Source: Zobellia uliginosa (GTDB lineage: Bacteria; Bacteroidota; Bacteroidia; Flavobacteriales; Flavobacteriaceae). From it: a stretch of 59,987 bases of DNA. The notes under the pieces are model-generated. The model was not told the DNA's origin. It saw only the letters and a program-made list of their open reading frames with translations, and made no database searches. Both the position numbers and the translations under genes were made by a program. Position 1 is the stretch's first letter. Each line of letters begins with the position of its first letter. The stretch lies in contig NZ_FTOB01000012.1 in assembly GCF_900156625.1 (NCBI RefSeq), positions 1 through 59,987 on the forward strand, read 5' to 3'. Below, piece after piece: positions 1 to 59,987 of the stretch.

Positions 1-32
1 AGGTTTCCCTTTTTTCCCTATTACGCTGTCTC

Positions 33-52
33 CACAATATGTCAAATGAACT
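33..52 (-). promoter_or_regulatory. boxA-like site in rRNA operon leader
   Basis: Read on the minus strand this is AGTTCATTTGACATATTGTG, which resembles the antitermination/processing leader (GTTCTTTGACATATTG type) found just before 16S rRNA genes in Flavobacteriaceae and the boxA core of other bacteria. It lies downstream of two leftward promoters. I infer that the 16S rRNA gene begins left of the window; no rRNA sequence itself is visible. Confidence 0.6.
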
Positions 53-118
53 TCTATATTCCTCCCCGGTCTCCCGGTGACGCCCGATGAACACTGTCAG
101 TGTTTGTCTAAGCGGCTG

Positions 119-148
119 CAAATATACGACTGTTTTTTTAACCGGCAA
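119..148 (-). promoter_or_regulatory. Leftward rRNA promoter P2 (housekeeping sigma type)
   Basis: On the minus strand a TTG (146-148) is followed after 19 bases by TATATTTG (119-126), matching the Bacteroidota -33 TTG / -7 TAnnTTTG promoter. It is flanked by the GCAGCC seen after other such boxes here. A 13-base palindrome (ACACTGTCAGTGT, 91-103) lies just downstream, near the expected start site. Confidence 0.65.
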
Positions 149-269
149 CTTTTTTTTGAAAAAAAATTGAATCTTTTTTTTTCGCCGTAAAAAACAATAT
201 TTCAAAAGGAACGTTTACTCTTTGTTTACCCTCGCTTAACAAACATCTTCATACCTGTTTTGCGGGCTG

Positions 270-299
270 CAAATGTAAGACCCTTTTTTAATTCTCAAA
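270..299 (-). promoter_or_regulatory. Leftward rRNA promoter P1 (housekeeping sigma type)
   Basis: On the minus strand TTTG (296-299) is followed after 18 bases by TACATTTG (270-277). Spacing and sequence fit the Bacteroidota housekeeping promoter. With the second promoter 150 bases downstream this makes a tandem arrangement typical of strongly expressed stable-RNA operons. Confidence 0.6.
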
Positions 300-627
300 G
301 AGTTTTTTGTAAAAAATTTCATTTTTTTTTGCCCTCATTTTGCACCTGCTTGATAATGAAGCCAAAAGCATCTAAATCATTTTTCCGCTTTTCAAACCTT
401 ACCCGGGCCAGACCTGCAATTTTCACTATTAACCCTTTCTTAACCTTGGTCAAACTAAAGCTCAATTTCGTCTATACAAGCTGAAAATTATTTCCTCCTT
501 GATAAAAAAGCATGTCTATAGGGTAAAAAGAAATGTACCAACGGGCCAAATCTTTATTCTTTTAAGTAGAATTTTAATGGAATATGGGTATTACTCCCCC
601 TAATGCCCCTCCTAAAAAACTGCGTTT
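300..627. other. Intergenic, no gene seen
   Basis: AT-rich stretch between the rRNA leader promoters and the end of the porin gene. A 74-codon open frame covering 260-484 overlaps the P1 promoter and has no protein-like composition. I see no RNA gene, terminator or repeat here. Confidence 0.5.
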
Positions 628-2628
628 TTATGAAAAGAAATTCCAAACCAAACCAAAACGGATCACAAAATCGCGATATGGGTAGTTGGGTGCGGAGTAA
701 TAATTCGGTTCACTACTGAACAAGGTATTGAAGTGTTCCGCCTTTAGATAGATCCGGGTCTGCTGTATCTTGGCGTTTATAAAGAAGTCCAACATAGGGA
801 AGCTTCCCAACTTCTTGTCATTCTGAAGATAGAACTCCCCCAAGAGCGAGTTATAGGCATCCATGTTATATTCCGAAAAGTACTTAAGGGTGACCCCCGT
901 CTGCATGAACATGGCCTTCTTAAAGACCTCCGAGGAAAAATACAAGGTATTTCTTGTAACGAGCTCTGGAAGGTTCAACACTTGATTGGCCTGCGATACG
1001 TTTTGGTACATGACCGTATTGTTCAGGGCAAAGCCCCCCAACTTGAATTCCTTGGCGTATTTGATCTTGGTGTGGTTGAGTACGTTGTTCTCCTGTAACG
1101 GACGGATCGTGGCATTCTCCATGCCCTCCTCTATGGCCTGCAAAGGGTCTTGCCCAAAATAGGTATAATTGTCTACCGTTTCATAACTCATGGAAAGGTG
1201 CCCCCACATTTGGGATTCAAAATCAAAACGCAGACCGTAAACCTGTTCCTTTTCAAAATTGGAGAGGTTCGACCAGTTGTAATTTTCGTAATCACTTTGA
1301 TAGAGCAAGAAATTAAAGTTGGGCATCTTCGACGATCCGTATGCAGATACCGCCAGCTTATGCTTGTCGTTAAGCTTATACGATGCGGATGCATTCATTT
1401 GATTACCGCCCAGGTCACCCGTTATATTGTATTTTGCCATGGCCTTGAGCTGAAAACCCTTGATACGTTTTTCATATTCGGCCCCTATAGCGATTTCTTC
1501 CCCCTTTAAACGGCTGGGTATCTCAACTCCATTGTCGTCGATTAATATGCTATTGAAAAAGTAATTGTAATTATATAGTGATACATTCCCTTGAAGCCTA
1601 CCAAGGGTGGCATTGTAAAACTCGGCATTGACCTGGTTGTACATGGTCTTCAAGCTGGCCCTGTCTTCTATGGACGAGATAAAGTTATTTCCATAGTACG
1701 CATTCGCCGAGGTTTGGTTAAAGGCGTAATACTTGGTTTCATAATTGAACTGATGGCCAATACCCAAGGAGGTCTTCTCTTGGCTGCTCGAATCCTTTTC
1801 CTTTCGAATCAGTTTATATAGATGGTCTAAATAGTAGCGTTTGCCTAGTATCTTACTATTGGCATCACTAAAGCGGACATCAATTTTGACCCGGTTGCTA
1901 AAATTCGAATCGCCCGATTCAAACTGTGCCTCTTCATCTACGATACCGCCGTTTTCTATATTCTCTATATCTTGGGCGGCTATATGGGCTCGAAGGCTGT
2001 ATCGTCCATTTTCGGTAACATAATTGGTAGTCGTCCTGAAATTACCCGATTCGGATTGGTTGTACTGGTACTTGCCCAAAGACCGGAAACCTTTATAGGC
2101 AATTGAAAAATTCAGCCGTCTCGATGTATTGAATGCCAAACTGGCATCTAGCAATTGACCTTGCTCAAAGGTCGTTTTAAAGAACAAGTCCGACATGGGC
2201 GTTGCCACATTGTAGTACTTTATATCTTCCTTTTCGAAATAGTTACTATGAAGCGCGGTGGCCCCCATTACAGGATATAGGGTATTCGACTTGAAATCGA
2301 CCCCTAGTTTGTTGTAAGGCTTCCCGACATTGGAAAAAGGCATCAACTCAAAATCGTCCTTTCTTAAATAATTGTACTTGTACTCCTTTTGTATGGTAAG
2401 GGTGGTATCTAAAAACGTGGTGTCCCTGGCATAAGAAATAATCTTATAATCCCTAATAGTGACCTCTTCGGGTTCGGGTGCTTTCTCTTTTTCCTTAGGC
2501 CCGAGCCTTCTTGGCATACGGCGCATGGCCGTAGTATCTACCTCTTTTCGGGGAGGAATGGAATCTTCTTGGGCGAAGACCTGTACACATGACAACTGAA
2601 TTAAGAAAATGAGGAAAAAATATTTCAT
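628..2628 (-). CDS. Putative porin (Porin_10-like outer-membrane beta-barrel)
   Basis: A 666-residue protein with an N-terminal signal peptide (about residues 1-19, ending VFA/Q), then a proline- and charge-rich linker (about 20-60) and a long region of alternating polar and aromatic residues ending in VWNFFS. That is the composition of an outer-membrane beta-barrel with a terminal aromatic residue. Length, the early linker and phrases such as YNYLRKDDFELMPFSN match the Bacteroidota 'putative porin' family (Porin_10). It probably lets small solutes cross the outer membrane; the substrate is unknown. It is monocistronic as far as can be seen and divergent from RNase HII. Confidence 0.8.
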   Translation of the reverse strand: MKYFFLIFLIQLSCVQVFAQEDSIPPRKEVDTTAMRRMPRRLGPKEKEKAPEPEEVTIRDYKIISYARDTTFLDTTLTIQKEYKYNYLRKDDFELMPFSNVGKPYNKLGVDFKSNTLYPVMGATALHSNYFEKEDIKYYNVATPMSDLFFKTTFEQGQLLDASLAFNTSRRLNFSIAYKGFRSLGKYQYNQSESGNFRTTTNYVTENGRYSLRAHIAAQDIENIENGGIVDEEAQFESGDSNFSNRVKIDVRFSDANSKILGKRYYLDHLYKLIRKEKDSSSQEKTSLGIGHQFNYETKYYAFNQTSANAYYGNNFISSIEDRASLKTMYNQVNAEFYNATLGRLQGNVSLYNYNYFFNSILIDDNGVEIPSRLKGEEIAIGAEYEKRIKGFQLKAMAKYNITGDLGGNQMNASASYKLNDKHKLAVSAYGSSKMPNFNFLLYQSDYENYNWSNLSNFEKEQVYGLRFDFESQMWGHLSMSYETVDNYTYFGQDPLQAIEEGMENATIRPLQENNVLNHTKIKYAKEFKLGGFALNNTVMYQNVSQANQVLNLPELVTRNTLYFSSEVFKKAMFMQTGVTLKYFSEYNMDAYNSLLGEFYLQNDKKLGSFPMLDFFINAKIQQTRIYLKAEHFNTLFSSEPNYYSAPNYPYRDFVIRFGLVWNFFS

Positions 2629-2877
2629 TGAAGTTAATTACAGCGGTAAAGTTAATTTTTTTAGTTCGTAATTAAATGTGAAAATTTAAATATGCCGTAA
2701 TAGTCGAGCCTTTCCCGCACAAACGATGGCCACCGTCACTTTATAAGACCGCCTTGCCCTTGGCCCGATTTTCCACAACCACGGAACGCCCTCTTTAAAT
2801 GTCCGTGCCCTTTTTTGCCATTTCAAAGTATTTGACGATATTTCGAAAATAAGTTGATCTACAACAAGAAGCAAACA

Positions 2878-3483
2878 ATGTTAAAGCCTTACCACCACAC
2901 CCCTATCAAGGAAGCGGGAACCGACGAAGCCGGAAGGGGATGCTTGGCCGGCCCCGTAACCGCCGCGGCCGTAATCTTGCCAAAGGGGTTCAAAAACGAG
3001 ATGTTGACCGACTCAAAGCAACTCTCACATACGAAACGCGACCTGCTTCGCCCTATTATTGAATCGGATTGCGCGGCCTACGCGGTGTCACATGTGTTTC
3101 CTGATGAAATAGACGATATCAACATTTTGAACGCTTCGATTTTGGCCATGCACAAGGCCCTGGCCCAATTAAAAACCGTTCCAAGGTTCATAGTGGTCGA
3201 CGGCAACAGGTTTAAACCTTTTCAAGACATCCCCCATGAGTGTATTATAAAGGGGGATGGAAAATACCTGAACATTGCCGCCGCATCGGTCTTGGCAAAA
3301 ACCTACCGAGACGCCTATATGGAGGAACTTCATAAAGAATACCCGGTTTACAATTGGAAAAAGAACAAGGGCTACCCTACGAAAGAACACCGTGAGGCCA
3401 TTCGCAAATACGGCATTACCAAATACCACCGTAAAAGCTTCAGATTACTTCCCGACCAGTTAGAGTTAGAGCTAAAGCTCTAG
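2878..3483 (+). CDS. rnhB: Ribonuclease HII
   Basis: A 201-residue cytoplasmic endonuclease that cuts the RNA strand of RNA-DNA hybrids and removes misincorporated ribonucleotides. The signature TDEAGRG near the N-terminus supplies the first metal ligands (D16, E17). VVDGN (D108) and the later [12 protein letters not shown] block carry the remaining active-site acidic residues. I chose the ATG at 2878 because the frame upstream extends only to a TTG and adds non-conserved residues. Length is typical for the family. Confidence 0.95.
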
Positions 3484-3611
3484 TTCTGTTTTTCTTACAT
3501 GTAGGAATATTACATTTTTGACCATTCATATAGTATTTGCTACCATCTATACACTATTTCTGCCCCAGAAATACAAGCTTCTATTTTCAAAATGTGATTT
3601 CCTTTAGTTTT

Positions 3612-3643
3612 GGTGTTAACCTTTTTAAGTGTTTCCCATAAAT
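3612..3643 (+). promoter_or_regulatory. ECF-type promoter element upstream of the OmpA/S8 operon
   Basis: GGTGTTAACC (3612-3621), 15 bases, then CATAAAT (3637-3643). The same two-part element with 15-16 base spacing lies upstream of the Kelch, small-peptide and collagen-like genes at 11.7-14.5 kb and, on the other strand, of the sigma gene. The AAC core of the upstream box and the spacing suit an ECF sigma factor. Which sigma uses it is inferred. Confidence 0.65.
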
Positions 3644-3710
3644 GAAAGAGAAGCACAAAGGCACATATTCATGCCTTAACGGATAATACTATTATTAAAC
3701 ACCGATCGAC

Positions 3711-5045
3711 ATGAAAAGACGAACACATCTGGCAAAACTAGTATTTGTTTTAGTGGGGCTTTTATTTGCAAGCCATACGAGCAACGCACAAATTCTAAGA
3801 AAACTTGGAAAGGCTGCTGAGCGGGCCGCGGAAAGAACCGTTGAAAGACGTGTAGAAAAAGAAACCTCCGAAAAAACCGATCAAGCCCTTGATAGCATTT
3901 TTGAACCAGGGGAAAGCAAAAAGAAGACGAAGAAAAAGTCCAGTTCAAAAAAAGACAAGACCTCAACCAATAAGGCGCCTGCCGAAACCAGCGGAAACTC
4001 CTCTTCAACAGTTCCGAAAAACGGTACGCCTACCATGGCCATATATAGCAAGTTCGATTTTGTTCCCGGAGACACTCCCCTCTTTTTCGATGATTTTTCA
4101 AATGACTTTGTGGGTGATTTTCCCTCGCGATGGAATACGAACGGAAGTGGCGAACTGGTTACCGTAGAAGGTGAAAATAGCAAATGGCTCAAACTTCTAC
4201 CAGGTTTCACAACCGCCTACATTCCCGATATAAGCCCCTTACCCGACGAATTCACCCTAGAATTTGACGTCATTGCACTGGGACTCGACAAAAAAACCTC
4301 GTCACAAGCGTACTTCGGCATTGTTATAGAAGACAACAATACCTTTAAAAAAGGAGCGAACATGGGCATGGTGGAATATTCCCTCTGCCAATTTATAGAC
4401 CCAGGGATAATCGTAGAAAACAAGGTCGCTTCAAAAAGGGTTATTCGAAACGTCGTAAAAGCCGATATACGTCAGGTTGTGAACAACAAACACCACATAT
4501 CGGTAGCCGTCAACAAAGAGCGCTTTCGATTTTGGATAAACGAGAACAAATATATTGACGTACCTCGCCTACTCCCCTCGAATATACAGATGCAGGGAAT
4601 AAAATTTATGCTTCGCGGAACGGATACCAATAAAGAATCTATACTAATAAGTAATATAAAGGTAGCCAAAGGAGGTGTCGACTTACGAAGGAAACTATTG
4701 GCCGATGGAAAAATATCGACCAATGGCATTCTGTTCAACAGCGGCTCGGCCGAGATACAGCCCCAGTCGATGGGCATTATACGGCAGATATATCAGGTAC
4801 TGCAACAAGACCCTTCCATCAACCTCAAGATCGTAGGCCATACGGACGCCGATGGAGATGACAAGAAAAACCTTCAACTTTCAAAGCAAAGGGCCGAGGC
4901 CGTAAAAAATGTACTCGTATCTATATATGATGTATCTTCCAGTAGATTATCGACCGACGGCAAAGGAGAATCTGAACCTGTTGGAGACAACTCAAGCCCC
5001 GACGGCAAATCTATGAACCGACGTGTAGAATTCATTAAACTATAA
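3711..5045 (+). CDS. OmpA-family envelope protein with N-terminal charged region
   Basis: A 444-residue exported protein. The signal peptide spans about residues 1-25 (SNA/Q). Next comes a strongly charged KAAERAAERTVERR-type helix and a Lys/Ser-rich linker (about 30-100). A central beta-rich domain follows (about 110-320, FDDFSNDFVGDFPSRW, similar to concanavalin-like folds). The C-terminal OmpA peptidoglycan-binding domain is at about 335-444 (ILFNSGSAEIQPQS, VGHTDADGDD, LSKQRAEAVKNVL, NRRVEF). The last domain should anchor the protein to peptidoglycan. It is first of three same-strand genes (12- and 34-base gaps) behind a shared ECF-type promoter element. The function of the central domain is unknown. 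Confidence 0.85.
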   Translation: MKRRTHLAKLVFVLVGLLFASHTSNAQILRKLGKAAERAAERTVERRVEKETSEKTDQALDSIFEPGESKKKTKKKSSSKKDKTSTNKAPAETSGNSSSTVPKNGTPTMAIYSKFDFVPGDTPLFFDDFSNDFVGDFPSRWNTNGSGELVTVEGENSKWLKLLPGFTTAYIPDISPLPDEFTLEFDVIALGLDKKTSSQAYFGIVIEDNNTFKKGANMGMVEYSLCQFIDPGIIVENKVASKRVIRNVVKADIRQVVNNKHHISVAVNKERFRFWINENKYIDVPRLLPSNIQMQGIKFMLRGTDTNKESILISNIKVAKGGVDLRRKLLADGKISTNGILFNSGSAEIQPQSMGIIRQIYQVLQQDPSINLKIVGHTDADGDDKKNLQLSKQRAEAVKNVLVSIYDVSSSRLSTDGKGESEPVGDNSSPDGKSMNRRVEFIKL

Positions 5046-5057
5046 ATAACACACCTT

Positions 5058-5756
5058 ATGAAGACCGCTTTTTTAACAACCGTATTATGCCTTATAGTGA
5101 CCACCTTCACTTTTGCCCAAGACAGCTGTAGCAAATTCTACCCTCTTGAAGAAGGGAGTTCGTTTGAATATACGAATTATGACAAAAAAGAAAAGGTAGA
5201 AGGCTCAGTGCACTACACCATTACCGAGGTCCGCTCTGAAGGCGCTGCTTCCGTAGCCACTTTTGATATGAAGTATAAGGATAAGAAAGGAAAGGACCTA
5301 TTTGAATCAAACTACTCCTTTAGCTGTGAGAACGGTCTGGTCACCATTGACTACAAATCACTTTTCCCCTCGCAAATGATGCAGCAATACACGGAAATGG
5401 GATTGGAAATGGACATCTCGGGAACCGATATCGAACTACCCAACGACCTGAGTGTAGGCCAACAACTGAACGATGCCAATGTTACGGTGGCCATGAGTAT
5501 GAGCGGCATAAACATGAACGTTTCGGTCGACCAGACGAACAGAAAAGTAGAAAAAAGGGAAAGCGTGACTACACCTGCCGGTACTTTCGACTGTTATTTG
5601 ATTACGGAAAACCACATGACCAAGACCATGGGCGCGACCATTGAAACCTCAACAAAACTGTGGCTGGCGGAAGGCATAGGCATGGTAAGACAGGAAAGCT
5701 ACAAAAAAAATGGCTCCTTAATGAGCCGAACCGAGCTTACCCGATTCACTAAATAA
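5058..5756 (+). CDS. Exported DUF3108-like (TapB-type) protein
   Basis: A 232-residue protein with a signal peptide (about 1-20, TFA/Q) and a beta-rich mature part. The start CSKFYPLEEGSSFEYTNYD and the late block VTTPAGTFDCYLI...TKLWLAEGIGMV match the DUF3108-like/TapB group, which are periplasmic beta-sandwich proteins of unknown role. It lies 12 bases after the OmpA-like gene and 34 before the subtilisin-like gene, so it is probably cotranscribed. Confidence 0.7.
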   Translation: MKTAFLTTVLCLIVTTFTFAQDSCSKFYPLEEGSSFEYTNYDKKEKVEGSVHYTITEVRSEGAASVATFDMKYKDKKGKDLFESNYSFSCENGLVTIDYKSLFPSQMMQQYTEMGLEMDISGTDIELPNDLSVGQQLNDANVTVAMSMSGINMNVSVDQTNRKVEKRESVTTPAGTFDCYLITENHMTKTMGATIETSTKLWLAEGIGMVRQESYKKNGSLMSRTELTRFTK

Positions 5757-5790
5757 TACAAGCAAAAAACGCTTACTAAATTTATAACCG

Positions 5791-7179
5791 ATGAAAACAA
5801 AAATATTCCTTCTGCTGTCACTACTGTTCATTGTAAGCTCTTGTGACGAGGATGACACCCAAGGCCTTATAATCGATCCTGACGATGTAATTATCGACGA
5901 AAACATCATAGTGGTCGACGAAGGAGCGGATAGCGGAAACCCCAAGATCTTTATTTCACCCAATGAAGTAATCGTCAAATACGACCCGGGGGTTTCACAA
6001 GACTCGGTAAGGCAAGACTTCCCCTTGCTCAATTATCAAAAATGCGACTGCGGGGATACCAATATTGAATTGTGGGTTTTTGACCCCGGCATCGATGAAC
6101 TTGAAATTGAAGGTGTTGTCCAAAGGCTTTCAAGACGCAGCGGGACACGGGGCGAACGCTCCTTCGACATTCAACTTACCCCCGTCGGACCATTTCCCCA
6201 GCCCGGACAGGATGTATTAGCCGATACAGTAGGCCTAGTCGGCCCTGCCTCGAGTCTTTCAGTTAACATTGCGGTCATCGATACCGGACTTGATTTTAAA
6301 AGATACCTGAACACCGAAAGCCCCGAGAAATTTTTATTTCCCAGCGGCTACTATAGCTACTGCTACGATACGGGTACTGGCTGGAATTTTACCGCCGACA
6401 ATAATGGCGACGGTATCCGTGAAGGAGACCCCTACTTTGTAGATGATAACGGGCACGGTACCTACGTAACCAAGATCATGACCGACGAACTCGACAAGAA
6501 AGGCGTCGACTATCAAATTCTGCCTTTAAAGGTTTTCGACGCAAATGGAAGGGGATCGTATTGGGACGTGCTTTGCTCCTTGGCCTACATAAAGGACATC
6601 AACCATTTTCGCAAGGTAATCGATATCGTAAATGCCAGTTTTGGCGGTGGGCTCCCACGTGAATTTTTTGACAAGCCGAAAGCCGGGGAAACCGAAAACA
6701 TCTTTTCCGGGATGCTGGAAGCCCTTAACGACCAAGGTACATTGGTCATTACCTCGGCCGGTAACGAAGGCGAGGATAACGATACGGGCACCGAAGGAGA
6801 TTTCCTGTCCTCTTTTGAGGCTCCCAACATCATATCGGTCGGGGGTTACAAGTACGATACGGTCAATCCCAGTGCCCGGCCGATCACTCTGCACGACTTT
6901 TCTAATTATGGAAGCAAAGGAAGCGTCGATATCGCATTGGCCTTCAACAACTATGAGATCATCTACGATACCAGCGACTCACTCCGAAAACAAAGGGTAA
7001 CCCTACATGGCACATCGTACGCCGCGGCCGCCTTGTCGGGCAAGGTCGGAACCCTGATCGACAGCTTAGGCAGTCGTCCGATCGAAGATCTAAAGAACAG
7101 TATTTTCAGCTTGACGGAACACGCGCCCCAGCTCAACGGCAAAATAGTCGATGGAAGGGCCCTTATCCGGGAAGAATAA
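5791..7179 (+). CDS. S8 (subtilisin-like) serine peptidase lipoprotein
   Basis: A 462-residue protein with a lipoprotein signal (LLFIVSSC, Cys at about residue 18) followed by a very acidic linker. The full S8 triad is visible: Asp164 in VIDTGLDF, His222 in NGHGTYVT and Ser409 in HGTSYAAAAL, with the oxyanion Asn in TSAGNEG. About 140 residues before the first catalytic residue could act as a prodomain. It should be an active protease tethered to the outer membrane or periplasm. It is last of the operon that begins at the ECF-type element at 3612 and is followed by a strong terminator. The substrate is unknown. Confidence 0.88.
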   Translation: MKTKIFLLLSLLFIVSSCDEDDTQGLIIDPDDVIIDENIIVVDEGADSGNPKIFISPNEVIVKYDPGVSQDSVRQDFPLLNYQKCDCGDTNIELWVFDPGIDELEIEGVVQRLSRRSGTRGERSFDIQLTPVGPFPQPGQDVLADTVGLVGPASSLSVNIAVIDTGLDFKRYLNTESPEKFLFPSGYYSYCYDTGTGWNFTADNNGDGIREGDPYFVDDNGHGTYVTKIMTDELDKKGVDYQILPLKVFDANGRGSYWDVLCSLAYIKDINHFRKVIDIVNASFGGGLPREFFDKPKAGETENIFSGMLEALNDQGTLVITSAGNEGEDNDTGTEGDFLSSFEAPNIISVGGYKYDTVNPSARPITLHDFSNYGSKGSVDIALAFNNYEIIYDTSDSLRKQRVTLHGTSYAAAALSGKVGTLIDSLGSRPIEDLKNSIFSLTEHAPQLNGKIVDGRALIREE

Positions 7180-7201
7180 TCTAAACCTCCCTAGGGAAGG
7201 A

Positions 7202-7235
7202 ACCGCCCATGAATGGCCATGGGCGGTTTTTTTTT
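7202..7235 (+). terminator. Rho-independent terminator after S8 peptidase gene
   Basis: A perfect 10-bp stem, ACCGCCCATG (7202-7211) with CATGGGCGGT (7218-7227), a 6-base loop and a run of nine T. It lies 22 bases after the S8 stop codon and ends the 3711-7179 operon. It also excludes a translation start at 7209 for the following gene. Confidence 0.9.
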
Positions 7236-7358
7236 ATGGCCGACGGTACTTTAAGAAAGTGCGATTTACCATTAAATTTCTTCCTATATTTAAGAATTGG
7301 TTTTGGACCGACAGATTCCTTATCCGCCGATCGATCCTCCCTAACCCGAATATCCCCT

Positions 7359-10121
7359 ATGGTGAACCTGCGATTCAACTGTATCCTTTTTTTTCTTTTG
7401 GGCCATTTGTGCATGGCACAACAAGAAATCTTGACCGAGATTATCCATACGGACGCGAAAAAGGAAGTGATCGAACAAAAAATCGATGCTTTCTTCGCCT
7501 CCCACACAAAAGATATGTCCCCAAGGGAATTGGCCGATTGCTACCACGATGTGGGCAATAAATGGTATCACGAACAGTGGTGGGACACAGGCGGGGAAAG
7601 CGATATCGAAAAGGCCATTTATTACACCCAAAAGGCCTTGGAAATCAAGTCGGGGCTAAAAGACCTGAAAAAGGGATCTTTGGACAACACCCGTTTTAAC
7701 CTCGGTGTATTTTACAGTCTTAAAGGGGAAATCTATAAGGCTCGAAACACTTTCTTGCATATTTCGAACAAGGGAAGTGACGTGGAATGGATACAAAAGG
7801 CCCGACTTGAACTAGGCTACAATTATTTGACCACAGGCGATTTCTACAAGGCCCTGAATCAATTTTCAGAGGTCACCTTATTGGATGCCGGGGTGCCAAC
7901 CTCCCCAAGCACATCGCCATACATTATCGATATCGACGCCCAAATCTTAGTGGCGGAGACCTACGCCGAAATGGACCTTAAGGAATTTTCGAACGAGATA
8001 CGTTTGAACCTCAAAAAAGCGGACTCCCTCATTGGTCTTCACAAAGAACCCGACAAACAATACCGAAGGCGTATCGACCATTTGGAGGGCAACCGACTTA
8101 TCGAAAACGGCAGCTACGAACAGGCCATCGCCAAACACAAGCAAGTACTAAAAGACTCCATGGACCTAGGACCCAGAGATATAGCGAACATACACAGCAG
8201 CATCGGATACTCCCATTTGAAATTAAAAAACTACAACGAGGCCCTCATCCATTTAAAAAGGGCAAATTCCTTGGTTGAAGATTTTTCCCTTCCTTATGAA
8301 AACCTGGGCGATTTTTACCTTGACCAAAATAATTACGAAAAAGCCCTCTATCATTACCAAAAAGCCATTGTAGTGTCAACCGACGGCAGAAAGGGAATAC
8401 GTTTCGATGAGCTTCCGTCCGTTGAGGACCTTGAACTTGCCAGCGAAAAAGTTGTTTTGCTTGGCCATATAATCGCCAAGGCCAACGCCTGGTTGAAGTT
8501 TTACGAATACGTCAAAAACAAAGACCACCTCGACCATGCTTTAAAAACCTTTGCACTTGCGGATCAACTGGTCGATATCATACGATCGGAAAGTACGGAA
8601 TACCAATCAAAGCTCTTTTGGCGCGAAAAAGGGGCTTCGTTGTACGCGAAGGCCGTACAGGCCTGTTACTTGCTCGACAAGCCTAAGGAAGCCTATTATT
8701 ATATGGAACGCAACAAGGCCTTATTGCTTTTGGAGGATGTGTCAGTGGAACAGGCAAAGGAATTGGCACAATTGCCCCAAAAAACCATAGAACGCGAGTT
8801 CAGGCTCAAACAAAATATTTATTTATCGGAAAACGAATTGAGGAATCTTGAACCTACTTCCGAAAGCTCCCTCGATTCGGTCAGGCAACGGGTCTATGAA
8901 AGCAAGCGGGTCTATAATGCTTTCTCAGATTCACTGGCTGCAGCCTTTCCCGACTATGCCAACATCAAAAAACAAGTCCGTTTGCTCTCGCATACCGATT
9001 TTATGTCCGATTACATTTCGGAAGACGAAGCCGTACTCCAATATATCCTTAACGAAGAACAAGGGTACGGTCTGTTGACATCAAGCGAACAAATCACTTT
9101 CTTCAAACTTGAAGACGTAAATAACCTGAACGAACAACTGATAGCCCTCTACGGCCGGTTGACCGACCTGACCACCAGCCGAGACGAGCTGGCGCGTTTC
9201 AATACCTTATCCCACCAAATTTTTAACCAATTGGTACCCGAAACGGTGCACGAGACAATTAAAGGAAAAAAACTGACCCTTATTACCGATTACATCTTAC
9301 AACAAATTCCTTTTGAAGCCTTTGTCACGGACCTCAATGGCCCCACCTACCTTATCGAGGATGCCGAGATCCGGTATGCCTATTCGATGTCGTACCTAAA
9401 CGCCAAAAAACAGGTCGACGACGTGGCCGAAAACGACCTCTTGGCCATAGCCCCTGTAACATTTAACACTTTGGGACTTCCAGAACTTGTGTTTAGTAAA
9501 TCTGAAGTGGAAGAAGCGGAAAGAATCTTTTCCGGAAAAAGGCTGATGAACCAAGAAGCAACAAAAGCAAGGTTTTTAGAACAGGTAAACGACTATAACA
9601 TTGTACATCTTTCTACCCATGCCGATATTGGCGAGGAGAACGACCCTTGGATCGCCTTTAGTGACGAAAAAATGTTCCTAAACGAAGTGTACGCCATAAA
9701 AAACCGGGCCGATATGGTGGTTTTGAGCGCCTGTAATACCTCTATCGGGGAATTAAAAAAGGGCGAGGGCGCCATGAGTTTGGCCCGGGGCTTCTTTCAT
9801 TCCGGGGCGAAAAGTGTGGTATCTTCCCTATGGTCTACCAATGACAAGAGCAGTAAGGAACTTATGGCAGCTTTTTACCAAGGTCTTGATGAGGGGCTCA
9901 CCAAATCGGCCGCACTGCGGAAGGCCAAAACCGATTATATCAACAAGTATCGGGGCAGCAGTATTTCTCCGGCCTATTGGAGCGCTTTGATCATTATCGG
10001 GGATAACCTACCGATCAGGCCTGCCCATAAGCAATGGCCTTATATCTTATATATAGTTCTAGGAATTCTATTGGCCTTAGTGCTTTATCTTCTTGTCAAA
10101 AGAAGGAAACACCTTTCCTGA
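7359..10121 (+). CDS. TPR-CHAT caspase-like protease with C-terminal membrane anchor
   Basis: A 920-residue protein from the ATG at 7359. This start gives a signal peptide (FNCILFFLLGHLCMAQQ); the frame is open upstream but crosses the terminator at 7202-7235. TPR-like helices run through about residues 50-450. The CHAT domain (caspase HetF-associated with TPRs) occupies about 600-880, with the catalytic dyad His754 (VHLSTHAD) and Cys792 (VLSACNTS) followed by GEGAMSLARGFFHSGA. One transmembrane helix near the C-terminus (about 890-912) is followed by KRRKH. Topology therefore puts the TPR and CHAT parts outside the cytoplasm. It is convergent with the sigma/anti-sigma-like pair, two bases apart. 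Its substrate is unknown; a partner encoded nearby is likely but inferred. Confidence 0.9.
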   Translation: MVNLRFNCILFFLLGHLCMAQQEILTEIIHTDAKKEVIEQKIDAFFASHTKDMSPRELADCYHDVGNKWYHEQWWDTGGESDIEKAIYYTQKALEIKSGLKDLKKGSLDNTRFNLGVFYSLKGEIYKARNTFLHISNKGSDVEWIQKARLELGYNYLTTGDFYKALNQFSEVTLLDAGVPTSPSTSPYIIDIDAQILVAETYAEMDLKEFSNEIRLNLKKADSLIGLHKEPDKQYRRRIDHLEGNRLIENGSYEQAIAKHKQVLKDSMDLGPRDIANIHSSIGYSHLKLKNYNEALIHLKRANSLVEDFSLPYENLGDFYLDQNNYEKALYHYQKAIVVSTDGRKGIRFDELPSVEDLELASEKVVLLGHIIAKANAWLKFYEYVKNKDHLDHALKTFALADQLVDIIRSESTEYQSKLFWREKGASLYAKAVQACYLLDKPKEAYYYMERNKALLLLEDVSVEQAKELAQLPQKTIEREFRLKQNIYLSENELRNLEPTSESSLDSVRQRVYESKRVYNAFSDSLAAAFPDYANIKKQVRLLSHTDFMSDYISEDEAVLQYILNEEQGYGLLTSSEQITFFKLEDVNNLNEQLIALYGRLTDLTTSRDELARFNTLSHQIFNQLVPETVHETIKGKKLTLITDYILQQIPFEAFVTDLNGPTYLIEDAEIRYAYSMSYLNAKKQVDDVAENDLLAIAPVTFNTLGLPELVFSKSEVEEAERIFSGKRLMNQEATKARFLEQVNDYNIVHLSTHADIGEENDPWIAFSDEKMFLNEVYAIKNRADMVVLSACNTSIGELKKGEGAMSLARGFFHSGAKSVVSSLWSTNDKSSKELMAAFYQGLDEGLTKSAALRKAKTDYINKYRGSSISPAYWSALIIIGDNLPIRPAHKQWPYILYIVLGILLALVLYLLVKRRKHLS

Positions 10122-10123
10122 AT

Positions 10124-10861
10124 TTATTCCAAGTCCTTTAAAAGTTTAAAGGCTTCCTCTTTTTTATATCGGCCATCGGCAACCAAATCAGTAAACATAC
10201 GGATGGCATTTTCCTTTTCATTTATTTTCAAATAGGCCAGTGCCGCATACCAAAGGGCCTGAGGCCTAAACTCGCCCTTTTCGTTTATGGTCTCATCAAA
10301 AAGGACAATAGCCTTCTCGGCCTGCCCATTTTTAAGATAAGATTGCGCCAGGTAGAAATTGACCGCTTCGGTGTTCTTTGTTTCTTTCAACTGGGTAAAT
10401 AGGGCTATCGCCTGAACATTATCGTTGGTCTCATAGGCCACAAAGGCTTTTCGCTCCAACGAAGTATCGGCTTCCTCTCCACGGGTAATGGCATATACCG
10501 TATTCGGATACTCTTGAAAATGCCGTTCGTACATATCTATATAACCCGACCCTGAAAAATTGTTGTACCCCAACCAGCCCAAACCGACCAATAAAGCTAT
10601 AGAGGCCGCCATGGCCCATTTGCGGTAAACGGTAAACGGTGCTGTTGCGGGCACTTCTTTTTGGATACCTTCTTCGAAGCCTATAAGTTTAGACTTAAGT
10701 TGCTTGGCCTCCTTTTCACGAATAACCTGCTTAAGATCATTTTCAAAATCGAATTGCCGCTTAAATTCACCATCGGTCTCCAAGAGTTCGGTAAATAGTC
10801 TTTCTTGCTCGGGCGTTAGCCGATTCGAAAAGTAATCGTTGAGTAATTGCTCTTTATCCAT
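10124..10861 (-). CDS. Single-pass membrane TPR protein, anti-sigma-like
   Basis: A 245-residue protein. The start at 10861 (MDKEQLLNDYF) is preferred because it lies three bases after the sigma stop codon; the frame extends upstream into the sigma gene. An N-terminal cytoplasmic region (about 1-75: DYFSNRLTPEQERLFTELL...) resembles the helical N-termini of Bacteroidota anti-sigma proteins. One transmembrane helix (about 81-102, WAMAASIALLVGLGWLGY) is followed by an extracytoplasmic part with TPR repeats (about 130-245: AVNFYLAQSYLKNGQAEKA, QALWYAALAYLKINEKENA). Gene order sigma then this protein supports a role as the sigma factor's membrane partner. That role is inferred. Confidence 0.75.
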   Translation of the reverse strand: MDKEQLLNDYFSNRLTPEQERLFTELLETDGEFKRQFDFENDLKQVIREKEAKQLKSKLIGFEEGIQKEVPATAPFTVYRKWAMAASIALLVGLGWLGYNNFSGSGYIDMYERHFQEYPNTVYAITRGEEADTSLERKAFVAYETNDNVQAIALFTQLKETKNTEAVNFYLAQSYLKNGQAEKAIVLFDETINEKGEFRPQALWYAALAYLKINEKENAIRMFTDLVADGRYKKEEAFKLLKDLE

Positions 10862-10863
10862 GA

Positions 10864-11433
10864 CTAGTAGGTATTTTCTTGGATGCGTTCCTTTAATGTT
10901 TTCATACACCTCGATTTGGCCGACTTGACCACATTTTCACTATTGTAATTGCCCGCTTTCATGATTTCTTGAATGGTGTAACCACGATAATAAAAGAAGG
11001 TCAATAATTCTTGGCATTTCGCCCCGAGGTCTTTAAAGTGCTTCTGGAGTAGCTTCTGCTCCCTTGTCAGGTCTGACCGCTCCAGGTCAAGAGTACTTAG
11101 TTGTTCATCAGGCTCGCCTACCCTAGTAAGGTCATAGCTTCCCGAGACTGTTTTTTTGTTCTTCCTCATCCTATCGAAAATTAAATACTTGCCAATAGAG
11201 AACAGATAGGTGGAGATACTGCTGGTCAAGTTTTCTAATTTTCCGTTCATTATGTTTTCATAAAAAACGATATAGGCATCTTGGTAGATATCGATGTTCT
11301 CTTCTTCCGTAAGCTTATAGCGCCTCGCAAAATTCAAAAACTTAGACCGGTTATCTTCATAGACCTTCCGGAGTGTTTCTTCAGAACCTGCTTGAAGTTC
11401 TTCCAGTGTAATATTTTTATCTGTCTCTTGCAC
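10864..11433 (-). CDS. ECF-like sigma-70 family RNA polymerase sigma factor
   Basis: A 189-residue protein with region 2 at about 20-90 (FLNFARRYKLTEEENIDIYQDAY; YLFSIGKYLIFDRMRKN) and region 4 at about 120-185 (LLQKHFKDLGAKCQELLTFFYYRGYTIQEIMKAGNY, then helix-turn-helix ENVVKSAKSRCMKTLKERI). Regions 1 and 3 are missing, as in ECF factors. The frame starts with GTG at 11433; no ATG, TTG or other GTG exists in the first 30 codons. A GATGTTAACC-type element on the same strand abuts this start, suggesting autoregulation. It is probably cotranscribed with the membrane TPR protein. Confidence 0.88.
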   Translation of the reverse strand: MQETDKNITLEELQAGSEETLRKVYEDNRSKFLNFARRYKLTEEENIDIYQDAYIVFYENIMNGKLENLTSSISTYLFSIGKYLIFDRMRKNKKTVSGSYDLTRVGEPDEQLSTLDLERSDLTREQKLLQKHFKDLGAKCQELLTFFYYRGYTIQEIMKAGNYNSENVVKSAKSRCMKTLKERIQENTY

Positions 11434-11465
11434 TTTAATAAACAGGAATTGAAAAGGTTAACATC
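11434..11465 (-). promoter_or_regulatory. ECF-type element abutting the sigma factor gene
   Basis: On the minus strand GATGTTAACC (11465-11456), 15 bases, then TATTAAA (11440-11434), the same arrangement as at five rightward sites nearby. The downstream box ends at the base before the GTG start, so a transcript from here would begin at or just inside the reading frame. It is either an autoregulatory promoter with leaderless or later translation, or an operator. Confidence 0.55.
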
Positions 11466-11702
11466 AACGGCCGCTAATTTAACATTTTTTGTATGCGCTT
11501 CTTGCTTATTGCCGGCATAACTCCCTATAAATTCACATTTGTAGTATTCTTATTACAGTATTTCGCTTCAACTATATAGGGTTGCTATCCAAATCCCCTT
11601 CCTAACCTAAAGTATTAGAAACCTAAAAATCAAGATTATAAAAAGCACACCGAAAAATTATAGAAGCGCTCAATAGACTTCATTTCTATTTTTTTATGTC
11701 TG

Positions 11703-11734
11703 GATGTTAACCTTGACGGACGTGTTTCATAAAA
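11703..11734 (+). promoter_or_regulatory. ECF-type promoter element upstream of Kelch-like lipoprotein
   Basis: GATGTTAACC (11703-11712), 15 bases, CATAAAA (11728-11734). The untranslated leader that follows (26 bases to the ATG) resembles those of the two collagen-like genes at 13.8 and 14.5 kb, including a CAAACATT/CAAGCATT-type run before the ATG. Confidence 0.65.
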
Positions 11735-11760
11735 TGGCAAACAAATAAATATCAAACATT

Positions 11761-12789
11761 ATGAAAATTATAAAATATATAACGATATGTAGCCTCTTTC
11801 TAAGCTTCCTTTCTTCTTGTGATAAAGACTTGGTCGGCGAGGCCAAAGACCTTGAAGAAGGACCGACCAAAGGGCTTCCCGAAGGCGACAGTCTCAGGCT
11901 TGAGATCACCACCGTAACCCATGAAGACCAAATGGGCAGTTTTTACGACAATGGAATGGTAGAGTTTCAGGGTAAAATTTGGTCCGTTGGTGGTTATAAC
12001 AGCTATAGCTTACCAAATTGCAATAGTGATATCTGGAGCAGCGATAACGGTATGAATTGGCGTAGTGTAACCTCTAACCAATTTGGTGCCAGAAGGGGAC
12101 ATGCGACCGCAGTTTTTAAGGACAAGATCTGGGTCATAAGTGGAATAAACACAGATGCTTCCCCTTATGTGGAATACGACGATATATGGTCTTCAACCGA
12201 TGGGGAAACATGGACACAAGAACTGGAACACGCCCCATTCGGACATATGTTCTACCCTAGTTTAACCGTCTTTCACGATAAGATGTTCCTTATCGGGGCA
12301 AATCGAACATCTTCTTTAAAGACAGAAGTATGGTCCACCACTGATGGTATTTCTTGGACCTTGGAAAGCTCTGATCCTTTTCCTCCGAGGGAAGCACACC
12401 AAACCGTTGTGTTTAACGACAAACTATATGTTATAGGAGGACAAGCCGAAGGTATTGCCTACAATGAAATCTGGGAAAGCGACAACGGTTCAACATGGAC
12501 TCGCTTAACCCTTTCTGGCGATATATTTTCCGATAGGTATCATCATGGTGTAGTCGTATATGATGGTAAAGTATGGATTCTTGGAGGAATGGGGCTTCTT
12601 ACAGGACCCTATGCAGATATATATTATTCCGACAATATGGAAGATTGGACCCAATATACCGATTTAGGCCCATCGCCTACTCCCCTGAACAAATTTGCCA
12701 CCCTTAACTATGACGGGGCCATTTGGATCTTTGGCGGTCATGACAATCGTGAACCCATCGGGGAAATCGTAACGCTCGAAGCTATGTGA
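11761..12789 (+). CDS. Kelch/galactose-oxidase-like beta-propeller lipoprotein
   Basis: A 342-residue protein with a lipoprotein signal (LFLSFLSSC, Cys at about residue 20) and an acidic linker. At least five repeats of about 50-60 residues follow: a Kelch-like strand pair such as GKIWSVGG, DKIWVISG, DKLYVIGG, GKVWILGG and GAIWIFGG, then a segment of IWSSDNGMNWR / IWSSTDGETWT type. That pattern forms a beta-propeller. It is probably exposed on the cell surface and may bind a ligand; no catalytic residues are recognised. It is monocistronic, between an ECF-type element and a terminator. Confidence 0.8.
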   Translation: MKIIKYITICSLFLSFLSSCDKDLVGEAKDLEEGPTKGLPEGDSLRLEITTVTHEDQMGSFYDNGMVEFQGKIWSVGGYNSYSLPNCNSDIWSSDNGMNWRSVTSNQFGARRGHATAVFKDKIWVISGINTDASPYVEYDDIWSSTDGETWTQELEHAPFGHMFYPSLTVFHDKMFLIGANRTSSLKTEVWSTTDGISWTLESSDPFPPREAHQTVVFNDKLYVIGGQAEGIAYNEIWESDNGSTWTRLTLSGDIFSDRYHHGVVVYDGKVWILGGMGLLTGPYADIYYSDNMEDWTQYTDLGPSPTPLNKFATLNYDGAIWIFGGHDNREPIGEIVTLEAM

Positions 12790-12913
12790 CTATACACCAT
12801 GAAGACACTTTTATATTAATAAGCGTCTTTATTAATTCTTGGAAGAGGTAATAAATTTCAAAGTGGCTTTGTAAACGAAGAACCAAAATCCGAAAAAAAT
12901 ACCTTCATATAAA

Positions 12914-12942
12914 CAAAAAAACCGAGTCTAACTCGGTTTTTT
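12914..12942 (+). terminator. Terminator after Kelch-like gene
   Basis: ACCGAGT (12921-12927), a three-base loop and ACTCGGT (12931-12937), with an A-run before and six T after, so it could work in both directions. It separates the Kelch gene from the next ECF-type element seven bases downstream. Confidence 0.8.
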
Positions 12943-12948
12943 CATTCC

Positions 12949-12980
12949 GATGTTAACCTATGTGCTTTCCTTACATAGAA
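12949..12980 (+). promoter_or_regulatory. ECF-type promoter element upstream of small peptide and lipoprotein
   Basis: GATGTTAACC (12949-12958), 15 bases, CATAGAA (12974-12980). It directly follows the Kelch terminator and precedes a 30-codon reading frame at 13005 and the lipoprotein gene at 13158, with no terminator between them. Confidence 0.62.
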
Positions 12981-13004
12981 TAAAGAACCCTAAAATGAAA
13001 GAAC

Positions 13005-13097
13005 ATGGACACTTATGAAAAATTAGAATTCCTTAAAAGGATACTCATCCTTGCCTTTATGATAACGATATCGACCCTGATCACACTTGTGGCCTAA
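13005..13097 (+). CDS. Candidate 30-residue membrane peptide
   Basis: A short frame with ATG at 13005 and TAA at 13095, 25 bases downstream of an ECF-type -10 box, the same distance as for the lipoprotein genes of this locus. The product has a charged start (MDTYEKLEFLKR) and then an unbroken hydrophobic stretch of about 17 residues to the C-terminus (ILILAFMITISTLITLVA), so it could be a single-pass membrane peptide. It lies 60 bases before the next gene. There is no family match I recognise; only position and composition support it. Confidence 0.45.
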   Translation: MDTYEKLEFLKRILILAFMITISTLITLVA

Positions 13098-13157
13098 AGC
13101 CCGACTCGACCCTATACTTCGCAATGCTTGCCCATTAACCACTTAAAAGCTTCAATT

Positions 13158-13712
13158 ATGTACACGACAAAACACCTCTATTCAACTTTAAGAAAATTTG
13201 CCACTATAGCCTTCTTACCTTTTCTTATGGGAAGCTGCGAAACCGAAATACCTTTGGAAGACAACGACCCGCCAAACTTTAGTATTCAGATTACAGGAGA
13301 CGGATTTAGCGAAAGCTTTGACCAAGACACCGATTTCAACAGCTTTCAATTGAACCTAAAGAGAGGGGCCACCTATAATTTTATATTGACCGGAGCCGAC
13401 CAAGGCGGGTTAAAGCGATTGGAAATGTATTTTACCCCCGATTACATAGAGATGAACGCCAATCTATACGGGCCATGGCAAATGACCACCTTAACGCCCC
13501 TTACAGATTTAATTTATTGGAACGGCGATCGCTCATCTCCCCTTACCGGAACAGTGTTAGACGGTTCCTTCAACACCAAGGGCGACATTGTTTCCTTGGA
13601 AATCTCCCTCTACCTAGTAGACTATGGAGGTGATACCGGTAGTATGAACAGTTCCAGTGCAGCGTTAAACATCCTTATTGACGACCACGATACGGAAATC
13701 GTATTTTTCTAA
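13158..13712 (+). CDS. Lipoprotein of unknown function
   Basis: A 184-residue protein starting at the ATG at 13158, chosen because the 10 upstream codons are not signal-like. The lipoprotein signal ends FLPFLMGSC with Cys at about residue 27. The mature part is beta-rich (FSIQITGDGFSESF, NFILTGADQGGLKRLEMYF, SLEISLYLVDYGGDTG), possibly an immunoglobulin-like sandwich. I do not recognise the family. It is probably cotranscribed with the 30-residue peptide from the ECF-type element at 12949. Confidence 0.75.
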   Translation: MYTTKHLYSTLRKFATIAFLPFLMGSCETEIPLEDNDPPNFSIQITGDGFSESFDQDTDFNSFQLNLKRGATYNFILTGADQGGLKRLEMYFTPDYIEMNANLYGPWQMTTLTPLTDLIYWNGDRSSPLTGTVLDGSFNTKGDIVSLEISLYLVDYGGDTGSMNSSSAALNILIDDHDTEIVFF

Positions 13713-13754
13713 ATAGATTCGGCGAACCCTCCCCTTAATTTTTTATTCCTTTAT

Positions 13755-13786
13755 GATGTTAACCATAACTTACGTTATGCATAAAA
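13755..13786 (+). promoter_or_regulatory. ECF-type promoter element upstream of collagen-like gene 1
   Basis: GATGTTAACC (13755-13764), 15 bases, CATAAAA (13780-13786), then a 26-base leader nearly identical to that of the next gene copy. Confidence 0.68.
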
Positions 13787-13812
13787 CACCAAACGCATAA
13801 ATAACAAGCATT

Positions 13813-14424
13813 ATGAAAACCACATTCAAAATTTTATTCTTAAGCTTTTTTAGTATCGCAGCATTAACGACTTCTTGTTCAAAGGATGGGGATACTGGCC
13901 CAATAGGCCCCCAAGGCGAACAAGGACCGGCAGGGGAACCAGGTGTGCAGGGCCCGGAAGGACCAGCAGGGGAAGATGGTAACGCCAATGTCATCGCTTC
14001 CGAATGGTTTCCCTTAACTTTTGAAAAAACCATAGTAAACGAACTGCCACATTATAATAGCAACAAAGCAGTTCCCGAAATCACTTCTGAAATCGTTGAA
14101 AAAGGAACAGTAATCGTTTACGGCAAACTAAACGGTTATACCGAAAACGTTTGGCCGGCCGACAAAGTAGCCCAATTTCCGATTACGGTCATGTACAATG
14201 CCTTGGAAAATACCCAAATCGACATTTATAAAGCGTTTATTTCTGAAGGAAACATACAATTCAACCTTACCGAAAACTATGACATCCATGGTGGTGTAAG
14301 CCCATATCATATGTATAGGTATATTATCATCCCAACAAACTCGGTTACGGAAAAATCCCAAAATCCCAACTTCGACAAAATGACCTATCGTGAAGTTATG
14401 GACCATTTTGGACTTGATTATTGA
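13813..14424 (+). CDS. Collagen-like lipoprotein, copy 1
   Basis: A 203-residue protein. The lipoprotein signal ends ALTTSC (Cys at about residue 23). About 11 Gly-X-Y triplets follow ([15 protein letters not shown]...; about residues 26-58), then a beta-rich C-terminal domain of about 145 residues ending KMTYREVMDHFGLDY. Gly-X-Y tracts form collagen-like triple helices, so the protein is probably a surface-exposed trimer with a globular head. It is a close paralogue of the next gene, with the same promoter, leader and terminator. The function of the head domain is unknown. Confidence 0.82.
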   Translation: MKTTFKILFLSFFSIAALTTSCSKDGDTGPIGPQGEQGPAGEPGVQGPEGPAGEDGNANVIASEWFPLTFEKTIVNELPHYNSNKAVPEITSEIVEKGTVIVYGKLNGYTENVWPADKVAQFPITVMYNALENTQIDIYKAFISEGNIQFNLTENYDIHGGVSPYHMYRYIIIPTNSVTEKSQNPNFDKMTYREVMDHFGLDY

Positions 14425-14443
14425 TAAAATCATTTACAAAATG

Positions 14444-14474
14444 AAAAACCGAGGCCTACACCTCGGTTTTTTTT
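14444..14474 (+). terminator. Terminator after collagen-like gene 1
   Basis: ACCGAGG (14448-14454), loop CCTACA, CCTCGGT (14461-14467), then a T-run. The hairpin and its upstream flank are repeated almost unchanged after copy 2. Confidence 0.85.
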
Positions 14475-14480
14475 ATACCC

Positions 14481-14513
14481 GATGTTAACCTTGCTATAGC
14501 CTGCACCATAAAA
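14481..14513 (+). promoter_or_regulatory. ECF-type promoter element upstream of collagen-like gene 2
   Basis: GATGTTAACC (14481-14490), 16 bases, CATAAAA (14507-14513). It lies only seven bases after the T-run of the preceding terminator. Confidence 0.66.
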
Positions 14514-14539
14514 AGGCAAACGTATAAATAACAAGTATT

Positions 14540-15187
14540 ATGAAAACCACAATGAAAATTCTATTCATGACATTTTTGAGCATTACCGCACTGATTACTT
14601 CCTGTTCAAAGGACGGGGATGTCGGTCCTATTGGGCCACAAGGGGAGGAAGGCCCTATTGGCCCCCAAGGAGAGCAAGGTGAACAAGGACTCCAAGGCGA
14701 ACAGGGCCCACAAGGACCGGCCGGTGAAAACGGGGAAGATGGGGAAGACGGTAACGCCGAAGTATATTACAGCGATTGGATTCCTGCAGATTTTACGGGT
14801 ACCTCGGAAACTATACAATATATGAGAATCGATTTTCCAGCATCTATGGAATCTGCCTTTAGAATTAAAAACACCCATATTGTTTTGGTCTATTTCACCG
14901 GTTATGGCGACGGCAACGTTTACCAACTACCCATACTCAATTTTAGAGGAGCCCAATTTACCTTTGGCTATGGTTCTGGTAGTAGTACTTCAAAGGATAT
15001 CATCATAAACGCAAGATCAATAAGCACCAACCCACTGAGCGAGTACGCTATAAGCCCTGAACGAGGGAATAGGTTCCGTTACCTTATCATTCCCCCGAAC
15101 ATTCTCATCTCTTCAAAAGGGAATAGGCCAGATTTCAACAAAATGACCTACCATGAAGTTATGGACTATTTTGGACTTGACTATTAA
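14540..15187 (+). CDS. Collagen-like lipoprotein, copy 2
   Basis: A 215-residue paralogue of the gene just upstream. The lipoprotein signal ends ALITSC (Cys at about residue 23), followed by about 16 Gly-X-Y triplets (about residues 26-73; five more than copy 1) and a head domain ending [15 protein letters not shown]. The signal, the first triplets and the last 15 residues are the most alike, while the middle of the head is diverged. The unit promoter-gene-terminator is duplicated as a block. It is probably a surface-exposed trimer. Confidence 0.82.
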
Positions 15188-15205
15188 AAAATCATTTACA
15201 AAATG

Positions 15206-15235
15206 AAAAACCGAGGCCTACACCTCGGTTTTTTT
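15206..15235 (+). terminator. Terminator after collagen-like gene 2
   Basis: ACCGAGG (15210-15216), loop CCTACA, CCTCGGT (15223-15229) and a T-run. It is identical in stem and loop to the terminator at 14448, consistent with block duplication. Confidence 0.85.
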
Positions 15236-15242
15236 ATGCGCC

Positions 15243-15473
15243 GATGTTAAGCATGACCTATGGAAAAGCCTTCCCTTAGTTATTTCCAAAGAGGTTCTAA
15301 TGGATATTGATGAAATCAAAGTTGGGTCTATCTTGGTAAAATCCGATTTTAGCCAAACGATAGACTTTAGATTCATTCTTGTAGAAGGCCATCTATCTGG
15401 AAAAACAGGAAGGGAAAACATTAAAAAAATGACTTACGAAGAAGTTATGCAGTATTTTGGTTTGGAACACTAG
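15243..15473 (+). pseudogene. Remnant of a third collagen-like lipoprotein unit
   Basis: A degenerate upstream box GATGTTAAGC (15243-15252) without a clear -10 box is followed by an open frame that, from the ATG at 15300, encodes 57 residues ending KKMTYEEVMQYFGLEH. That matches the last residues of the two intact copies (KMTYxEVMDxFGLDY), and DFRFILVEG aligns with their YRYIIIP/FRYLIIP segment. Signal peptide, Gly-X-Y tract and most of the head are missing. It is followed by a terminator. I read it as an internally deleted third copy; expression of a short peptide cannot be excluded. Confidence 0.7.
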
Positions 15474-15498
15474 GGTACTTTTTAAACAAAGAAAAAAA

Positions 15499-15522
15499 CC
15501 TCGGCTCACGCCGAGGTTTTTT
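15499..15522 (+). terminator. Bidirectional terminator between collagen-like remnant and lipB
   Basis: CCTCGGC (15499-15505), loop TCAC, GCCGAGG (15510-15516) followed by six T, with an A-run on the other side. The stop codon of lipB (15506-15508, minus strand) lies in the loop, so the last codons of lipB form one arm. Confidence 0.8.
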
Positions 15523-16225
15523 CTTGTTCAATTATTTCCGCTTCGAAAAGGGCTTCAAAATGTTTCAGCAACTTTCCTTTTACTTCGTTCAGGTCAACTT
15601 CTTGCTTTCCTAATTCTACATTTAAAGAAGTAACGGCCTTATCCTTTATGCCACAGGGAATCATCAAATCGAAATACCCTAAGTCGGCATTGACGTTCAA
15701 GGCAAACCCATGCATGGTCACCCAACGGCTGGCCCGAACGCCCATGGCACATATTTTTCGGGCAAATGGCGTTCCTACATCGAGCCAAACTCCCGTCTCA
15801 CCTTCCGAGCGCTCTGCCTTCACCCCATATTCGGCCAAGGTCAAAATTACCATTTCCTCTAAAAACCTAAGGTACCTATGGATATCGGTAAAAAAATTGT
15901 CCAGATCCAAAATAGGGTATCCTACTATCTGCCCGGGGCCATGGTAAGTGATATCGCCACCCCTATTTATTTTATAGAATTTGGCATTTTTAGCGGCAAG
16001 CTCTTCTTCGCCCACCAAAAGATTGGCCAAATCACCACTCTTGCCCAAAGTATACACATGGGGGTGTTCTACAAATAAAAAGTGATTGGGGGTCGGCTCA
16101 TCGGCCTCTTCCCTTCGGTTCTTGATCTTTAAGTCTACCGTTTGCTTAAACAGTAATTCTTGATAGTCCCAAGTTTCCTTGTAGTCTTTCTGTCCGAGAT
16201 CTTGAAAAAGTACCTTTTTGTTCAT
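15506..16225 (-). CDS. lipB: Octanoyl-[acyl-carrier-protein]:protein transferase
   Basis: A 239-residue enzyme that moves octanoyl from acyl-carrier protein to lipoyl domains (for example of 2-oxoacid dehydrogenases), the first step of lipoate synthesis. Family blocks are clear: [32 protein letters not shown]157 in [11 protein letters not shown] and the acyl-accepting Cys191 in [14 protein letters not shown]. It is followed on the same strand by no gene; its 3' end forms part of a terminator. Confidence 0.95.
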
Positions 16226-16251
16226 GGCACAAAGATACGAAAACAGACGGC

Positions 16252-16989
16252 CTATTTCTCTAACTCTACCTCAATGAGAACAGATTCGGGATCTTTCAAG
16301 ATATCCAAAAAGTTGACCTCATAGATCATGGTCTTTCCGTCCATAGAAAAAGTGGCCGCTTCGATATTCGTAGATTTTATCCTTTTTGGAAAGTGATATT
16401 TAAAAGTGTACGTAGAAGATGAAAGAAACATTTCCGCACTTACCAAGCTATCGACGCTTTGCTGGAACAATTCTTGGTCTACAATGGCCGCTTCACGTTT
16501 GAACTTATTCTTATTAAAGGTATAATTTACTTTCGTAGCCCCATTAGCCGGATTTTGGGGCATAGGCTTGCTACCTGCTGCCGGCCCGACCGAACTTGCA
16601 CTTTGAAAAGCATTAAAGGCATCGTTCACTTCAGATACATCCTTAAAATCGGTAAACATATTAAAGTTCATGATTCCATTGTCGGCATCTACCCTCATGT
16701 GCAGGCTAAAAGGCTCCAATCTCTTCAGCTCGGCCTGTTGTTCGGGCGACAATTGTGCTATACTATCTTTTTTCTCACGTAGTAAATCCTTGAACACTAG
16801 GGTTGAGTCAATAACCTCCCCCAATTTGGTAGAGTCGGAAGAAGGCATCATTTGCATCATTTCACTCCCGTCAAAACCGATGTTCATCTTACCTGTTCCA
16901 TCTTCGTCAAAATAAATTTCTTCCGTAAAATTACAGGCTACAAAAAAAACGGCAATACAAACCGTTACCACTACTTTCAATAATTTCAT
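16252..16989 (-). CDS. Lipoprotein of unknown function
   Basis: A 245-residue protein with a lipoprotein signal ([10 protein letters not shown], Cys at about residue 19). The start of the mature part, [24 protein letters not shown], is typical of a group of uncharacterised Bacteroidota lipoproteins. The rest mixes helices (about 75-145) with a C-terminal beta-rich region ([15 protein letters not shown]...[12 protein letters not shown]). It lies 26 bases upstream of lipB on the same strand and may be cotranscribed with it. No function is assigned. Confidence 0.7.
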
Positions 16990-17001
16990 CTAAAATCGAT
17001 T

Positions 17002-17157
17002 CTAATTAGGATTGTTCAATATGATCAATGCGGCAATGACTCCCGGAACCCAGCCACAGAAAGTCAAAAGTAGGACAATAAAAAAAGACCCACAACCTTT
17101 TCCGATAACCGACAGGGGAGGAAAGATAATAGCCAATAAAACACGTAAAAAGCTCAT
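17002..17157 (-). CDS. Pmp3/YqaE-family small membrane protein
   Basis: A 51-residue peptide beginning MSFLRVLLAIIFPPLSVIGK, with two hydrophobic helices split by a short polar loop and the family pattern LAIIFPPLSV ... CGWVPGVIAALIIL. Pmp3/YqaE proteins are small plasma-membrane proteins linked to salt and membrane-potential stress in other organisms. It lies 12 bases upstream of the lipoprotein gene on the same strand. Confidence 0.88.
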   Translation of the reverse strand: MSFLRVLLAIIFPPLSVIGKGCGSFFIVLLLTFCGWVPGVIAALIILNNPN

Positions 17158-17348
17158 TTTAAACTGATTTTTTGATTGATGATGTACCCATAAGACGTAA
17201 AAACGTCATTTTTGTTACATCCATAAAAGGAAAAAACAAGGTCATTTTTTGGGTATTTCAAGCAGTCCGGCTTTATACATTAACGCAAACCAGACCGCTT
17301 CATTATAATTTCGTATTACATGATGCATAGAGTATACCGTCGATAGCG

Positions 17349-17356
17349 TATATTTG
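17349..17356 (+). promoter_or_regulatory. -7 box of lysS promoter
   Basis: TATATTTG followed by CAGCC, 19 bases before the lysS ATG, matching the Bacteroidota housekeeping -7 consensus TAnnTTTG. I see no clear TTG at the expected -33 distance. Confidence 0.5.
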
Positions 17357-17375
17357 CAGCCTTAAATATTAAAAA

Positions 17376-19064
17376 ATGCAACTTTCGGAACAAGAAATCA
17401 TTAGACGAGAAAAACTGACCAAATTGCGCGAACTGGGCATCAACCCCTACCCCGCTGCCCTATACCCTGTAGACGCTACTTCAAAGCGCATTAAATCGGA
17501 GTTTGAAGAAGGTAAAAAGGTAGTCATTTCAGGGCGATTGATGTCGCGTAGAATTCAGGGCAAGGCTTCTTTTGCCGAGTTGCAAGACAGTGAAGGCCGG
17601 ATCCAGGTCTATTTTAACCGTGACGAAATTTGTACCGGTGAGGATAAAAGCCTTTATAACGACGTTTATAAAAAACTATTGGATATAGGCGACATCATTG
17701 GTATTGAAGGTGAACTTTTTACCACCCAAGTGGGCGAAAAAACCGTTATGGTAAAGAACTTTTCGCTCTTGAGCAAGTCTTTGCGTCCGCTGCCCTTGCC
17801 TAAAAAAGATGCCGAAGGCAATGTTTTTGACGAATTCAACGATCCCGAAATGAGATACCGACAACGCTATGTTGATTTGGTGGTCAACCCAAAGGTCAAG
17901 GAAACCTTTATCAAAAGGACCAAGATTACCAACAGTATCAGGGAGTTTTACAACAATGCGGGATACTTGGAAGTTGAAACCCCTATTCTTCAACCCATAC
18001 CCGGCGGTGCTGCCGCAAGGCCGTTTTTAACGCATCACAATGCCTTGAACATTCCCTTGTACCTACGTATCGCCAACGAGTTATACCTTAAAAGATTGAT
18101 CGTTGGAGGTTTTGATGGGGTCTACGAGTTTTCCAAAGATTTCCGTAATGAGGGAATGGACCGTACCCATAACCCCGAGTTTACCGTAATGGAACTCTAT
18201 GTAGCCTATAAGGATTACAATTGGATGATGGACACCACCGAAAAACTATTGGAAAAAGTGGCCATCGATGCCAACGGATCGTCAAAAGTTACGGTAGGTG
18301 AAAACGAAATCGAGTTTAAGGCCCCCTATGCGCGCGTGCCTATTCTAGAAGCCATAAAAATCCATACGGGCAAAGATGTGGCCGGCATGGGCGAAGAGGA
18401 ACTCCGCCAAACCGCAAAAGAATTAGGTATTGAAGTTGACGAGACCATGGGTGTCGGCAAATTGATAGATGAAATTTTCGGCGAAAAATGTGAGCACCAC
18501 TATATTCAGCCTACCTTTATTACCGACTATCCAAAAGAGATGAGTCCCTTAACGAAAGAGCACCGAGACAACCCTGCCCTGACCGAGCGCTTTGAACTAA
18601 TGGTCAACGGTAAGGAGCTGGCCAATGCCTATTCTGAGTTGAACGACCCCATAGATCAGCGCGAACGTTTTGAAGAGCAATTGAAGCTTTCCGAGAAAGG
18701 GGACGACGAGGCTATGTTCATTGACCAAGATTTCTTACGTGCCCTTGAATACGGTATGCCCCCAACATCGGGTATCGGTATCGGTATTGACCGTCTGGTA
18801 ATGCTCTTGACCAATAATTCATCGATTCAAGAAGTATTGTTCTTCCCACAAATGAGACCGGAGAAAAAAGCGATAGCACTGACCGATGAAGAAAAGACCA
18901 TTGTAGAATTGTTGAAACCGGAAGGGGAAATGGAACTGTCCGACTTAAAATCGAAAGCCGGACTTAGCGGTAAAAAATGGGACAAGTCGATGAAGGCCTT
19001 GAACAAACACGGATTGGTTAGCGTAAATGTCGAGGGCAACCACAAAACCGTAGTCTTGAAATAA
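17376..19064 (+). CDS. lysS: Lysine--tRNA ligase, class II
   Basis: A 562-residue cytoplasmic enzyme that charges tRNA-Lys. The N-terminal OB-fold anticodon-binding domain is at about 50-170 ([20 protein letters not shown]). The class II catalytic core has motif 2 ([20 protein letters not shown]) and motif 3 ([13 protein letters not shown]). After the core ends at about residue 490 there is an extra C-terminal domain of about 65 residues ([20 protein letters not shown] ... [17 protein letters not shown]) that looks like a winged helix and is absent from E. coli LysS. It is followed by a strong terminator. Confidence 0.96.
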
Positions 19065-19088
19065 AAAGACAGAACAGCCTTAAATATA

Positions 19089-19124
19089 AAGAGCCGATTC
19101 ATTTTCTTATGAATCGGCTCTTTT
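19089..19124 (+). terminator. Terminator after lysS
   Basis: A perfect 14-bp stem: AAGAGCCGATTCAT (19089-19102) with ATGAATCGGCTCTT (19109-19122), a six-base loop and T residues after. Confidence 0.9.
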
Positions 19125-19468
19125 ACCTTAAAAAAGAAAGCTTCCCCGAAGCCATACTCCTATACAGCGAATTTCCCATCAAACCCTAGGACCATCATCA
19201 CATTGACCACAAAAGGAAGTTACCATCCCAACCGCCACACCACCCCTTCAATTACACAAAATACTGACTATCAGATATTTTAAAACAACAACCACTATCT
19301 TTAGTACGAAAGCCCTTATAATTTTAACAGCCTTGTCTTTAGGGGTTTTTCTCCAAAATAGCCTATAACTAATGAACGCTGTTGCACAAGTTGCGTAATT
19401 TTTGAGTTCTTAACTTTTCAAGTTTTCTATATTGAAGGGTGATTTATAAGAAAAAATAAGACCTAAGT
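19125..19468. other. Intergenic upstream of the cytochrome operon
   Basis: 344 bases with no gene that I can support. It should hold the promoter of the 19469-27508 operon, but no convincing TTG / TAnnTTTG pair or ECF-type element is visible. No repeat or inverted repeat stands out. Confidence 0.4.
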
Positions 19469-22207
19469 ATGAAAAAGAGGACAATACATCATGGTTTTTG
19501 GTATCTTTTAAATTCAGTAGGGCTAATGTTATTAGGTAGCTGCCAATCTACTCCCCCTGTTGACTTTAGCACGCAGATAAAACCTATTCTCAACAACAAA
19601 TGTATTACCTGCCATGGGGGTGTAAAAAAAAGTGGGGGCTTTAGTCTCTTGTTCGAAGATGAAGCTTTCGCCAAAACAGAATCGGGAGTAGCGGCTATCA
19701 TTCCCGGAAATGCCGCCGGCAGTGAAATGATCAAAAGACTGCACGAAGAAGACCCCGAGCTTCGTATGCCTTATGAAAAACCTAAGCTGACCGACGAAGA
19801 GATAGACCTATTGACCCGCTGGATAGATGAAGGTGCGAAATGGGGCCAACACTGGGCCTACTCGCTTCCTGAAAAAGTAGCGGTCCCCCAAATTAATATC
19901 GAGGCCAGTTTGGCCCCTACCAGTGCTTCAGACTTTGTACAAAACGATATTGACCATTTTATTCTTGCCCGGCTCGACGAGAAAAACCTACGGCCCAATC
20001 CTTCCGCGGAAAAAAACATAATCGCCAGAAGGTTATCCTTAGATATTATTGGCCTACCGCCTAGCCAAGAACTCCTCGACCGTTTTAAATCCGAAGAGCT
20101 GTCTTATGAAGATTTGGTAGATACTTTATTAAATCAAAAGGCCTATGGTGAAAAATGGGCCACCTGGTGGTTAGACCTGGCCCGATATGCCGACTCCAAA
20201 GGATACGAAAAAGATATGGCCCGTAGTATTTGGCGCTATCGCGATTGGGTCATCGATGCCTTTAATCGCGACCTTCCCTATGACCAGTTTACAATTGAGC
20301 AATTAGCGGGCGACCTTCTACTCGAGCCTTCTCCCGACCAATTGATCGCCACGGCCTTCCATAGAAATACCATGAACAACGATGAAGGCGGCACCGATGA
20401 CGAGGAATATCGCGTTGCTACCGTAATCGATCGTGTAAACACTACTTTTGAGGTATGGCAGAGCACCACTATCGGTTGTGTTCAGTGCCACAGCCATCCG
20501 TATGACCCTTTTAAATACGAGGAATTTTACAAGCTGATGGCCTTCTTCAACAACTCCCGTGACGAAGATACGCCCGGTGAGTCGCCCGTTCTCAAATTCT
20601 ATACGCCCGATCAACAGGAAAAGGTAGATAAGGTCATCGAATGGGCCACAAAATATGGAGACGAGGCCTCGGCCAAAACCTACAAGGACTTTTTACAGTT
20701 TACCGAGCCCGTCTATAAATCGCACTTTTTTAAGGAAATTAACAATGGCTCCTACGATGACCACGCCTCCGTGGTTTTATGGGATAAGGGAAATTGCATT
20801 ATAGAAAACGGATACACCAACAATGCCAGCTATGTGTACCTCAACTATCGTTCGCACTACGACGGCACAAAATTCATTATCCGTGAAAAGGATGCCGAGG
20901 GCCCGATTATAGGCGAGTTCACCATCAACAAACAAAAACAGAATATTACGGCCCGCTTTCCTATAAAAAAATTGGACCGTCAGGGCGATATTTATATCGA
21001 AACCCATAACGCCAATGCCAAAAAGGAAGCCAACCTGATGAATCTTTATTGGGTGACCTTTATTCCCGATTTACCGGGCGAAGGCCAAGCCGGATATAAA
21101 GAAATGGGCGTTAACCTCATGGAGGCCCTTAACACGAAAACCCCGACCGTACCTATAATGGTCGAAAATCCCGATTACATGAAGCGTACTTCCCAACTGT
21201 TCGATCGCGGCAGTTGGATGTCGAAAACCGATACCGTAGAACCAGGCACCCCAGAGAGCTTAAACGCATGGAACCCCGATTGGCCCGCCAACCGACTCGG
21301 ACTGGCCCAATGGATCGTAGATAAAAAAAACCCCTTGACCGCAAGAACCTTGGTAAACCGGGTATGGCACCAAATCTATGGCAGAGGCCTTGTCTCTACC
21401 GTAGAGGATATCGGCTCGCAATCGGATGCCCCTTCGCACCCGGCCATGCTCGATTGGCTTTCCCTACGGTTTATGAACGAACACAACTGGAGTATAAAGA
21501 AATTGGTGAGGGAAATTGTGATGTCGGGCACTTACCGCCAGAGTTCCGAAAGTACTCCCGAAATGTATGAAATAGACCCTGAAAACGAACTTTACGCCCG
21601 TGGCCCGAGAATGCGTTTGGGCGCGGAACAGATCAGGGACCAAGCCTTGGCGGTATCGGGACTCCTAAGTCCGAAAATGTACGGACCAGGCGTTATGCCG
21701 CCCCAGCCCGATGGTGTTTGGCAAACCGTATATAGCGATGCCCAATGGGTCGAAAGTAAAGGGGAAGACCGATACCGCAGGGGCATATATACATTTTTAA
21801 AGCGGACGAGCCCCTACCCTTCGTTCTTGACATTCGACGCGGGAAGCCGCGAGGTTGCCACGATCAGAAGAACCGTGACCAACACCCCCTTACAGGCCTT
21901 GGTTACCTTAAACGACCCCGTTTACTTGGAAACCGCCTACCATTTAGCAAAAAACAACTACCGGCCAGACGACATTGAACAAAGTATTGCCCTGAGTTAT
22001 AAAAAAGCAACTTTTAAGGAAATCAGTCCTAATAGACTAGAAGCCTTAAAAGCCCTATACCAAACTTCCTTGGCTGAATTTCACAAAAACAGCGAAGCTT
22101 CAAAACTATTACTTTCATTTGAAGAGAAGCCTACGGCCGAACTCAGTGCGCTTACCCTTGTGGCCAATGCCATTATGAACTTAGATGAATTTTTAACGAA
22201 AGTATAA
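19469..22207 (+). CDS. Planctomycetes-type cytochrome lipoprotein (PSCyt1-DUF1549-DUF1553)
   Basis: A 912-residue protein with a lipoprotein signal (LMLLGSC, Cys at about 25). The N-terminal PSCyt1 cytochrome c domain has one heme site CITCH (Cys45, Cys48, His49). The DUF1549/PSCyt2 region (about 150-360; DIIGLPPSQELLDRF, TWWLDLARYADSKGYEKD) contains a second heme-like CVQCH (Cys337, Cys340, His341). The C-terminal DUF1553/PSD1 domain covers about 590-880 (LAQWIVDKKNPLTARTLVNR, RQSSES, NTPLQALVTLNDP). This family is abundant in Planctomycetes and Verrucomicrobia and is paired with DUF1501 proteins, as here, three bases downstream. Probably periplasmic redox; the substrate is unknown. Confidence 0.88.
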   Translation: MKKRTIHHGFWYLLNSVGLMLLGSCQSTPPVDFSTQIKPILNNKCITCHGGVKKSGGFSLLFEDEAFAKTESGVAAIIPGNAAGSEMIKRLHEEDPELRMPYEKPKLTDEEIDLLTRWIDEGAKWGQHWAYSLPEKVAVPQINIEASLAPTSASDFVQNDIDHFILARLDEKNLRPNPSAEKNIIARRLSLDIIGLPPSQELLDRFKSEELSYEDLVDTLLNQKAYGEKWATWWLDLARYADSKGYEKDMARSIWRYRDWVIDAFNRDLPYDQFTIEQLAGDLLLEPSPDQLIATAFHRNTMNNDEGGTDDEEYRVATVIDRVNTTFEVWQSTTIGCVQCHSHPYDPFKYEEFYKLMAFFNNSRDEDTPGESPVLKFYTPDQQEKVDKVIEWATKYGDEASAKTYKDFLQFTEPVYKSHFFKEINNGSYDDHASVVLWDKGNCIIENGYTNNASYVYLNYRSHYDGTKFIIREKDAEGPIIGEFTINKQKQNITARFPIKKLDRQGDIYIETHNANAKKEANLMNLYWVTFIPDLPGEGQAGYKEMGVNLMEALNTKTPTVPIMVENPDYMKRTSQLFDRGSWMSKTDTVEPGTPESLNAWNPDWPANRLGLAQWIVDKKNPLTARTLVNRVWHQIYGRGLVSTVEDIGSQSDAPSHPAMLDWLSLRFMNEHNWSIKKLVREIVMSGTYRQSSESTPEMYEIDPENELYARGPRMRLGAEQIRDQALAVSGLLSPKMYGPGVMPPQPDGVWQTVYSDAQWVESKGEDRYRRGIYTFLKRTSPYPSFLTFDAGSREVATIRRTVTNTPLQALVTLNDPVYLETAYHLAKNNYRPDDIEQSIALSYKKATFKEISPNRLEALKALYQTSLAEFHKNSEASKLLLSFEEKPTAELSALTLVANAIMNLDEFLTKV

Positions 22208-22210
22208 GCC

Positions 22211-23722
22211 GTGAAAGACCAAATCGAAAGACTCATTCAAGAGCAACTGGCCCGTGAAGCACAGGAAAAGACCCGAAGGCACTTTATAAAAAGTTGCGCA
22301 CAAGGACTTGGCGGACTGGCCCTGAGTTCCATTTTCATGGGATGCGACCCGCTCACAAAACAGCCTAAAAAATCAACGACCACATTTTCGGAACGCGACC
22401 TTAATCCTTTGGCCACCTTGCCCCCGCACTATGGCCCAAAGGTCAAATCGGTCATTTACCTGCATATGGCCGGAGCCCCGTCTCAGCTCGAAATGTTCGA
22501 TTACAAACCAAAACTTCACAGCCTAGATGGCCAAGATTGTCCGCAATCTTTATTGGCCGGAAAAAAATTCGCCTTTATAAAAGGTACCCCAAAGTTAATG
22601 GGCCCACAGGCCGAATTCAAACAGGAAGGCGATTCAGGCAATTGGGTCTCGAACTTTATGCCCCATTTTAAAAAGGTAGTAGACGATGTCGCCTTTTTAA
22701 AAGCAGTGCATACCGATCAATTCAACCACGGCCCGGCACAACTTTTTATGCATACGGGTAGTGCCCGTTTAGGTCGCCCAAGCATTGGTGCGTGGGCCAC
22801 ATACGGCCTGGGCTCCGAGAACCAGAACCTACCCGGCTTTGTTGTTCTGACCTCTGGCGGAAACACGCCCGATGCCGGAAAAAGTGTCTGGGGAAGCGGT
22901 TTTTTACCTTCCGTCTACCAAGGAGTACAATGCCGCTCAAAGGGCGACCCCGTACTTTATCTTGAAGACCCAGAGGGTATTTCCAGGGATTTAAAGAAAA
23001 GCACCATAGACGCCATTACCAAAATTAACAAGGAGGAATACGCCAAGTATGCCGACCCTGAAATTCTGGCGCGGATCAACCAATACGAAATGGCCTACCG
23101 CATGCAAATAGCGGTTCCCGAGGTCATGAATATCAATAATGAGCCTGAACATATTAAGGAGATGTACGGGGTAGAACCCGGCAAAGAATCGTTTGCCAAC
23201 AATTGTCTGCTCGCCAGAAAACTGGTAGAGGACGGGGTGCGCTTCGTTCAATTGTTCGATTGGGGCTGGGACAGCCATGGCGTGGTACGTTCGGGGTCTA
23301 TCGATAAGGGCCTCCGAAATAAATGTACCCAAATAGACCGGCCCATTACCGCCTTGATCATGGATTTAAAACAACGTGGACTCCTAGACGATACCCTAAT
23401 CGTATGGGGTGGGGAATTCGGCCGAACGCCTATGCAAGAAAATAGGGGGAATAAAAAAATGCCCTTTAAAGGAAGAGATCATCATGGTGATGCCTTTACC
23501 ATGTGGATGGCCGGCGGAGGTATCAAAAAAGGGGCCTCACATGGTCAGACCGACGATATTGGGTTTTCCGGAATCGAAGGCCGTGTATCGGTTCACGACG
23601 TACATGCCACTATTTTACACTTACTCGGTTTTGACCACGAAGAATTCACCTATGAATTTCAGGGCAGACCGTTTCGCTTGACCGATGTAGAAGGCAATAT
23701 CATCAAAGAAATCTTATCTTAA
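22211..23722 (+). CDS. DUF1501 family exported protein
   Basis: A 503-residue protein starting with GTG three bases after the previous stop. A twin-arginine-like signal (TRRHFIKSCAQGLGG) ends in a lipoprotein-like FMGC. Family blocks follow: VKSVIYLHMAGAPSQLEMFD, DQFNHGPAQLFMHTGSARLG, LFDWGWDSHG, TLIVWGGEFGRTP, GRDHHGDAFTMWMAGGG. DUF1501 proteins have an alkaline-phosphatase/sulfatase-like fold and nearly always accompany DUF1549/DUF1553 cytochromes. A polysaccharide or sugar role is suspected from gene context in other bacteria; this remains inference. Confidence 0.88.
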   Translation: MKDQIERLIQEQLAREAQEKTRRHFIKSCAQGLGGLALSSIFMGCDPLTKQPKKSTTTFSERDLNPLATLPPHYGPKVKSVIYLHMAGAPSQLEMFDYKPKLHSLDGQDCPQSLLAGKKFAFIKGTPKLMGPQAEFKQEGDSGNWVSNFMPHFKKVVDDVAFLKAVHTDQFNHGPAQLFMHTGSARLGRPSIGAWATYGLGSENQNLPGFVVLTSGGNTPDAGKSVWGSGFLPSVYQGVQCRSKGDPVLYLEDPEGISRDLKKSTIDAITKINKEEYAKYADPEILARINQYEMAYRMQIAVPEVMNINNEPEHIKEMYGVEPGKESFANNCLLARKLVEDGVRFVQLFDWGWDSHGVVRSGSIDKGLRNKCTQIDRPITALIMDLKQRGLLDDTLIVWGGEFGRTPMQENRGNKKMPFKGRDHHGDAFTMWMAGGGIKKGASHGQTDDIGFSGIEGRVSVHDVHATILHLLGFDHEEFTYEFQGRPFRLTDVEGNIIKEILS

Positions 23723-23752
23723 ATAACAATTATAATATCAACCCTACCATTT

Positions 23753-24625
23753 ATGAGAATGCCACTGACCCTTGTTGTACTCCTTTTTTCTTTTATAGGA
23801 CTTTCCCAAAAAAAACAAATACAGTTCTTCCAGACCGATTGGGGACGACAGATTTCTTGGGATGCCTTTTGCGAAAAAACAAAGGCGGCCGGTTACGACG
23901 GTATAGAGACATGGTTTCCTAGGGACGAAAAAAGCCAGAACGAACTAAAAACGGCCCTTGAGAAATACGATTTAAAAGTCGGTTTCTTGAACGGCACCAA
24001 TAAATCCCTTCCTTTTAAGGAAAGTTTAAAGCAATACACCGCGAATTTTAAAACCCTGGTCTCATGGAAGCCTGTGTACATCAATTGCCATACGGGAAGT
24101 GATTTTTTCACTTTTGAACAGAATAAGGCCTTTATTGACGCTGCCAACAAAATAGCCAAAGAAAGCAACATTCCTATTTATCATGAAACCCACCGTGGAC
24201 GATTTAGCTTCAACCTTCCTGACACCAAAAAATACCTTTCTGCCATTCCTGAATTAAAACTGAACTTAGATATCAGCCATTGGATGGTCGTTCACGAGTC
24301 GCTTTTACAGGATCAAGATAAAGAGCTCGAAGAAATCGTAAACCGATCCCATCACATTCATGCCCGTGTAGGTCATGCCGAAGGCCCACAAGTAAACGAC
24401 CCCGAAGCCCCTGAATGGAAGAAAGCGGTAGAACGCCATATGGACATTTGGGAAAAAGTGATCCGTAAACGATGGGAAGACAAAGATGTTTTTACGATTA
24501 CTACCGAATTCGGTCCAGCAGACTATATGCCCACTTTACCCTACACCCAATTACCCGTAGCCGACCAATGGAAGGCCAATGTATATATGATGAAGCTGTT
24601 AAAGGAACGATTCAACATCGATTAA
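23753..24625 (+). CDS. Exported sugar-phosphate isomerase/epimerase-like TIM-barrel protein
   Basis: A 290-residue protein with a signal peptide (LVVLLFSFIGLS/Q) and an AP-endonuclease-2/xylose-isomerase-like TIM barrel. The barrel pattern is visible in WDAFCEKTKAAGYDGIETWF, VYINCHTGSDFF, IPIYHETHRGRF, LNLDISHWMVV, SHHIHARVGH and TITTEFGPADYM, where His, Glu and Asp residues at strand ends would bind a metal. Position in the operon suggests sugar or sugar-derivative isomerisation outside the cytoplasm. The substrate cannot be told from sequence. Confidence 0.82.
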   Translation: MRMPLTLVVLLFSFIGLSQKKQIQFFQTDWGRQISWDAFCEKTKAAGYDGIETWFPRDEKSQNELKTALEKYDLKVGFLNGTNKSLPFKESLKQYTANFKTLVSWKPVYINCHTGSDFFTFEQNKAFIDAANKIAKESNIPIYHETHRGRFSFNLPDTKKYLSAIPELKLNLDISHWMVVHESLLQDQDKELEEIVNRSHHIHARVGHAEGPQVNDPEAPEWKKAVERHMDIWEKVIRKRWEDKDVFTITTEFGPADYMPTLPYTQLPVADQWKANVYMMKLLKERFNID

Positions 24626-24635
24626 ACCATTAGGC

Positions 24636-26027
24636 ATGGATGTTCTGAAACAACTTCTTGGAAGGTTACACCCCCTTGTGGTCCATCTACCGATAGGCTT
24701 CATTATGCTAGGTCTCCTTTTGCAAGCGTACGACCGTAAAAAGAAAGAATACAACGCGGTATTATCGCTCATCTATCTTTGGGCCGGCATTAGCGCCAGC
24801 CTTGCCTGCCTTACCGGTTACTTACAATACCTGGGGGAAGGCTATGCCTTTGACACGGTAAAATGGCATTTGTGGTCGGGCATTGCTACGGCCTTGTTTT
24901 CGTTTTTGATGTATGCCCAATTAAAAGGGATCCAAGCGGTTGATTTTTTGTCGAAGCTCCCCATGGTGGGATGGTCCGTTTTCTTCTTTATTTTGGTTTC
25001 CTTTACTGGCCACCAAGGGGGGAACATAACCCATGGAGAAGATTATTTGATCAAACCCCTACCAAATTCCATAAAATCGGCCTTAGGCTTTGACACATTT
25101 GAAGAGAAAGAAATCAGTCTCAACGAAACGAATTGGCAAGAGGCCCTCATCTATGAAGATGTCATCAAACCCATATTGAACAACAAATGCGTGAGTTGCC
25201 ACAACCCGAAAAAAGCCAAGGGCGAACTCCTGTTGAACTCAGAGGAAGGTATTTTGAAAGGAGGCGAGAGCGGGGCCGTAATCGAAGCCTCAAAAGCTTC
25301 GGAAAGCGAACTGTTTACAAGGCTCGTACTCCCTATGGACAATGACGACCATATGCCTCCCGAAGGAAAGTCCCAACCATCAAAGGAAGAAATACAACTG
25401 GTACGCGCATGGATCGATGCCGGAAGCCCCTTTGAAAAAACCATTGCCGAATCAAGTCTTGATAAAGCGCTTTTTCTTTCCTTCTTTCCCCAAAAGGCTG
25501 ATTTTGACTATCCGGATATAGAGATACCCGCTGCATCGGAAGAACACATCAAGACTATAGAAAAAACAGGAGTTCATGTCGACCCCATCAGCAAGTCGTC
25601 GAACTTCCTTAGTGTATCGTGCATCAACCAAGCTGCTTTTTCCGATACCGACTTTGAAGCCCTACTTCCTATCAAGGAACAGGTTTCAAGACTCGACCTG
25701 GGCCACACCAAAATTACCGATGCCGCTTTTTCTAAATTAGCCGAGCTACCGAACCTGACCATATTGTTATTGGACCATACCGCTATTACCGGAAAGGACT
25801 TGCACCTTTTGGCCCCACTTAAACATTTAAAATCGATCAACTTAACAGGCACTGCCTTAAAACCGGAACATTTAGAGGCCTTAAACGAATTCAAAAATTT
25901 ACAACGGCTCTATTTGTTCGGAACCGAAGCCACGCCCGAAAGCGTAAAACTGAACAACCCGAAAATCAGTATCGATTACGGCAACTACCAGCTTCCACCG
26001 ATACCCTCGGACACCATTGTATATTAA
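24636..26027 (+). CDS. DUF2231-like membrane / cytochrome c / leucine-rich-repeat fusion protein
   Basis: A 463-residue three-part protein. Residues about 1-140 carry four transmembrane helices (starting LGRLHPLVVHLPIGFIMLGLL, typical of DUF2231). Residues about 165-270 are a PSCyt1 cytochrome c domain with CVSCH (Cys185, Cys188, His189) and MPPEGKSQPS. Residues about 320-450 form leucine-rich repeats (VSRLDLGHTKITDAAFSKL, LTILLLDHTAITGKDLHLL, LKSINLTGTALKPEHLEAL). It may link the operon's cytochromes to the inner membrane, with the LRR as a docking surface. The operon spacing of 10 bases supports coexpression. Confidence 0.8.
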   Translation: MDVLKQLLGRLHPLVVHLPIGFIMLGLLLQAYDRKKKEYNAVLSLIYLWAGISASLACLTGYLQYLGEGYAFDTVKWHLWSGIATALFSFLMYAQLKGIQAVDFLSKLPMVGWSVFFFILVSFTGHQGGNITHGEDYLIKPLPNSIKSALGFDTFEEKEISLNETNWQEALIYEDVIKPILNNKCVSCHNPKKAKGELLLNSEEGILKGGESGAVIEASKASESELFTRLVLPMDNDDHMPPEGKSQPSKEEIQLVRAWIDAGSPFEKTIAESSLDKALFLSFFPQKADFDYPDIEIPAASEEHIKTIEKTGVHVDPISKSSNFLSVSCINQAAFSDTDFEALLPIKEQVSRLDLGHTKITDAAFSKLAELPNLTILLLDHTAITGKDLHLLAPLKHLKSINLTGTALKPEHLEALNEFKNLQRLYLFGTEATPESVKLNNPKISIDYGNYQLPPIPSDTIVY

Positions 26028-26077
26028 TTTTCATAAACAAAAGAAAAAACATAGCTTAGGACCACCAATTCAAAACT

Positions 26078-27508
26078 ATGGAATCCAGTAAAAAAGCGGG
26101 ACTCTTTTTAGGGCCCATTCTTTTTTTTATTATTCGCTTTTTACCGTTTGACCTGGTCTCCGAAAAAGGAGATGCCGTAATTGCCGTTGCCATCTGGATG
26201 GTCGTTTGGTGGATTACCGAAGCCGTATCAATATCGGTAACCGCCCTACTCCCCCTACTTCTTTTTCCCTTTCTAAAAATAATGGACATCGGTGAAGTGG
26301 GCGCAAATTATGGCAGTCCGATAATTTTCTTGTTTTTCGGGGGCTTCGTTCTGGCCCTGGCCCTCGAGAAAGTGAATCTTCACAAACGGATAGCCCTGAA
26401 CATTATTAAAATTACCGGTACCACCCCCAATAAGGTAGTACTTGGTTTTATGATCGCTACGGCATCATTGAGTATGTGGATCAGCAATACGGCCACTACC
26501 GTTGTAATGCTTCCTATTGCCATGTCGGTCATTGGTCTTTTGGTCAACGATGCCGACGGCTTTACCAAAAACGACAGGAATTTTGCCCTGTCCGTCATGT
26601 TGGGCATTGCTTTTTCGGCCAATGCAGGTGGGGTGGCCACGGTCATCGGAACACCGCCCAATTCGGTGATGATAGGACTTCTGGAAAACGAATACAATAT
26701 TGAGATTTCCTTTTTAAAATGGATGGTCATAGGCGTGCCCTTTTCCGCCTTGATGATCTGGATCAGTTACTTGGTCTTGGTGAAATGGATGTACCCGAAT
26801 CGCGACCTCGTCTTTTCCGCTTCAAAGAATGTAATCAACGATGAGCTCAAAAAACTGGGCCCCATGGGAGGGAAAGAAAAAATGGTGCTCGCTATTTTTG
26901 GGGTTACCGTTTTCCTATGGATTTTCAGAACGGTCATCAACGGCATATTCCCTGCATTGAAATTGAACGATACCATGATCAGCATCATGGCGGCAATTGC
27001 AATGTTCGCCATCCCCTACAACATAAAAAAGGGCGACTTTATCATCGTATGGAAAGACACCCAAAAACTAGCTTGGGGCATCTTGATCCTTTTTGGTGGC
27101 GGATTGGCCTTGGCCAAAGGTATGTCGATAAGCGGTATCGTTGACGTGGTATCGGGAGCAATAGGCGATAGCCACATCAGTATTTTGTTTACGGCCATTC
27201 TTTTGATTACCCTTATGCTCTTTATGACCGAACTGATGAGCAACGTGGCCTTGATCGCCGTACTGGCCCCGGTAGTAGCCGGTATTGCCATCGGCTTGGA
27301 TATCCCTATACTATATTTATTGATCCCCGTTACCATAGCCAGTAGCTGTGCCTTTATGCTTCCTATGGCTACACCTCCCAACGCCATTGTTTTTGCCAGC
27401 GGCTATGTAAAGGTGAACGAAATGGCCAGGGTCGGCATTATATTGAACATCATTGCCGTAATGCTATTGGTCTTAATGTTCCAATTTGTAGTACCCCTAT
27501 TGTTCTAG
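26078..27508 (+). CDS. DASS/SLC13-family anion:sodium symporter
   Basis: A 476-residue inner-membrane transporter with about 11-12 hydrophobic helices. Signature blocks of the divalent anion:Na+ symporter family are WWITEAVSISVTALLPLLLF, WISNTATTVVMLPIAMSV, GGVATVIGTPPNSVMIGLL and MATPPNAIVFASGYV; the paired SNT and TPPN hairpin motifs form the carboxylate and sodium sites. It probably imports a dicarboxylate or related sugar acid. It closes the cytochrome operon and is followed by a terminator. Confidence 0.9.
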   Translation: MESSKKAGLFLGPILFFIIRFLPFDLVSEKGDAVIAVAIWMVVWWITEAVSISVTALLPLLLFPFLKIMDIGEVGANYGSPIIFLFFGGFVLALALEKVNLHKRIALNIIKITGTTPNKVVLGFMIATASLSMWISNTATTVVMLPIAMSVIGLLVNDADGFTKNDRNFALSVMLGIAFSANAGGVATVIGTPPNSVMIGLLENEYNIEISFLKWMVIGVPFSALMIWISYLVLVKWMYPNRDLVFSASKNVINDELKKLGPMGGKEKMVLAIFGVTVFLWIFRTVINGIFPALKLNDTMISIMAAIAMFAIPYNIKKGDFIIVWKDTQKLAWGILILFGGGLALAKGMSISGIVDVVSGAIGDSHISILFTAILLITLMLFMTELMSNVALIAVLAPVVAGIAIGLDIPILYLLIPVTIASSCAFMLPMATPPNAIVFASGYVKVNEMARVGIILNIIAVMLLVLMFQFVVPLLF

Positions 27509-27534
27509 TCGAAAAATGAATATTCCGTATAAAA

Positions 27535-27563
27535 CAAAACCCTGCTTAAAAAGCGAGGGTTTT
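27535..27563 (+). terminator. Terminator after the cytochrome/transporter operon
   Basis: AAAACCCTGCTT pairs with AAGCGAGGGTTTT through a short loop with one mismatch, followed by T residues. It lies between convergent genes and could serve both. Confidence 0.7.
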
Positions 27564-27593
27564 ATTTAGCTAATCCATTAAAATTTTCAATGG

Positions 27594-28001
27594 TCAATTG
27601 TATTTTATATACGGATTAAATCCTTCCGGTAGATGTTCTTTTGTATTGAAATTTAAAGATATTTCATCATTAGCATCAATATAGTTGAAGTCTTCCACAT
27701 GTGTAGGATACGCATAGGCGTCGAAGTCTACCGGAAGATACTTGGTCAGGTCACCGGTATCGTTCGCATCTTCCTCTATATAGGCAATGGCATCTAAATC
27801 TACATAGATATCGTTCGCATTAAAATCTTCTGGAAGATAATCGGACGTATCAAAGCCCAATTCAAAATCTACATCCTCATCGATATAGTCTATAGATTGA
27901 ATGATAGATTCATCTTTTTCTGTGGTGGGGTCAGCGGCAAAAACTCCGTTTGCAAATATAAGACCCAATACTATACTTATTTTTAAACTCTTCTTGTTCA
28001 T
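27594..28001 (-). CDS. Small acidic exported repeat protein
   Basis: A 135-residue protein with a signal peptide (IVLGLIFANGVFA/A) and a very acidic mature part (rich in Asp, Glu, Asn, Tyr). Three copies of a motif stand out: SDYLPEDFNA, TKYLPVDFDA and KEHLPEGFNP, spaced 30-40 residues and separated by YID/YIE-x-DAND segments. It could bind calcium or interact with cell-surface material. I recognise no named family. Monocistronic. Confidence 0.65.
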   Translation of the reverse strand: MNKKSLKISIVLGLIFANGVFAADPTTEKDESIIQSIDYIDEDVDFELGFDTSDYLPEDFNANDIYVDLDAIAYIEEDANDTGDLTKYLPVDFDAYAYPTHVEDFNYIDANDEISLNFNTKEHLPEGFNPYIKYN

Positions 28002-28493
28002 AACGTTGTACGTTTATTTCCGAGCTTATATAACGTCTAATTGTGCCTTTATTGCTTTTTTATTTTTGTGGGACATTTCTTAATTACCTTGAAATCACCA
28101 TATTCGCAATTTATGGCTCAAAAATGAGTCAACTTGCTATTTAAGGGTTTGCACTTTTGATTTCCCGACAGTATTTGTCAGGAATTTTTATGTCGGAAAT
28201 TTTGAATATTTTTTTCCGTTTCCGGAAGCATCCATAAGGGCTGGTGAAAATCATCGGTTTTATAGGTCGTTCGTCCGAACAAAAAACATAGGCTTAAGAA
28301 GTTAAAGGAAGAAAAACCTTTAGAAAAGGATCCTTTCCCCCCTACTATGCAAAGACTTAAACATTCAAAAAATGTTATATTTACCCGATGAGCAGTAAGA
28401 GGTTATTTTTCTACGAACATTATAGAGGTCGAATCGAATACACCGATATTTTACCGCAATTCACTCCAACAAATTTTCAAATCAACATTTTAT
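28002..28493. other. Long intergenic region upstream of the zinc metalloprotease
   Basis: 492 bases between divergent genes. A possible rightward housekeeping promoter is present at 28041-28068 (TTG, 17 bases, TATTTTTG) but no gene follows it closely. A second weaker box, TATATTTA (28373-28380), is nearer the metalloprotease gene. A 42-codon frame at 28388-28516 overlaps the start of the next gene and has no protein-like features. No RNA family is recognised. Confidence 0.35.
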
Positions 28494-30989
28494 ATGAACA
28501 AAACAACTATTGTTAGGTTCGTTTTTGCTTTAATGGTACTGAGTGCTGCAACTACGGAAGCCCAAATTTTCAAGAAAAAGAAAGAGAACACCGAAAGCCC
28601 CGACAGCAAGGGCGATGGTAAAAAGGAAAAGATAAAACCTTACAACAAGGTCATTACCAAAGCGGCCAAGTCAGATGAAGGCTTGTTTACCACACATATT
28701 GTCGATCAAAACCACTACTATGAAATACCCGACTCTTTGTTCAACAAAGAGATGTTGATGGTAAGCCGTATTTCCAAAACCGCCACAGGTATCGGTTTCG
28801 GGGGCGGCAAAATAAACACGAAGGTACTCCGCTGGGAAAAAAAGCCGACGAAAGTCCTCCTTCGCGTTGTTTCCCACGGTATCGTGGCCGCCGATTCCTT
28901 GCCTGTACATGAAGCCGTGGTAAACTCCAACTTCGAACCCGTCTTGTACGCCTTTGACGTTAAGGCCGTCAAAAAAGACTCGGCCAACCCTACGACCGTC
29001 ATACAAGTGAACGACTTCTTCGAAAAAGATGTCCAGGCCTTGGGTATGCCCGATTCGTATAGGGAAAAGTACAAGGTGTCGCGTTTGGATGAAAGCAGGA
29101 GTTACATCGAATCCATTAAAAGCTTTCCCTTAAACGTTGAAGCGCGCCATGTCAAGACCTACTTGGCAAAAAAACCGCCCAGCAACGGCAGTCTCGGCTC
29201 CATATCCATTGAAATTAACAACTCCATGATACTCTTGCCCGCCGAACCTATGAAACGTCGCTATTTCGACGAACGTGTCGGATGGTTCGCCAGGGCCCAG
29301 ACCGATTACGGATTAGACGTGCAAGAAAGTAAGACCGTAAAGTTCTTAGACCGATGGCGCCTAGAAGTCAAAGAAGAAGATTTGGAAAAATTCAAGAGGG
29401 GCGAATTGGTAGAGCCCAAAAAACAGATCGTATATTATGTAGATAGGGCCACCCCAAAAAAATGGATCCCTTATATAAAACAAGGAATAGAAGATTGGCA
29501 GGTAGCTTTTGAAGAAGCAGGGTTTAAAAATGCCATTATCGCCAAAGACCCCCCTTCCGTTCTCGAAGACCCCGATTGGTCTCCCGAAGATGTTCGTTAC
29601 TCGGTGGTACGATATTTGGCCTCTCCCATTCCAAATGCGAACGGACCCCACGTAAGTGATCCCCGAAGCGGTGAAATTCTGGAATCGGATATCAATTGGT
29701 ACCACAATGTAATGACCCTATTGCGCAATTGGTATTTTGTACAGACCGCGGCCATAAACCCCGATGCCCGGGGAACACAGTTCAAAGATGAAATCATGGG
29801 ACGCCTGATCCGTTTTGTTTCGGCCCATGAAGTAGGCCATACCCTTGGCTTGCCCCACAATATGGGAAGCAGTGTCGCCTATCCGGTCGATTCTTTGCGC
29901 TCGGCATCCTTCACCCAAAAATATGGAACGGCCCCATCGATAATGGATTACGCCCGTTTCAATTATATTGCCCAGCCCGAAGATGGTGATGTCGCCCTTA
30001 TGCCGAACATAGGCATCTACGATAAATATGCCATTAAATGGGGTTATAAACCTATTTTAGGGGTATCTACCGAAGAAGAAAATAAAATTCTAGACAGCTG
30101 GATACTCGAACATGCCGGTGATCCCTTATACCGTTTCGGCCACCAACAGGTAGGCGATATAGTAGACCCAAGTGCTCAGACCGAAGATTTGGGAGACGAT
30201 GCCGTTAAGGCCAGTCTATATGGTATTAAGAATTTGAAGCGCATTGTTCCCAACCTAATAACTTGGACCAAGGAGGATGGAAAAACCTATGAAGACCTAA
30301 AAAAACTCTACGGTCAGGTGATTGCCCAATTCAATCGCTATATGGGCCATGTATCGAATAATATCGGTGGTGTTTACGAATATCAAAAGACCTATGACCA
30401 AGATGGTGCCGTCTACATACCCGTAACGAAATCACATCAGCAAAACTGTATGGCCTTTCTACAGGAAGAACTTTTTGATACCCCACAATGGCTTATTGAC
30501 CAGAATATCTTTAACAAGATCCAATATTCAGGTTTTGTGGAAGAGATTAGAGCGATGCAGACCCGAACTTTAAACAACATACTCAGTTTAGGAAAACTTC
30601 AACGTTTGATCGAAAATGAAACTGCCAACGGAGTGGAAGCTTATCGATTGACCGATATGATGAACGAACTCCGCAACGGTATCTGGTCAGAACTCAAGAG
30701 CGGAAAAAGCATTGACACCTATAGAAGAAACCTTCAAAAGGCACATGTAGAGCGATTGAATTATTTAATGACCGCAAAAGACCAAAAGAAGCTGCCGGAA
30801 TTTGGCGGCTATCAAAAGTCGACCGTGGTTCATGCCAGCCAATCCGATATCCGTTCCGTAGCCCGTGCCGAACTGCAAATACTGCAAAGAAGTATTGAAA
30901 AAGCGAGTATACGGACTTCCGATAGCATGAGCAAGTATCATTTACAAGACGTAAACGAACGAATAGAACAAATTCTTGATCCCAAATAA
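28494..30989 (+). CDS. Zinc-dependent metalloprotease (DUF5117/DUF5118 type)
   Basis: An 831-residue exported protein with a signal peptide (ALMVLSAATTEA/Q) and a Lys-rich linker. A DUF5118-like segment (about 45-95) is followed by DUF5117 (about 95-290; NKEMLMVSRISKTATGIGFGG). The catalytic domain has the extended zinc site HEVGHTLGLPHN (His445, Glu446, His449, His455) and the Met-turn-like SIMDYARFNY, as in metzincins. The C-terminal about 250 residues are helical. Size and order match a common Bacteroidota protease family. The substrate is unknown. Confidence 0.9.
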   Translation: MNKTTIVRFVFALMVLSAATTEAQIFKKKKENTESPDSKGDGKKEKIKPYNKVITKAAKSDEGLFTTHIVDQNHYYEIPDSLFNKEMLMVSRISKTATGIGFGGGKINTKVLRWEKKPTKVLLRVVSHGIVAADSLPVHEAVVNSNFEPVLYAFDVKAVKKDSANPTTVIQVNDFFEKDVQALGMPDSYREKYKVSRLDESRSYIESIKSFPLNVEARHVKTYLAKKPPSNGSLGSISIEINNSMILLPAEPMKRRYFDERVGWFARAQTDYGLDVQESKTVKFLDRWRLEVKEEDLEKFKRGELVEPKKQIVYYVDRATPKKWIPYIKQGIEDWQVAFEEAGFKNAIIAKDPPSVLEDPDWSPEDVRYSVVRYLASPIPNANGPHVSDPRSGEILESDINWYHNVMTLLRNWYFVQTAAINPDARGTQFKDEIMGRLIRFVSAHEVGHTLGLPHNMGSSVAYPVDSLRSASFTQKYGTAPSIMDYARFNYIAQPEDGDVALMPNIGIYDKYAIKWGYKPILGVSTEEENKILDSWILEHAGDPLYRFGHQQVGDIVDPSAQTEDLGDDAVKASLYGIKNLKRIVPNLITWTKEDGKTYEDLKKLYGQVIAQFNRYMGHVSNNIGGVYEYQKTYDQDGAVYIPVTKSHQQNCMAFLQEELFDTPQWLIDQNIFNKIQYSGFVEEIRAMQTRTLNNILSLGKLQRLIENETANGVEAYRLTDMMNELRNGIWSELKSGKSIDTYRRNLQKAHVERLNYLMTAKDQKKLPEFGGYQKSTVVHASQSDIRSVARAELQILQRSIEKASIRTSDSMSKYHLQDVNERIEQILDPK

Positions 30990-31359
30990 GCAATGGATTT
31001 TGCGGCAAATACACCAGGACTATGGAAATAACTGACCAAAATTAGAAATAGGCCGGTTCCCGTTGACAGGTTTAAGGGCCAAGAATAGCCCAATTATCTT
31101 GGTAAGACAGGTATGAAACCTCGTTGTACAAAGCGCCCTTAGGGCAACATTAACAGCTAGGGTTTCATACCTTTTCTATTCTTCACCCCCCGCTTTTATC
31201 TACAAACCTATCGATGAAATGCACAAAACATCGACAAACCATACATTTAAACCACAATTTTGGCTTAACTGACCACAGCTTAGTACCGCTTTGCAACAAG
31301 CTTCATTATCGGCGTCTTCTTTTAACTAACTTAGTATTAGAATCAAAAAAACATACGCC
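30990..31359. other. Intergenic with a long inverted repeat
   Basis: 370 bases after the metalloprotease gene. Apart from the structured element at 31109-31178 I see no gene, tRNA or known riboswitch. Confidence 0.4.
31109..31178 (+). terminator. Inverted repeat with nested hairpin, possible terminator or small structured RNA
   Basis: AGGTATGAAACC (31109-31120) pairs perfectly with GGTTTCATACCT (31161-31172), enclosing 40 bases that contain a smaller hairpin GCCC-TTA-GGGC (31135-31145). T-rich sequence follows. The loop is larger than in usual terminators, so a structured untranslated RNA is an alternative. Confidence 0.4.
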
Positions 31360-31515
31360 ATGTCTCAAAAACTTAAAAGTTCGTTATACCTAGCCGGATT
31401 CGTGATCGCATCAGTAATCTATTACAATCAAACCAATGCCGATCAGTCTCTCCAGACGGTCGAGATGGCTTCGGCAGATATCGAACAAGTTATTGCTCCC
31501 GAGGCAGTGGACTAA
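31360..31515 (+). CDS. Small 51-residue exported or membrane-anchored protein
   Basis: The frame runs from ATG 31360 to TAA 31515. The product starts MSQKLKSSLYLAGFVIASVI with a hydrophobic helix at about 9-21 and then an acidic tail (DQSLQTVEMASADIEQVIAP). This looks like a signal peptide or anchor with a short mature peptide. A good terminator 33 bases downstream marks the end of a short transcript, which supports it as a real gene. No family is recognised. Confidence 0.55.
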   Translation: MSQKLKSSLYLAGFVIASVIYYNQTNADQSLQTVEMASADIEQVIAPEAVD

Positions 31516-31548
31516 AATATACTGACATTCGACAAACCTACTATGTGA

Positions 31549-31578
31549 GGGCGAGGAAACTATTCTTCGCCCTTTTTT
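31549..31578 (+). terminator. Terminator after 51-residue protein gene
   Basis: GGGCGAGGAA (31549-31558), loop ACTA, TTCTTCGCCC (31563-31572) with one G-T pair, followed by six T. Confidence 0.85.
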
Positions 31579-31691
31579 ACACCCTAAAATCAAGCCTATC
31601 AACCTGTTAATTAATCCATAAATTACAGAGGCCCGTTAAACCTTGTTCCTTCATTCCACTCTAAGATGTATAATCATTAAAATTTAGAAAG

Positions 31692-32135
31692 ATGAAAAAG
31701 ATAATTGTAGCATTAGTATGTATGATCGGGCTTACCGCAATGGCCCAAAGGGAAAAAGGTCACAATAGAGATCAAATGAAAGATTTGACCGCAGAGCAGA
31801 TAGCAACGCTCCACACAAAGAAAATGACCTTGGCCTTAGACCTAACATCGGCCCAGCAAGAAAAAATAAAGGCCATTCACTTAGAGGAAGCCAAAGCACG
31901 TAAAGCCAAGCATGAAGAACGCAAGGCAAAAAAAGAGGAAGGCGAACGTAAAAGACCGACTTCAGAAGAGCGATTCGCTATGGAAAATGCCAAATTGGAC
32001 AAGATGATCGCCCTTAAAGCCGAAATGAAAGATATTCTTTCTGCAGAGCAGTACGAGAAATGGAAAAAAATGCAACAGCATAGAAAAAAGAAGGGTTCTA
32101 AAGGACGAAAAGAAGGACACAAAGCAAGAAGGTAA
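31692..32135 (+). CDS. Spy/CpxP-like basic periplasmic protein
   Basis: A 147-residue protein with a signal peptide (LVCMIGLTAMA/Q). The helical, highly charged mature part has LTxxQ-like motifs (DLTAEQIA, DLTSAQQEK, LSAEQYEKW) as in Spy/CpxP and related DUF4890-type periplasmic proteins, and a very basic C-terminus (HRKKKGSKGRKEGHKARR). Members bind unfolded proteins or sense envelope stress in enterobacteria; the role here is inferred only from the motif. It is flanked by terminators, so monocistronic. Confidence 0.65.
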   Translation: MKKIIVALVCMIGLTAMAQREKGHNRDQMKDLTAEQIATLHTKKMTLALDLTSAQQEKIKAIHLEEAKARKAKHEERKAKKEEGERKRPTSEERFAMENAKLDKMIALKAEMKDILSAEQYEKWKKMQQHRKKKGSKGRKEGHKARR

Positions 32136-32151
32136 GAACCTCAGCTATTAC

Positions 32152-32184
32152 AAAAAAGGGCCGCAGTATCTGTGGCCCTTTTTT
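32152..32184 (+). terminator. Terminator after Spy/CpxP-like gene
   Basis: An A-run, GGGCCGCAG, loop TATC, TGTGGCCC (with a G-T pair) and six T form a strong hairpin terminator. Confidence 0.85.
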
Positions 32185-32272
32185 GTTTTCAGCCTCTACT
32201 TATTTCATTATTTTTACAGGATATTCGATACTTAAGATCACTATATTTATTATTCTAGACCAAAAAGAACAC

Positions 32273-32767
32273 ATGACCGAAGACCTCCAACATCTCGTAT
32301 CGAATGTGTATTCCCCGAGTGGACTTACCCTAGGGGGTTTTAAATCGGAGCAAGAAAGTCAAGAGTACGGGGCCTGTAGATTTCTATTGGACTCCCATAA
32401 GGTCATCTTTAGAAATGCCAAAATCACCCCTAAGAAAGTCGGGCAGTTCGTTACTTTTTGGAAACGGGCCGACAATGGCCCTATTTGTCCATTCGATGAC
32501 AGTGATGATTTCGACTGCTTCGTCATCAACGTGAGCAAAGACGATTTGCTCGGACAATTTGTTTTTCCAAAGCAAGTATTGATATCAAAAGGAATAGTCA
32601 CTACCCCAAAAAAAGAGGGGAAACGAGGTTTTCGCGTATATCCCATTTGGGACGTGGCAACAAGTAAGCAAGCCCAGAACACCCAAAACTGGCAGCTTCG
32701 CTACTTTTTTGAGATCCACGATAAAACAAATTACAACAAAGTACAATCGCTCTTTGGCGCGATCTGA
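32273..32767 (+). CDS. MepB family protein
   Basis: A 164-residue cytoplasmic protein from the ATG at 32273 (MTEDLQHLVSNVY); the 30 upstream codons are hydrophobic, overlap the preceding terminator and are not part of the family. Blocks typical of MepB are SQEYGACRFLLDSHKVIFRN, KITPKKVGQFVTFWKR, DFDCFVINV, GQFVFPKQVLISKGI and GKRGFRVYPIWD. MepB was named from the S. aureus mepRAB multidrug-resistance locus; its biochemical function is unknown. No mepA-like pump is nearby. Confidence 0.85.
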   Translation: MTEDLQHLVSNVYSPSGLTLGGFKSEQESQEYGACRFLLDSHKVIFRNAKITPKKVGQFVTFWKRADNGPICPFDDSDDFDCFVINVSKDDLLGQFVFPKQVLISKGIVTTPKKEGKRGFRVYPIWDVATSKQAQNTQNWQLRYFFEIHDKTNYNKVQSLFGAI

Positions 32768-32894
32768 AGCATAGGTCAAAGGTAGGGGTAAAGAAACCCC
32801 GCCCATTTAAAGACCATGGGCGAGATACTGGATGGGACTAAAACAAAGGTTCCCAATGCCTTATCCCAAGTAAGCCAAACATAAAAACAAGTCC

Positions 32895-34175
32895 TTACAA
32901 CTCCACTTTCTTTAAGGCCTCTACGGTTTCATCGATATCGGCATAGCTCAAGGCATCGTTCAAAAAGTAGCTTTCAAATGCACTTGGTGGCAAGTATACC
33001 CCATTTTGAAGCATACCATGGAAGTACTTTTTAAAGGTTTCATTGTTCCCTTTTGCCGAGCTATCGAAATCGATAACCGGTTCTTCTGTAAAATGTACCG
33101 AAATCATACTACCAAAACGGTTGATTTGGTAAGGCACACCTTTATCTTTTAAAACGGTATCCAAGCCTTCATGAAGGTAAGCCGTCTTTTTGGCAAGACT
33201 TTCAAAAACCTCAGGGTGCCCGTCCAGTTCGGTAAGCATAGCCAAACCTGCAGCCATGGCCAAGGGATTACCACTTAAGGTCCCTGCTTGGTATACAGGG
33301 CCTTCAGGTGCCAAATGGGCCATAATTTCAGCTTTTGCGGCAAATGCGCCTACTGGCAAACCTCCTCCGATAACCTTTCCAAAACAAACGATATCGGCAT
33401 CGATGCCAAGTGCTTCTTGAGCTCCCCCTTTTCCTAAACGGAAACCGGTCATGACCTCATCGAACAACAACAAGATACCTTCTTGGGTACATAATTCCCT
33501 AAGTCCCTTTATAAATTCGTCAGAAGGAACAATACACCCCATATTACCCGCTATAGGCTCAATAATTATAGTGGCTATTTCCCCTTTGTTCGCCTCTACC
33601 AGTGCCCGAACACTTTCCAGGTCGTTGTATTTGGCCAACAAGGTGTCTTTAGCCGTACCTTGGGTGACCCCCGGACTATTGGGACTACCAAAGGTTACGG
33701 CCCCGCTTCCGGCTTGTATCAAAAACGAATCGGAATGCCCATGGTAGCAACCCGCAAATTTGATGATCTTATCTTTTCCCGTATAGCCTCGAGCCAAGCG
33801 CACGGCACTCATACAAGCTTCCGTACCACTGTTCACGAAACGGATCTTATCGATATTCGGCACCATGGATACCGCCAATTGGGCAAGCTGTGTTTCAATT
33901 TCCGTAGGCATACCAAAAGATGTACCCTGTTTGGCCTTTTCGATAACGGCATTGATAACGGGTTCATGGGCGTGGCCCAAAATTAACGGGCCCCAAGAGG
34001 CGATATAATCGATCAATCGATTGTCATCTTCATCATAGAGATAGGCACCTTTTGCCCTCTTTACAAAAATGGGATCACCGCCTACGGCCTTAAAGGCACG
34101 GACCGGCGAGTTAACACCTCCTGGAATATATTTTTGTGCCTCTGCAAACAAGGCACTACTTCTTTGGTATAACAT
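32895..34175 (-). CDS. hemL: Glutamate-1-semialdehyde 2,1-aminomutase
   Basis: A 426-residue PLP enzyme that converts glutamate-1-semialdehyde to 5-aminolevulinate in the C5 pathway of heme synthesis. Recognised by [56 protein letters not shown], the PLP-binding Lys in [14 protein letters not shown] and [14 protein letters not shown]. It starts directly after the stop codon of the glucosaminidase-LysM gene, so the two are cotranscribed. Confidence 0.96.
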
Positions 34176-35033
34176 CTATTTATTGAAATTTTGTGTCTTA
34201 ACGGTAAGTTTTTGCCCAATGGCCAAATTGTTGTCGTACATGTAGTTCCATCGCTTTAGATCATCAACGGAAACGGAATACGCCCTCGAAATCGAATATA
34301 GGGTATCTCCCTTTTGAACCACATGTACCCGACTCTGTGCACGAGACGCAATCACCGGCTCTTCCTTTTTGGGCCTATGGAAGCCTTGCTTGGCAATTTC
34401 AGTGTCGTACTTGTGCAATTCGTATCGTTCTATAAGTGATATCAGCTTTTGCGGATAATGCCTATCGGTAGCGTAACCGGCCTGTCGCAAGCCTTTGGCC
34501 CATCGTTTGTAATCGTCACTTCTGTAGTCGAAGAGAAAGGCGTAGCGGGAACGGTGTTTCAGGAAAAGGCTATGATCGCGGTACGAGTACATAGGGTGGT
34601 TGTATTTTCTAAAACACTCCCCTTTTTCATCGTCATCGTGAAAGTCGTAATCGCCTTCCCAGCCCGTATGGCATTTGATCCCAAAATGATTATTGGTCTT
34701 TAGGGCCAAGGCCCCTTTTCCCAATCCGCTTTCCAAAAGACCTTGGGCCAGGGTAATACTTGCGGGAATTCCAAAAGCCTTCATTTCCATTTGGGCGATT
34801 TCGGCGAAAGTCTCTACGTATTCTTCGGGCGAATCTATATTAAAACGGACGAATTCCCCGGTGTCTTCGGGCATTGGATACAGTCCGTCATCAGACTTCT
34901 TGCTTTCCTTTTTTGCGACCACCACTTCCTTCTTTTGCTGTGGCGATTCGCTTCTCGAAGCAACGGTCCGTTTGGCTTTACATCCTATAAAAAATATGCT
35001 CAAAAGAGACATTATGAAAAGTCTGCGTATCAT
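34176..35033 (-). CDS. Glucosaminidase-LysM peptidoglycan hydrolase lipoprotein
   Basis: A 285-residue lipoprotein (signal LLSIFFIGC, Cys at about 18). A basic linker precedes a glucosaminidase/FlgJ-like domain (about 70-205: IPASITLAQGLLESGLGKGA with the catalytic Glu, NNHFGIKCH, YRDHSLFL, YATDRHYPQKLISLIERY). A LysM peptidoglycan-binding module closes the protein (about 232-280: VHVVQKGDTLYSISRAYSVS, NLAIGQKLTV). It probably cleaves or remodels the glycan strands during growth or division. It overlaps the upstream gene by four bases (ATGA) and abuts hemL. Confidence 0.92.
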   Translation of the reverse strand: MIRRLFIMSLLSIFFIGCKAKRTVASRSESPQQKKEVVVAKKESKKSDDGLYPMPEDTGEFVRFNIDSPEEYVETFAEIAQMEMKAFGIPASITLAQGLLESGLGKGALALKTNNHFGIKCHTGWEGDYDFHDDDEKGECFRKYNHPMYSYRDHSLFLKHRSRYAFLFDYRSDDYKRWAKGLRQAGYATDRHYPQKLISLIERYELHKYDTEIAKQGFHRPKKEEPVIASRAQSRVHVVQKGDTLYSISRAYSVSVDDLKRWNYMYDNNLAIGQKLTVKTQNFNK

Positions 35034-35950
35034 ATGTTTATCAATGGTAGATTTTTCTTTTTCAAACTCTGGTTCATTCCCTCTATACCTTGTAGCCCCC
35101 CTGTGTGGATGGCCAAGATTTTGGTTTTTGGGGGGAAATACCCATTCTTGACCAAATCTAAAATACCGTAGACCATCTTACCCGTATAAACAGGGTCGAG
35201 TGGTATTTGGGTCTTTAGATTAAAATCGTTAATAAACTGCACCAATGCTTCGGTGAGCTTTGCGTAACCCCCAAAATGATAGTCGGTTATCAGCTTCCAA
35301 TTTCCCCTTGGAGCAAATTTACAAATATCTTCTTGTAAAAAATCTCCTTTAAGCGCCGGAAACCCCAAAACTTTTTGTGAAGCATGGGCCGCATTACTGA
35401 TTCCGGCAATGGTCCCCCCTGTTCCCACGGCACAACAGACCACATCGAAAACAGCATCATCGGGAGTCAAAATTTCCTCACATCCCTTTATGGCCAAGGC
35501 ATTCGTTCCTCCTTCGGGCAAGAGATAAAATTTACCGAAGCGTTGTTTCAGACCGGCCAAAAGCGTCTTACTGTCTTTGTTACGGTAGGCTTCCCTAGAG
35601 ATAAAGTTGAATTCCATACCATGGGAATGTGCCAATTTCAGCGTACCGTTCCCCTGCCATTTTTCCGCGATCTCTTCCCCCCGAATCACCCCGATGGTCT
35701 TAAAACCATGGAGTTGTCCCGCATAGGCCGTGGCCGCAATATGGTTCGAGAAGGCTCCCCCAAACGTCAATAGGGTATCGAAACCCTTGGTCCGGGCCTC
35801 TTCTAGGTTGTACTTGAGTTTTCTGTATTTGTTTCCGGAAATCAAAGGATGAATCCGATCCTCCCTCTTAAGAACAAGGGAAATCCCTTTCTCGGCCAAT
35901 ATTGCCAGGTCTATTTCTTGATTTTCGGTCATTTCACCCATACGTAGCAA
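35030..35950 (-). CDS. 1-aminocyclopropane-1-carboxylate deaminase/D-cysteine desulfhydrase family PLP enzyme
   Basis: A 306-residue fold-type II PLP enzyme. The PLP Lys is in ISGNKYRKLKYNL, followed by TFGGAFSNHIAATAYAG and the phosphate-binding CCAVGTGGTIAGIS; VYTGKMVYGILDL lies near the end. Such enzymes act on ACC or D-cysteine; the sequence does not tell which. The start could also be the ATG six codons further in (MTENQEIDL). First gene of a three-gene operon with the glucosaminidase and hemL. Confidence 0.88.
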   Translation of the reverse strand: MLRMGEMTENQEIDLAILAEKGISLVLKREDRIHPLISGNKYRKLKYNLEEARTKGFDTLLTFGGAFSNHIAATAYAGQLHGFKTIGVIRGEEIAEKWQGNGTLKLAHSHGMEFNFISREAYRNKDSKTLLAGLKQRFGKFYLLPEGGTNALAIKGCEEILTPDDAVFDVVCCAVGTGGTIAGISNAAHASQKVLGFPALKGDFLQEDICKFAPRGNWKLITDYHFGGYAKLTEALVQFINDFNLKTQIPLDPVYTGKMVYGILDLVKNGYFPPKTKILAIHTGGLQGIEGMNQSLKKKNLPLINI

Positions 35951-36006
35951 AAGTAGGGCGAAAAAAAGAAGGAGTAAAGTGAAGTATCGATTAAGCGCGA
36001 CGGCCC

Positions 36007-36342
36007 TTATTGGGAAAGGTATTTTATAAAACCAAAAGGCTTGCGCTCACTCGTATAGTTAAGGTTCTTCTCGTTCGAATAGGCCTCACGTTCAAAACTG
36101 ATATTCTGATATGCCTTGTAACTATCGAGATATATCGCGGTTCTTATAAGCCATTCCGAGATGTATAGAATGTAGAAAAAAACAATCAACAATTCTTGCT
36201 GCTGCTTCAGATGTATTTTCTCATGGTTGATCAAAACGATATCTTCTTTGAGTCCATCATGCTTTAAAATGATGAAGGGCCAAAGTGATAGACCAACATA
36301 GTTCTTATAAAAAAAATGTTTAAAGACTAAGATCATAATCAA
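36007..36342 (-). CDS. Small membrane protein with HExxH zinc-protease motif
   Basis: A 111-residue protein with a hydrophobic N-terminus (about 1-26), a zinc-protease-like NHEKIHLKQQQE (His40, Glu41, His44), a transmembrane helix (about 50-68) and, 40 residues after the motif, FEREAY (Glu84, Glu86), where a third zinc ligand is expected in gluzincin-type enzymes. The layout recalls a minimal M56/BlaR1-like or M48-like core. Widespread small Bacteroidota proteins share the HEKIHxxQQ and FEREAY pattern, but the function is unknown. Confidence 0.65.
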   Translation of the reverse strand: MIMILVFKHFFYKNYVGLSLWPFIILKHDGLKEDIVLINHEKIHLKQQQELLIVFFYILYISEWLIRTAIYLDSYKAYQNISFEREAYSNEKNLNYTSERKPFGFIKYLSQ

Positions 36343-36445
36343 AAGTTTAAACGGAGCATCATAAAGTTAATTGTTATTCAGCCCTTATATTCGATAACTG
36401 AACTTTCTTGCCAACAATTACAATGATTCGTTAAAATACTCCTAA

Positions 36446-36700
<255 letters not shown>

Positions 36701-36778
36701 ACATGGTTGTTCGGCATGATTTTTGAGGTTACCTTAATCAGAAAAAAGATGTATTAACACCAAATACAATTATTTGTT

Positions 36779-37336
36779 ATGAAAAAAATTAAAATCCTTG
36801 CAATTCCCATGCTTGTGTTGCTGTTCTTAAGCTCATGTACTTCGGTGCGCGTACTTTCGGATTACGACAAAGAGGCGAATTTTGACAGCTACAAAACCTA
36901 TGCTTTCTACAAAACAGGCATAGACAAGGCCCAAATTTCGGATTTGGACAAAAAACGTATCCTTCGCGCCATTGAGGCCGAAATGGGCAAACGAGGCTTC
37001 TCAAAATCTGAGAATCCAGATATTTTAGTGAGCATATTCACCAAAGAAAAGGAACAGGTAGACATCTACAACAACTACTGGGGCGGCTATTATGGCTGGG
37101 GATGGAACCCGTATTACTGGGGCCCGGGATGGGGCGGCAACAATGTAAGCACCCGCACCGAAGGCTCATTGTACATTGACCTCATCGATGCCAAAAGCAA
37201 GGAGCTGGTATGGCAAGGCAAAGGAGTTGGCAACCTAGTGAACGTAAGCAACATAGAAAAGAAAGAGGAGCGCATTCGCGAATTTGTTTCGGAAATATTG
37301 ATGCAATACCCACCGAACGCAGTGGCTGCTAAATAA
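36779..37336 (+). CDS. DUF4136 family lipoprotein
   Basis: A 185-residue lipoprotein (signal MLVLLFLSSC, Cys at about 20). The DUF4136 start VRVLSDYDKEANFDSYKTYA and the end YIDLIDAKSKELVWQGKGVG are clear, with a Trp/Gly/Tyr-rich insertion in the middle (NNYWGGYYGWGWNPYYWGPG). Members are envelope lipoproteins of unknown role. Followed by a terminator. Confidence 0.88.
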   Translation: MKKIKILAIPMLVLLFLSSCTSVRVLSDYDKEANFDSYKTYAFYKTGIDKAQISDLDKKRILRAIEAEMGKRGFSKSENPDILVSIFTKEKEQVDIYNNYWGGYYGWGWNPYYWGPGWGGNNVSTRTEGSLYIDLIDAKSKELVWQGKGVGNLVNVSNIEKKEERIREFVSEILMQYPPNAVAAK

Positions 37337-37352
37337 ACCTATTTTGACCAAG

Positions 37353-37386
37353 TAAAAGCTCTTTTATTCTTAAAGGGCTTTTTTTA
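37353..37386 (+). terminator. Terminator after DUF4136 gene
   Basis: AAAAGCTCTTT and AAAGGGCTTTT pair with a T-G mismatch around a short loop, followed by a run of seven T. Confidence 0.75.
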
Positions 37387-37455
37387 TACGCTGGCCCACC
37401 CCATGCAATCGAAAGCCTCCCTTTTTTGTATCTTTATAACAGAAAACCGTCTAGT

Positions 37456-39219
37456 ATGAAGTATATCAGCAACCCTGTTCTCGACAAGCTACCTGCACAT
37501 TTGCAGCAGTATATCAAACCACAGGATTACAATGAATATTCGGCTATAGACCAAGCCGTTTGGAGGTACGTAATGCGCAAAAACGTGGATTACCTCAGTA
37601 AGGTGGCCCATGCTTCCTATCTTGAGGGACTAAAAAAAACCGGGATTTCCATAGACCATATTCCTAACATGTACGGCATGAACCGTATCTTAAAGGAAAT
37701 CGGTTGGGCGGCCGTAGCCGTTGACGGGTTTATTCCCCCTTCGGCCTTTATGGAATTTCAAGCCTATAACGTTTTGGTCATTGCCTCCGATATACGCCAA
37801 CTAGACCATATAGAGTACACTCCCGCCCCCGACATTATTCACGAGGGTGCAGGCCACGCCCCCATTATCGCCAACCCCGAGTACGCCGAATACCTTCGTC
37901 GATTTGGCGAAATTGGCTGCAAGGCGATTTCCAATGCAAAAGATTACGAACTCTACGAAGCGGTACGCCACCTTTCCATCATTAAGGAAGCACCCGGCAC
38001 ACCCCAGGAAGAGATCGACAAGGCCGAAAAACATATTGAAGACCTGCAAAATAACATGGGCGAACCCAGCGAAATCGCACTTATTCGCAATCTGCACTGG
38101 TGGACCGTGGAATACGGCCTTATTGGAACACCCGAAAACCCGAAAATATACGGTGCCGGACTTCTTTCCTCGATTGGGGAAAGTGCTTGGTGCATGACCG
38201 ACAAAGTAAAGAAAATACCCTATTCCATAGATGCGGCATATACTTCCTTCGATATTACGCAACCTCAACCACAACTTTTCGTTACACCTGATTTCGCTTA
38301 CCTGAGCCAGGTATTGGAAGAGTTCGCCAACACCATGGCCCTAAGACGTGGAGGATTAAAAGGGATACAAAAACTTATTGAATCGAAAGAACTGGGCACT
38401 ATTGAACTCAGCACCGGATTGCAGATATCGGGAAATTTCGATAGGGTAATTGAACACGAAGGCAAGCCGGCATTCTTTCAGACCTTAGGACCTACCGCCC
38501 TTTCCTTCCGGGAAAAAGAGTTGGTCGGACACAGCACCAAACAGCACGCCACCGGTTTTGGATCGCCCATAGGCAAACTCAAAGGCATCAACCTGGCCAT
38601 TGAAGACATGAGCCCCTTAGATTTAAAGGCCTATAACATTTTTGAAGGCCAGCAAGTTTCCCTAGAATTCGAAGGACACATTAAGGTAGCGGGAGAAATC
38701 ATTACAGGTACCCGAAACCTACAGGGCGAAATTATTCTGGTTACCTTTAAAAACTGCCGAGTAAGCCATAAGGACAAAGTACTGTTCGAAAGCAATGACG
38801 AACTGTACAATATGGCCGTAGGTCGAGAAATTGTTTCCGCCTTTAACGGCCCGGCCGACCTCAACAGCTTTGATCTGGTTACCCACAAAATATCATCGAG
38901 CACCATAAAGGTCAAGGCCGATTCCGCCCAAAGCAAATTAGGGCAGTATTACGAACAGATACGTCATTTTAGGGAAGGTAAGAACACCACCATCTCAAGA
39001 CATAAGGTTTTTGAAGCCATCAGGGACGATTACCCTAACGATTGGCTGCTACCCGTGGAGCTATATGAACTCGCCAAAGAGAACGGCGACAATGATTTTG
39101 CCCAAGAAATAGCCGCACACCTAGAAACAGTTAAATTGAACAATCCGAAGGCAGGCCATCTGATAGATGATGGACTTAATTTGGTAAATCATAAATTTGA
39201 AACCGAAAAATTAAAATAA
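37456..39219 (+). CDS. Aromatic amino acid hydroxylase, long form
   Basis: A 587-residue protein from the ATG at 37456; an upstream TTG frame adds nothing conserved. The N-terminal about 320 residues form the pterin-dependent hydroxylase fold with iron ligands His129 and His134 (PDIIHEGAGHAP) and Glu219 (HWWTVEYGLIG). This domain hydroxylates phenylalanine or another aromatic amino acid using tetrahydropterin. About 250 extra C-terminal residues (about 330-587) follow, unlike the roughly 280-residue proteobacterial PhhA. This long form occurs in Bacteroidota; the role of the extension is unknown. Confidence 0.9.
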   Translation: MKYISNPVLDKLPAHLQQYIKPQDYNEYSAIDQAVWRYVMRKNVDYLSKVAHASYLEGLKKTGISIDHIPNMYGMNRILKEIGWAAVAVDGFIPPSAFMEFQAYNVLVIASDIRQLDHIEYTPAPDIIHEGAGHAPIIANPEYAEYLRRFGEIGCKAISNAKDYELYEAVRHLSIIKEAPGTPQEEIDKAEKHIEDLQNNMGEPSEIALIRNLHWWTVEYGLIGTPENPKIYGAGLLSSIGESAWCMTDKVKKIPYSIDAAYTSFDITQPQPQLFVTPDFAYLSQVLEEFANTMALRRGGLKGIQKLIESKELGTIELSTGLQISGNFDRVIEHEGKPAFFQTLGPTALSFREKELVGHSTKQHATGFGSPIGKLKGINLAIEDMSPLDLKAYNIFEGQQVSLEFEGHIKVAGEIITGTRNLQGEIILVTFKNCRVSHKDKVLFESNDELYNMAVGREIVSAFNGPADLNSFDLVTHKISSSTIKVKADSAQSKLGQYYEQIRHFREGKNTTISRHKVFEAIRDDYPNDWLLPVELYELAKENGDNDFAQEIAAHLETVKLNNPKAGHLIDDGLNLVNHKFETEKLK

Positions 39220-39259
39220 CGATTGGCGCATTTGCCGATCGACCCCAAACCAAACCACT

Positions 39260-40516
39260 GTGAAACCATTCATCATTCTATTTTTTGCATTAATTCCATC
39301 GATATTCGTGGCACAACCCGAAGCAAATTATGACGAAACCAAGGTTCCCAAGTTTACCGTACCGGACCCGTTAATGACCTTTAGTGGCGAAGCCATTACC
39401 GATAGGGACCAATGGGAGAAAAAACGAAAACTGGAGATCTATCAATTTTTCGAAAAACAGATTTATGGCAAGGTGCCCACCATGCTCGATGAGTATTCGT
39501 TCGAAGTCATAGAGGAAGACAACAACGCCTTGGGCGGCAAAGCCCAGCGCAAACAAATTGCCGTTGGTCTAAAAAAGAACAACCGTTCGCTCAATTTCAA
39601 CATACTCCTTTATCTCCCTAAGGGAAACGAAAACGCCCCCGTATTTTTGGGCTATAATTTTCACGGCAACCACACGGTGACCGACGACCCCAAGGTCTTC
39701 ATAACCGAAGCTTGGAACGCGAACGACATTGCCTTGAACATCAAGAACAACAAGGCCACCGAAGCCTCTAGGGGCTCAAGAAAGGACCGATGGGCCGTTG
39801 ACAAAATACTCGACAACGGATTTGGATTAGCGACGGTCTACTACGGTGAAATCGACCCTGATAAAAACGATTTTTCCGATGGATTGCACAGCCTCTTCTA
39901 TAGGGAAGGGCAAAACAGACCTAAAACAAACGAATGGGGAAGCATTGCCGCATGGGCCTTTGGCCTTAGCCGTGCCATGGATTACCTCGAAAACGACACC
40001 AACATTTCCAAAGTTATTGTTTTTGGCCATTCAAGACTGGGCAAGGCCGCTCTATGGGCCGGGGCATCGGATCCTCGCTTTGACGGAGTGATCAGTAACA
40101 ATTCCGGATGCGGTGGCGCCGCCTTATCTAAACGCAAATATGGGGAAACCATAGGCCACATTAACAATTCCTTTCCGCATTGGTTTTCGGAAAGCTTCAA
40201 GAAATACAGTAACAAAGAAGAAATATTGCCCGTAGACCAGCACCAATTATTGGCATTGATCGCCCCAAGGCCTTTATATGTGGCAAGTGCCGCCGAGGAC
40301 GAATGGGCCGACCCCAAGGGCGAATTCCTTTCGGCACAGTACGCCACGTCAGTATACGCCCTATATGGCAAAAAAGGGATATCTAAAAGCGATAGCCCCC
40401 TTGTAGACCGGCCTATTCAAGAAACCCTAGCCTACCATATACGATCGGGAAAACACGATGTTACCGATTACGATTGGGACCAATACATTAGTTGGGCACA
40501 AAATTTTGTAAAATAG
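39260..40516 (+). CDS. Glucuronoyl esterase-like (CE15) exported hydrolase
   Basis: A 418-residue alpha/beta hydrolase with a GTG start and a signal peptide (IILFFALIPSIFVA/Q). The nucleophile elbow VFGHSRLGKAALWAGA gives Ser258; NNSGCGGAALSKR, PRPLYVASAAEDEWADP and the catalytic His399 in HIRSGKHDVTDYDW complete the CE15 pattern. CE15 enzymes cleave esters between glucuronoxylan and lignin; marine homologues may act on other uronic-acid esters. It lies 40 bases after the hydroxylase gene. Probably periplasmic. Confidence 0.88.
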   Translation: MKPFIILFFALIPSIFVAQPEANYDETKVPKFTVPDPLMTFSGEAITDRDQWEKKRKLEIYQFFEKQIYGKVPTMLDEYSFEVIEEDNNALGGKAQRKQIAVGLKKNNRSLNFNILLYLPKGNENAPVFLGYNFHGNHTVTDDPKVFITEAWNANDIALNIKNNKATEASRGSRKDRWAVDKILDNGFGLATVYYGEIDPDKNDFSDGLHSLFYREGQNRPKTNEWGSIAAWAFGLSRAMDYLENDTNISKVIVFGHSRLGKAALWAGASDPRFDGVISNNSGCGGAALSKRKYGETIGHINNSFPHWFSESFKKYSNKEEILPVDQHQLLALIAPRPLYVASAAEDEWADPKGEFLSAQYATSVYALYGKKGISKSDSPLVDRPIQETLAYHIRSGKHDVTDYDWDQYISWAQNFVK

Positions 40517-40527
40517 CCGAAGAGGTA

Positions 40528-41142
40528 TCAATCCTTAAGAAAAAAATCGCTTAGGTCTTGGTCTACGACCTCATCTTTGTAGACCAACTGCCACCCCATG
40601 GAATTGGTTAGGATGTAAAACTTCTGAAGTTCGCTAATCAGGCGATTCTGGGCATTCGTTTTTAATGATGAGGCTTCCACTTTTTTCATCAACGAAGCCT
40701 TTACGTTTTTCTTGATCTTATTATAATCGCTGGCCTCGAACATATTCAAGTAGTCTGAGCTCACATCATAATATTCAAAGTCGGGATTGATCTTTACCTC
40801 GGGCTCAGGTATGCTTTTGATACGCAACACCTTATTGTCCTCATCGACTTCAAAGTCTATTTGATTCAGGTCATAAGCTATGGTAACATCGGCATTGACC
40901 ACTACCAAGGCTTTCTTTTCCGCGGAGATAAAGGGACCGAAAAGCATCTTGGAATCTTTGTAATTGTAGACTTCGGCAAAATGGCCTTCGGTAACGATCA
41001 ATTTACTGACGTTGTCTATTTGTGTTTGGATGAGCATGCTATTTTCTTGAAGGATGCTTTTCTCCTCCCTTTCATCGGCACATGAACGGAACACCAAAAC
41101 TACCGCCAAGGTGACAATAACCCCTACAAATACTTTTTTCAT
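40528..41142 (-). CDS. DUF4230 domain-containing protein
   Basis: A 204-residue protein with one N-terminal membrane or signal helix (VFVGVIVTLAVVLVFRSC). The DUF4230 core includes LIVTEGHFAEVYNYKDSK, KKALVVVNADVTIAYDLNQI and DYLNMFEASDYNKIKK. Found across Bacteroidota and Firmicutes; the function is unknown. Confidence 0.85.
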   Translation of the reverse strand: MKKVFVGVIVTLAVVLVFRSCADEREEKSILQENSMLIQTQIDNVSKLIVTEGHFAEVYNYKDSKMLFGPFISAEKKALVVVNADVTIAYDLNQIDFEVDEDNKVLRIKSIPEPEVKINPDFEYYDVSSDYLNMFEASDYNKIKKNVKASLMKKVEASSLKTNAQNRLISELQKFYILTNSMGWQLVYKDEVVDQDLSDFFLKD

Positions 41143-41191
41143 AAGTTGAAGTTACAATACAAATTGAAATTAACGAAACGGAAAAAGCATT

Positions 41192-42160
41192 CTAACCCCC
41201 AGAACCTTGACCGGAAAAATCCATGAAAGGAAACTGCTTTTGAATGTCGTTGATTTTAAGTCCCAAGGATTTTAAAAACTTTTTATGCTGTTCCGATTCC
41301 GGATGAAAGGGCCTGTGGCGCAATCCCTTTTGAATGGCATCGACCTGCTGCATTGATTCTTGAGCTTCCTCCGAAATCCACACCGATTTAAACCTCTCCC
41401 AAATATAATCAACCGCCAATGGGTTGGGATGCACCATATCTTCTTTATAGAAGCGGTAATCCCTAAGCTCATCCATCTGGATTTCGTACGAAGGAAAGTA
41501 AGACGCCCCTTCTTGCAAAACCGCGTGGACCACCGAAATCAAATGTGCCTTACTTCTTTGATTCTCCACAAAACCGTCCTTTAGATGCCGTACGGGCGAT
41601 ACGGTTAAAACAAACTGCACCTTCGGGTTTATCGAACGAACGGAGGCCATAATGGCATTCAGTGCCGCCTTCATCTCTGCAATGCCCAACAGCTCCTTTG
41701 AGAATTGCTTCTGTGGGACTTTATGGCAGTTGGCCACTACCGTATCGGTTTCTAAGTGGCGATACACCCATGCCGTTCCCAGGGTAATACCGATATGGGT
41801 AGCGGTCGCCAGGTGTTCGGCCGTTTTTTCCAGCCCATCATTGAGCAACCCCAATAGGGTTTCTTGGGAAAGGGCGCTCAAATCGGAATGGGCGTCGTAA
41901 CACTGCCAACGTTCGTTATGGTAAAATACATCCTCTTGGGTATACCGCTTCCTCCGAAGGGCCCGGGACACCAAATTTTCAATAGCCAAGGGATGAAATA
42001 AAATGCCGAAGGGATTCCTGAGCGACCGAAACTTAAAGTAGGTGAACTTTTCCCCGATATTTTCCGAAAAACAAGAACCCAGAAAAACCAAGCGACTTTC
42101 ATAATCGATTTGCTTTTCGGCCTTTTGTAAAGGTATTTGTGTTTGGAGTTTCATTATCAT
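41192..42160 (-). CDS. GSCFA family protein
   Basis: A 322-residue protein with the family-naming motif FLGSCFSENIGEKF near the N-terminus. SVRSINPKVQFVLTVSPVRHLKDGF and MVHPNPLAVDYIWERF give the SGNH-hydrolase-like blocks (Ser in GSCF; Asp/His in DMVHP). Probably an esterase acting on sugars or lipids; the substrate is unknown. The second ATG (42154, MKLQTQIPLQ) is an equally good start. Confidence 0.88.
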   Translation of the reverse strand: MIMKLQTQIPLQKAEKQIDYESRLVFLGSCFSENIGEKFTYFKFRSLRNPFGILFHPLAIENLVSRALRRKRYTQEDVFYHNERWQCYDAHSDLSALSQETLLGLLNDGLEKTAEHLATATHIGITLGTAWVYRHLETDTVVANCHKVPQKQFSKELLGIAEMKAALNAIMASVRSINPKVQFVLTVSPVRHLKDGFVENQRSKAHLISVVHAVLQEGASYFPSYEIQMDELRDYRFYKEDMVHPNPLAVDYIWERFKSVWISEEAQESMQQVDAIQKGLRHRPFHPESEQHKKFLKSLGLKINDIQKQFPFMDFSGQGSGG

Positions 42161-42222
42161 TTATTTTCCGGCTTGCATCCAAAAATAGCAGCTCACCTTA
42201 TTTCTACGCCTCCCTATTGTTT

Positions 42223-42651
42223 TCAATCCATTAATTGAATCAGTATTCCCATTATACCAATGGCCAAACATAATGGAATAAAAACTTTTGAGTCCGCCTT
42301 CGCGAAGGTGGTATGTTTTACTTTCTTAAAAAAGCCCACATAATTAAAATCACCTATGGCCCGTAAAATAAAAATAGAAGGAATAAACCAATATCCATAA
42401 TTTATCACCCCATTCAACCCTTGAATAGTTACGAGCCCTGATTTCATCAGATAAACCGAAGCAAACGAAACCAAGACGACCCCGACGACTAGGGTCGCTA
42501 TTGGGGGAATCTTAGGCAGGCATTCCCCATTGCCTTTTGTAGGGATTACTTTCCCTACCGCCCAATCGCCTCCAAAAAGCCAATAGAAATGTAAGCCTCC
42601 AAGTACGATAAAAATCAAGAATAGAATTAATGACAACACCATAACAACCAT
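42223..42651 (-). CDS. DUF3995 membrane protein
   Basis: A 142-residue protein with four hydrophobic helices. It matches DUF3995 by the start FIVLGGLHFYWLFGGDWAVGKVIPT and the end FFKKVKHTTFAKADSKVFIPLCLAIG. The function is unknown. It lies between GSCFA and the Crp/Fnr regulator on the same strand. Confidence 0.85.
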   Translation of the reverse strand: MVVMVLSLILFLIFIVLGGLHFYWLFGGDWAVGKVIPTKGNGECLPKIPPIATLVVGVVLVSFASVYLMKSGLVTIQGLNGVINYGYWFIPSIFILRAIGDFNYVGFFKKVKHTTFAKADSKVFIPLCLAIGIMGILIQLMD

Positions 42652-42741
42652 ACGTTTACGCTTTTAAATACTCGTTTCTTTGTTTTATTGATCGGGCAAA
42701 TTTCCTATAAAACAATGGAAGCAAGACTTAACTTTGGGTAA

Positions 42742-43284
42742 TTAATGCCTTGAAAGCTGATTTCTGATCCTACTCAATGACTGTGGGGTAATGCCCAAAT
42801 AACTCGCGATATGCTTTAGGGAATACTTTTGAAAGTAATCAGGATGTTCTTTCATCAAAAGCAGGTATCGCTCCCTTGGATTTAAAAACAACAGTTGTTC
42901 GGTTCTACGTTTACTGTTGACGAATATTTGCTCACTTATGATCCTCCCGAATTTATTCCAATAAAAAGAAGTTTCGTAGAGGGCATTGAGCCCTGTCCTA
43001 TCCAAAAAAATGGCCTCACCTTTTTCAAGGCCCTGAATAGACAAGGTCGCTGGTTCTTCGCGTATAAAACTCTCGTAATCCGTAATGAATTCGTTATCGG
43101 ACCTTAGCAAAAGATTGGTCTCCACCAATTGGTCATTGGTGTGGTAAGACCGTATGGAACCCGACTTGATAAAAGCAATGAAACCACATATTTGCGGAGG
43201 GTGGAGCAACCGCTCCCCTTCATCAAAGCCAACTGTCGACAGATAAGGCTCTATCGCCTTCCAATCGTGCTCTTCAAAAGGCAA
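42742..43284 (-). CDS. Crp/Fnr family transcriptional regulator
   Basis: A cyclic-nucleotide-binding-like domain (GFDEGERLLHPPQICGFIAFIKSGSIRSYH...) is followed by a C-terminal helix-turn-helix (YSLKHIASYLGITPQSLSRIRNQLSRH), the usual pattern of Bacteroidota Crp-type regulators. The only standard start in frame is a TTG at 43284, giving 180 residues. The frame stays open upstream to the DUF5995 stop, and its translation there (EALQHILNQILPF) resembles the expected N-terminal helix, so the true start may be a rare codon between about 43300 and 43390. Confidence 0.82.
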   Translation of the reverse strand: MPFEEHDWKAIEPYLSTVGFDEGERLLHPPQICGFIAFIKSGSIRSYHTNDQLVETNLLLRSDNEFITDYESFIREEPATLSIQGLEKGEAIFLDRTGLNALYETSFYWNKFGRIISEQIFVNSKRRTEQLLFLNPRERYLLLMKEHPDYFQKYSLKHIASYLGITPQSLSRIRNQLSRH

Positions 43285-43395
43285 TATCTGGTTTAGTATG
43301 TGTTGTAAGGCTTCGATGGCTTCTTTCGGGATAAGGGATATACGTGTTGTTTGTTTTTTATCTGTCTTTTTTAAATAAATAAGGGCCGTATCGAT

Positions 43396-44124
43396 TCAGT
43401 CTTCCCGTAATGTTGCGATGACCTTAGCGATATTCCTTTCTTCGAACCGGCCTATGAGACTGAGCAAAAAATCGATAATCTTAGATCGGGGCGTCTTAAT
43501 GAATTCACTCAATTTCAGCACTACCCCATCAATATTTTTAATCGCTTCCCCTTGATGTTCCACTCCCAAGCCCCAGAGTAAATTCGCATTGCCCCACGAT
43601 ACCTCCCTGGCCTTGGCCATACTAAAATCGATAATCTTCTCGTCTGAATTTTTCCCTGCCCAATCCAACATAAAAAGTAAAGGGGACACACGGCCAAGCC
43701 TATCTTGCATTTCATTGACAATATCGGAAAGAATACGGTTTACGGTGTTATAGTCGTTTTCTATTTCCGCCAACTCCCTTTCCCTCATAACGGTACTTAC
43801 CGCCATGGCCAGATCAAGATTGATATGGGTATTGATTCCGAGCATAACGTGCTGTAGAATGGTCAAGGGCTCTTTTGCGTTTTTAAAGGCAAAATCCCAC
43901 GACCTGCTTACCTCGAGGCCATTTGAATAAGCGTGGTAGGCGTCGAGATAGAAATTGGCGAATTCGACATCGAATTTCACCATTCGGTCATTATCCTCGA
44001 AATTTCCGAGCTCGACCTCTTTTAGTATTTGGGCCGTAGTCCTTCTGTAGACATAGGCGAATAAGCCCATGTGGCTGTTGGCCGCAATGGCGGTATCAAT
44101 TATAATATCCAATTGACGGAGCAC
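43396..44124 (-). CDS. DUF5995 family protein
   Basis: A helical 242-residue protein with DUF5995 blocks: ANSHMGLFAYVYRRTT, MVKFDVEFANFYLDAY, TILQHVMLGINTHINLDLA and FMLDWAGKNSDEKIIDFS. It starts with GTG at 44124. Upstream codons (TTIPE) still resemble the family N-terminus, so translation may begin earlier at a non-standard codon. It shares reading frame with the Crp/Fnr gene, separated by its single TGA stop. The function is unknown; conserved His residues could bind metal. Confidence 0.8.
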   Translation of the reverse strand: MLRQLDIIIDTAIAANSHMGLFAYVYRRTTAQILKEVELGNFEDNDRMVKFDVEFANFYLDAYHAYSNGLEVSRSWDFAFKNAKEPLTILQHVMLGINTHINLDLAMAVSTVMRERELAEIENDYNTVNRILSDIVNEMQDRLGRVSPLLFMLDWAGKNSDEKIIDFSMAKAREVSWGNANLLWGLGVEHQGEAIKNIDGVVLKLSEFIKTPRSKIIDFLLSLIGRFEERNIAKVIATLRED

Positions 44125-44264
44125 TTCAGGTATGGTAGTCGGACGGCTAATCTTATCTATATTATTTATGACTGTTTAAACTTAAAATCCCCTGTAAGTT
44201 ACTTCATTTTCGCCATAAGCCACATCCCCATTCGATACACTTAAGTTTCCGTTCCAACACCAAA

Positions 44265-44302
44265 TAAAAAGAAAAACGCCTCGCCTAAATAAGCGAAGCG
44301 TT
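44265..44302 (-). terminator. Terminator after alaS
   Basis: On the minus strand AACGCTTCGC pairs with GCGAGGCGTT (one T-G pair) around a short loop, followed by a long T-run (A-run at 44266-44276 on the plus strand). Confidence 0.8.
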
Positions 44303-44310
44303 GTTATAAT

Positions 44311-46926
44311 TTACTTTATATAATCTTCAGCCTTGGCCAAGGCCTCATCGATTCCTTCGGGCTTTTTACCCCCTGCGGTAGCAAAGAAGGGTTGGCCACC
44401 GCCGCCACCTTGAATGAATTTCCCCAATTCCCTCACAATGGTTCCGGCATTCAAATCTTTTGCCCCTACCAGCTCTTTAGAAATGTAACAAGACAATAAT
44501 GCTTTTCCATTTTGTTCCGTAGCAAAAAGAAGGAAGAGGTTATCTTGGTTCTGTCCCATTTCAAAAGAAAGGTCTTTAATTCCCGCAGCATCCAAATCTA
44601 TTTTCTTGGCTAAAAACTGAACCCCGTTCACTTCTTGGAGTTCATTTTTCAGCTCTACTTTTAGGTTTTTCGCCTTATCTTTTAAAAGTGCCTCCACTTC
44701 TTTTTTCAACTTTGCATTTTCTTCCTGCAAGGTTGACACAGCCTTAACAGGGTCTTGGGCATTGTTCAACAAGCCTTTGATATCTAAAAGAACCCTATCG
44801 TTCTCGGCATAGAAATCTTTTACGGCATCGGAGGTAATGGCCTCAATTCTTCTGATTCCCGAAGCCACCGCGCCCTCTGACTTTATTTTAAAATGCCAGA
44901 TATCGCCGGTATTCTTTACATGGGTCCCTCCACAAAGTTCTATAGACCGACCAAAGCGGACCGTGCGAACGGTATCGCCGTACTTTTCCCCAAAAAGGGC
45001 CATCGCCCCTTCTTCGAGCGCTTTTTCGACCGGAATGTTACGTTGCTCCTCAAAAGGCAATTGTCCGGCAATACGGGCGTTTACAAAACTCTCTACTTCA
45101 CGCAGTTCCTCAGGTGTTACCTTTGAAAAATGCGAAAAATCAAAACGAAGGTATTTTGAATGCACCGCAGACCCTTTTTGCTCGACATGTTTACCGAGAA
45201 CCTCACGCAAGGCCTGGTGCAATAAATGTGTAGCCGTGTGGTTGGCCTGCGTGCGCTCGCGCTGCTTCTTATCGACGACGGCCCTAAAGGTTCCGTTTAG
45301 GTCGGCAGGAAGGTTTTTGGTAAAATGGATAATCTCGTTGTTCTCTTTTTTGGTATCTAGAATGTAGACCACATCCCCATTCGGCATCTCCAAGTAGCCT
45401 TTATCGCCAACTTGTCCGCCGCCTTCAGGGTAGAAGGGGGTTAGGTTGAATACCAATTGATATTGCTCGCCCGCTTTTTTAGAGGTCACCTTTCTGTACT
45501 TCACCAGCTTTACGTTGGCTTCAAGCATATCGTAACCCACAAATTCCTGCTCTAAATCAGCGGAGAGCACTTCCCAATCATCCTTGGAGATTTCCGAGGC
45601 GGATTTTGAACGGTTTTTCTGCTCTTGCATAGCGAGTTCAAAACCCTTTTCATCTAAGGTCAAACCTTTTTCAGAAAGGATCAGGGCGGTCAAATCGATT
45701 GGAAAACCGTAGGTATCATAGAGTTCAAAAGCCTTTCTTCCGTCAACTTCCTTGCCCTTGACATTCAAAATAACCTGATCCAAAAGCACAAGCCCTTGTT
45801 CTAGGGTCTTTAAGAAAGAATACTCTTCTTCCTTGATAACGTTTTCTATCAGTTGGCGTTGCTCTTTCAATTCAGGAAAAGCCTCGCCCATATTTTCCGT
45901 CAGTACATTGACCAAACGGTACATAAAGGGTTCCTTGGTATTCAAAAAGGTAAATCCGTAGCGAACGGCCCTTCTTAAAATACGTCTTATCACATAACCG
46001 GCACCGGTATTGCTTGGCAACTGTCCGTCAGCGATAGAGAAGGACACGGCACGAATATGATCTGCAATAACCCGGACAGCGATATCGATTTCCTCGTCTT
46101 TGCCATATTTGCTATGGGTAATGGTTTCTATCTCACGAATGATCGGTTTAAAGACATCGGTATCGTAGTTAGACTGAACACCTTGCATGACCATACACAA
46201 GCGTTCGAATCCCATTCCGGTATCGACATGTTTTGCCGGCAAGGGCTCCAATGAACCATCGGCCTTTCGGTTGTACTGCATGAACACCAAATTCCATATT
46301 TCTACGACTTGCGGGTGATCGGCGTTTACCAACGAAGCCCCGGAAATTTTGGCCTTTTCTTCGGCCGAGCGGATATCTACGTGAATTTCGGAACAAGGTC
46401 CACATGGCCCTTGATCCCCCATCTCCCAAAAGTTATCTTTTTTATTGCCTAGAATAATGCGGTCTTCTGGTACTATGGCCTTCCAAAGATCGAATGCCTC
46501 CGTATCCAAATCGAGTCTATCGGCATCCTTGCTTCCCTCAAAGACCGAAACATAGAGACAATCTTTATCTATTTTCAATACCTCGGTAAGCAACTCCCAT
46601 GCCCATTCGATAGCTTCCTTCTTGAAATAGTCGCCAAAGCTCCAGTTACCCAACATTTCGAACATGGTATGGTGATAGGTATCCTTACCCACTTCCTCAA
46701 GGTCATTGTGTTTTCCGCTTACACGTAAGCACTTTTGGGAATCGACCGCCCTTGGATTTTTGGCCACGCTATTCCCCAAAAAGAACTCTTTGAACTGGTT
46801 CATGCCCGCATTGGTGAACATGAGTGTAGGGTCGTCTTTGATGACCATCGGGGCAGACGGAACTATTTTATGTCCTTTTTCTTTAAAAAAGTTTAAGAAT
46901 TGCGATCGGATTTCCTTGGAAGTCAT
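44311..46926 (-). CDS. alaS: Alanine--tRNA ligase
   Basis: An 871-residue class II synthetase. The catalytic domain starts [14 protein letters not shown] and includes [20 protein letters not shown]. The editing domain has the zinc motifs [11 protein letters not shown] and [13 protein letters not shown] coiled-coil linker ([19 protein letters not shown]) leads to the C-terminal DHHA1-type domain ending [19 protein letters not shown]. Length is normal. Divergent from the M23 peptidase gene. Confidence 0.97.
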
Positions 46927-46950
46927 AGAAAATTATAAGGTTTTACAAAA

Positions 46951-46984
46951 TTTGACGTTTTAAAGGAAAGTATTTCTATATTTG
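46951..46984 (+). promoter_or_regulatory. Housekeeping-type promoter of the M23 peptidase operon
   Basis: TTTG (46951-46954), 22 bases, TATATTTG (46977-46984), 44 bases before the ATG. A good match to the Bacteroidota -33/-7 consensus. Confidence 0.65.
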
Positions 46985-47027
46985 TTTATCCCGCTAAAAC
47001 GTCACAAAAATAGGATAAAATAGGTAC

Positions 47028-48005
47028 ATGTCTAAGGTAAAGTATTATTACGATCCCGATACGCTTTCATATCGCAAGATAGAGCCCAAAAAGTCTAGGC
47101 GTTATCGTAATATCGCCCTGTTCTTTATTGGCTCTTTTCTTTTTGGCCTGCTGTGCTTGGTTTTCTTGATGAACACCAATTTGATCAACACCCCGCGCGA
47201 GCTTTCACTACAGCGGGAAGTAAAGAATTACGAACTCCAGTTTGAGCTTTTAAATCGAAAAATGGGTCAGATAGAGGAAGTCTTGGCCAATATAGAAGAA
47301 CGCGACAACAATATCTACCGTCTCTATTTTGAGGCCAACCCCATACCCGAAGAACAGCGAAGGGCCGGTTTCGGTGGTGTCAACCGTTACAAATCGCTTG
47401 AAGGCTTCAACAATTCGGAAATGGTCATTGCCACGACGAAACGACTTGATATTATCAAAAAGCAAATGGCCATACAATCAAAATCTTTGGATGAGATAAC
47501 CAAATTGGCCGAAGAAAAAGAAAAATTCTTGATGGCCATACCGGCCATTCAACCGGTGAAAAACGAAGACCTTAAACGAATGGCCTCGGGTTACGGCTGG
47601 CGTTCGGACCCCTTTACAAAAGCTCGAAAAATGCATCGCGGCATGGATTTTTCGGCCCCAAAAGGCACTCCGGTTTACGCTCCGGGAGACGGTAGGGTCA
47701 TCCGCGCCGATAACGGCTCGTCAGGTTACGGCAAACACATTCGCATAGACCATGGCTACGGATACAAAACCCTGTATGGGCACCTTAGCGAATACAACGT
47801 TAAAAAAGGGCAAAAAGTAAAAAGAGGCGACCTCATTGGTTTTGTAGGAAATACAGGCCGCTCGGAAGCCCCGCATTTGCACTATGAAGTCTGGAAAGAT
47901 GAAGAACGCATCAACCCCATTAACTTCTATTACGGTAGTCTGACCGCAGAAGAATTCGAGAATATGCTAAAATACGCAGCACAAGAAAACCAATCTTTGG
48001 ACTAA
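47028..48005 (+). CDS. M23 family peptidoglycan endopeptidase, membrane-anchored
   Basis: A 325-residue protein. An N-terminal transmembrane helix (about 27-47, LFFIGSFLFGLLCLVFLM) is followed by a coiled coil (about 60-170) and a C-terminal LytM/M23 domain. Zinc ligands are His203 and Asp207 (MHRGMDFSA) and His285 in HLHYEVW, with His283 catalytic. It probably cleaves peptide cross-links in the wall or regulates an amidase during division. The stop overlaps the start of the MerR gene by one base. Confidence 0.93.
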   Translation: MSKVKYYYDPDTLSYRKIEPKKSRRYRNIALFFIGSFLFGLLCLVFLMNTNLINTPRELSLQREVKNYELQFELLNRKMGQIEEVLANIEERDNNIYRLYFEANPIPEEQRRAGFGGVNRYKSLEGFNNSEMVIATTKRLDIIKKQMAIQSKSLDEITKLAEEKEKFLMAIPAIQPVKNEDLKRMASGYGWRSDPFTKARKMHRGMDFSAPKGTPVYAPGDGRVIRADNGSSGYGKHIRIDHGYGYKTLYGHLSEYNVKKGQKVKRGDLIGFVGNTGRSEAPHLHYEVWKDEERINPINFYYGSLTAEEFENMLKYAAQENQSLD

Positions 48006-48334
48006 TGCAAGTAGATCTCCCCGAAAAAAGGTACTATGGCATTGGTGAAGTCGCCAAGGCCTTTGGCGTGAACACTTCCCTTATCCGTTTTTGGGAAAAG
48101 GAATTCGACGCCCTCAAACCTAAAAAGAACGCGAAGGGCAACCGTAAGTTCACCCCACAGGACATCAACAACCTCAAACTCATTTACCACTTGGTAAAAG
48201 AGCGCGGATTTACCCTTGAAGGCGCCAAAACCCACCTTAAGGAAAATCGCCAAAAAACGCTCAACAACTTTGATATCATAGATAAGCTCGAGCGTATCAA
48301 GACCGAATTGACGAAGATCAAAGACCAATTGTAA
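48005..48334 (+). CDS. MerR family transcriptional regulator
   Basis: A 109-residue protein with an N-terminal winged helix (YYGIGEVAKAFGVNTSLIRF, WEKEF) and a helical dimerisation tail. It lacks an effector-binding domain and Cys motif, as in the short Bacteroidota MerR proteins next to M23 peptidases. It is translationally coupled to the upstream peptidase (one-base overlap). Confidence 0.9.
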   Translation: MQVDLPEKRYYGIGEVAKAFGVNTSLIRFWEKEFDALKPKKNAKGNRKFTPQDINNLKLIYHLVKERGFTLEGAKTHLKENRQKTLNNFDIIDKLERIKTELTKIKDQL

Positions 48335-48419
48335 CTTTTTTACAAATTAGGGGTCTAACATCTTAAACGAACTGTTTTTCTTTTTACAGCACATTAACTA
48401 TAACCTAATATTTTTAAAA

Positions 48420-49019
48420 ATGAAAAAAGGATTAATAGCACTTATTGTATTGGGAGTGATCGCAATCGCACTCTATGGATGGGGCGTAAGTTTCAACAAT
48501 ACAGCCATAGAACTCAAGGAAGCGTCGACCAAAACTTGGGCGAATGTAGAAAGTGCCTATCAACGCAGAAATGATCTTATCGGTAACTTGGTAAAAACAG
48601 TACAAGGCGCGGCCGATTTTGAGAGGGGCACATTAAAAGACGTGATCGAGGCCCGCTCAAAAGCCACTTCAATTTCCATAGACCCTAGCAATATCACTCC
48701 AGAACAATTGGCGGAGTTCAACAAGGTGCAAGGAGGCCTAAGCGGGGCACTAAAAAGCCTATTGGTTACCGTAGAACGATATCCTGATCTAAAAGCCAAC
48801 AAAAACTTTCTGGAACTACAGTCCCAATTGGAAGGTACGGAAAACCGCATCAATGTAGCGCGCGATCGCTTTAATGCTTCGGTCGAGCCCTATAACCTGC
48901 ATGTAAAAACCTTCCCAAATTCTATTTTGGCAAAATTGTTCAATTTTGAAGAGCTTTCCTATTTTCGATCTGAGGCCGGGGCGGAAAAGGCACCTGACAC
49001 AAGTTTTGATTTCAAATAG
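48420..49019 (+). CDS. lemA: LemA family protein
   Basis: A 199-residue protein with an N-terminal membrane helix (LIALIVLGVIAIALYGWGV) and the LemA helical bundle (VESAYQRRNDLIGNLVKTVQ, VERYPDLKANKNFLELQSQL, ENRINVARDRFN, FPNSILAKLFNF). LemA proteins are of unclear function and are usually next to TPM-domain proteins, as here. Probably starts the 48420-51214 operon. Confidence 0.93.
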   Translation: MKKGLIALIVLGVIAIALYGWGVSFNNTAIELKEASTKTWANVESAYQRRNDLIGNLVKTVQGAADFERGTLKDVIEARSKATSISIDPSNITPEQLAEFNKVQGGLSGALKSLLVTVERYPDLKANKNFLELQSQLEGTENRINVARDRFNASVEPYNLHVKTFPNSILAKLFNFEELSYFRSEAGAEKAPDTSFDFK

Positions 49020-49028
49020 CCGCGGATT

Positions 49029-49466
49029 ATGTCTCGAGTAGAAAACTTTTTAACGGCCGAAGAAGAGCAAGAAATTGTTCAGGCCATTGTCAATGCCGAA
49101 AAAAATACGTCTGGTGAAATACGGGTACATTTAGAGGCACATACAAAAATCGACCTACTCGACCGAGCCAAAGAAGTATTTCATTTACTAAAAATGGACA
49201 ACACCAAAGAAGAAAATGGGGTTCTGATCTATGTGGCCGTAAACGATAGGAAGTTTGCTATTTATGGCGATCGAGGCATCGATAAAGTGGTCCCTGAAAA
49301 TTTCTGGGATTCCACTAGAGACACCATTGCATCGCATTTTAAAAAAGGAAGGTTCAAACAAGGCCTTATCGAGGGGATATTGAAAGCCGGAAAGGAATTG
49401 GAAAGTCATTTCCCATGGCAACATGGCGATGTAAATGAGCTGAGCAATGAAATATCTAAAAACTAG
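49029..49466 (+). CDS. TPM domain-containing protein (small)
   Basis: A 145-residue protein without a signal peptide, with the TPM_phosphatase fold (EQEIVQAIVNAEKNTSGEIR, NGVLIYVAVNDRKFAIYGDR, FKQGLIEGILKAGKEL). It sits between lemA and a second TPM gene and overlaps the latter by 20 bases. In plants the TPM fold helps photosystem II repair; in bacteria the role is unknown. Confidence 0.9.
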   Translation: MSRVENFLTAEEEQEIVQAIVNAEKNTSGEIRVHLEAHTKIDLLDRAKEVFHLLKMDNTKEENGVLIYVAVNDRKFAIYGDRGIDKVVPENFWDSTRDTIASHFKKGRFKQGLIEGILKAGKELESHFPWQHGDVNELSNEISKN

Positions 49467-50250
49467 TTTACTTGTACTCTTTCTTTTCTGGGGCCTAGGT
49501 TCTTTCGCCCAGTTCGAAATTCCCGAAAAACCAGAAAAGGAAACCAGTGTGTACGACTACATTGATCTTTTAAGCACAAGCCAGAAAAAAAATCTGGAAG
49601 AAAAGCTCATTCGCTATTCCGATAGTACTTCCACCCAAATCGTAGTGGCCATTATCAATTCTACGAAAGGGGAACAGATCAACTACCTTGGAGCAAATTG
49701 GCTCACCGAATGGGGGATTGGCCAAAAGGGAAAAGACAATGGAATTTTAATTGTCTTAGCCAAAAATGACCGTAAAATCAGTATTAATACCGGTTATGGC
49801 GTCGAAGCCACCTTGACCGATGCGATGTCAAGACGCATTATTGAAACCGTTATTATACCCCATTTTAAGCAAAACAATTATTACGAAGGCCTGAACAGTG
49901 GCTGCGATGCCATTTTTCAGGTACTTCAGGGCGAGTTTAACGAAGAGCGCTCATTTAACGATGGCGTGGCATCTCCCCTAGCCCCGTTTTTTCCCTTTAT
50001 CATCTTTATCATCATTCTTATCATACTCTCCCGTCGCAACAAAGGTGGCGGCAGCAACGGAGGTGACGGCGGCAAACGCAATAAGGGCCTAGACCTTTGG
50101 GACATTATCATCTTAAGCAATATGGGCCGTAGCGGAGGCTCAGGAGGCTTCGGAGGCGGTTTTGGCGGAGGCTTTGGTGGAGGCGGTGGTTTCAGCGGCG
50201 GCTTCGGCGGTGGCATGGGCGGCGGCGGCGGCGCCTCGGGCGGTTGGTAA
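49447..50250 (+). CDS. TPM domain-containing membrane protein with Gly-rich tail
   Basis: A 267-residue protein with a signal peptide (LLVLFLFWGLGSFA/Q) and a TPM domain (about 30-170: VYDYIDLLSTSQKKNLEEKL, VVAIINSTKGEQINYLG, DNGILIVLAKNDRKISINTG). One transmembrane helix follows (about 179-196, FFPFIIFIIILIIL), then a Gly-rich C-terminus of about 70 residues ending in GASGGW. This YgcG-like architecture is common beside lemA. The GGF repeats are low-complexity and probably cytoplasmic. Confidence 0.9.
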   Translation: MKYLKTSLLVLFLFWGLGSFAQFEIPEKPEKETSVYDYIDLLSTSQKKNLEEKLIRYSDSTSTQIVVAIINSTKGEQINYLGANWLTEWGIGQKGKDNGILIVLAKNDRKISINTGYGVEATLTDAMSRRIIETVIIPHFKQNNYYEGLNSGCDAIFQVLQGEFNEERSFNDGVASPLAPFFPFIIFIIILIILSRRNKGGGSNGGDGGKRNKGLDLWDIIILSNMGRSGGSGGFGGGFGGGFGGGGGFSGGFGGGMGGGGGASGGW

Positions 50251-50368
50251 CAATCTATTTCTTTTTAGCCTTCACGATTGGCCCGAATATATTATATTAG
50301 TAGGAAATTCCATAGACCGCTATTCCTTAAAGCGTACTTTAAATCGATGGCAGCTAAAAGATTCATCT

Positions 50369-51214
50369 ATGAACAAAAGTTTAAAGTTCCGAACGCTTCA
50401 AAAGGAAAGTGCCTTTAAAAAGAAAGTAGTTGCCGATATTTCCAAATGTTTCAAGGCTTCGTTACGAAACAAAAATTTCGACCAACTCGAGTCGAAGCTT
50501 AAAGTCGCTATCAAAAGCACCATCAAAAAATTTGAAGACGGCAACAAAATAGCGCAAACGGTAAATTTCGACACGGAATTTGCAATTGACCCGGACCAAA
50601 TGTTCATTGGCCAGTTACACCCCACAAACCCTGAAATCGAAAGACTGAAACAAAAGAAATCGGCCCTTGAGTTTCAGTTAAAAACGAAAGAGGAAGAATT
50701 AAGAAATTTAAATAGACGAACCAATTTGGCGATGAACCTTACCCGTAACGAAGCCATAAAGGGATTGGTCTTAAATATTATTCAAAAATTCAAAACACTT
50801 TCAGAAGAACAACAATTGGAGTTGGTCAACAATAAAGAGAAATTAGAACGTGCCGTCAAAAATTACGTCAAAAATTTTATTGTTTATTACGACGAAGAAG
50901 AAAAGGCTTGGGCAATAAATTTTAAGAAAAGCGATGTAACCAACCTTGTAACTACCGGAAAAGACGTAGTCATTCTTGCCGCCAACCTATCTTCCAAATA
51001 CGTCAACATAGCTACGAAGGCCATACACAAGGCCACTCTCGCACAGTATGAAATCTGCAAAAAGGAAAGAAACGAATTAAAATCGAAGCTAGAAGACGTC
51101 GATGGGGAATTGGAGCGTGAATACGCCAAAATGGACCGACGCCCTGGATTTACAGGTGGTTTTGGCGGTGGCCGTTTTGGTGGTGGCAGTGCTAATGGTA
51201 GTTGGAGGCCTTAA
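50369..51214 (+). CDS. Coiled-coil protein with Gly-rich C-terminus, unknown function
   Basis: A 281-residue protein from the ATG at 50369 (MNKSLKFRTLQKESAF); the open frame upstream is a shadow of the Gly-rich codons of the previous gene. It is mainly helical with a coiled coil at about 95-125 (IERLKQKKSALEFQLKTKEE) and ends GFTGGFGGGRFGGGSANG, similar in style to the preceding TPM protein. I recognise no family. Probably last of the lemA/TPM operon. Its stop overlaps the stop of the convergent receptor gene (51211-51214). Confidence 0.65.
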   Translation: MNKSLKFRTLQKESAFKKKVVADISKCFKASLRNKNFDQLESKLKVAIKSTIKKFEDGNKIAQTVNFDTEFAIDPDQMFIGQLHPTNPEIERLKQKKSALEFQLKTKEEELRNLNRRTNLAMNLTRNEAIKGLVLNIIQKFKTLSEEQQLELVNNKEKLERAVKNYVKNFIVYYDEEEKAWAINFKKSDVTNLVTTGKDVVILAANLSSKYVNIATKAIHKATLAQYEICKKERNELKSKLEDVDGELEREYAKMDRRPGFTGGFGGGRFGGGSANGSWRP

Positions 51215-53985
51215 AACATAAACCTATTGCCCTCTTTTGATTTTTTACCCCCAAACTGGTCAAATTTATAGGTTAGGCTCATCATGAAATAACGGGTCAA
51301 GACCGTACCCTGTTCATCTTGAATAAAGTCTTGTCCCGTAATCCGTTTTGTATTTATATTTTGATTTAAAAGGTCATAGGCCAACAACTTTAAGGTTGCA
51401 CTCTTTTTAAACATTTGCACACCTAAGCTCATATTCCAAAAGACGGCGTCCTTATCAAAATTATTGCCCACACTACCATTGTAATTATATCGGATATCAT
51501 TCCCCCAAATTACGTTCTTAGGCCAATATAAGGTAGTTTTCAGCTCGGCGTTATGAGATGTAAAGTTGATATCATCATAGCTATCAAGATTATATTTGGT
51601 TGAATTTAGGTTGATGGAATACCCAGGCTCTATCTCCAAGAACTCCTTAAAATTAAGGGTGGTGGTGATGCGTGGACTAAAACTATTTCTTTTGGCCTCT
51701 AGGCGCTGGCCGTTAACAAAACCGACGTTCTTTTGAAGGTTGAAATAAGGCCTAAAATTAAACTTTACCTTAAAGGTGCTGTCTTTCTTAATTTCCTTTG
51801 AATAGCCTAGCCCTCCGTAGTGATTGTAGTTACCATCTACATTGGTATAGGTCGTACGACGAAGTAAATCTTCATCGGTTTCTGTTACGGACGATATGAG
51901 GTTATCTTGATAATTCAGTCCAACATACACGAACAAGCCCGTTCGTTCTTTCCAATTAAAATTGTTATAATTAAAATACAAGTTTCGTGAAATGGAGGGC
52001 TCCAAATCAGGATTACCGGTCACCACATTCAAAGGGTTGCTTACATTGGCAACAGGTTGCAATTGATTTATTCTGGGTAGGTCGACACCAGAATTATAAT
52101 GAACCCCTATTCGCTTGCTTTTATCAAGGTTATAGTTGACATAGCCCCTAAACAAAATATTCTTGTATGATTTAGAAAAAGATGTTGAGCGCAAAACTTC
52201 AGTATTATCCAAATCGGAAAATTGGTATTCCATATCAAGACCCAACCGTAATTTCTCAGTATCCTTCTTGATTCCTATGGATGGCGTCTTGCGTGAAGTC
52301 TTGAATAGAAAATCGGAGCTAAGTGCCGAATTAAAATCTGAATACGTACCCGCAACCTCATTTAAATCGAATACCGAACGTATGTTGCTGTTCTTATCTT
52401 CCTTCTGCTCATAGCCCAATTCAAGAAATAATTTTTTGGCTAGGGCCTGTCTGTAATCAAACCCAACTTCATAACTATCATTTTTAGCCTCGAATTCCGT
52501 ATTCTGATTGCGTTCATCGGTTCTGGCATTCTCCCCAAAAATACGACTGACCGTATTCAATCTAGATTCGTTGTTGTTTTGTTCATTACCGTTATTGAAA
52601 AACAGACGTACGTAGGTACCAAGGGTATCTAACTTTTTGGTAATATCGAAGCGGTTCGAAAAATTCCTGTTTACCCCGTCTTCACTGGTCAGGTTTTCAT
52701 TTTCATTCAAGAGCCCATTATTTTCGGTAGATGATCGCGTACTGGATGCGTTAACTGAACTAGTCCGGTTTACGCTCATAGAAGGGGATAAAGTTACACG
52801 AAGTGTTTTATCGATGTCAAAAATAAGGTTCGCTCCTCCTCTATTCGACACCGTATTCCCCTCAAAACTCGACTCACGATCCGTAAAAAAACTTCCGCTA
52901 GGCAGAATATTTTCACGTGACATACGCTCATCATTGTAACTATCGGACGATGCAAAAAAGTAATTTCCGGTAATCTCGTACTCTCCTTTTTTAGAATTGG
53001 CGTAACTGGCGCCCAAGGTGTTCGAAGTTGTGATTCCTTCCCCGAAACCAAAATTTAATCCAGCTATAGAAAATCCGCCATCTCTATTCACACTAAAACC
53101 CCCACCCCGTGTACGACCGATCATATCATAAATCTCGTCAAACGAAAAACCTGCCGAATTTATATTATTGGAGGCCGCCACCAAACTAAAGCGTTCATCA
53201 CCGTTAAAATAATTGAATAGCGCGTTGGCCTGATACCTTTCGTCAGTACCATAACCTGCCGTCAACCGGCTCAAGATCCCCTTGTTCATATCTTCCTTGA
53301 TCATCAGGTTTATGGTCTTAGAAGACCCGTCACCACTTTCGCCGGTAAACTCTTGGGCTTTCGTTTTGGTATCGGTTATCTGTATTTTGCTAATAATATC
53401 CTTGGGCAGGCTCTTGGTCGCCATTTTCGGGTCGTTGCTAAAGAAGACCTGACCGTTTACCAGCACTTGGCTCACCTCTTTTCCGTTTACCATAATCTTT
53501 CCGTCACCATCGACTTCCACGCCCGGCAGCTTTTTCAATAGTTCCTCTACGGTGGCGTCGGGCCGGGTCTTAAACGAATCGGCATTAAACTCCAAGGTAT
53601 CCTTTTTAATGGTGATAGGCACCCTATCGCCCACAACGGACACCCCTTTGAGTTCTTCGGCCTGTTCTTCCAACAGTAAGGTCCCAAGCTTTACATGATC
53701 TTTCAGTTCAACCTTCATAACCTTGGTCTTGTACCCATTATAGGAAAAGAACAGATTCACTTCCTTTACCCCCGAGCGATCTTCGAGCGTAAAACTTCCG
53801 ATTTCGTCCGAAATGGTATAAGCGACCAAGGCACTATCCTTTGGCGACTCGGCATAGATGGTGGTAGCTTCCAAGGGCTGTTCAGAAACAGCGTCAACTA
53901 CTTTACCGGTGATTTTGAATTCTTGGGAATAGGTACTCACACAGAAAAATGCGAACACAAGAAAAGCTGGTAACACTTTCTGCAT
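51211..53985 (-). CDS. TonB-receptor-like outer-membrane protein (OMP_b-brl_3 family)
   Basis: A 924-residue protein with a signal peptide (FLVFAFFCVSTYS/Q). It has a carboxypeptidase-like regulatory domain (about 24-110: ITGKVVDAVSEQPLEATTIY), a TonB plug (about 125-230: ATVEELLKKLPGVEVDGDGK, VLVNGQVFFSNDPKMATKSL) and a C-terminal beta-barrel (OMP_b-brl_3). No SusD partner is next to it and I see no TonB box, so nutrient import is uncertain. Related proteins occur as stand-alone outer-membrane proteins in Flavobacteria. Confidence 0.88.
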   Translation of the reverse strand: MQKVLPAFLVFAFFCVSTYSQEFKITGKVVDAVSEQPLEATTIYAESPKDSALVAYTISDEIGSFTLEDRSGVKEVNLFFSYNGYKTKVMKVELKDHVKLGTLLLEEQAEELKGVSVVGDRVPITIKKDTLEFNADSFKTRPDATVEELLKKLPGVEVDGDGKIMVNGKEVSQVLVNGQVFFSNDPKMATKSLPKDIISKIQITDTKTKAQEFTGESGDGSSKTINLMIKEDMNKGILSRLTAGYGTDERYQANALFNYFNGDERFSLVAASNNINSAGFSFDEIYDMIGRTRGGGFSVNRDGGFSIAGLNFGFGEGITTSNTLGASYANSKKGEYEITGNYFFASSDSYNDERMSRENILPSGSFFTDRESSFEGNTVSNRGGANLIFDIDKTLRVTLSPSMSVNRTSSVNASSTRSSTENNGLLNENENLTSEDGVNRNFSNRFDITKKLDTLGTYVRLFFNNGNEQNNNESRLNTVSRIFGENARTDERNQNTEFEAKNDSYEVGFDYRQALAKKLFLELGYEQKEDKNSNIRSVFDLNEVAGTYSDFNSALSSDFLFKTSRKTPSIGIKKDTEKLRLGLDMEYQFSDLDNTEVLRSTSFSKSYKNILFRGYVNYNLDKSKRIGVHYNSGVDLPRINQLQPVANVSNPLNVVTGNPDLEPSISRNLYFNYNNFNWKERTGLFVYVGLNYQDNLISSVTETDEDLLRRTTYTNVDGNYNHYGGLGYSKEIKKDSTFKVKFNFRPYFNLQKNVGFVNGQRLEAKRNSFSPRITTTLNFKEFLEIEPGYSINLNSTKYNLDSYDDINFTSHNAELKTTLYWPKNVIWGNDIRYNYNGSVGNNFDKDAVFWNMSLGVQMFKKSATLKLLAYDLLNQNINTKRITGQDFIQDEQGTVLTRYFMMSLTYKFDQFGGKKSKEGNRFMF

Positions 53986-54137
53986 AAACGGATTAGTTAT
54001 TGGATTGGCAAATGGCTTGCTCCAAATCTAATCATTGAACTAAAAAATTAGTTACAATTTAACATAAGTTTATGCTTGGGTTTTATAGGATTTTACGTAA
54101 ACAACAACACAATCCCCTACAGCACGCCCCTTAACCC

Positions 54138-55442
54138 TTACTTTTTCCTCATGTAGATAGTTACGGGTACCCCGTTAAAATCAAAGTTCTCCCTTAATTT
54201 GTTTTCCAAAAACCGCTTATAGGGTTCCCTCACGTATTGCGGAAGATTACAGAAAAAGGCAAATTGGGGATAGTTCGTCGGCAACTGGGTGATGTACTTG
54301 ATCTTTACATATTTGTCTTTGTAGGCCGGTGGCGGAGTACGCTCTATAATCGGCAACATGACATCGTTAAGCTTTCTGGTCTTTATCTTCTTAGAGCGGT
54401 TCTTATACACCTCTACGGCCGTTTCTATAGCCTTGTAAATACGTTGCTTGGTTAGCGCGGATATAAAGAGAATAGGTACATCTACAAAAGGCTCCATCGC
54501 TTTTTTGATCCGCTCCGTATACTGTTTCATGGTATTGGTTTCCTTCTCCTCGATCAGGTCCCACTTATTTACCAAAATCACGATACCCTTGTTGTTCCGT
54601 TGGGCCAACCAGAAGATATTTTCGACCTGGCCATCAAAACCACGAGTGGCATCGAACATTACCAAACAAACATCACAGTGTTCAATGGCCCGTACCGAAC
54701 GCATCACGGAATAGAATTCCAAATCTTCCTTTACCTTTGATTTTCTTCGTATACCCGCCGTATCGACAAGATTGAACTCAAACCCGAAACGGTTGTACCT
54801 GGTATCGATACTATCCCTAGTAGTACCGGCAATATTGGTAACGATATAACGGTCTTCACCGATCAAGGCGTTTATGAAGGAAGATTTCCCTGCATTAGGT
54901 CTTCCTACCACGGCAAACCTCGGAAGGTCGGCTTCCTCTTTTTCCTTTTCAGGAAGTACTTCAACCAAGGCATCGAGCAAATCTCCCGTACCACTACCGT
55001 TAACGCTGGAAAGGGTAAAATAATCCCCTAGGCCCAAGGCATAAAACTCTACTGCATCTTCGGCCCGTTTGGCATTGTCTACTTTATTGACCGCCAAAAA
55101 AACGGGTTTTTTCACCCTACGGAGTAGCTTGGCAACGTCTTCATCCATGCCCGTTATACCACTTTCCACATCTACCATAAAAATAATGGCATCAGCTTCA
55201 TCAATGGCCAATTCTACCTGCTTATCAATTTCTTGCTCAAAAACATCGTCACTACCCTGAACATAACCACCGGTATCTATAATAGAAAACTCTTTACCGT
55301 TCCAATCACTTTTTCCATAATGGCGGTCACGGGTAACTCCGCTTACGGCATCAACAATAGCTTCCCTCCGTTGGATCAAACGATTAAAAAACGTAGACTT
55401 CCCTACATTCGGTCTTCCTACAATGGCTACAATAGCACTCAT
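54138..55442 (-). CDS. der: Ribosome assembly GTPase Der
   Basis: A 434-residue protein with two tandem GTPase domains: G1 motifs GRPNVGKST (about 9-17) and GRPNAGKSS, and G4 motifs NKVD and NKWD. A C-terminal KH-like domain follows ([15 protein letters not shown] ...). It helps 50S ribosome maturation. A -7-like box (TATTTTTG on the minus strand, 55461-55468) lies upstream without a clear -33 partner. Confidence 0.96.
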
Positions 55443-55525
55443 ACTTCCTCAAATTTGCTGCAAAAATAGTATTAATCCCGATGGTATCGTAATTCTAATC
55501 AACTAATCGTAAGTAAATTAAAAAC

Positions 55526-55562
55526 AGAATCCCCAAATCTCAAAATGAAGTTCGGGGATTCT
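55526..55562 (-). terminator. Terminator between choice-of-anchor I gene and der
   Basis: AGAATCCCC (55526-55534) pairs with GGGGATTCT (55554-55562). On the minus strand the hairpin is followed by a T-rich stretch, so it should end the 55588-57126 transcript. Confidence 0.7.
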
Positions 55563-55587
55563 ACTATGTTTTAGCCGGTTAAAGCCT

Positions 55588-57126
55588 TTATTTTATTTCA
55601 TAGATCGAAACGGTATTAGACACCTCATTGGTAATGACCAATAAATTTTCACCGTTTGGCGATTCTTGCGCAGGTATGGCCAAGAGGCCTTCGGGCGCAA
55701 TATCCTGTGTATTGAAAACCCACTGTAAAAACTCGGGAGCAGAAGGCTGGGTAATATCATATACCATAGCGCCTCCGGTTCTTTCAAGCCCTACGAACAA
55801 CAGGGTAGACTCCCCGATTTTCAGCGTAGTCACCGATTCAGGTTCCGCACCCTTATCATCACTTCTGCCATCGGTCTTACCCTCATCGTTATTGAACAAA
55901 GAAGGAGCCAATTCAAATGTTTTCCTGCCGATTTCATCACCACTATCGTAAACGATTTGTCCTTGTGGACTCCAAATGGTAAATGAACGCGCACCATAAG
56001 AATAAATTTTGTCATAATCGCCATCGCCATCGGTATCGCCGTTGGCCGTAGTGATCTTTAACCTTCCGAGGTTTTCATCGGCCTGTAGTTCTTCCGCATT
56101 AGGGAAAGCCGTAGCATCTAAATCAAGGTCTTTTACCCTTTCTTCCTCCGAATAGCCATCATAGTCTCGTGAATCACCTTCATTGGCCGAAATGATATAG
56201 CCCACCCCTCCTATTTGGGCATAGGTTATGGCATCGGGCATATAAAAGCCAAGAACAGGCCATGTTTTAAAGTTTCCAGCCTTGTCGTCTTTATTGCTGG
56301 CATCCATAGAATTTTCGACAAGGGAGTGATCCTTTACCCCTAAACCAAAAACATCCGTAATCGCCATAGCCGATAGGTCCACTACCGCCATGCCATTGTT
56401 TTCCTGTAAACTGATGTATGCGTATTTATTATCATCGGAAACGGCCACGTATTCAGGCTCCACATCTTGGGCCAAACTGGCACCGGGGCCGAAAACCCTA
56501 AAATCATTGCCAATAGCCTGACCATTGAAACCCGTAAAAGACAAGGTACGCACCTCGTTTTTTAGCCTGTCGATTACAGTAACCGAGCCTTCCGGATCCA
56601 CTGTATAATCGTCATTGGGCTCCCCTTCATTTGCCGAGATAATGTATTTACCATTGGGGCTAAAGCTTACCATGTCGGGCAAAGCACCTGCAGGATACGA
56701 ATTGGCCAAGGTCATGGTAGAAGTTTCATATACCTCAATGCTTCCGTTTGCCTGTTTATTCTCGTTTTCTAGGGCAATGGCCAACAGACCTTTGTGGACC
56801 GCAACGCTATTCGGCGTTCCCGTTAAGGCAATGGCAGCCTGTTTGGAGGGCGCCGAAGGATTGGAAATATCCCAAACGGAAACCTCACTTTCCACAGGGT
56901 TTACAACGAACAGTTTGCCGGTCTTGGCATCGAAGGCACTGATTTCGGCAAAGCCTTCATCTCCAGACCCGTTCACGAAGCCACCAATTTTAGTAAAGGT
57001 AAGTTCTGAGGTATCTACTACGGGGGCTTCATCGGGATGCCCCACAAGGTCTTCCAGTTTTTCACAGGAAAAACTACCCAATGCGATAAGAATAAGCGGA
57101 ATACTTTTAAAATTTTTCATCTTCAA
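55588..57126 (-). CDS. Choice-of-anchor I domain lipoprotein (beta-propeller)
   Basis: A 512-residue lipoprotein (signal LIALGSFSC, Cys at about 21). The mature part is a beta-propeller with FAEISAFDAKTGKLFVVNPV, GTPNSVAVHKGLLAIALENE, PDMVSFSPNGKYIISANEGE and VGYIISANEGDSRDYDGYSE, the hallmark of choice-of-anchor I proteins. Two ANEGxxxD motifs may bind calcium. These proteins are surface-exposed and are often linked to phosphate or alkaline-phosphatase-like annotations; the activity here is not established. Confidence 0.85.
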   Translation of the reverse strand: MKMKNFKSIPLILIALGSFSCEKLEDLVGHPDEAPVVDTSELTFTKIGGFVNGSGDEGFAEISAFDAKTGKLFVVNPVESEVSVWDISNPSAPSKQAAIALTGTPNSVAVHKGLLAIALENENKQANGSIEVYETSTMTLANSYPAGALPDMVSFSPNGKYIISANEGEPNDDYTVDPEGSVTVIDRLKNEVRTLSFTGFNGQAIGNDFRVFGPGASLAQDVEPEYVAVSDDNKYAYISLQENNGMAVVDLSAMAITDVFGLGVKDHSLVENSMDASNKDDKAGNFKTWPVLGFYMPDAITYAQIGGVGYIISANEGDSRDYDGYSEEERVKDLDLDATAFPNAEELQADENLGRLKITTANGDTDGDGDYDKIYSYGARSFTIWSPQGQIVYDSGDEIGRKTFELAPSLFNNDEGKTDGRSDDKGAEPESVTTLKIGESTLLFVGLERTGGAMVYDITQPSAPEFLQWVFNTQDIAPEGLLAIPAQESPNGENLLVITNEVSNTVSIYEIK

Positions 57127-57227
57127 GTTTGGTTATTAATCGCCAAAGATGAAGGTTCAAGGTCACTTAAAAGTTAGCTTAAGAACAAGCAATCTTTAAA
57201 AGAACGCTAGCAAAGGGTTAAGAAGGT

Positions 57228-58112
57228 TTAGTTATTGTATCCAAAGCGTTTCAACTGTCGGGCATCGTTACGCCAGTTTTTATTGACCTTGACATACAAT
57301 TCCAAATGCACCTGCTTACCGAAGAACTTCTCTAGGTCTTTACGTGACTCTACGCCTACCCTTTTCAAGGCACTGCCCTTGTGACCAATAATAATACCTT
57401 TTTGAGAATCTCGTTCTACCATAATAACCGAGCGCATCCTGATGATATCTTCATCCTCAAAAAACTCTTCGGTCTCGATTTCTACGGAATAGGGAATTTC
57501 TTTTTTGTAGTGCATCAAGATTTTCTCTCGAATGGTCTCGTTTACAAAAAAACGTTCGGGCTTATCGGTCAGCTGATCTTTAGGATAATAGGCGGGTGCT
57601 TCGGGAAGCAGTTCGATAATACGCTCGAAAATATTCTTAATATTAAAGTTGGATAAGGCCGAAATAGGGTGCAGTTCTACGGTAGGAAGCATTTCTTGCC
57701 AGTATTGCACTTGTTCTTCCAAAAGCTCTTGGGTTGCCGTATCTACTTTGTTAAGCAATAGCAACACCGGTATTTTGCTGTTTTTGATCTTTTCAAAAAA
57801 CGCTTCGTCCTTCAAAGCCTTTTCACCGATCTCGACCATGTACAAAAGCACATCTGCGTCTTCAAAGGCCGATTTCACAAAATTCATCATGGACGACTGT
57901 AGCTCATAGGCCGGCTTAATGATCCCAGGGGTATCGGAGAGAATGACCTGAAAGTCATCGCCGTTGACAATACCTAAAATACGGTGCCTCGTGGTCTGTG
58001 CCTTAGAGGTAATTATGGACAGTTTTTCGCCCACAAAAGCGTTCATCAAAGTAGACTTGCCCACATTGGGGTTGCCGATAATATTTACGAATCCTGCTTT
58101 ATGCTTTTGCAT
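57228..58112 (-). CDS. era: GTPase Era
   Basis: A 294-residue protein with a G domain (GNPNVGKSTLMNAFVGEKLS, DTPGI, NKVD) and a C-terminal KH domain (IGHKGSALKRVGVESRKDLE). It binds 16S rRNA and takes part in 30S assembly. Its start overlaps the end of the symporter gene by 14 bases, so the two are cotranscribed. Confidence 0.97.
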   Translation of the reverse strand: MQKHKAGFVNIIGNPNVGKSTLMNAFVGEKLSIITSKAQTTRHRILGIVNGDDFQVILSDTPGIIKPAYELQSSMMNFVKSAFEDADVLLYMVEIGEKALKDEAFFEKIKNSKIPVLLLLNKVDTATQELLEEQVQYWQEMLPTVELHPISALSNFNIKNIFERIIELLPEAPAYYPKDQLTDKPERFFVNETIREKILMHYKKEIPYSVEIETEEFFEDEDIIRMRSVIMVERDSQKGIIIGHKGSALKRVGVESRKDLEKFFGKQVHLELYVKVNKNWRNDARQLKRFGYNN

Positions 58113-59463
58113 CTTTCAATTTTTTAAAGTAGTCGGTCGCCGCTGCATTTACTTTCGGTGCCAGTAATAAAACGGCTATCATGTTCGGTATGACCATGAG
58201 TGCGTACGATAAGTCAATCAGGTTTTTAACCAAGTCGAGCGAAGCTACTGCTGCAAAAATAATCATGATTACGAAATACCAGTTGTAAAACTTCCCAATT
58301 TTTGCATTGGTCAAAAAAGAAAGACACTTTACCCCATAGTACGAGTAGGTAAACAGGGTAGACATGGCAAAGGCCGTAACGATTATCATCAATAGCACAT
58401 CGCCATAACCGAAGAGGGTGGTCTCGAATGCCGAAAGGGTCATGACAATTCCGCTACCATCCTCCAAATAAGCCCCGCTTAATATGATTACGACCGCGGT
58501 AAAGGTACAGACCAAAATGGTATCTATAAATGGACCTAACATTGCCACAAGACCTTCCTTGATAGGATTATCGGTTTTTGATTGCCCGTGGTACATCGGT
58601 GCACTACCCAGACCGGCCTCGTTAGAGAACATAGCCCGGCGGATACCTATTATGACCAGCCCCCAGAAACCTCCGGTGACGACGGTCTTAAAATTCCATG
58701 CTTCGGTAATGATCAGTTTTAAGGAAGGCATAATCTGCGAAGCATTCAACACCATTACGATTACAACGGCTACCAAATATACCAATACCATAAAAGGAAC
58801 GATGGCCGAGGCCACTTTGGCAATTTTGGTCAACCCTCCAAAAATCACAAAGGAGGTAACCACGGCCAGAAGCACGCCTATTCCCAACTTCCAATTCTGC
58901 TCGCTCATTTGAAACAGGGTCTCCGACGGTTCAACAACACTCATAAAGGTCTCGGTAAACTGGTTGGCGGTAAAAACCCCCAAAAAACCGAACAGTCCAC
59001 AAACGGCAAAAAATACGGCCAAAGGCCTGGCTTTTGGCCCTAGTCCTTTGGTTATATAGTACATGGGGCCACCCTGCAGTTTGCCATCGGAATCCGTACT
59101 GCGAAACATAATGGAGAGGCTACATGAATAGAATTTGATACACATGCCAATAAGCGCCGTCACCCATATCCAAAAAACCACACCGGGCCCACCATCGTGA
59201 ATGGCTATGGCCACCCCGGAAATATTTCCGAGTCCAACCGTTGCCGCAACGGCTGCCGACAAGGCCTGAAAAGAACTTACATCACCTTGGGCGGTCTTAT
59301 TATCATACTTTCCTGCGGTAATGGCAATAGCATGACCAAAAAATCGGTAGGGTAAAAATTTAGAGTAAAACACCAAGAAAAGTCCCCCTCCAATAAGCAG
59401 GAGAAACATGGGCCACTCCGTATAAGGCAGTGCGGCCGAAATAAAATCGTTTATTGTATCCAT
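58099..59463 (-). CDS. Alanine/glycine:cation symporter family protein
   Basis: A 454-residue inner-membrane transporter with about 11 helices. AGCS signatures are AAVAATVGLGNISGVAIAIH, PGVVFWIWVTALIGMCIKF, GGPMYYITKGLG and MFSNEAGLGSAPMYHGQSK. It imports alanine or glycine with sodium. Transcribed with era. Confidence 0.93.
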   Translation of the reverse strand: MDTINDFISAALPYTEWPMFLLLIGGGLFLVFYSKFLPYRFFGHAIAITAGKYDNKTAQGDVSSFQALSAAVAATVGLGNISGVAIAIHDGGPGVVFWIWVTALIGMCIKFYSCSLSIMFRSTDSDGKLQGGPMYYITKGLGPKARPLAVFFAVCGLFGFLGVFTANQFTETFMSVVEPSETLFQMSEQNWKLGIGVLLAVVTSFVIFGGLTKIAKVASAIVPFMVLVYLVAVVIVMVLNASQIMPSLKLIITEAWNFKTVVTGGFWGLVIIGIRRAMFSNEAGLGSAPMYHGQSKTDNPIKEGLVAMLGPFIDTILVCTFTAVVIILSGAYLEDGSGIVMTLSAFETTLFGYGDVLLMIIVTAFAMSTLFTYSYYGVKCLSFLTNAKIGKFYNWYFVIMIIFAAVASLDLVKNLIDLSYALMVIPNMIAVLLLAPKVNAAATDYFKKLKDAKA

Positions 59464-59539
59464 AAATAGGCTTGCAAGTCCCGAAGGTAGGGAATTTCGA
59501 TATTTTTTATGGCATAGCCCTAAAAGTTTCCGACTTATG

Positions 59540-59572
59540 TTTGGAATTAAGTAAAAAACAGTTGTATATTTG
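59540..59572 (+). promoter_or_regulatory. Housekeeping-type promoter of the initiator tRNA
   Basis: TTTG (59540-59543), 21 bases, TATATTTG (59565-59572), about 80 bases upstream of the tRNA. A strong match to the Bacteroidota promoter consensus. Confidence 0.75.
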
Positions 59573-59594
59573 TCGCCCGTTACGAATAGTAGCG

Positions 59595-59643
59595 TTCATC
59601 TTGTCGGCGTCATGAGCCGAAGTTGCAAAACAAGAAAGATGAA
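59595..59643 (+). other. Leader stem-loop with an anticodon-arm-like hairpin
   Basis: TTCATCTT (59595-59602) pairs with AAGATGAA (59636-59643). Inside is TCGGC-GTCATGA-GCCGA (59604-59620), a 5-bp stem with a 7-base loop and CAT in the anticodon position, much like the anticodon arm of the tRNA 30 bases downstream. It is either a processing structure or a decayed tRNA piece. Confidence 0.5.
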
Positions 59644-59651
59644 ACCCATAT

Positions 59652-59724
<73 letters not shown>

Positions 59725-59746
59725 CTAAGATTAACATATTCAGAAA

Positions 59747-59778
59747 AACGGTTTAGCGAAAACTAAACCGTTTTTTTT
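59747..59778 (+). terminator. Terminator after tRNA-fMet
   Basis: AACGGTTTAG (59747-59756) and CTAAACCGTT (59763-59772) pair perfectly around a six-base loop, followed by a run of eight T. Confidence 0.9.
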
Positions 59779-59821
59779 ATATCTAATTTTACGGGGTTGT
59801 TTACGAGTCATGACTCATTGT

Positions 59822-59963
59822 GGATCAAGTCATAAAGTTGTGGGATTTTATCTTTAGGCAAAAATATTAGTTAACCTAAATAAGAAGAACTCGGATCAAG
59901 TCATAAAGTTGTGGGATTTTATCTTTAGGCAAAAATATTAGTTAACCTAAATAAGAAGAACTC
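59822..59963. repeat. Two perfect tandem copies of a 71-base unit
   Basis: Copy 1 is 59822-59892 and copy 2 is 59893-59963, both starting GGATCAAGTC and ending AAGAAGAACTC, with no difference seen. Each contains TTTAGG and CCTAAA about 15 bases apart, as an inverted repeat. The flanks differ on both sides, so the array is exactly two units. No gene lies in the region. Confidence 0.9.
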
Positions 59964-59987
59964 TACGTTTCTAACACCTCTGAATTG

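Follow-up and report, generated by a model that had tools for sequence, protein, structure and literature searches.

A conserved two-part element marks the probable regulon of an ECF sigma factor encoded beside a putative anti-sigma factor and a TPR-CHAT protein in Flavobacteriaceae

In the genome of Zobellia uliginosa (5,303,163 bases in 27 contigs), copies of a short two-part element surround a sigma-factor gene, which raises the question of whether they are the promoters that this sigma factor recognises, and of why one copy lies at the sigma gene's own start codon. The window analysed here is the whole of contig C19 (59,987 nucleotides). The sigma gene (10864..11433, minus strand) encodes 189 amino acids, and its product is an ECF (group 4) sigma factor, scoring above the cut-offs of both sigma70 region 2 (Sigma70_r2, PF04542; 25.1 bits, cut-off 24) and the ECF superfamily (NCBIfam sigma70-ECF, TIGR02937; 49.9 bits, cut-off 42.9). 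A sequence search of the PDB with the sigma factor gave no hits.

The exact first box, TGTTAACC, occurs six times in the window. On the plus strand the elements occupy 3614..3642, 11705..11733, 12951..12979, 13757..13785 and 14483..14512, and on the minus strand 11435..11463 (first base 11463). The spacer to the second box is 15 bases at five copies and 16 at 14483, and the second box is CATAAA at four copies, CATAGA at 12974 and TATTAA before the sigma gene. These are the six sites named in the preliminary description, which had also proposed a decayed copy near 15243 and no further two-box copy in the window. Both points held: a degraded first box, TGTTAAGC, lies at 15245..15252 (plus strand) with no second box, and no two-box copy with the exact first box was found beyond the six. 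The longer first box of that description, GATGTTAACC, was rejected because the 5' 'GAT' is not conserved in relatives; the TTT following the box is. Between 3.6 and 14.5 kb the pattern TGTTAACC-N15/16-YATWRA was observed six times, against a mean of 0.025 and a maximum of one in 200 first-order Markov windows.

The element at 3614 begins 97 nt before the gene of an OmpA-domain exported protein (3711..5045; Pfam OmpA, 7.4e-22), the first gene of a probable operon, and a similar TTTAGTTTTGATGTTAACC... is found upstream of OmpA genes in several relatives. The ORFs downstream of this element continue through a DUF3108-like exported protein (5058..5756; Pfam PF21347, 2.6e-71) and an S8 subtilase, a lipoprotein by its N-terminus (5791..7179; Pfam Peptidase_S8, 6.8e-17), as far as the gene of a TPR-CHAT (caspase-fold) protein (7359..10121; Pfam CHAT, 8.8e-53), all on the plus strand. 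The TPR-CHAT ORF is also open from 7209. On the same strand, a Kelch-repeat protein, again a lipoprotein by its N-terminus (11761..12789; Pfam Kelch, 2.4e-28), starts 56 nt after the first base of the element at 11705, and a 30-aa peptide that contains a single hydrophobic stretch (MDTYEKLE...; 13005..13097) starts 54 nt after that at 12951; of 37 other loci, 15 have similar small peptides following the element. An exported protein with homologues in relatives and no Pfam match (13155..13712, plus strand) has no element of its own and is perhaps cotranscribed with the peptide. Collagen-like lipoproteins 1 (13813..14424, plus strand; Pfam Collagen, 25.9 bits, under the cut-off of 27.2) and 2 (14540..15187, plus strand; 36.3 bits, same cut-off) start 56 and 57 nt after the elements at 13757 and 14483. 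Signal-peptide, lipobox and transmembrane calls were made throughout with simple rule-based scripts.

The whole genome holds eight matches to TGTTAACC-N15/16-YATWRA, six of them in the window, and two to the backward-read control, while the looser TGTTAACC-N13-18-CATA gave four matches outside the window against six for its control. Of the two outlying copies, one (C12:612429) lies 56 nt upstream of a lipoprotein gene and the other (C16:135778) 47 nt upstream of a gene for a secreted protein, with a paralogous sigma gene some 4 kb away. The motif was then counted in 299 genomes of the family, comprising 23 with an orthologue of the sigma factor (at least 49% identity), 32 with a paralogue only and 244 without a match. 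Strict matches, whose numbers are inflated because gene cassettes and their promoters are inherited together (the two collagen-like genes of the window are duplicates), came to 122 in the orthologue genomes (5.30 each; reversed-pattern control 0.61), 15 in the paralogue-only genomes (0.47 each; control 0.41) and 56 in those without a match (0.23 each; control 0.41). At least two copies were present in 19 of 23 orthologue genomes and 8 of 276 others (Fisher p = 3.5e-20, uncorrected for kinship). Furthermore, congeners with and without the orthologue differed in the same way (6 and 0 matches in G038 and G261, 7 and 0 in G258 and G032, 8 and 0 in G050 and G270).

In the 17 of 23 orthologue genomes for which all match positions were listed, 56 of 85 matches lay within 15 kb of the sigma gene and 29 were distal. 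Some members of the regulon probably lie far from the sigma gene. The link between the element and the sigma gene at 10864, which the preliminary description had offered as an inference, is strengthened by a motif that tracks the orthologue over 299 genomes and between congeners, and the clustering that it had reported around the sigma gene recurs in most relatives. A random genome-wide spread, named beforehand as one outcome that would count against the proposal, was not seen, as the motif is almost confined to the sigma locus. In one genome (G171) both strict matches are far from the sigma gene, and another (G177, sigma factor 50-51% identical) has no strict match. Some matches are near paralogous sigma genes (C16:135778; G011:C25:713300), and therefore the specificity may be common to orthologous and paralogous sigma factors. 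In a search of the phylum, 30 of 296 genomes matched the sigma factor at E 1e-12; of 28 loci obtained (L107 repeats a genome already used), anti-sigma matches were present in 12 and CHAT matches in 3, counts in which absence means little because the loci span only ~1.5 kb per side.

The consensus derived from 38 orthologous loci is TGTTAACCTTT-N12/13-CATWAA. The element lies a median of 56 nt from the ORF, with 135 of 165 non-sigma sites at 45-70 nt, and 123 of 147 downstream ORFs look exported, compared with 163 of 414 background ORFs. An AAC in the -35 box is a hallmark of ECF-type promoters. The AAC core and spacing that had first suggested ECF recognition are retained in the relatives, with a spacer of 15 or 16 nt and an orientation towards the gene. 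The consensus scan admitted only these two spacers and no CGT box, and it was repeated anchored on the first box alone. Among the 95 sites with TGTTAACCTT before an ORF, 81 carried CATNAA, always at 15 or 16 although 12-20 was allowed, 14 carried another sequence and none the CGT that is found in the F. psychrophilum ECF motif SM6. The fifth base of the second box, where left open, was A at 169 of 177 sites in orthologous loci, and T at 19, A at 16 and G at 2 in paralogous loci; no residue of sigma region 4.2 cleanly separating the orthologous from the paralogous loci was seen by eye. Reading the element as an ECF promoter is well supported.

The sigma gene's own copy, TGTTAACC-N15-TATTAA (11435..11463), stops a single base short of the GTG start codon, and its first base is 30 nt from that codon, compared with 54-97 nt at the other window copies. 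In the scan of the 38 orthologous loci, all 35 sigma-gene sites were at 28-30 nt. Three loci are missing from the 35, their second box having failed the pattern; two of these (L022 and L023) keep the start-codon geometry and the third (L071) has none. The second box abuts or overlaps the sigma start codon in 37 of 38 loci, including one counted by eye (L019, which failed the pattern but shows CGTTAACC with the same geometry), and in 12 of 20 paralogous loci (L077 added by eye), the other 8 being without this arrangement. Just upstream of the window's copy lies TAAATTAG (11474..11481, minus strand), which resembles the -7 box of sigmaA (TAnnTTTG), and 30 of 35 sigma-gene elements, compared with 20 of 165 other elements, are preceded by TAnnTTWR at a distance of at most 20 nt. 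Because the second box abuts the start codon, this copy is unlikely to be a positive autoregulatory promoter of the ordinary kind. A transcript driven by the sigma factor would lack the sigma start codon and could therefore express only the putative anti-sigma factor, and the element is a candidate built-in off-switch that may act on the sigma gene.

The sigma gene adjoins that of a putative anti-sigma factor (10124..10861, minus strand) with an N-terminus of ~80 aa, a transmembrane segment (script) and TPR repeats (Pfam hits). Its AlphaFold2 model has a pLDDT of 84.7; among the 50 of 1413 fold-search matches listed, TPR proteins dominate and none is informative for the N-terminal part. A membrane TPR protein of this kind and a TPR-CHAT protein are near the sigma gene in 58 of 58 loci compared, with the CHAT gene convergent in all but L058 and L094. 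A signal peptide and a C-terminal transmembrane segment are predicted in the window's TPR-CHAT protein, which has, with its CHAT domain and His-Cys dyad (His754 and Cys792), the features of a CHAT peptidase. Its homologues lack a signal peptide in 10 of 58 cases and a C-terminal transmembrane segment in 9 of 58, and the anti-sigma candidate has a transmembrane segment in 52 of 58 homologues (all by script). A Foldseek search with the CHAT model (pLDDT 74.6) gave Csx29 as its best match (7y9x_B; E 9.3e-15, prob 1.00), in a superposition that is loose, the model being multi-domain (TMq 0.39, rmsd 16.8), and DdvA as the 6th and 7th matches (E 3.8e-13), also loosely (TMq 0.26). No Csx29, Csx30 or DdvA chain was among the matches listed in the PDB sequence searches (for two of them, the best 60 of 133 and the best 60 of 68). 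Descent from Craspase gained no support by sequence, Csx29 and DdvA having been found by fold search only. A role as a defence system was likewise set aside, as PADLOC returned for six proteins only weak matches, one of CHAT type (BovA, 24.6 bits) and one of subtilase type (28.1 bits).

Other explanations of the repeats have to be weighed. They could be the mere trace of recent duplication of terminator-promoter-gene units with no common regulator, and the collagen-like units at 13757 and 14483 and a remnant at 15231-15473 are indeed duplicates sharing the same terminator. However, the 147 ORFs that follow elements in the 38 loci form 23 BLAST clusters, old copies before unrelated genes keep both boxes and the 15/16 spacing, and motif numbers depend on the sigma factor, which makes this explanation scarcely credible. 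It is improbable, too, that the element is the operator of an unlinked transcription factor. GTTAAC is palindromic and reads alike on both strands, and the sigma-gene copy is in a position from which an operator could prevent transcription or translation; against this, the second box stands at a fixed spacing and faces the gene, conservation beyond GTTAAC is asymmetric, TTT being found on just one side, the number of copies goes with the sigma gene, and of ten window genes compared only the sigma factor, the anti-sigma candidate and CHAT are present in 58 of 58 loci.

Two further alternatives accept the ECF promoter and concern its control. Positive autoregulation is usual for ECF factors. Many are described as autoregulating in the available part of PMC10028731. 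The sigma start could be misplaced or lie further in, so that the start-codon copy raises sigma levels in an ordinary positively autoregulated regulon. Some in-frame ATG, GTG or TTG is present within sigma codons 2-30 in 25 of 37 loci, mostly GTG or TTG and in varying places, but 12 of 37 have none. The frame upstream is closed, by a stop immediately before the ATG where the sequence reads CATTAAATG and by TGT-TAA within the window's own sigma-gene element, and the sigmaA-like box is rightly placed to make a translatable mRNA. We therefore regard ordinary autoregulation as rather unlikely. Somewhat less unlikely is control without CHAT, in which the TPR anti-sigma factor is processed by the site-1/RseP route and CHAT is a mere neighbour. 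Such routes are general for membrane anti-sigma factors such as RseA and RsiW, as far as the excerpts available go. However, CHAT accompanies the pair in every locus, including paralogues at 37-45% identity, the dyad columns are kept in 58 of 58 homologues, and the predicted topology mostly faces the same compartment as the periplasmic part of the anti-sigma candidate.

From the motif with its distribution and geometry, the gene order, the domains and the conserved residues, all observed directly, we infer that the sigma factor binds the motif and that its neighbour restrains it until a cleavage step, with feedback at the start codon. We judge this overall reading likely. The element would serve the ECF sigma factor as its -35/-10 promoter and would drive a mostly local, fast-changing set of exported proteins (the collagen-like and Kelch lipoproteins, the 30-aa membrane peptide and the OmpA/DUF3108/S8/TPR-CHAT genes). 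The sigma factor would most likely be held by the adjacent single-pass TPR anti-sigma factor and released when the envelope-facing TPR-CHAT peptidase cuts the periplasmic part of the latter, with the S8 protease assisting in some lineages. A sigmaA promoter would give a translatable sigma/anti-sigma mRNA; active sigma factor at the start-codon element would block that promoter and yield an mRNA able to express only the anti-sigma factor, ending the response.

Parts of this arrangement have parallels in known systems. Bernal-Bernal is said to have reported in 2024 that the periplasmic part of DdvA has a TPR-CHAT fold, DdvA reportedly being one protein with an incomplete catalytic site. The DdvS/DdvA system of Myxococcus xanthus, from a different phylum (PDB 8rot, 8rw5), likewise pairs an ECF sigma factor with a membrane anti-sigma factor. 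An envelope-facing TPR-CHAT fold (by predicted topology) also stands beside such a pair here, but as a gene separate from the anti-sigma gene rather than joined to it in one protein, and with the His-Cys pair kept. DdvS, in the excerpt available, controls an anti-phage island, whereas the putative targets here are exported proteins. The Csx29/Csx30/CASP-sigma system of type III-E CRISPR, as far as the available part of PMC10028731 describes it, also combines a TPR-CHAT peptidase, an ECF sigma inhibitor and local motif copies, and Csx29 chains are the best structural matches to the predicted TPR-CHAT fold. Craspase is RNA-guided, whereas here a signal peptide and a membrane anchor are predicted for CHAT, and the anti-sigma candidate has a TM-TPR architecture. 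On inspection, the ORFs in window positions 1-20000 included no evident Cas7-11 or Csx30.

Related caspase/ECF sigma/TPR neighbourhoods appear in the available part of Kaur et al., 2021 (PMC8195603); compared by description, they are built on EACC2 and TRADD-N with a DUF1822 TPR protein, and no promoter motif was seen in that part. In the excerpt of PMC3489674 on Corynebacterium glutamicum SigH/RshA, housekeeping promoters serve sigma and anti-sigma together and a SigH-dependent promoter serves RshA alone, a proposed shut-down resembling the one suggested here, although those transcripts start 62 and 66 nt upstream of rshA and the element here lies on the sigma start codon itself. The Bacteroidota ECF21 Das/Dma system likewise has an ECF sigma factor with a membrane anti-sigma factor, but Dma is described in the excerpt of PMC13088901 with a tether and a beta-barrel domain, compared with TPR and an accompanying CHAT here. 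In F. psychrophilum, a member of the same family, the ECF promoters of motif SM6, mapped by transcript 5' ends, have CGT in the -10 region according to the part of PMC9723704 available, unlike the CATWAA found here. Among the literature matches listed, none described the sigma/anti-sigma/CHAT trio or the motif.

For a group of Flavobacteriaceae ECF sigma factors that stand, outside CRISPR, beside a caspase-fold peptidase, the element provides a sequence-defined regulon. Two questions become open to direct test: can free periplasmic CHAT peptidases carry out the site-1 cleavage of anti-sigma factors, and can a promoter on a start codon work as an off-switch? Tentatively, and with more doubt than confidence, the system may be a widespread Bacteroidota relative of the Craspase and DdvA circuit that faces the envelope. 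In it, an ECF sigma factor would be released from a TPR anti-sigma factor by a free periplasmic TPR-CHAT protein, the start-codon promoter would form a one-element pulse generator, and either CHAT type A plus S8 or type B by itself would be exchanged between loci as an input cassette, with exported cargo as the output cassette. Should Craspase and DdvA have a common origin with trios of this kind, the latter could, speculatively, be a living form of the ancestor. Among the 38 orthologous loci, the S8 subtilase co-occurs only with CHAT type A.

A plain scan recovers TGTTAACC six times in the window, at 3614, 11705, 12951, 13757 and 14483 on the forward strand and at 11463 on the reverse strand, and nowhere else there. 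These are the six copies listed in the preliminary description, which was right about the repeats and their coordinates, and its decayed copy is found at 15245 as TGTTAAGC, without a second box. The spacer between the boxes is 15 bases at five copies and 16 at 14483; the second box reads CATAAA at four copies, CATAGA at one (12974) and TATTAA at the sigma gene (10864..11433, reverse strand). The pattern TGTTAACC-N14-17-[CT]AT[AT][AG]A was observed 6 times; 200 first-order Markov windows gave on average 0.025 matches and never more than 1. Within 12900-15240, terminator-like hairpins with T runs directly precede the elements at 12951, 14483 and decayed 15245, so the genes of this region look like terminator-promoter-gene cassettes. 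At 15231-15473 lies the remnant of a third collagen-like unit: besides the decayed first box it retains a C-terminal fragment that ends in KKMTYEEVMQYFGLEH, resembling the ends of both intact collagen-like genes.

The genome-wide search proposed in the preliminary description covered the 5,303,163 bases of the organism's own genome, with the window as the entire contig C19. The loose form TGTTAACC-N13-18-CATA occurs 9 times, including 5 in the window, and its control (the same pattern read backwards) 6 times. For TGTTAACC-N15/16-YATWRA, a form wide enough to match every window copy, there are 8 occurrences, 6 of them in the window (control, 2). Two copies lie outside, a number not above that of the control: C12:612429, 56 nt ahead of a lipoprotein gene (product MGTKNMFILLVIAFQVSSC...), and C16:135778, 47 nt ahead of a secreted-protein gene, with a paralogous sigma gene approximately 4 kb away. 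Both look functional. Over the genome as a whole, the element is thus not randomly spread. The C16 region (130000-149900; locus L077) holds a second trio of sigma, candidate anti-sigma and TPR-CHAT genes, in which the sigma start codon bears a TGTTTACT element and a gene approximately 4 kb away has the TGTTAACC form.

The association of the motif with the sigma gene was examined by searching 299 Flavobacteriaceae genomes for the sigma protein (E 1e-20 or better; orthologues defined by at least 49% identity) and for TGTTAACC-N15/16-CATWAA. Sigma matches were present in 55 of the 299 genomes, 23 with an orthologue and 32 with lower-identity paralogues only. The orthologue genomes contained 122 motif matches (5.30 per genome; control, 14), the paralogue-only genomes 15 (control, 13) and the remaining 244 genomes 56 (control, 100). 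At least two motif copies occurred in 19 of the 23 orthologue genomes vs 8 of the 276 others (Fisher p = 3.5e-20, uncorrected for kinship). Three genera were sampled with one orthologue-bearing and one orthologue-free genome each, which carried 6 and 0 copies (G038, G261), 7 and 0 (G258, G032) and 8 and 0 (G050, G270), respectively, and in the organism's own genus both orthologue and motif were present in 9 of 9 genomes. There are two counter-cases: G177 has the sigma factor at 50-51% identity and zero motif copies, and in G171 both copies are distant from the sigma gene. Where every match was listed (17 orthologue genomes), 56 of 85 are no more than 15 kb away from the sigma gene; roughly one third are therefore distal or chance matches. 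Copy number thus tracks the orthologue across the family and between congeners, and by this comparative evidence the proposed assignment of the motif to the sigma factor is well supported.

A consensus was derived from 38 orthologous loci, no two with the same sigma sequence (18 Flavobacteriaceae loci, 19 further loci and the window). Excluding the sigma gene's own sites, 165 two-box sites stand ahead of ORFs, with consensus TGTTAACCTTT-N12/13-CATWAA; kinship among the loci and gene duplication make these site and ORF counts non-independent. The spacer is 15 in 123 sites and 16 in 42 (only these two were allowed), and the median distance to the ORF is 56 nt (45-70 nt in 135 of 165). A second scan was anchored solely on TGTTAACCTT before an ORF, with spacers of 12-20 left open; CATNAA was found in 81 of 95 such sites, 61 at spacer 15 and 20 at spacer 16, and neither CATNAA nor CGT in the other 14. 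When the fifth base was left open it was A at 169 sites, T at 6, G at 1 and C at 1, which provides an internal check on chance matches. BLAST sorts the 147 downstream ORFs of at least 80 aa into 23 clusters, the largest with 33 ORFs in 22 loci (collagen-like repeats in 22 of these ORFs), the second with 30 OmpA-type ORFs in 30 loci. By a simple rule, 123 of the 147 look exported, vs 163 of 414 background ORFs. Furthermore, a 30-aa membrane peptide with a single hydrophobic stretch (MDTYEKLEFLKRILILAFMITISTLITLVA, MDTYEKLE...; 13005-13097), which has no Pfam match, sits under an element, as do its relatives in 15 of 37 other loci.

At the sigma gene itself the start codon either follows the second box immediately or falls within it (CATTAAATGG, TATTAAAGTG). 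In 37 of the 38 orthologous loci (36 by script, L019 by eye) an ATG or GTG start codon is 28-31 nt from the element's first base; the 35 sigma-gene sites passing the full pattern all fall at 28-30 nt, whereas the other 165 centre on 56. The same arrangement is seen in 12 of 20 paralogous loci, L077 included, with TGTTTAC, TGTTAAC or a variant as first box. No in-frame ATG, GTG or TTG occurs in sigma codons 2-30 in 12 of the 37 loci examined; in the other 25 such codons are mostly GTG or TTG, at differing positions. Of the 35 sigma-gene elements, 30 have a TAnnTTWR box at most 20 nt upstream, vs 20 of the 165 others; the box resembles TAnnTTTG, the sigmaA box that has been mapped in F. psychrophilum.

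The simplest reading would be a sigmaA-dependent mRNA plus a sigma-driven transcript that skips the sigma start codon. A sigmaA promoter would give a sigma/anti-sigma mRNA with a leader of approximately 35 nt; sigma-RNA polymerase would bind within this leader and begin transcription behind the start codon. The resulting transcript would yield anti-sigma and not sigma, and the polymerase positioned there would hinder the sigmaA promoter. C. glutamicum SigH follows a comparable logic, with a promoter that stands upstream of rshA.

The gene following sigma (10124..10861, reverse strand, in the window), the anti-sigma candidate, is of the same type in 58 of 58 loci (38 orthologous, 20 paralogous), each with a TPR-CHAT gene nearby. 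It encodes an N-terminal part of approximately 80 residues, a membrane helix (by our own rule in 52 of 58) and a TPR domain, which in the structure model (pLDDT 84.7) is like that of YbgF. Among the 27 of 58 homologues that were aligned, N120 and R127 never vary; they belong to the conserved YPNTVYAITRG segment immediately outside the membrane, a possible recognition site. The CHAT gene (7359..10121, forward strand) is convergent with the sigma/anti-sigma pair in all loci but two: S8 and CHAT are inverted in L058, and in L094 the CHAT match is on the opposite side. Its product has a signal peptide in 48 and a C-terminal transmembrane segment in 49 of 58 homologues (our own rules), and all 58 conserve His754 and Cys792. 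An AlphaFold2 model built on an alignment of seven sequences (pLDDT 74.6) best matched Csx29 of Craspase (E 9.3e-15), followed by the transmembrane anti-sigma DdvA (E 3.8e-13); both E-values are strong, but both superpositions are loose (TMq 0.39 and 0.26, respectively).

In its proposed mechanism, the system would work like an ECF regulon with caspase-fold input. DdvA/DdvS is one known form of such a regulon; the present system is not a DdvA, its parts being separate proteins. Another is Csx29/Csx30/CASP-sigma (PMC10028731), and caspase, ECF and TPR gene neighbourhoods have likewise been described (PMC8195603). The second box differs from the F. psychrophilum ECF motif. Among the literature matches listed, no description of the sigma/anti-sigma/TPR-CHAT trio or of the motif was found. 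An ECF regulon as such is of an ordinary kind; its distinctive features here are a caspase-fold partner and an element at the start codon.

The presumed peptidase input appears mosaic. In 13 of the 38 orthologous loci, the window included, CHAT is 49-100% identical to that of the window (type A); in the other 25 it is 24-30% identical over partial alignments (type B). All 13 type A loci and none of the 25 type B loci have an S8 match (E 1e-6); in the window this is the subtilase at 5791..7179 (forward strand). CHAT type does not follow sigma relatedness (L013, with 80% sigma identity, is type B; L025, with 64%, type A), and between the window and Pseudozobellia thermophila (L012) CHAT is 94% identical and sigma 77%, which suggests that the peptidase cassette has been exchanged between loci. 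In the draft assemblies behind L013, L014, L015, L016, L017, L018, L024, L025 and the window, no more than approximately 13 kb separate the sigma gene from a contig end, and a repeat may be nearby.
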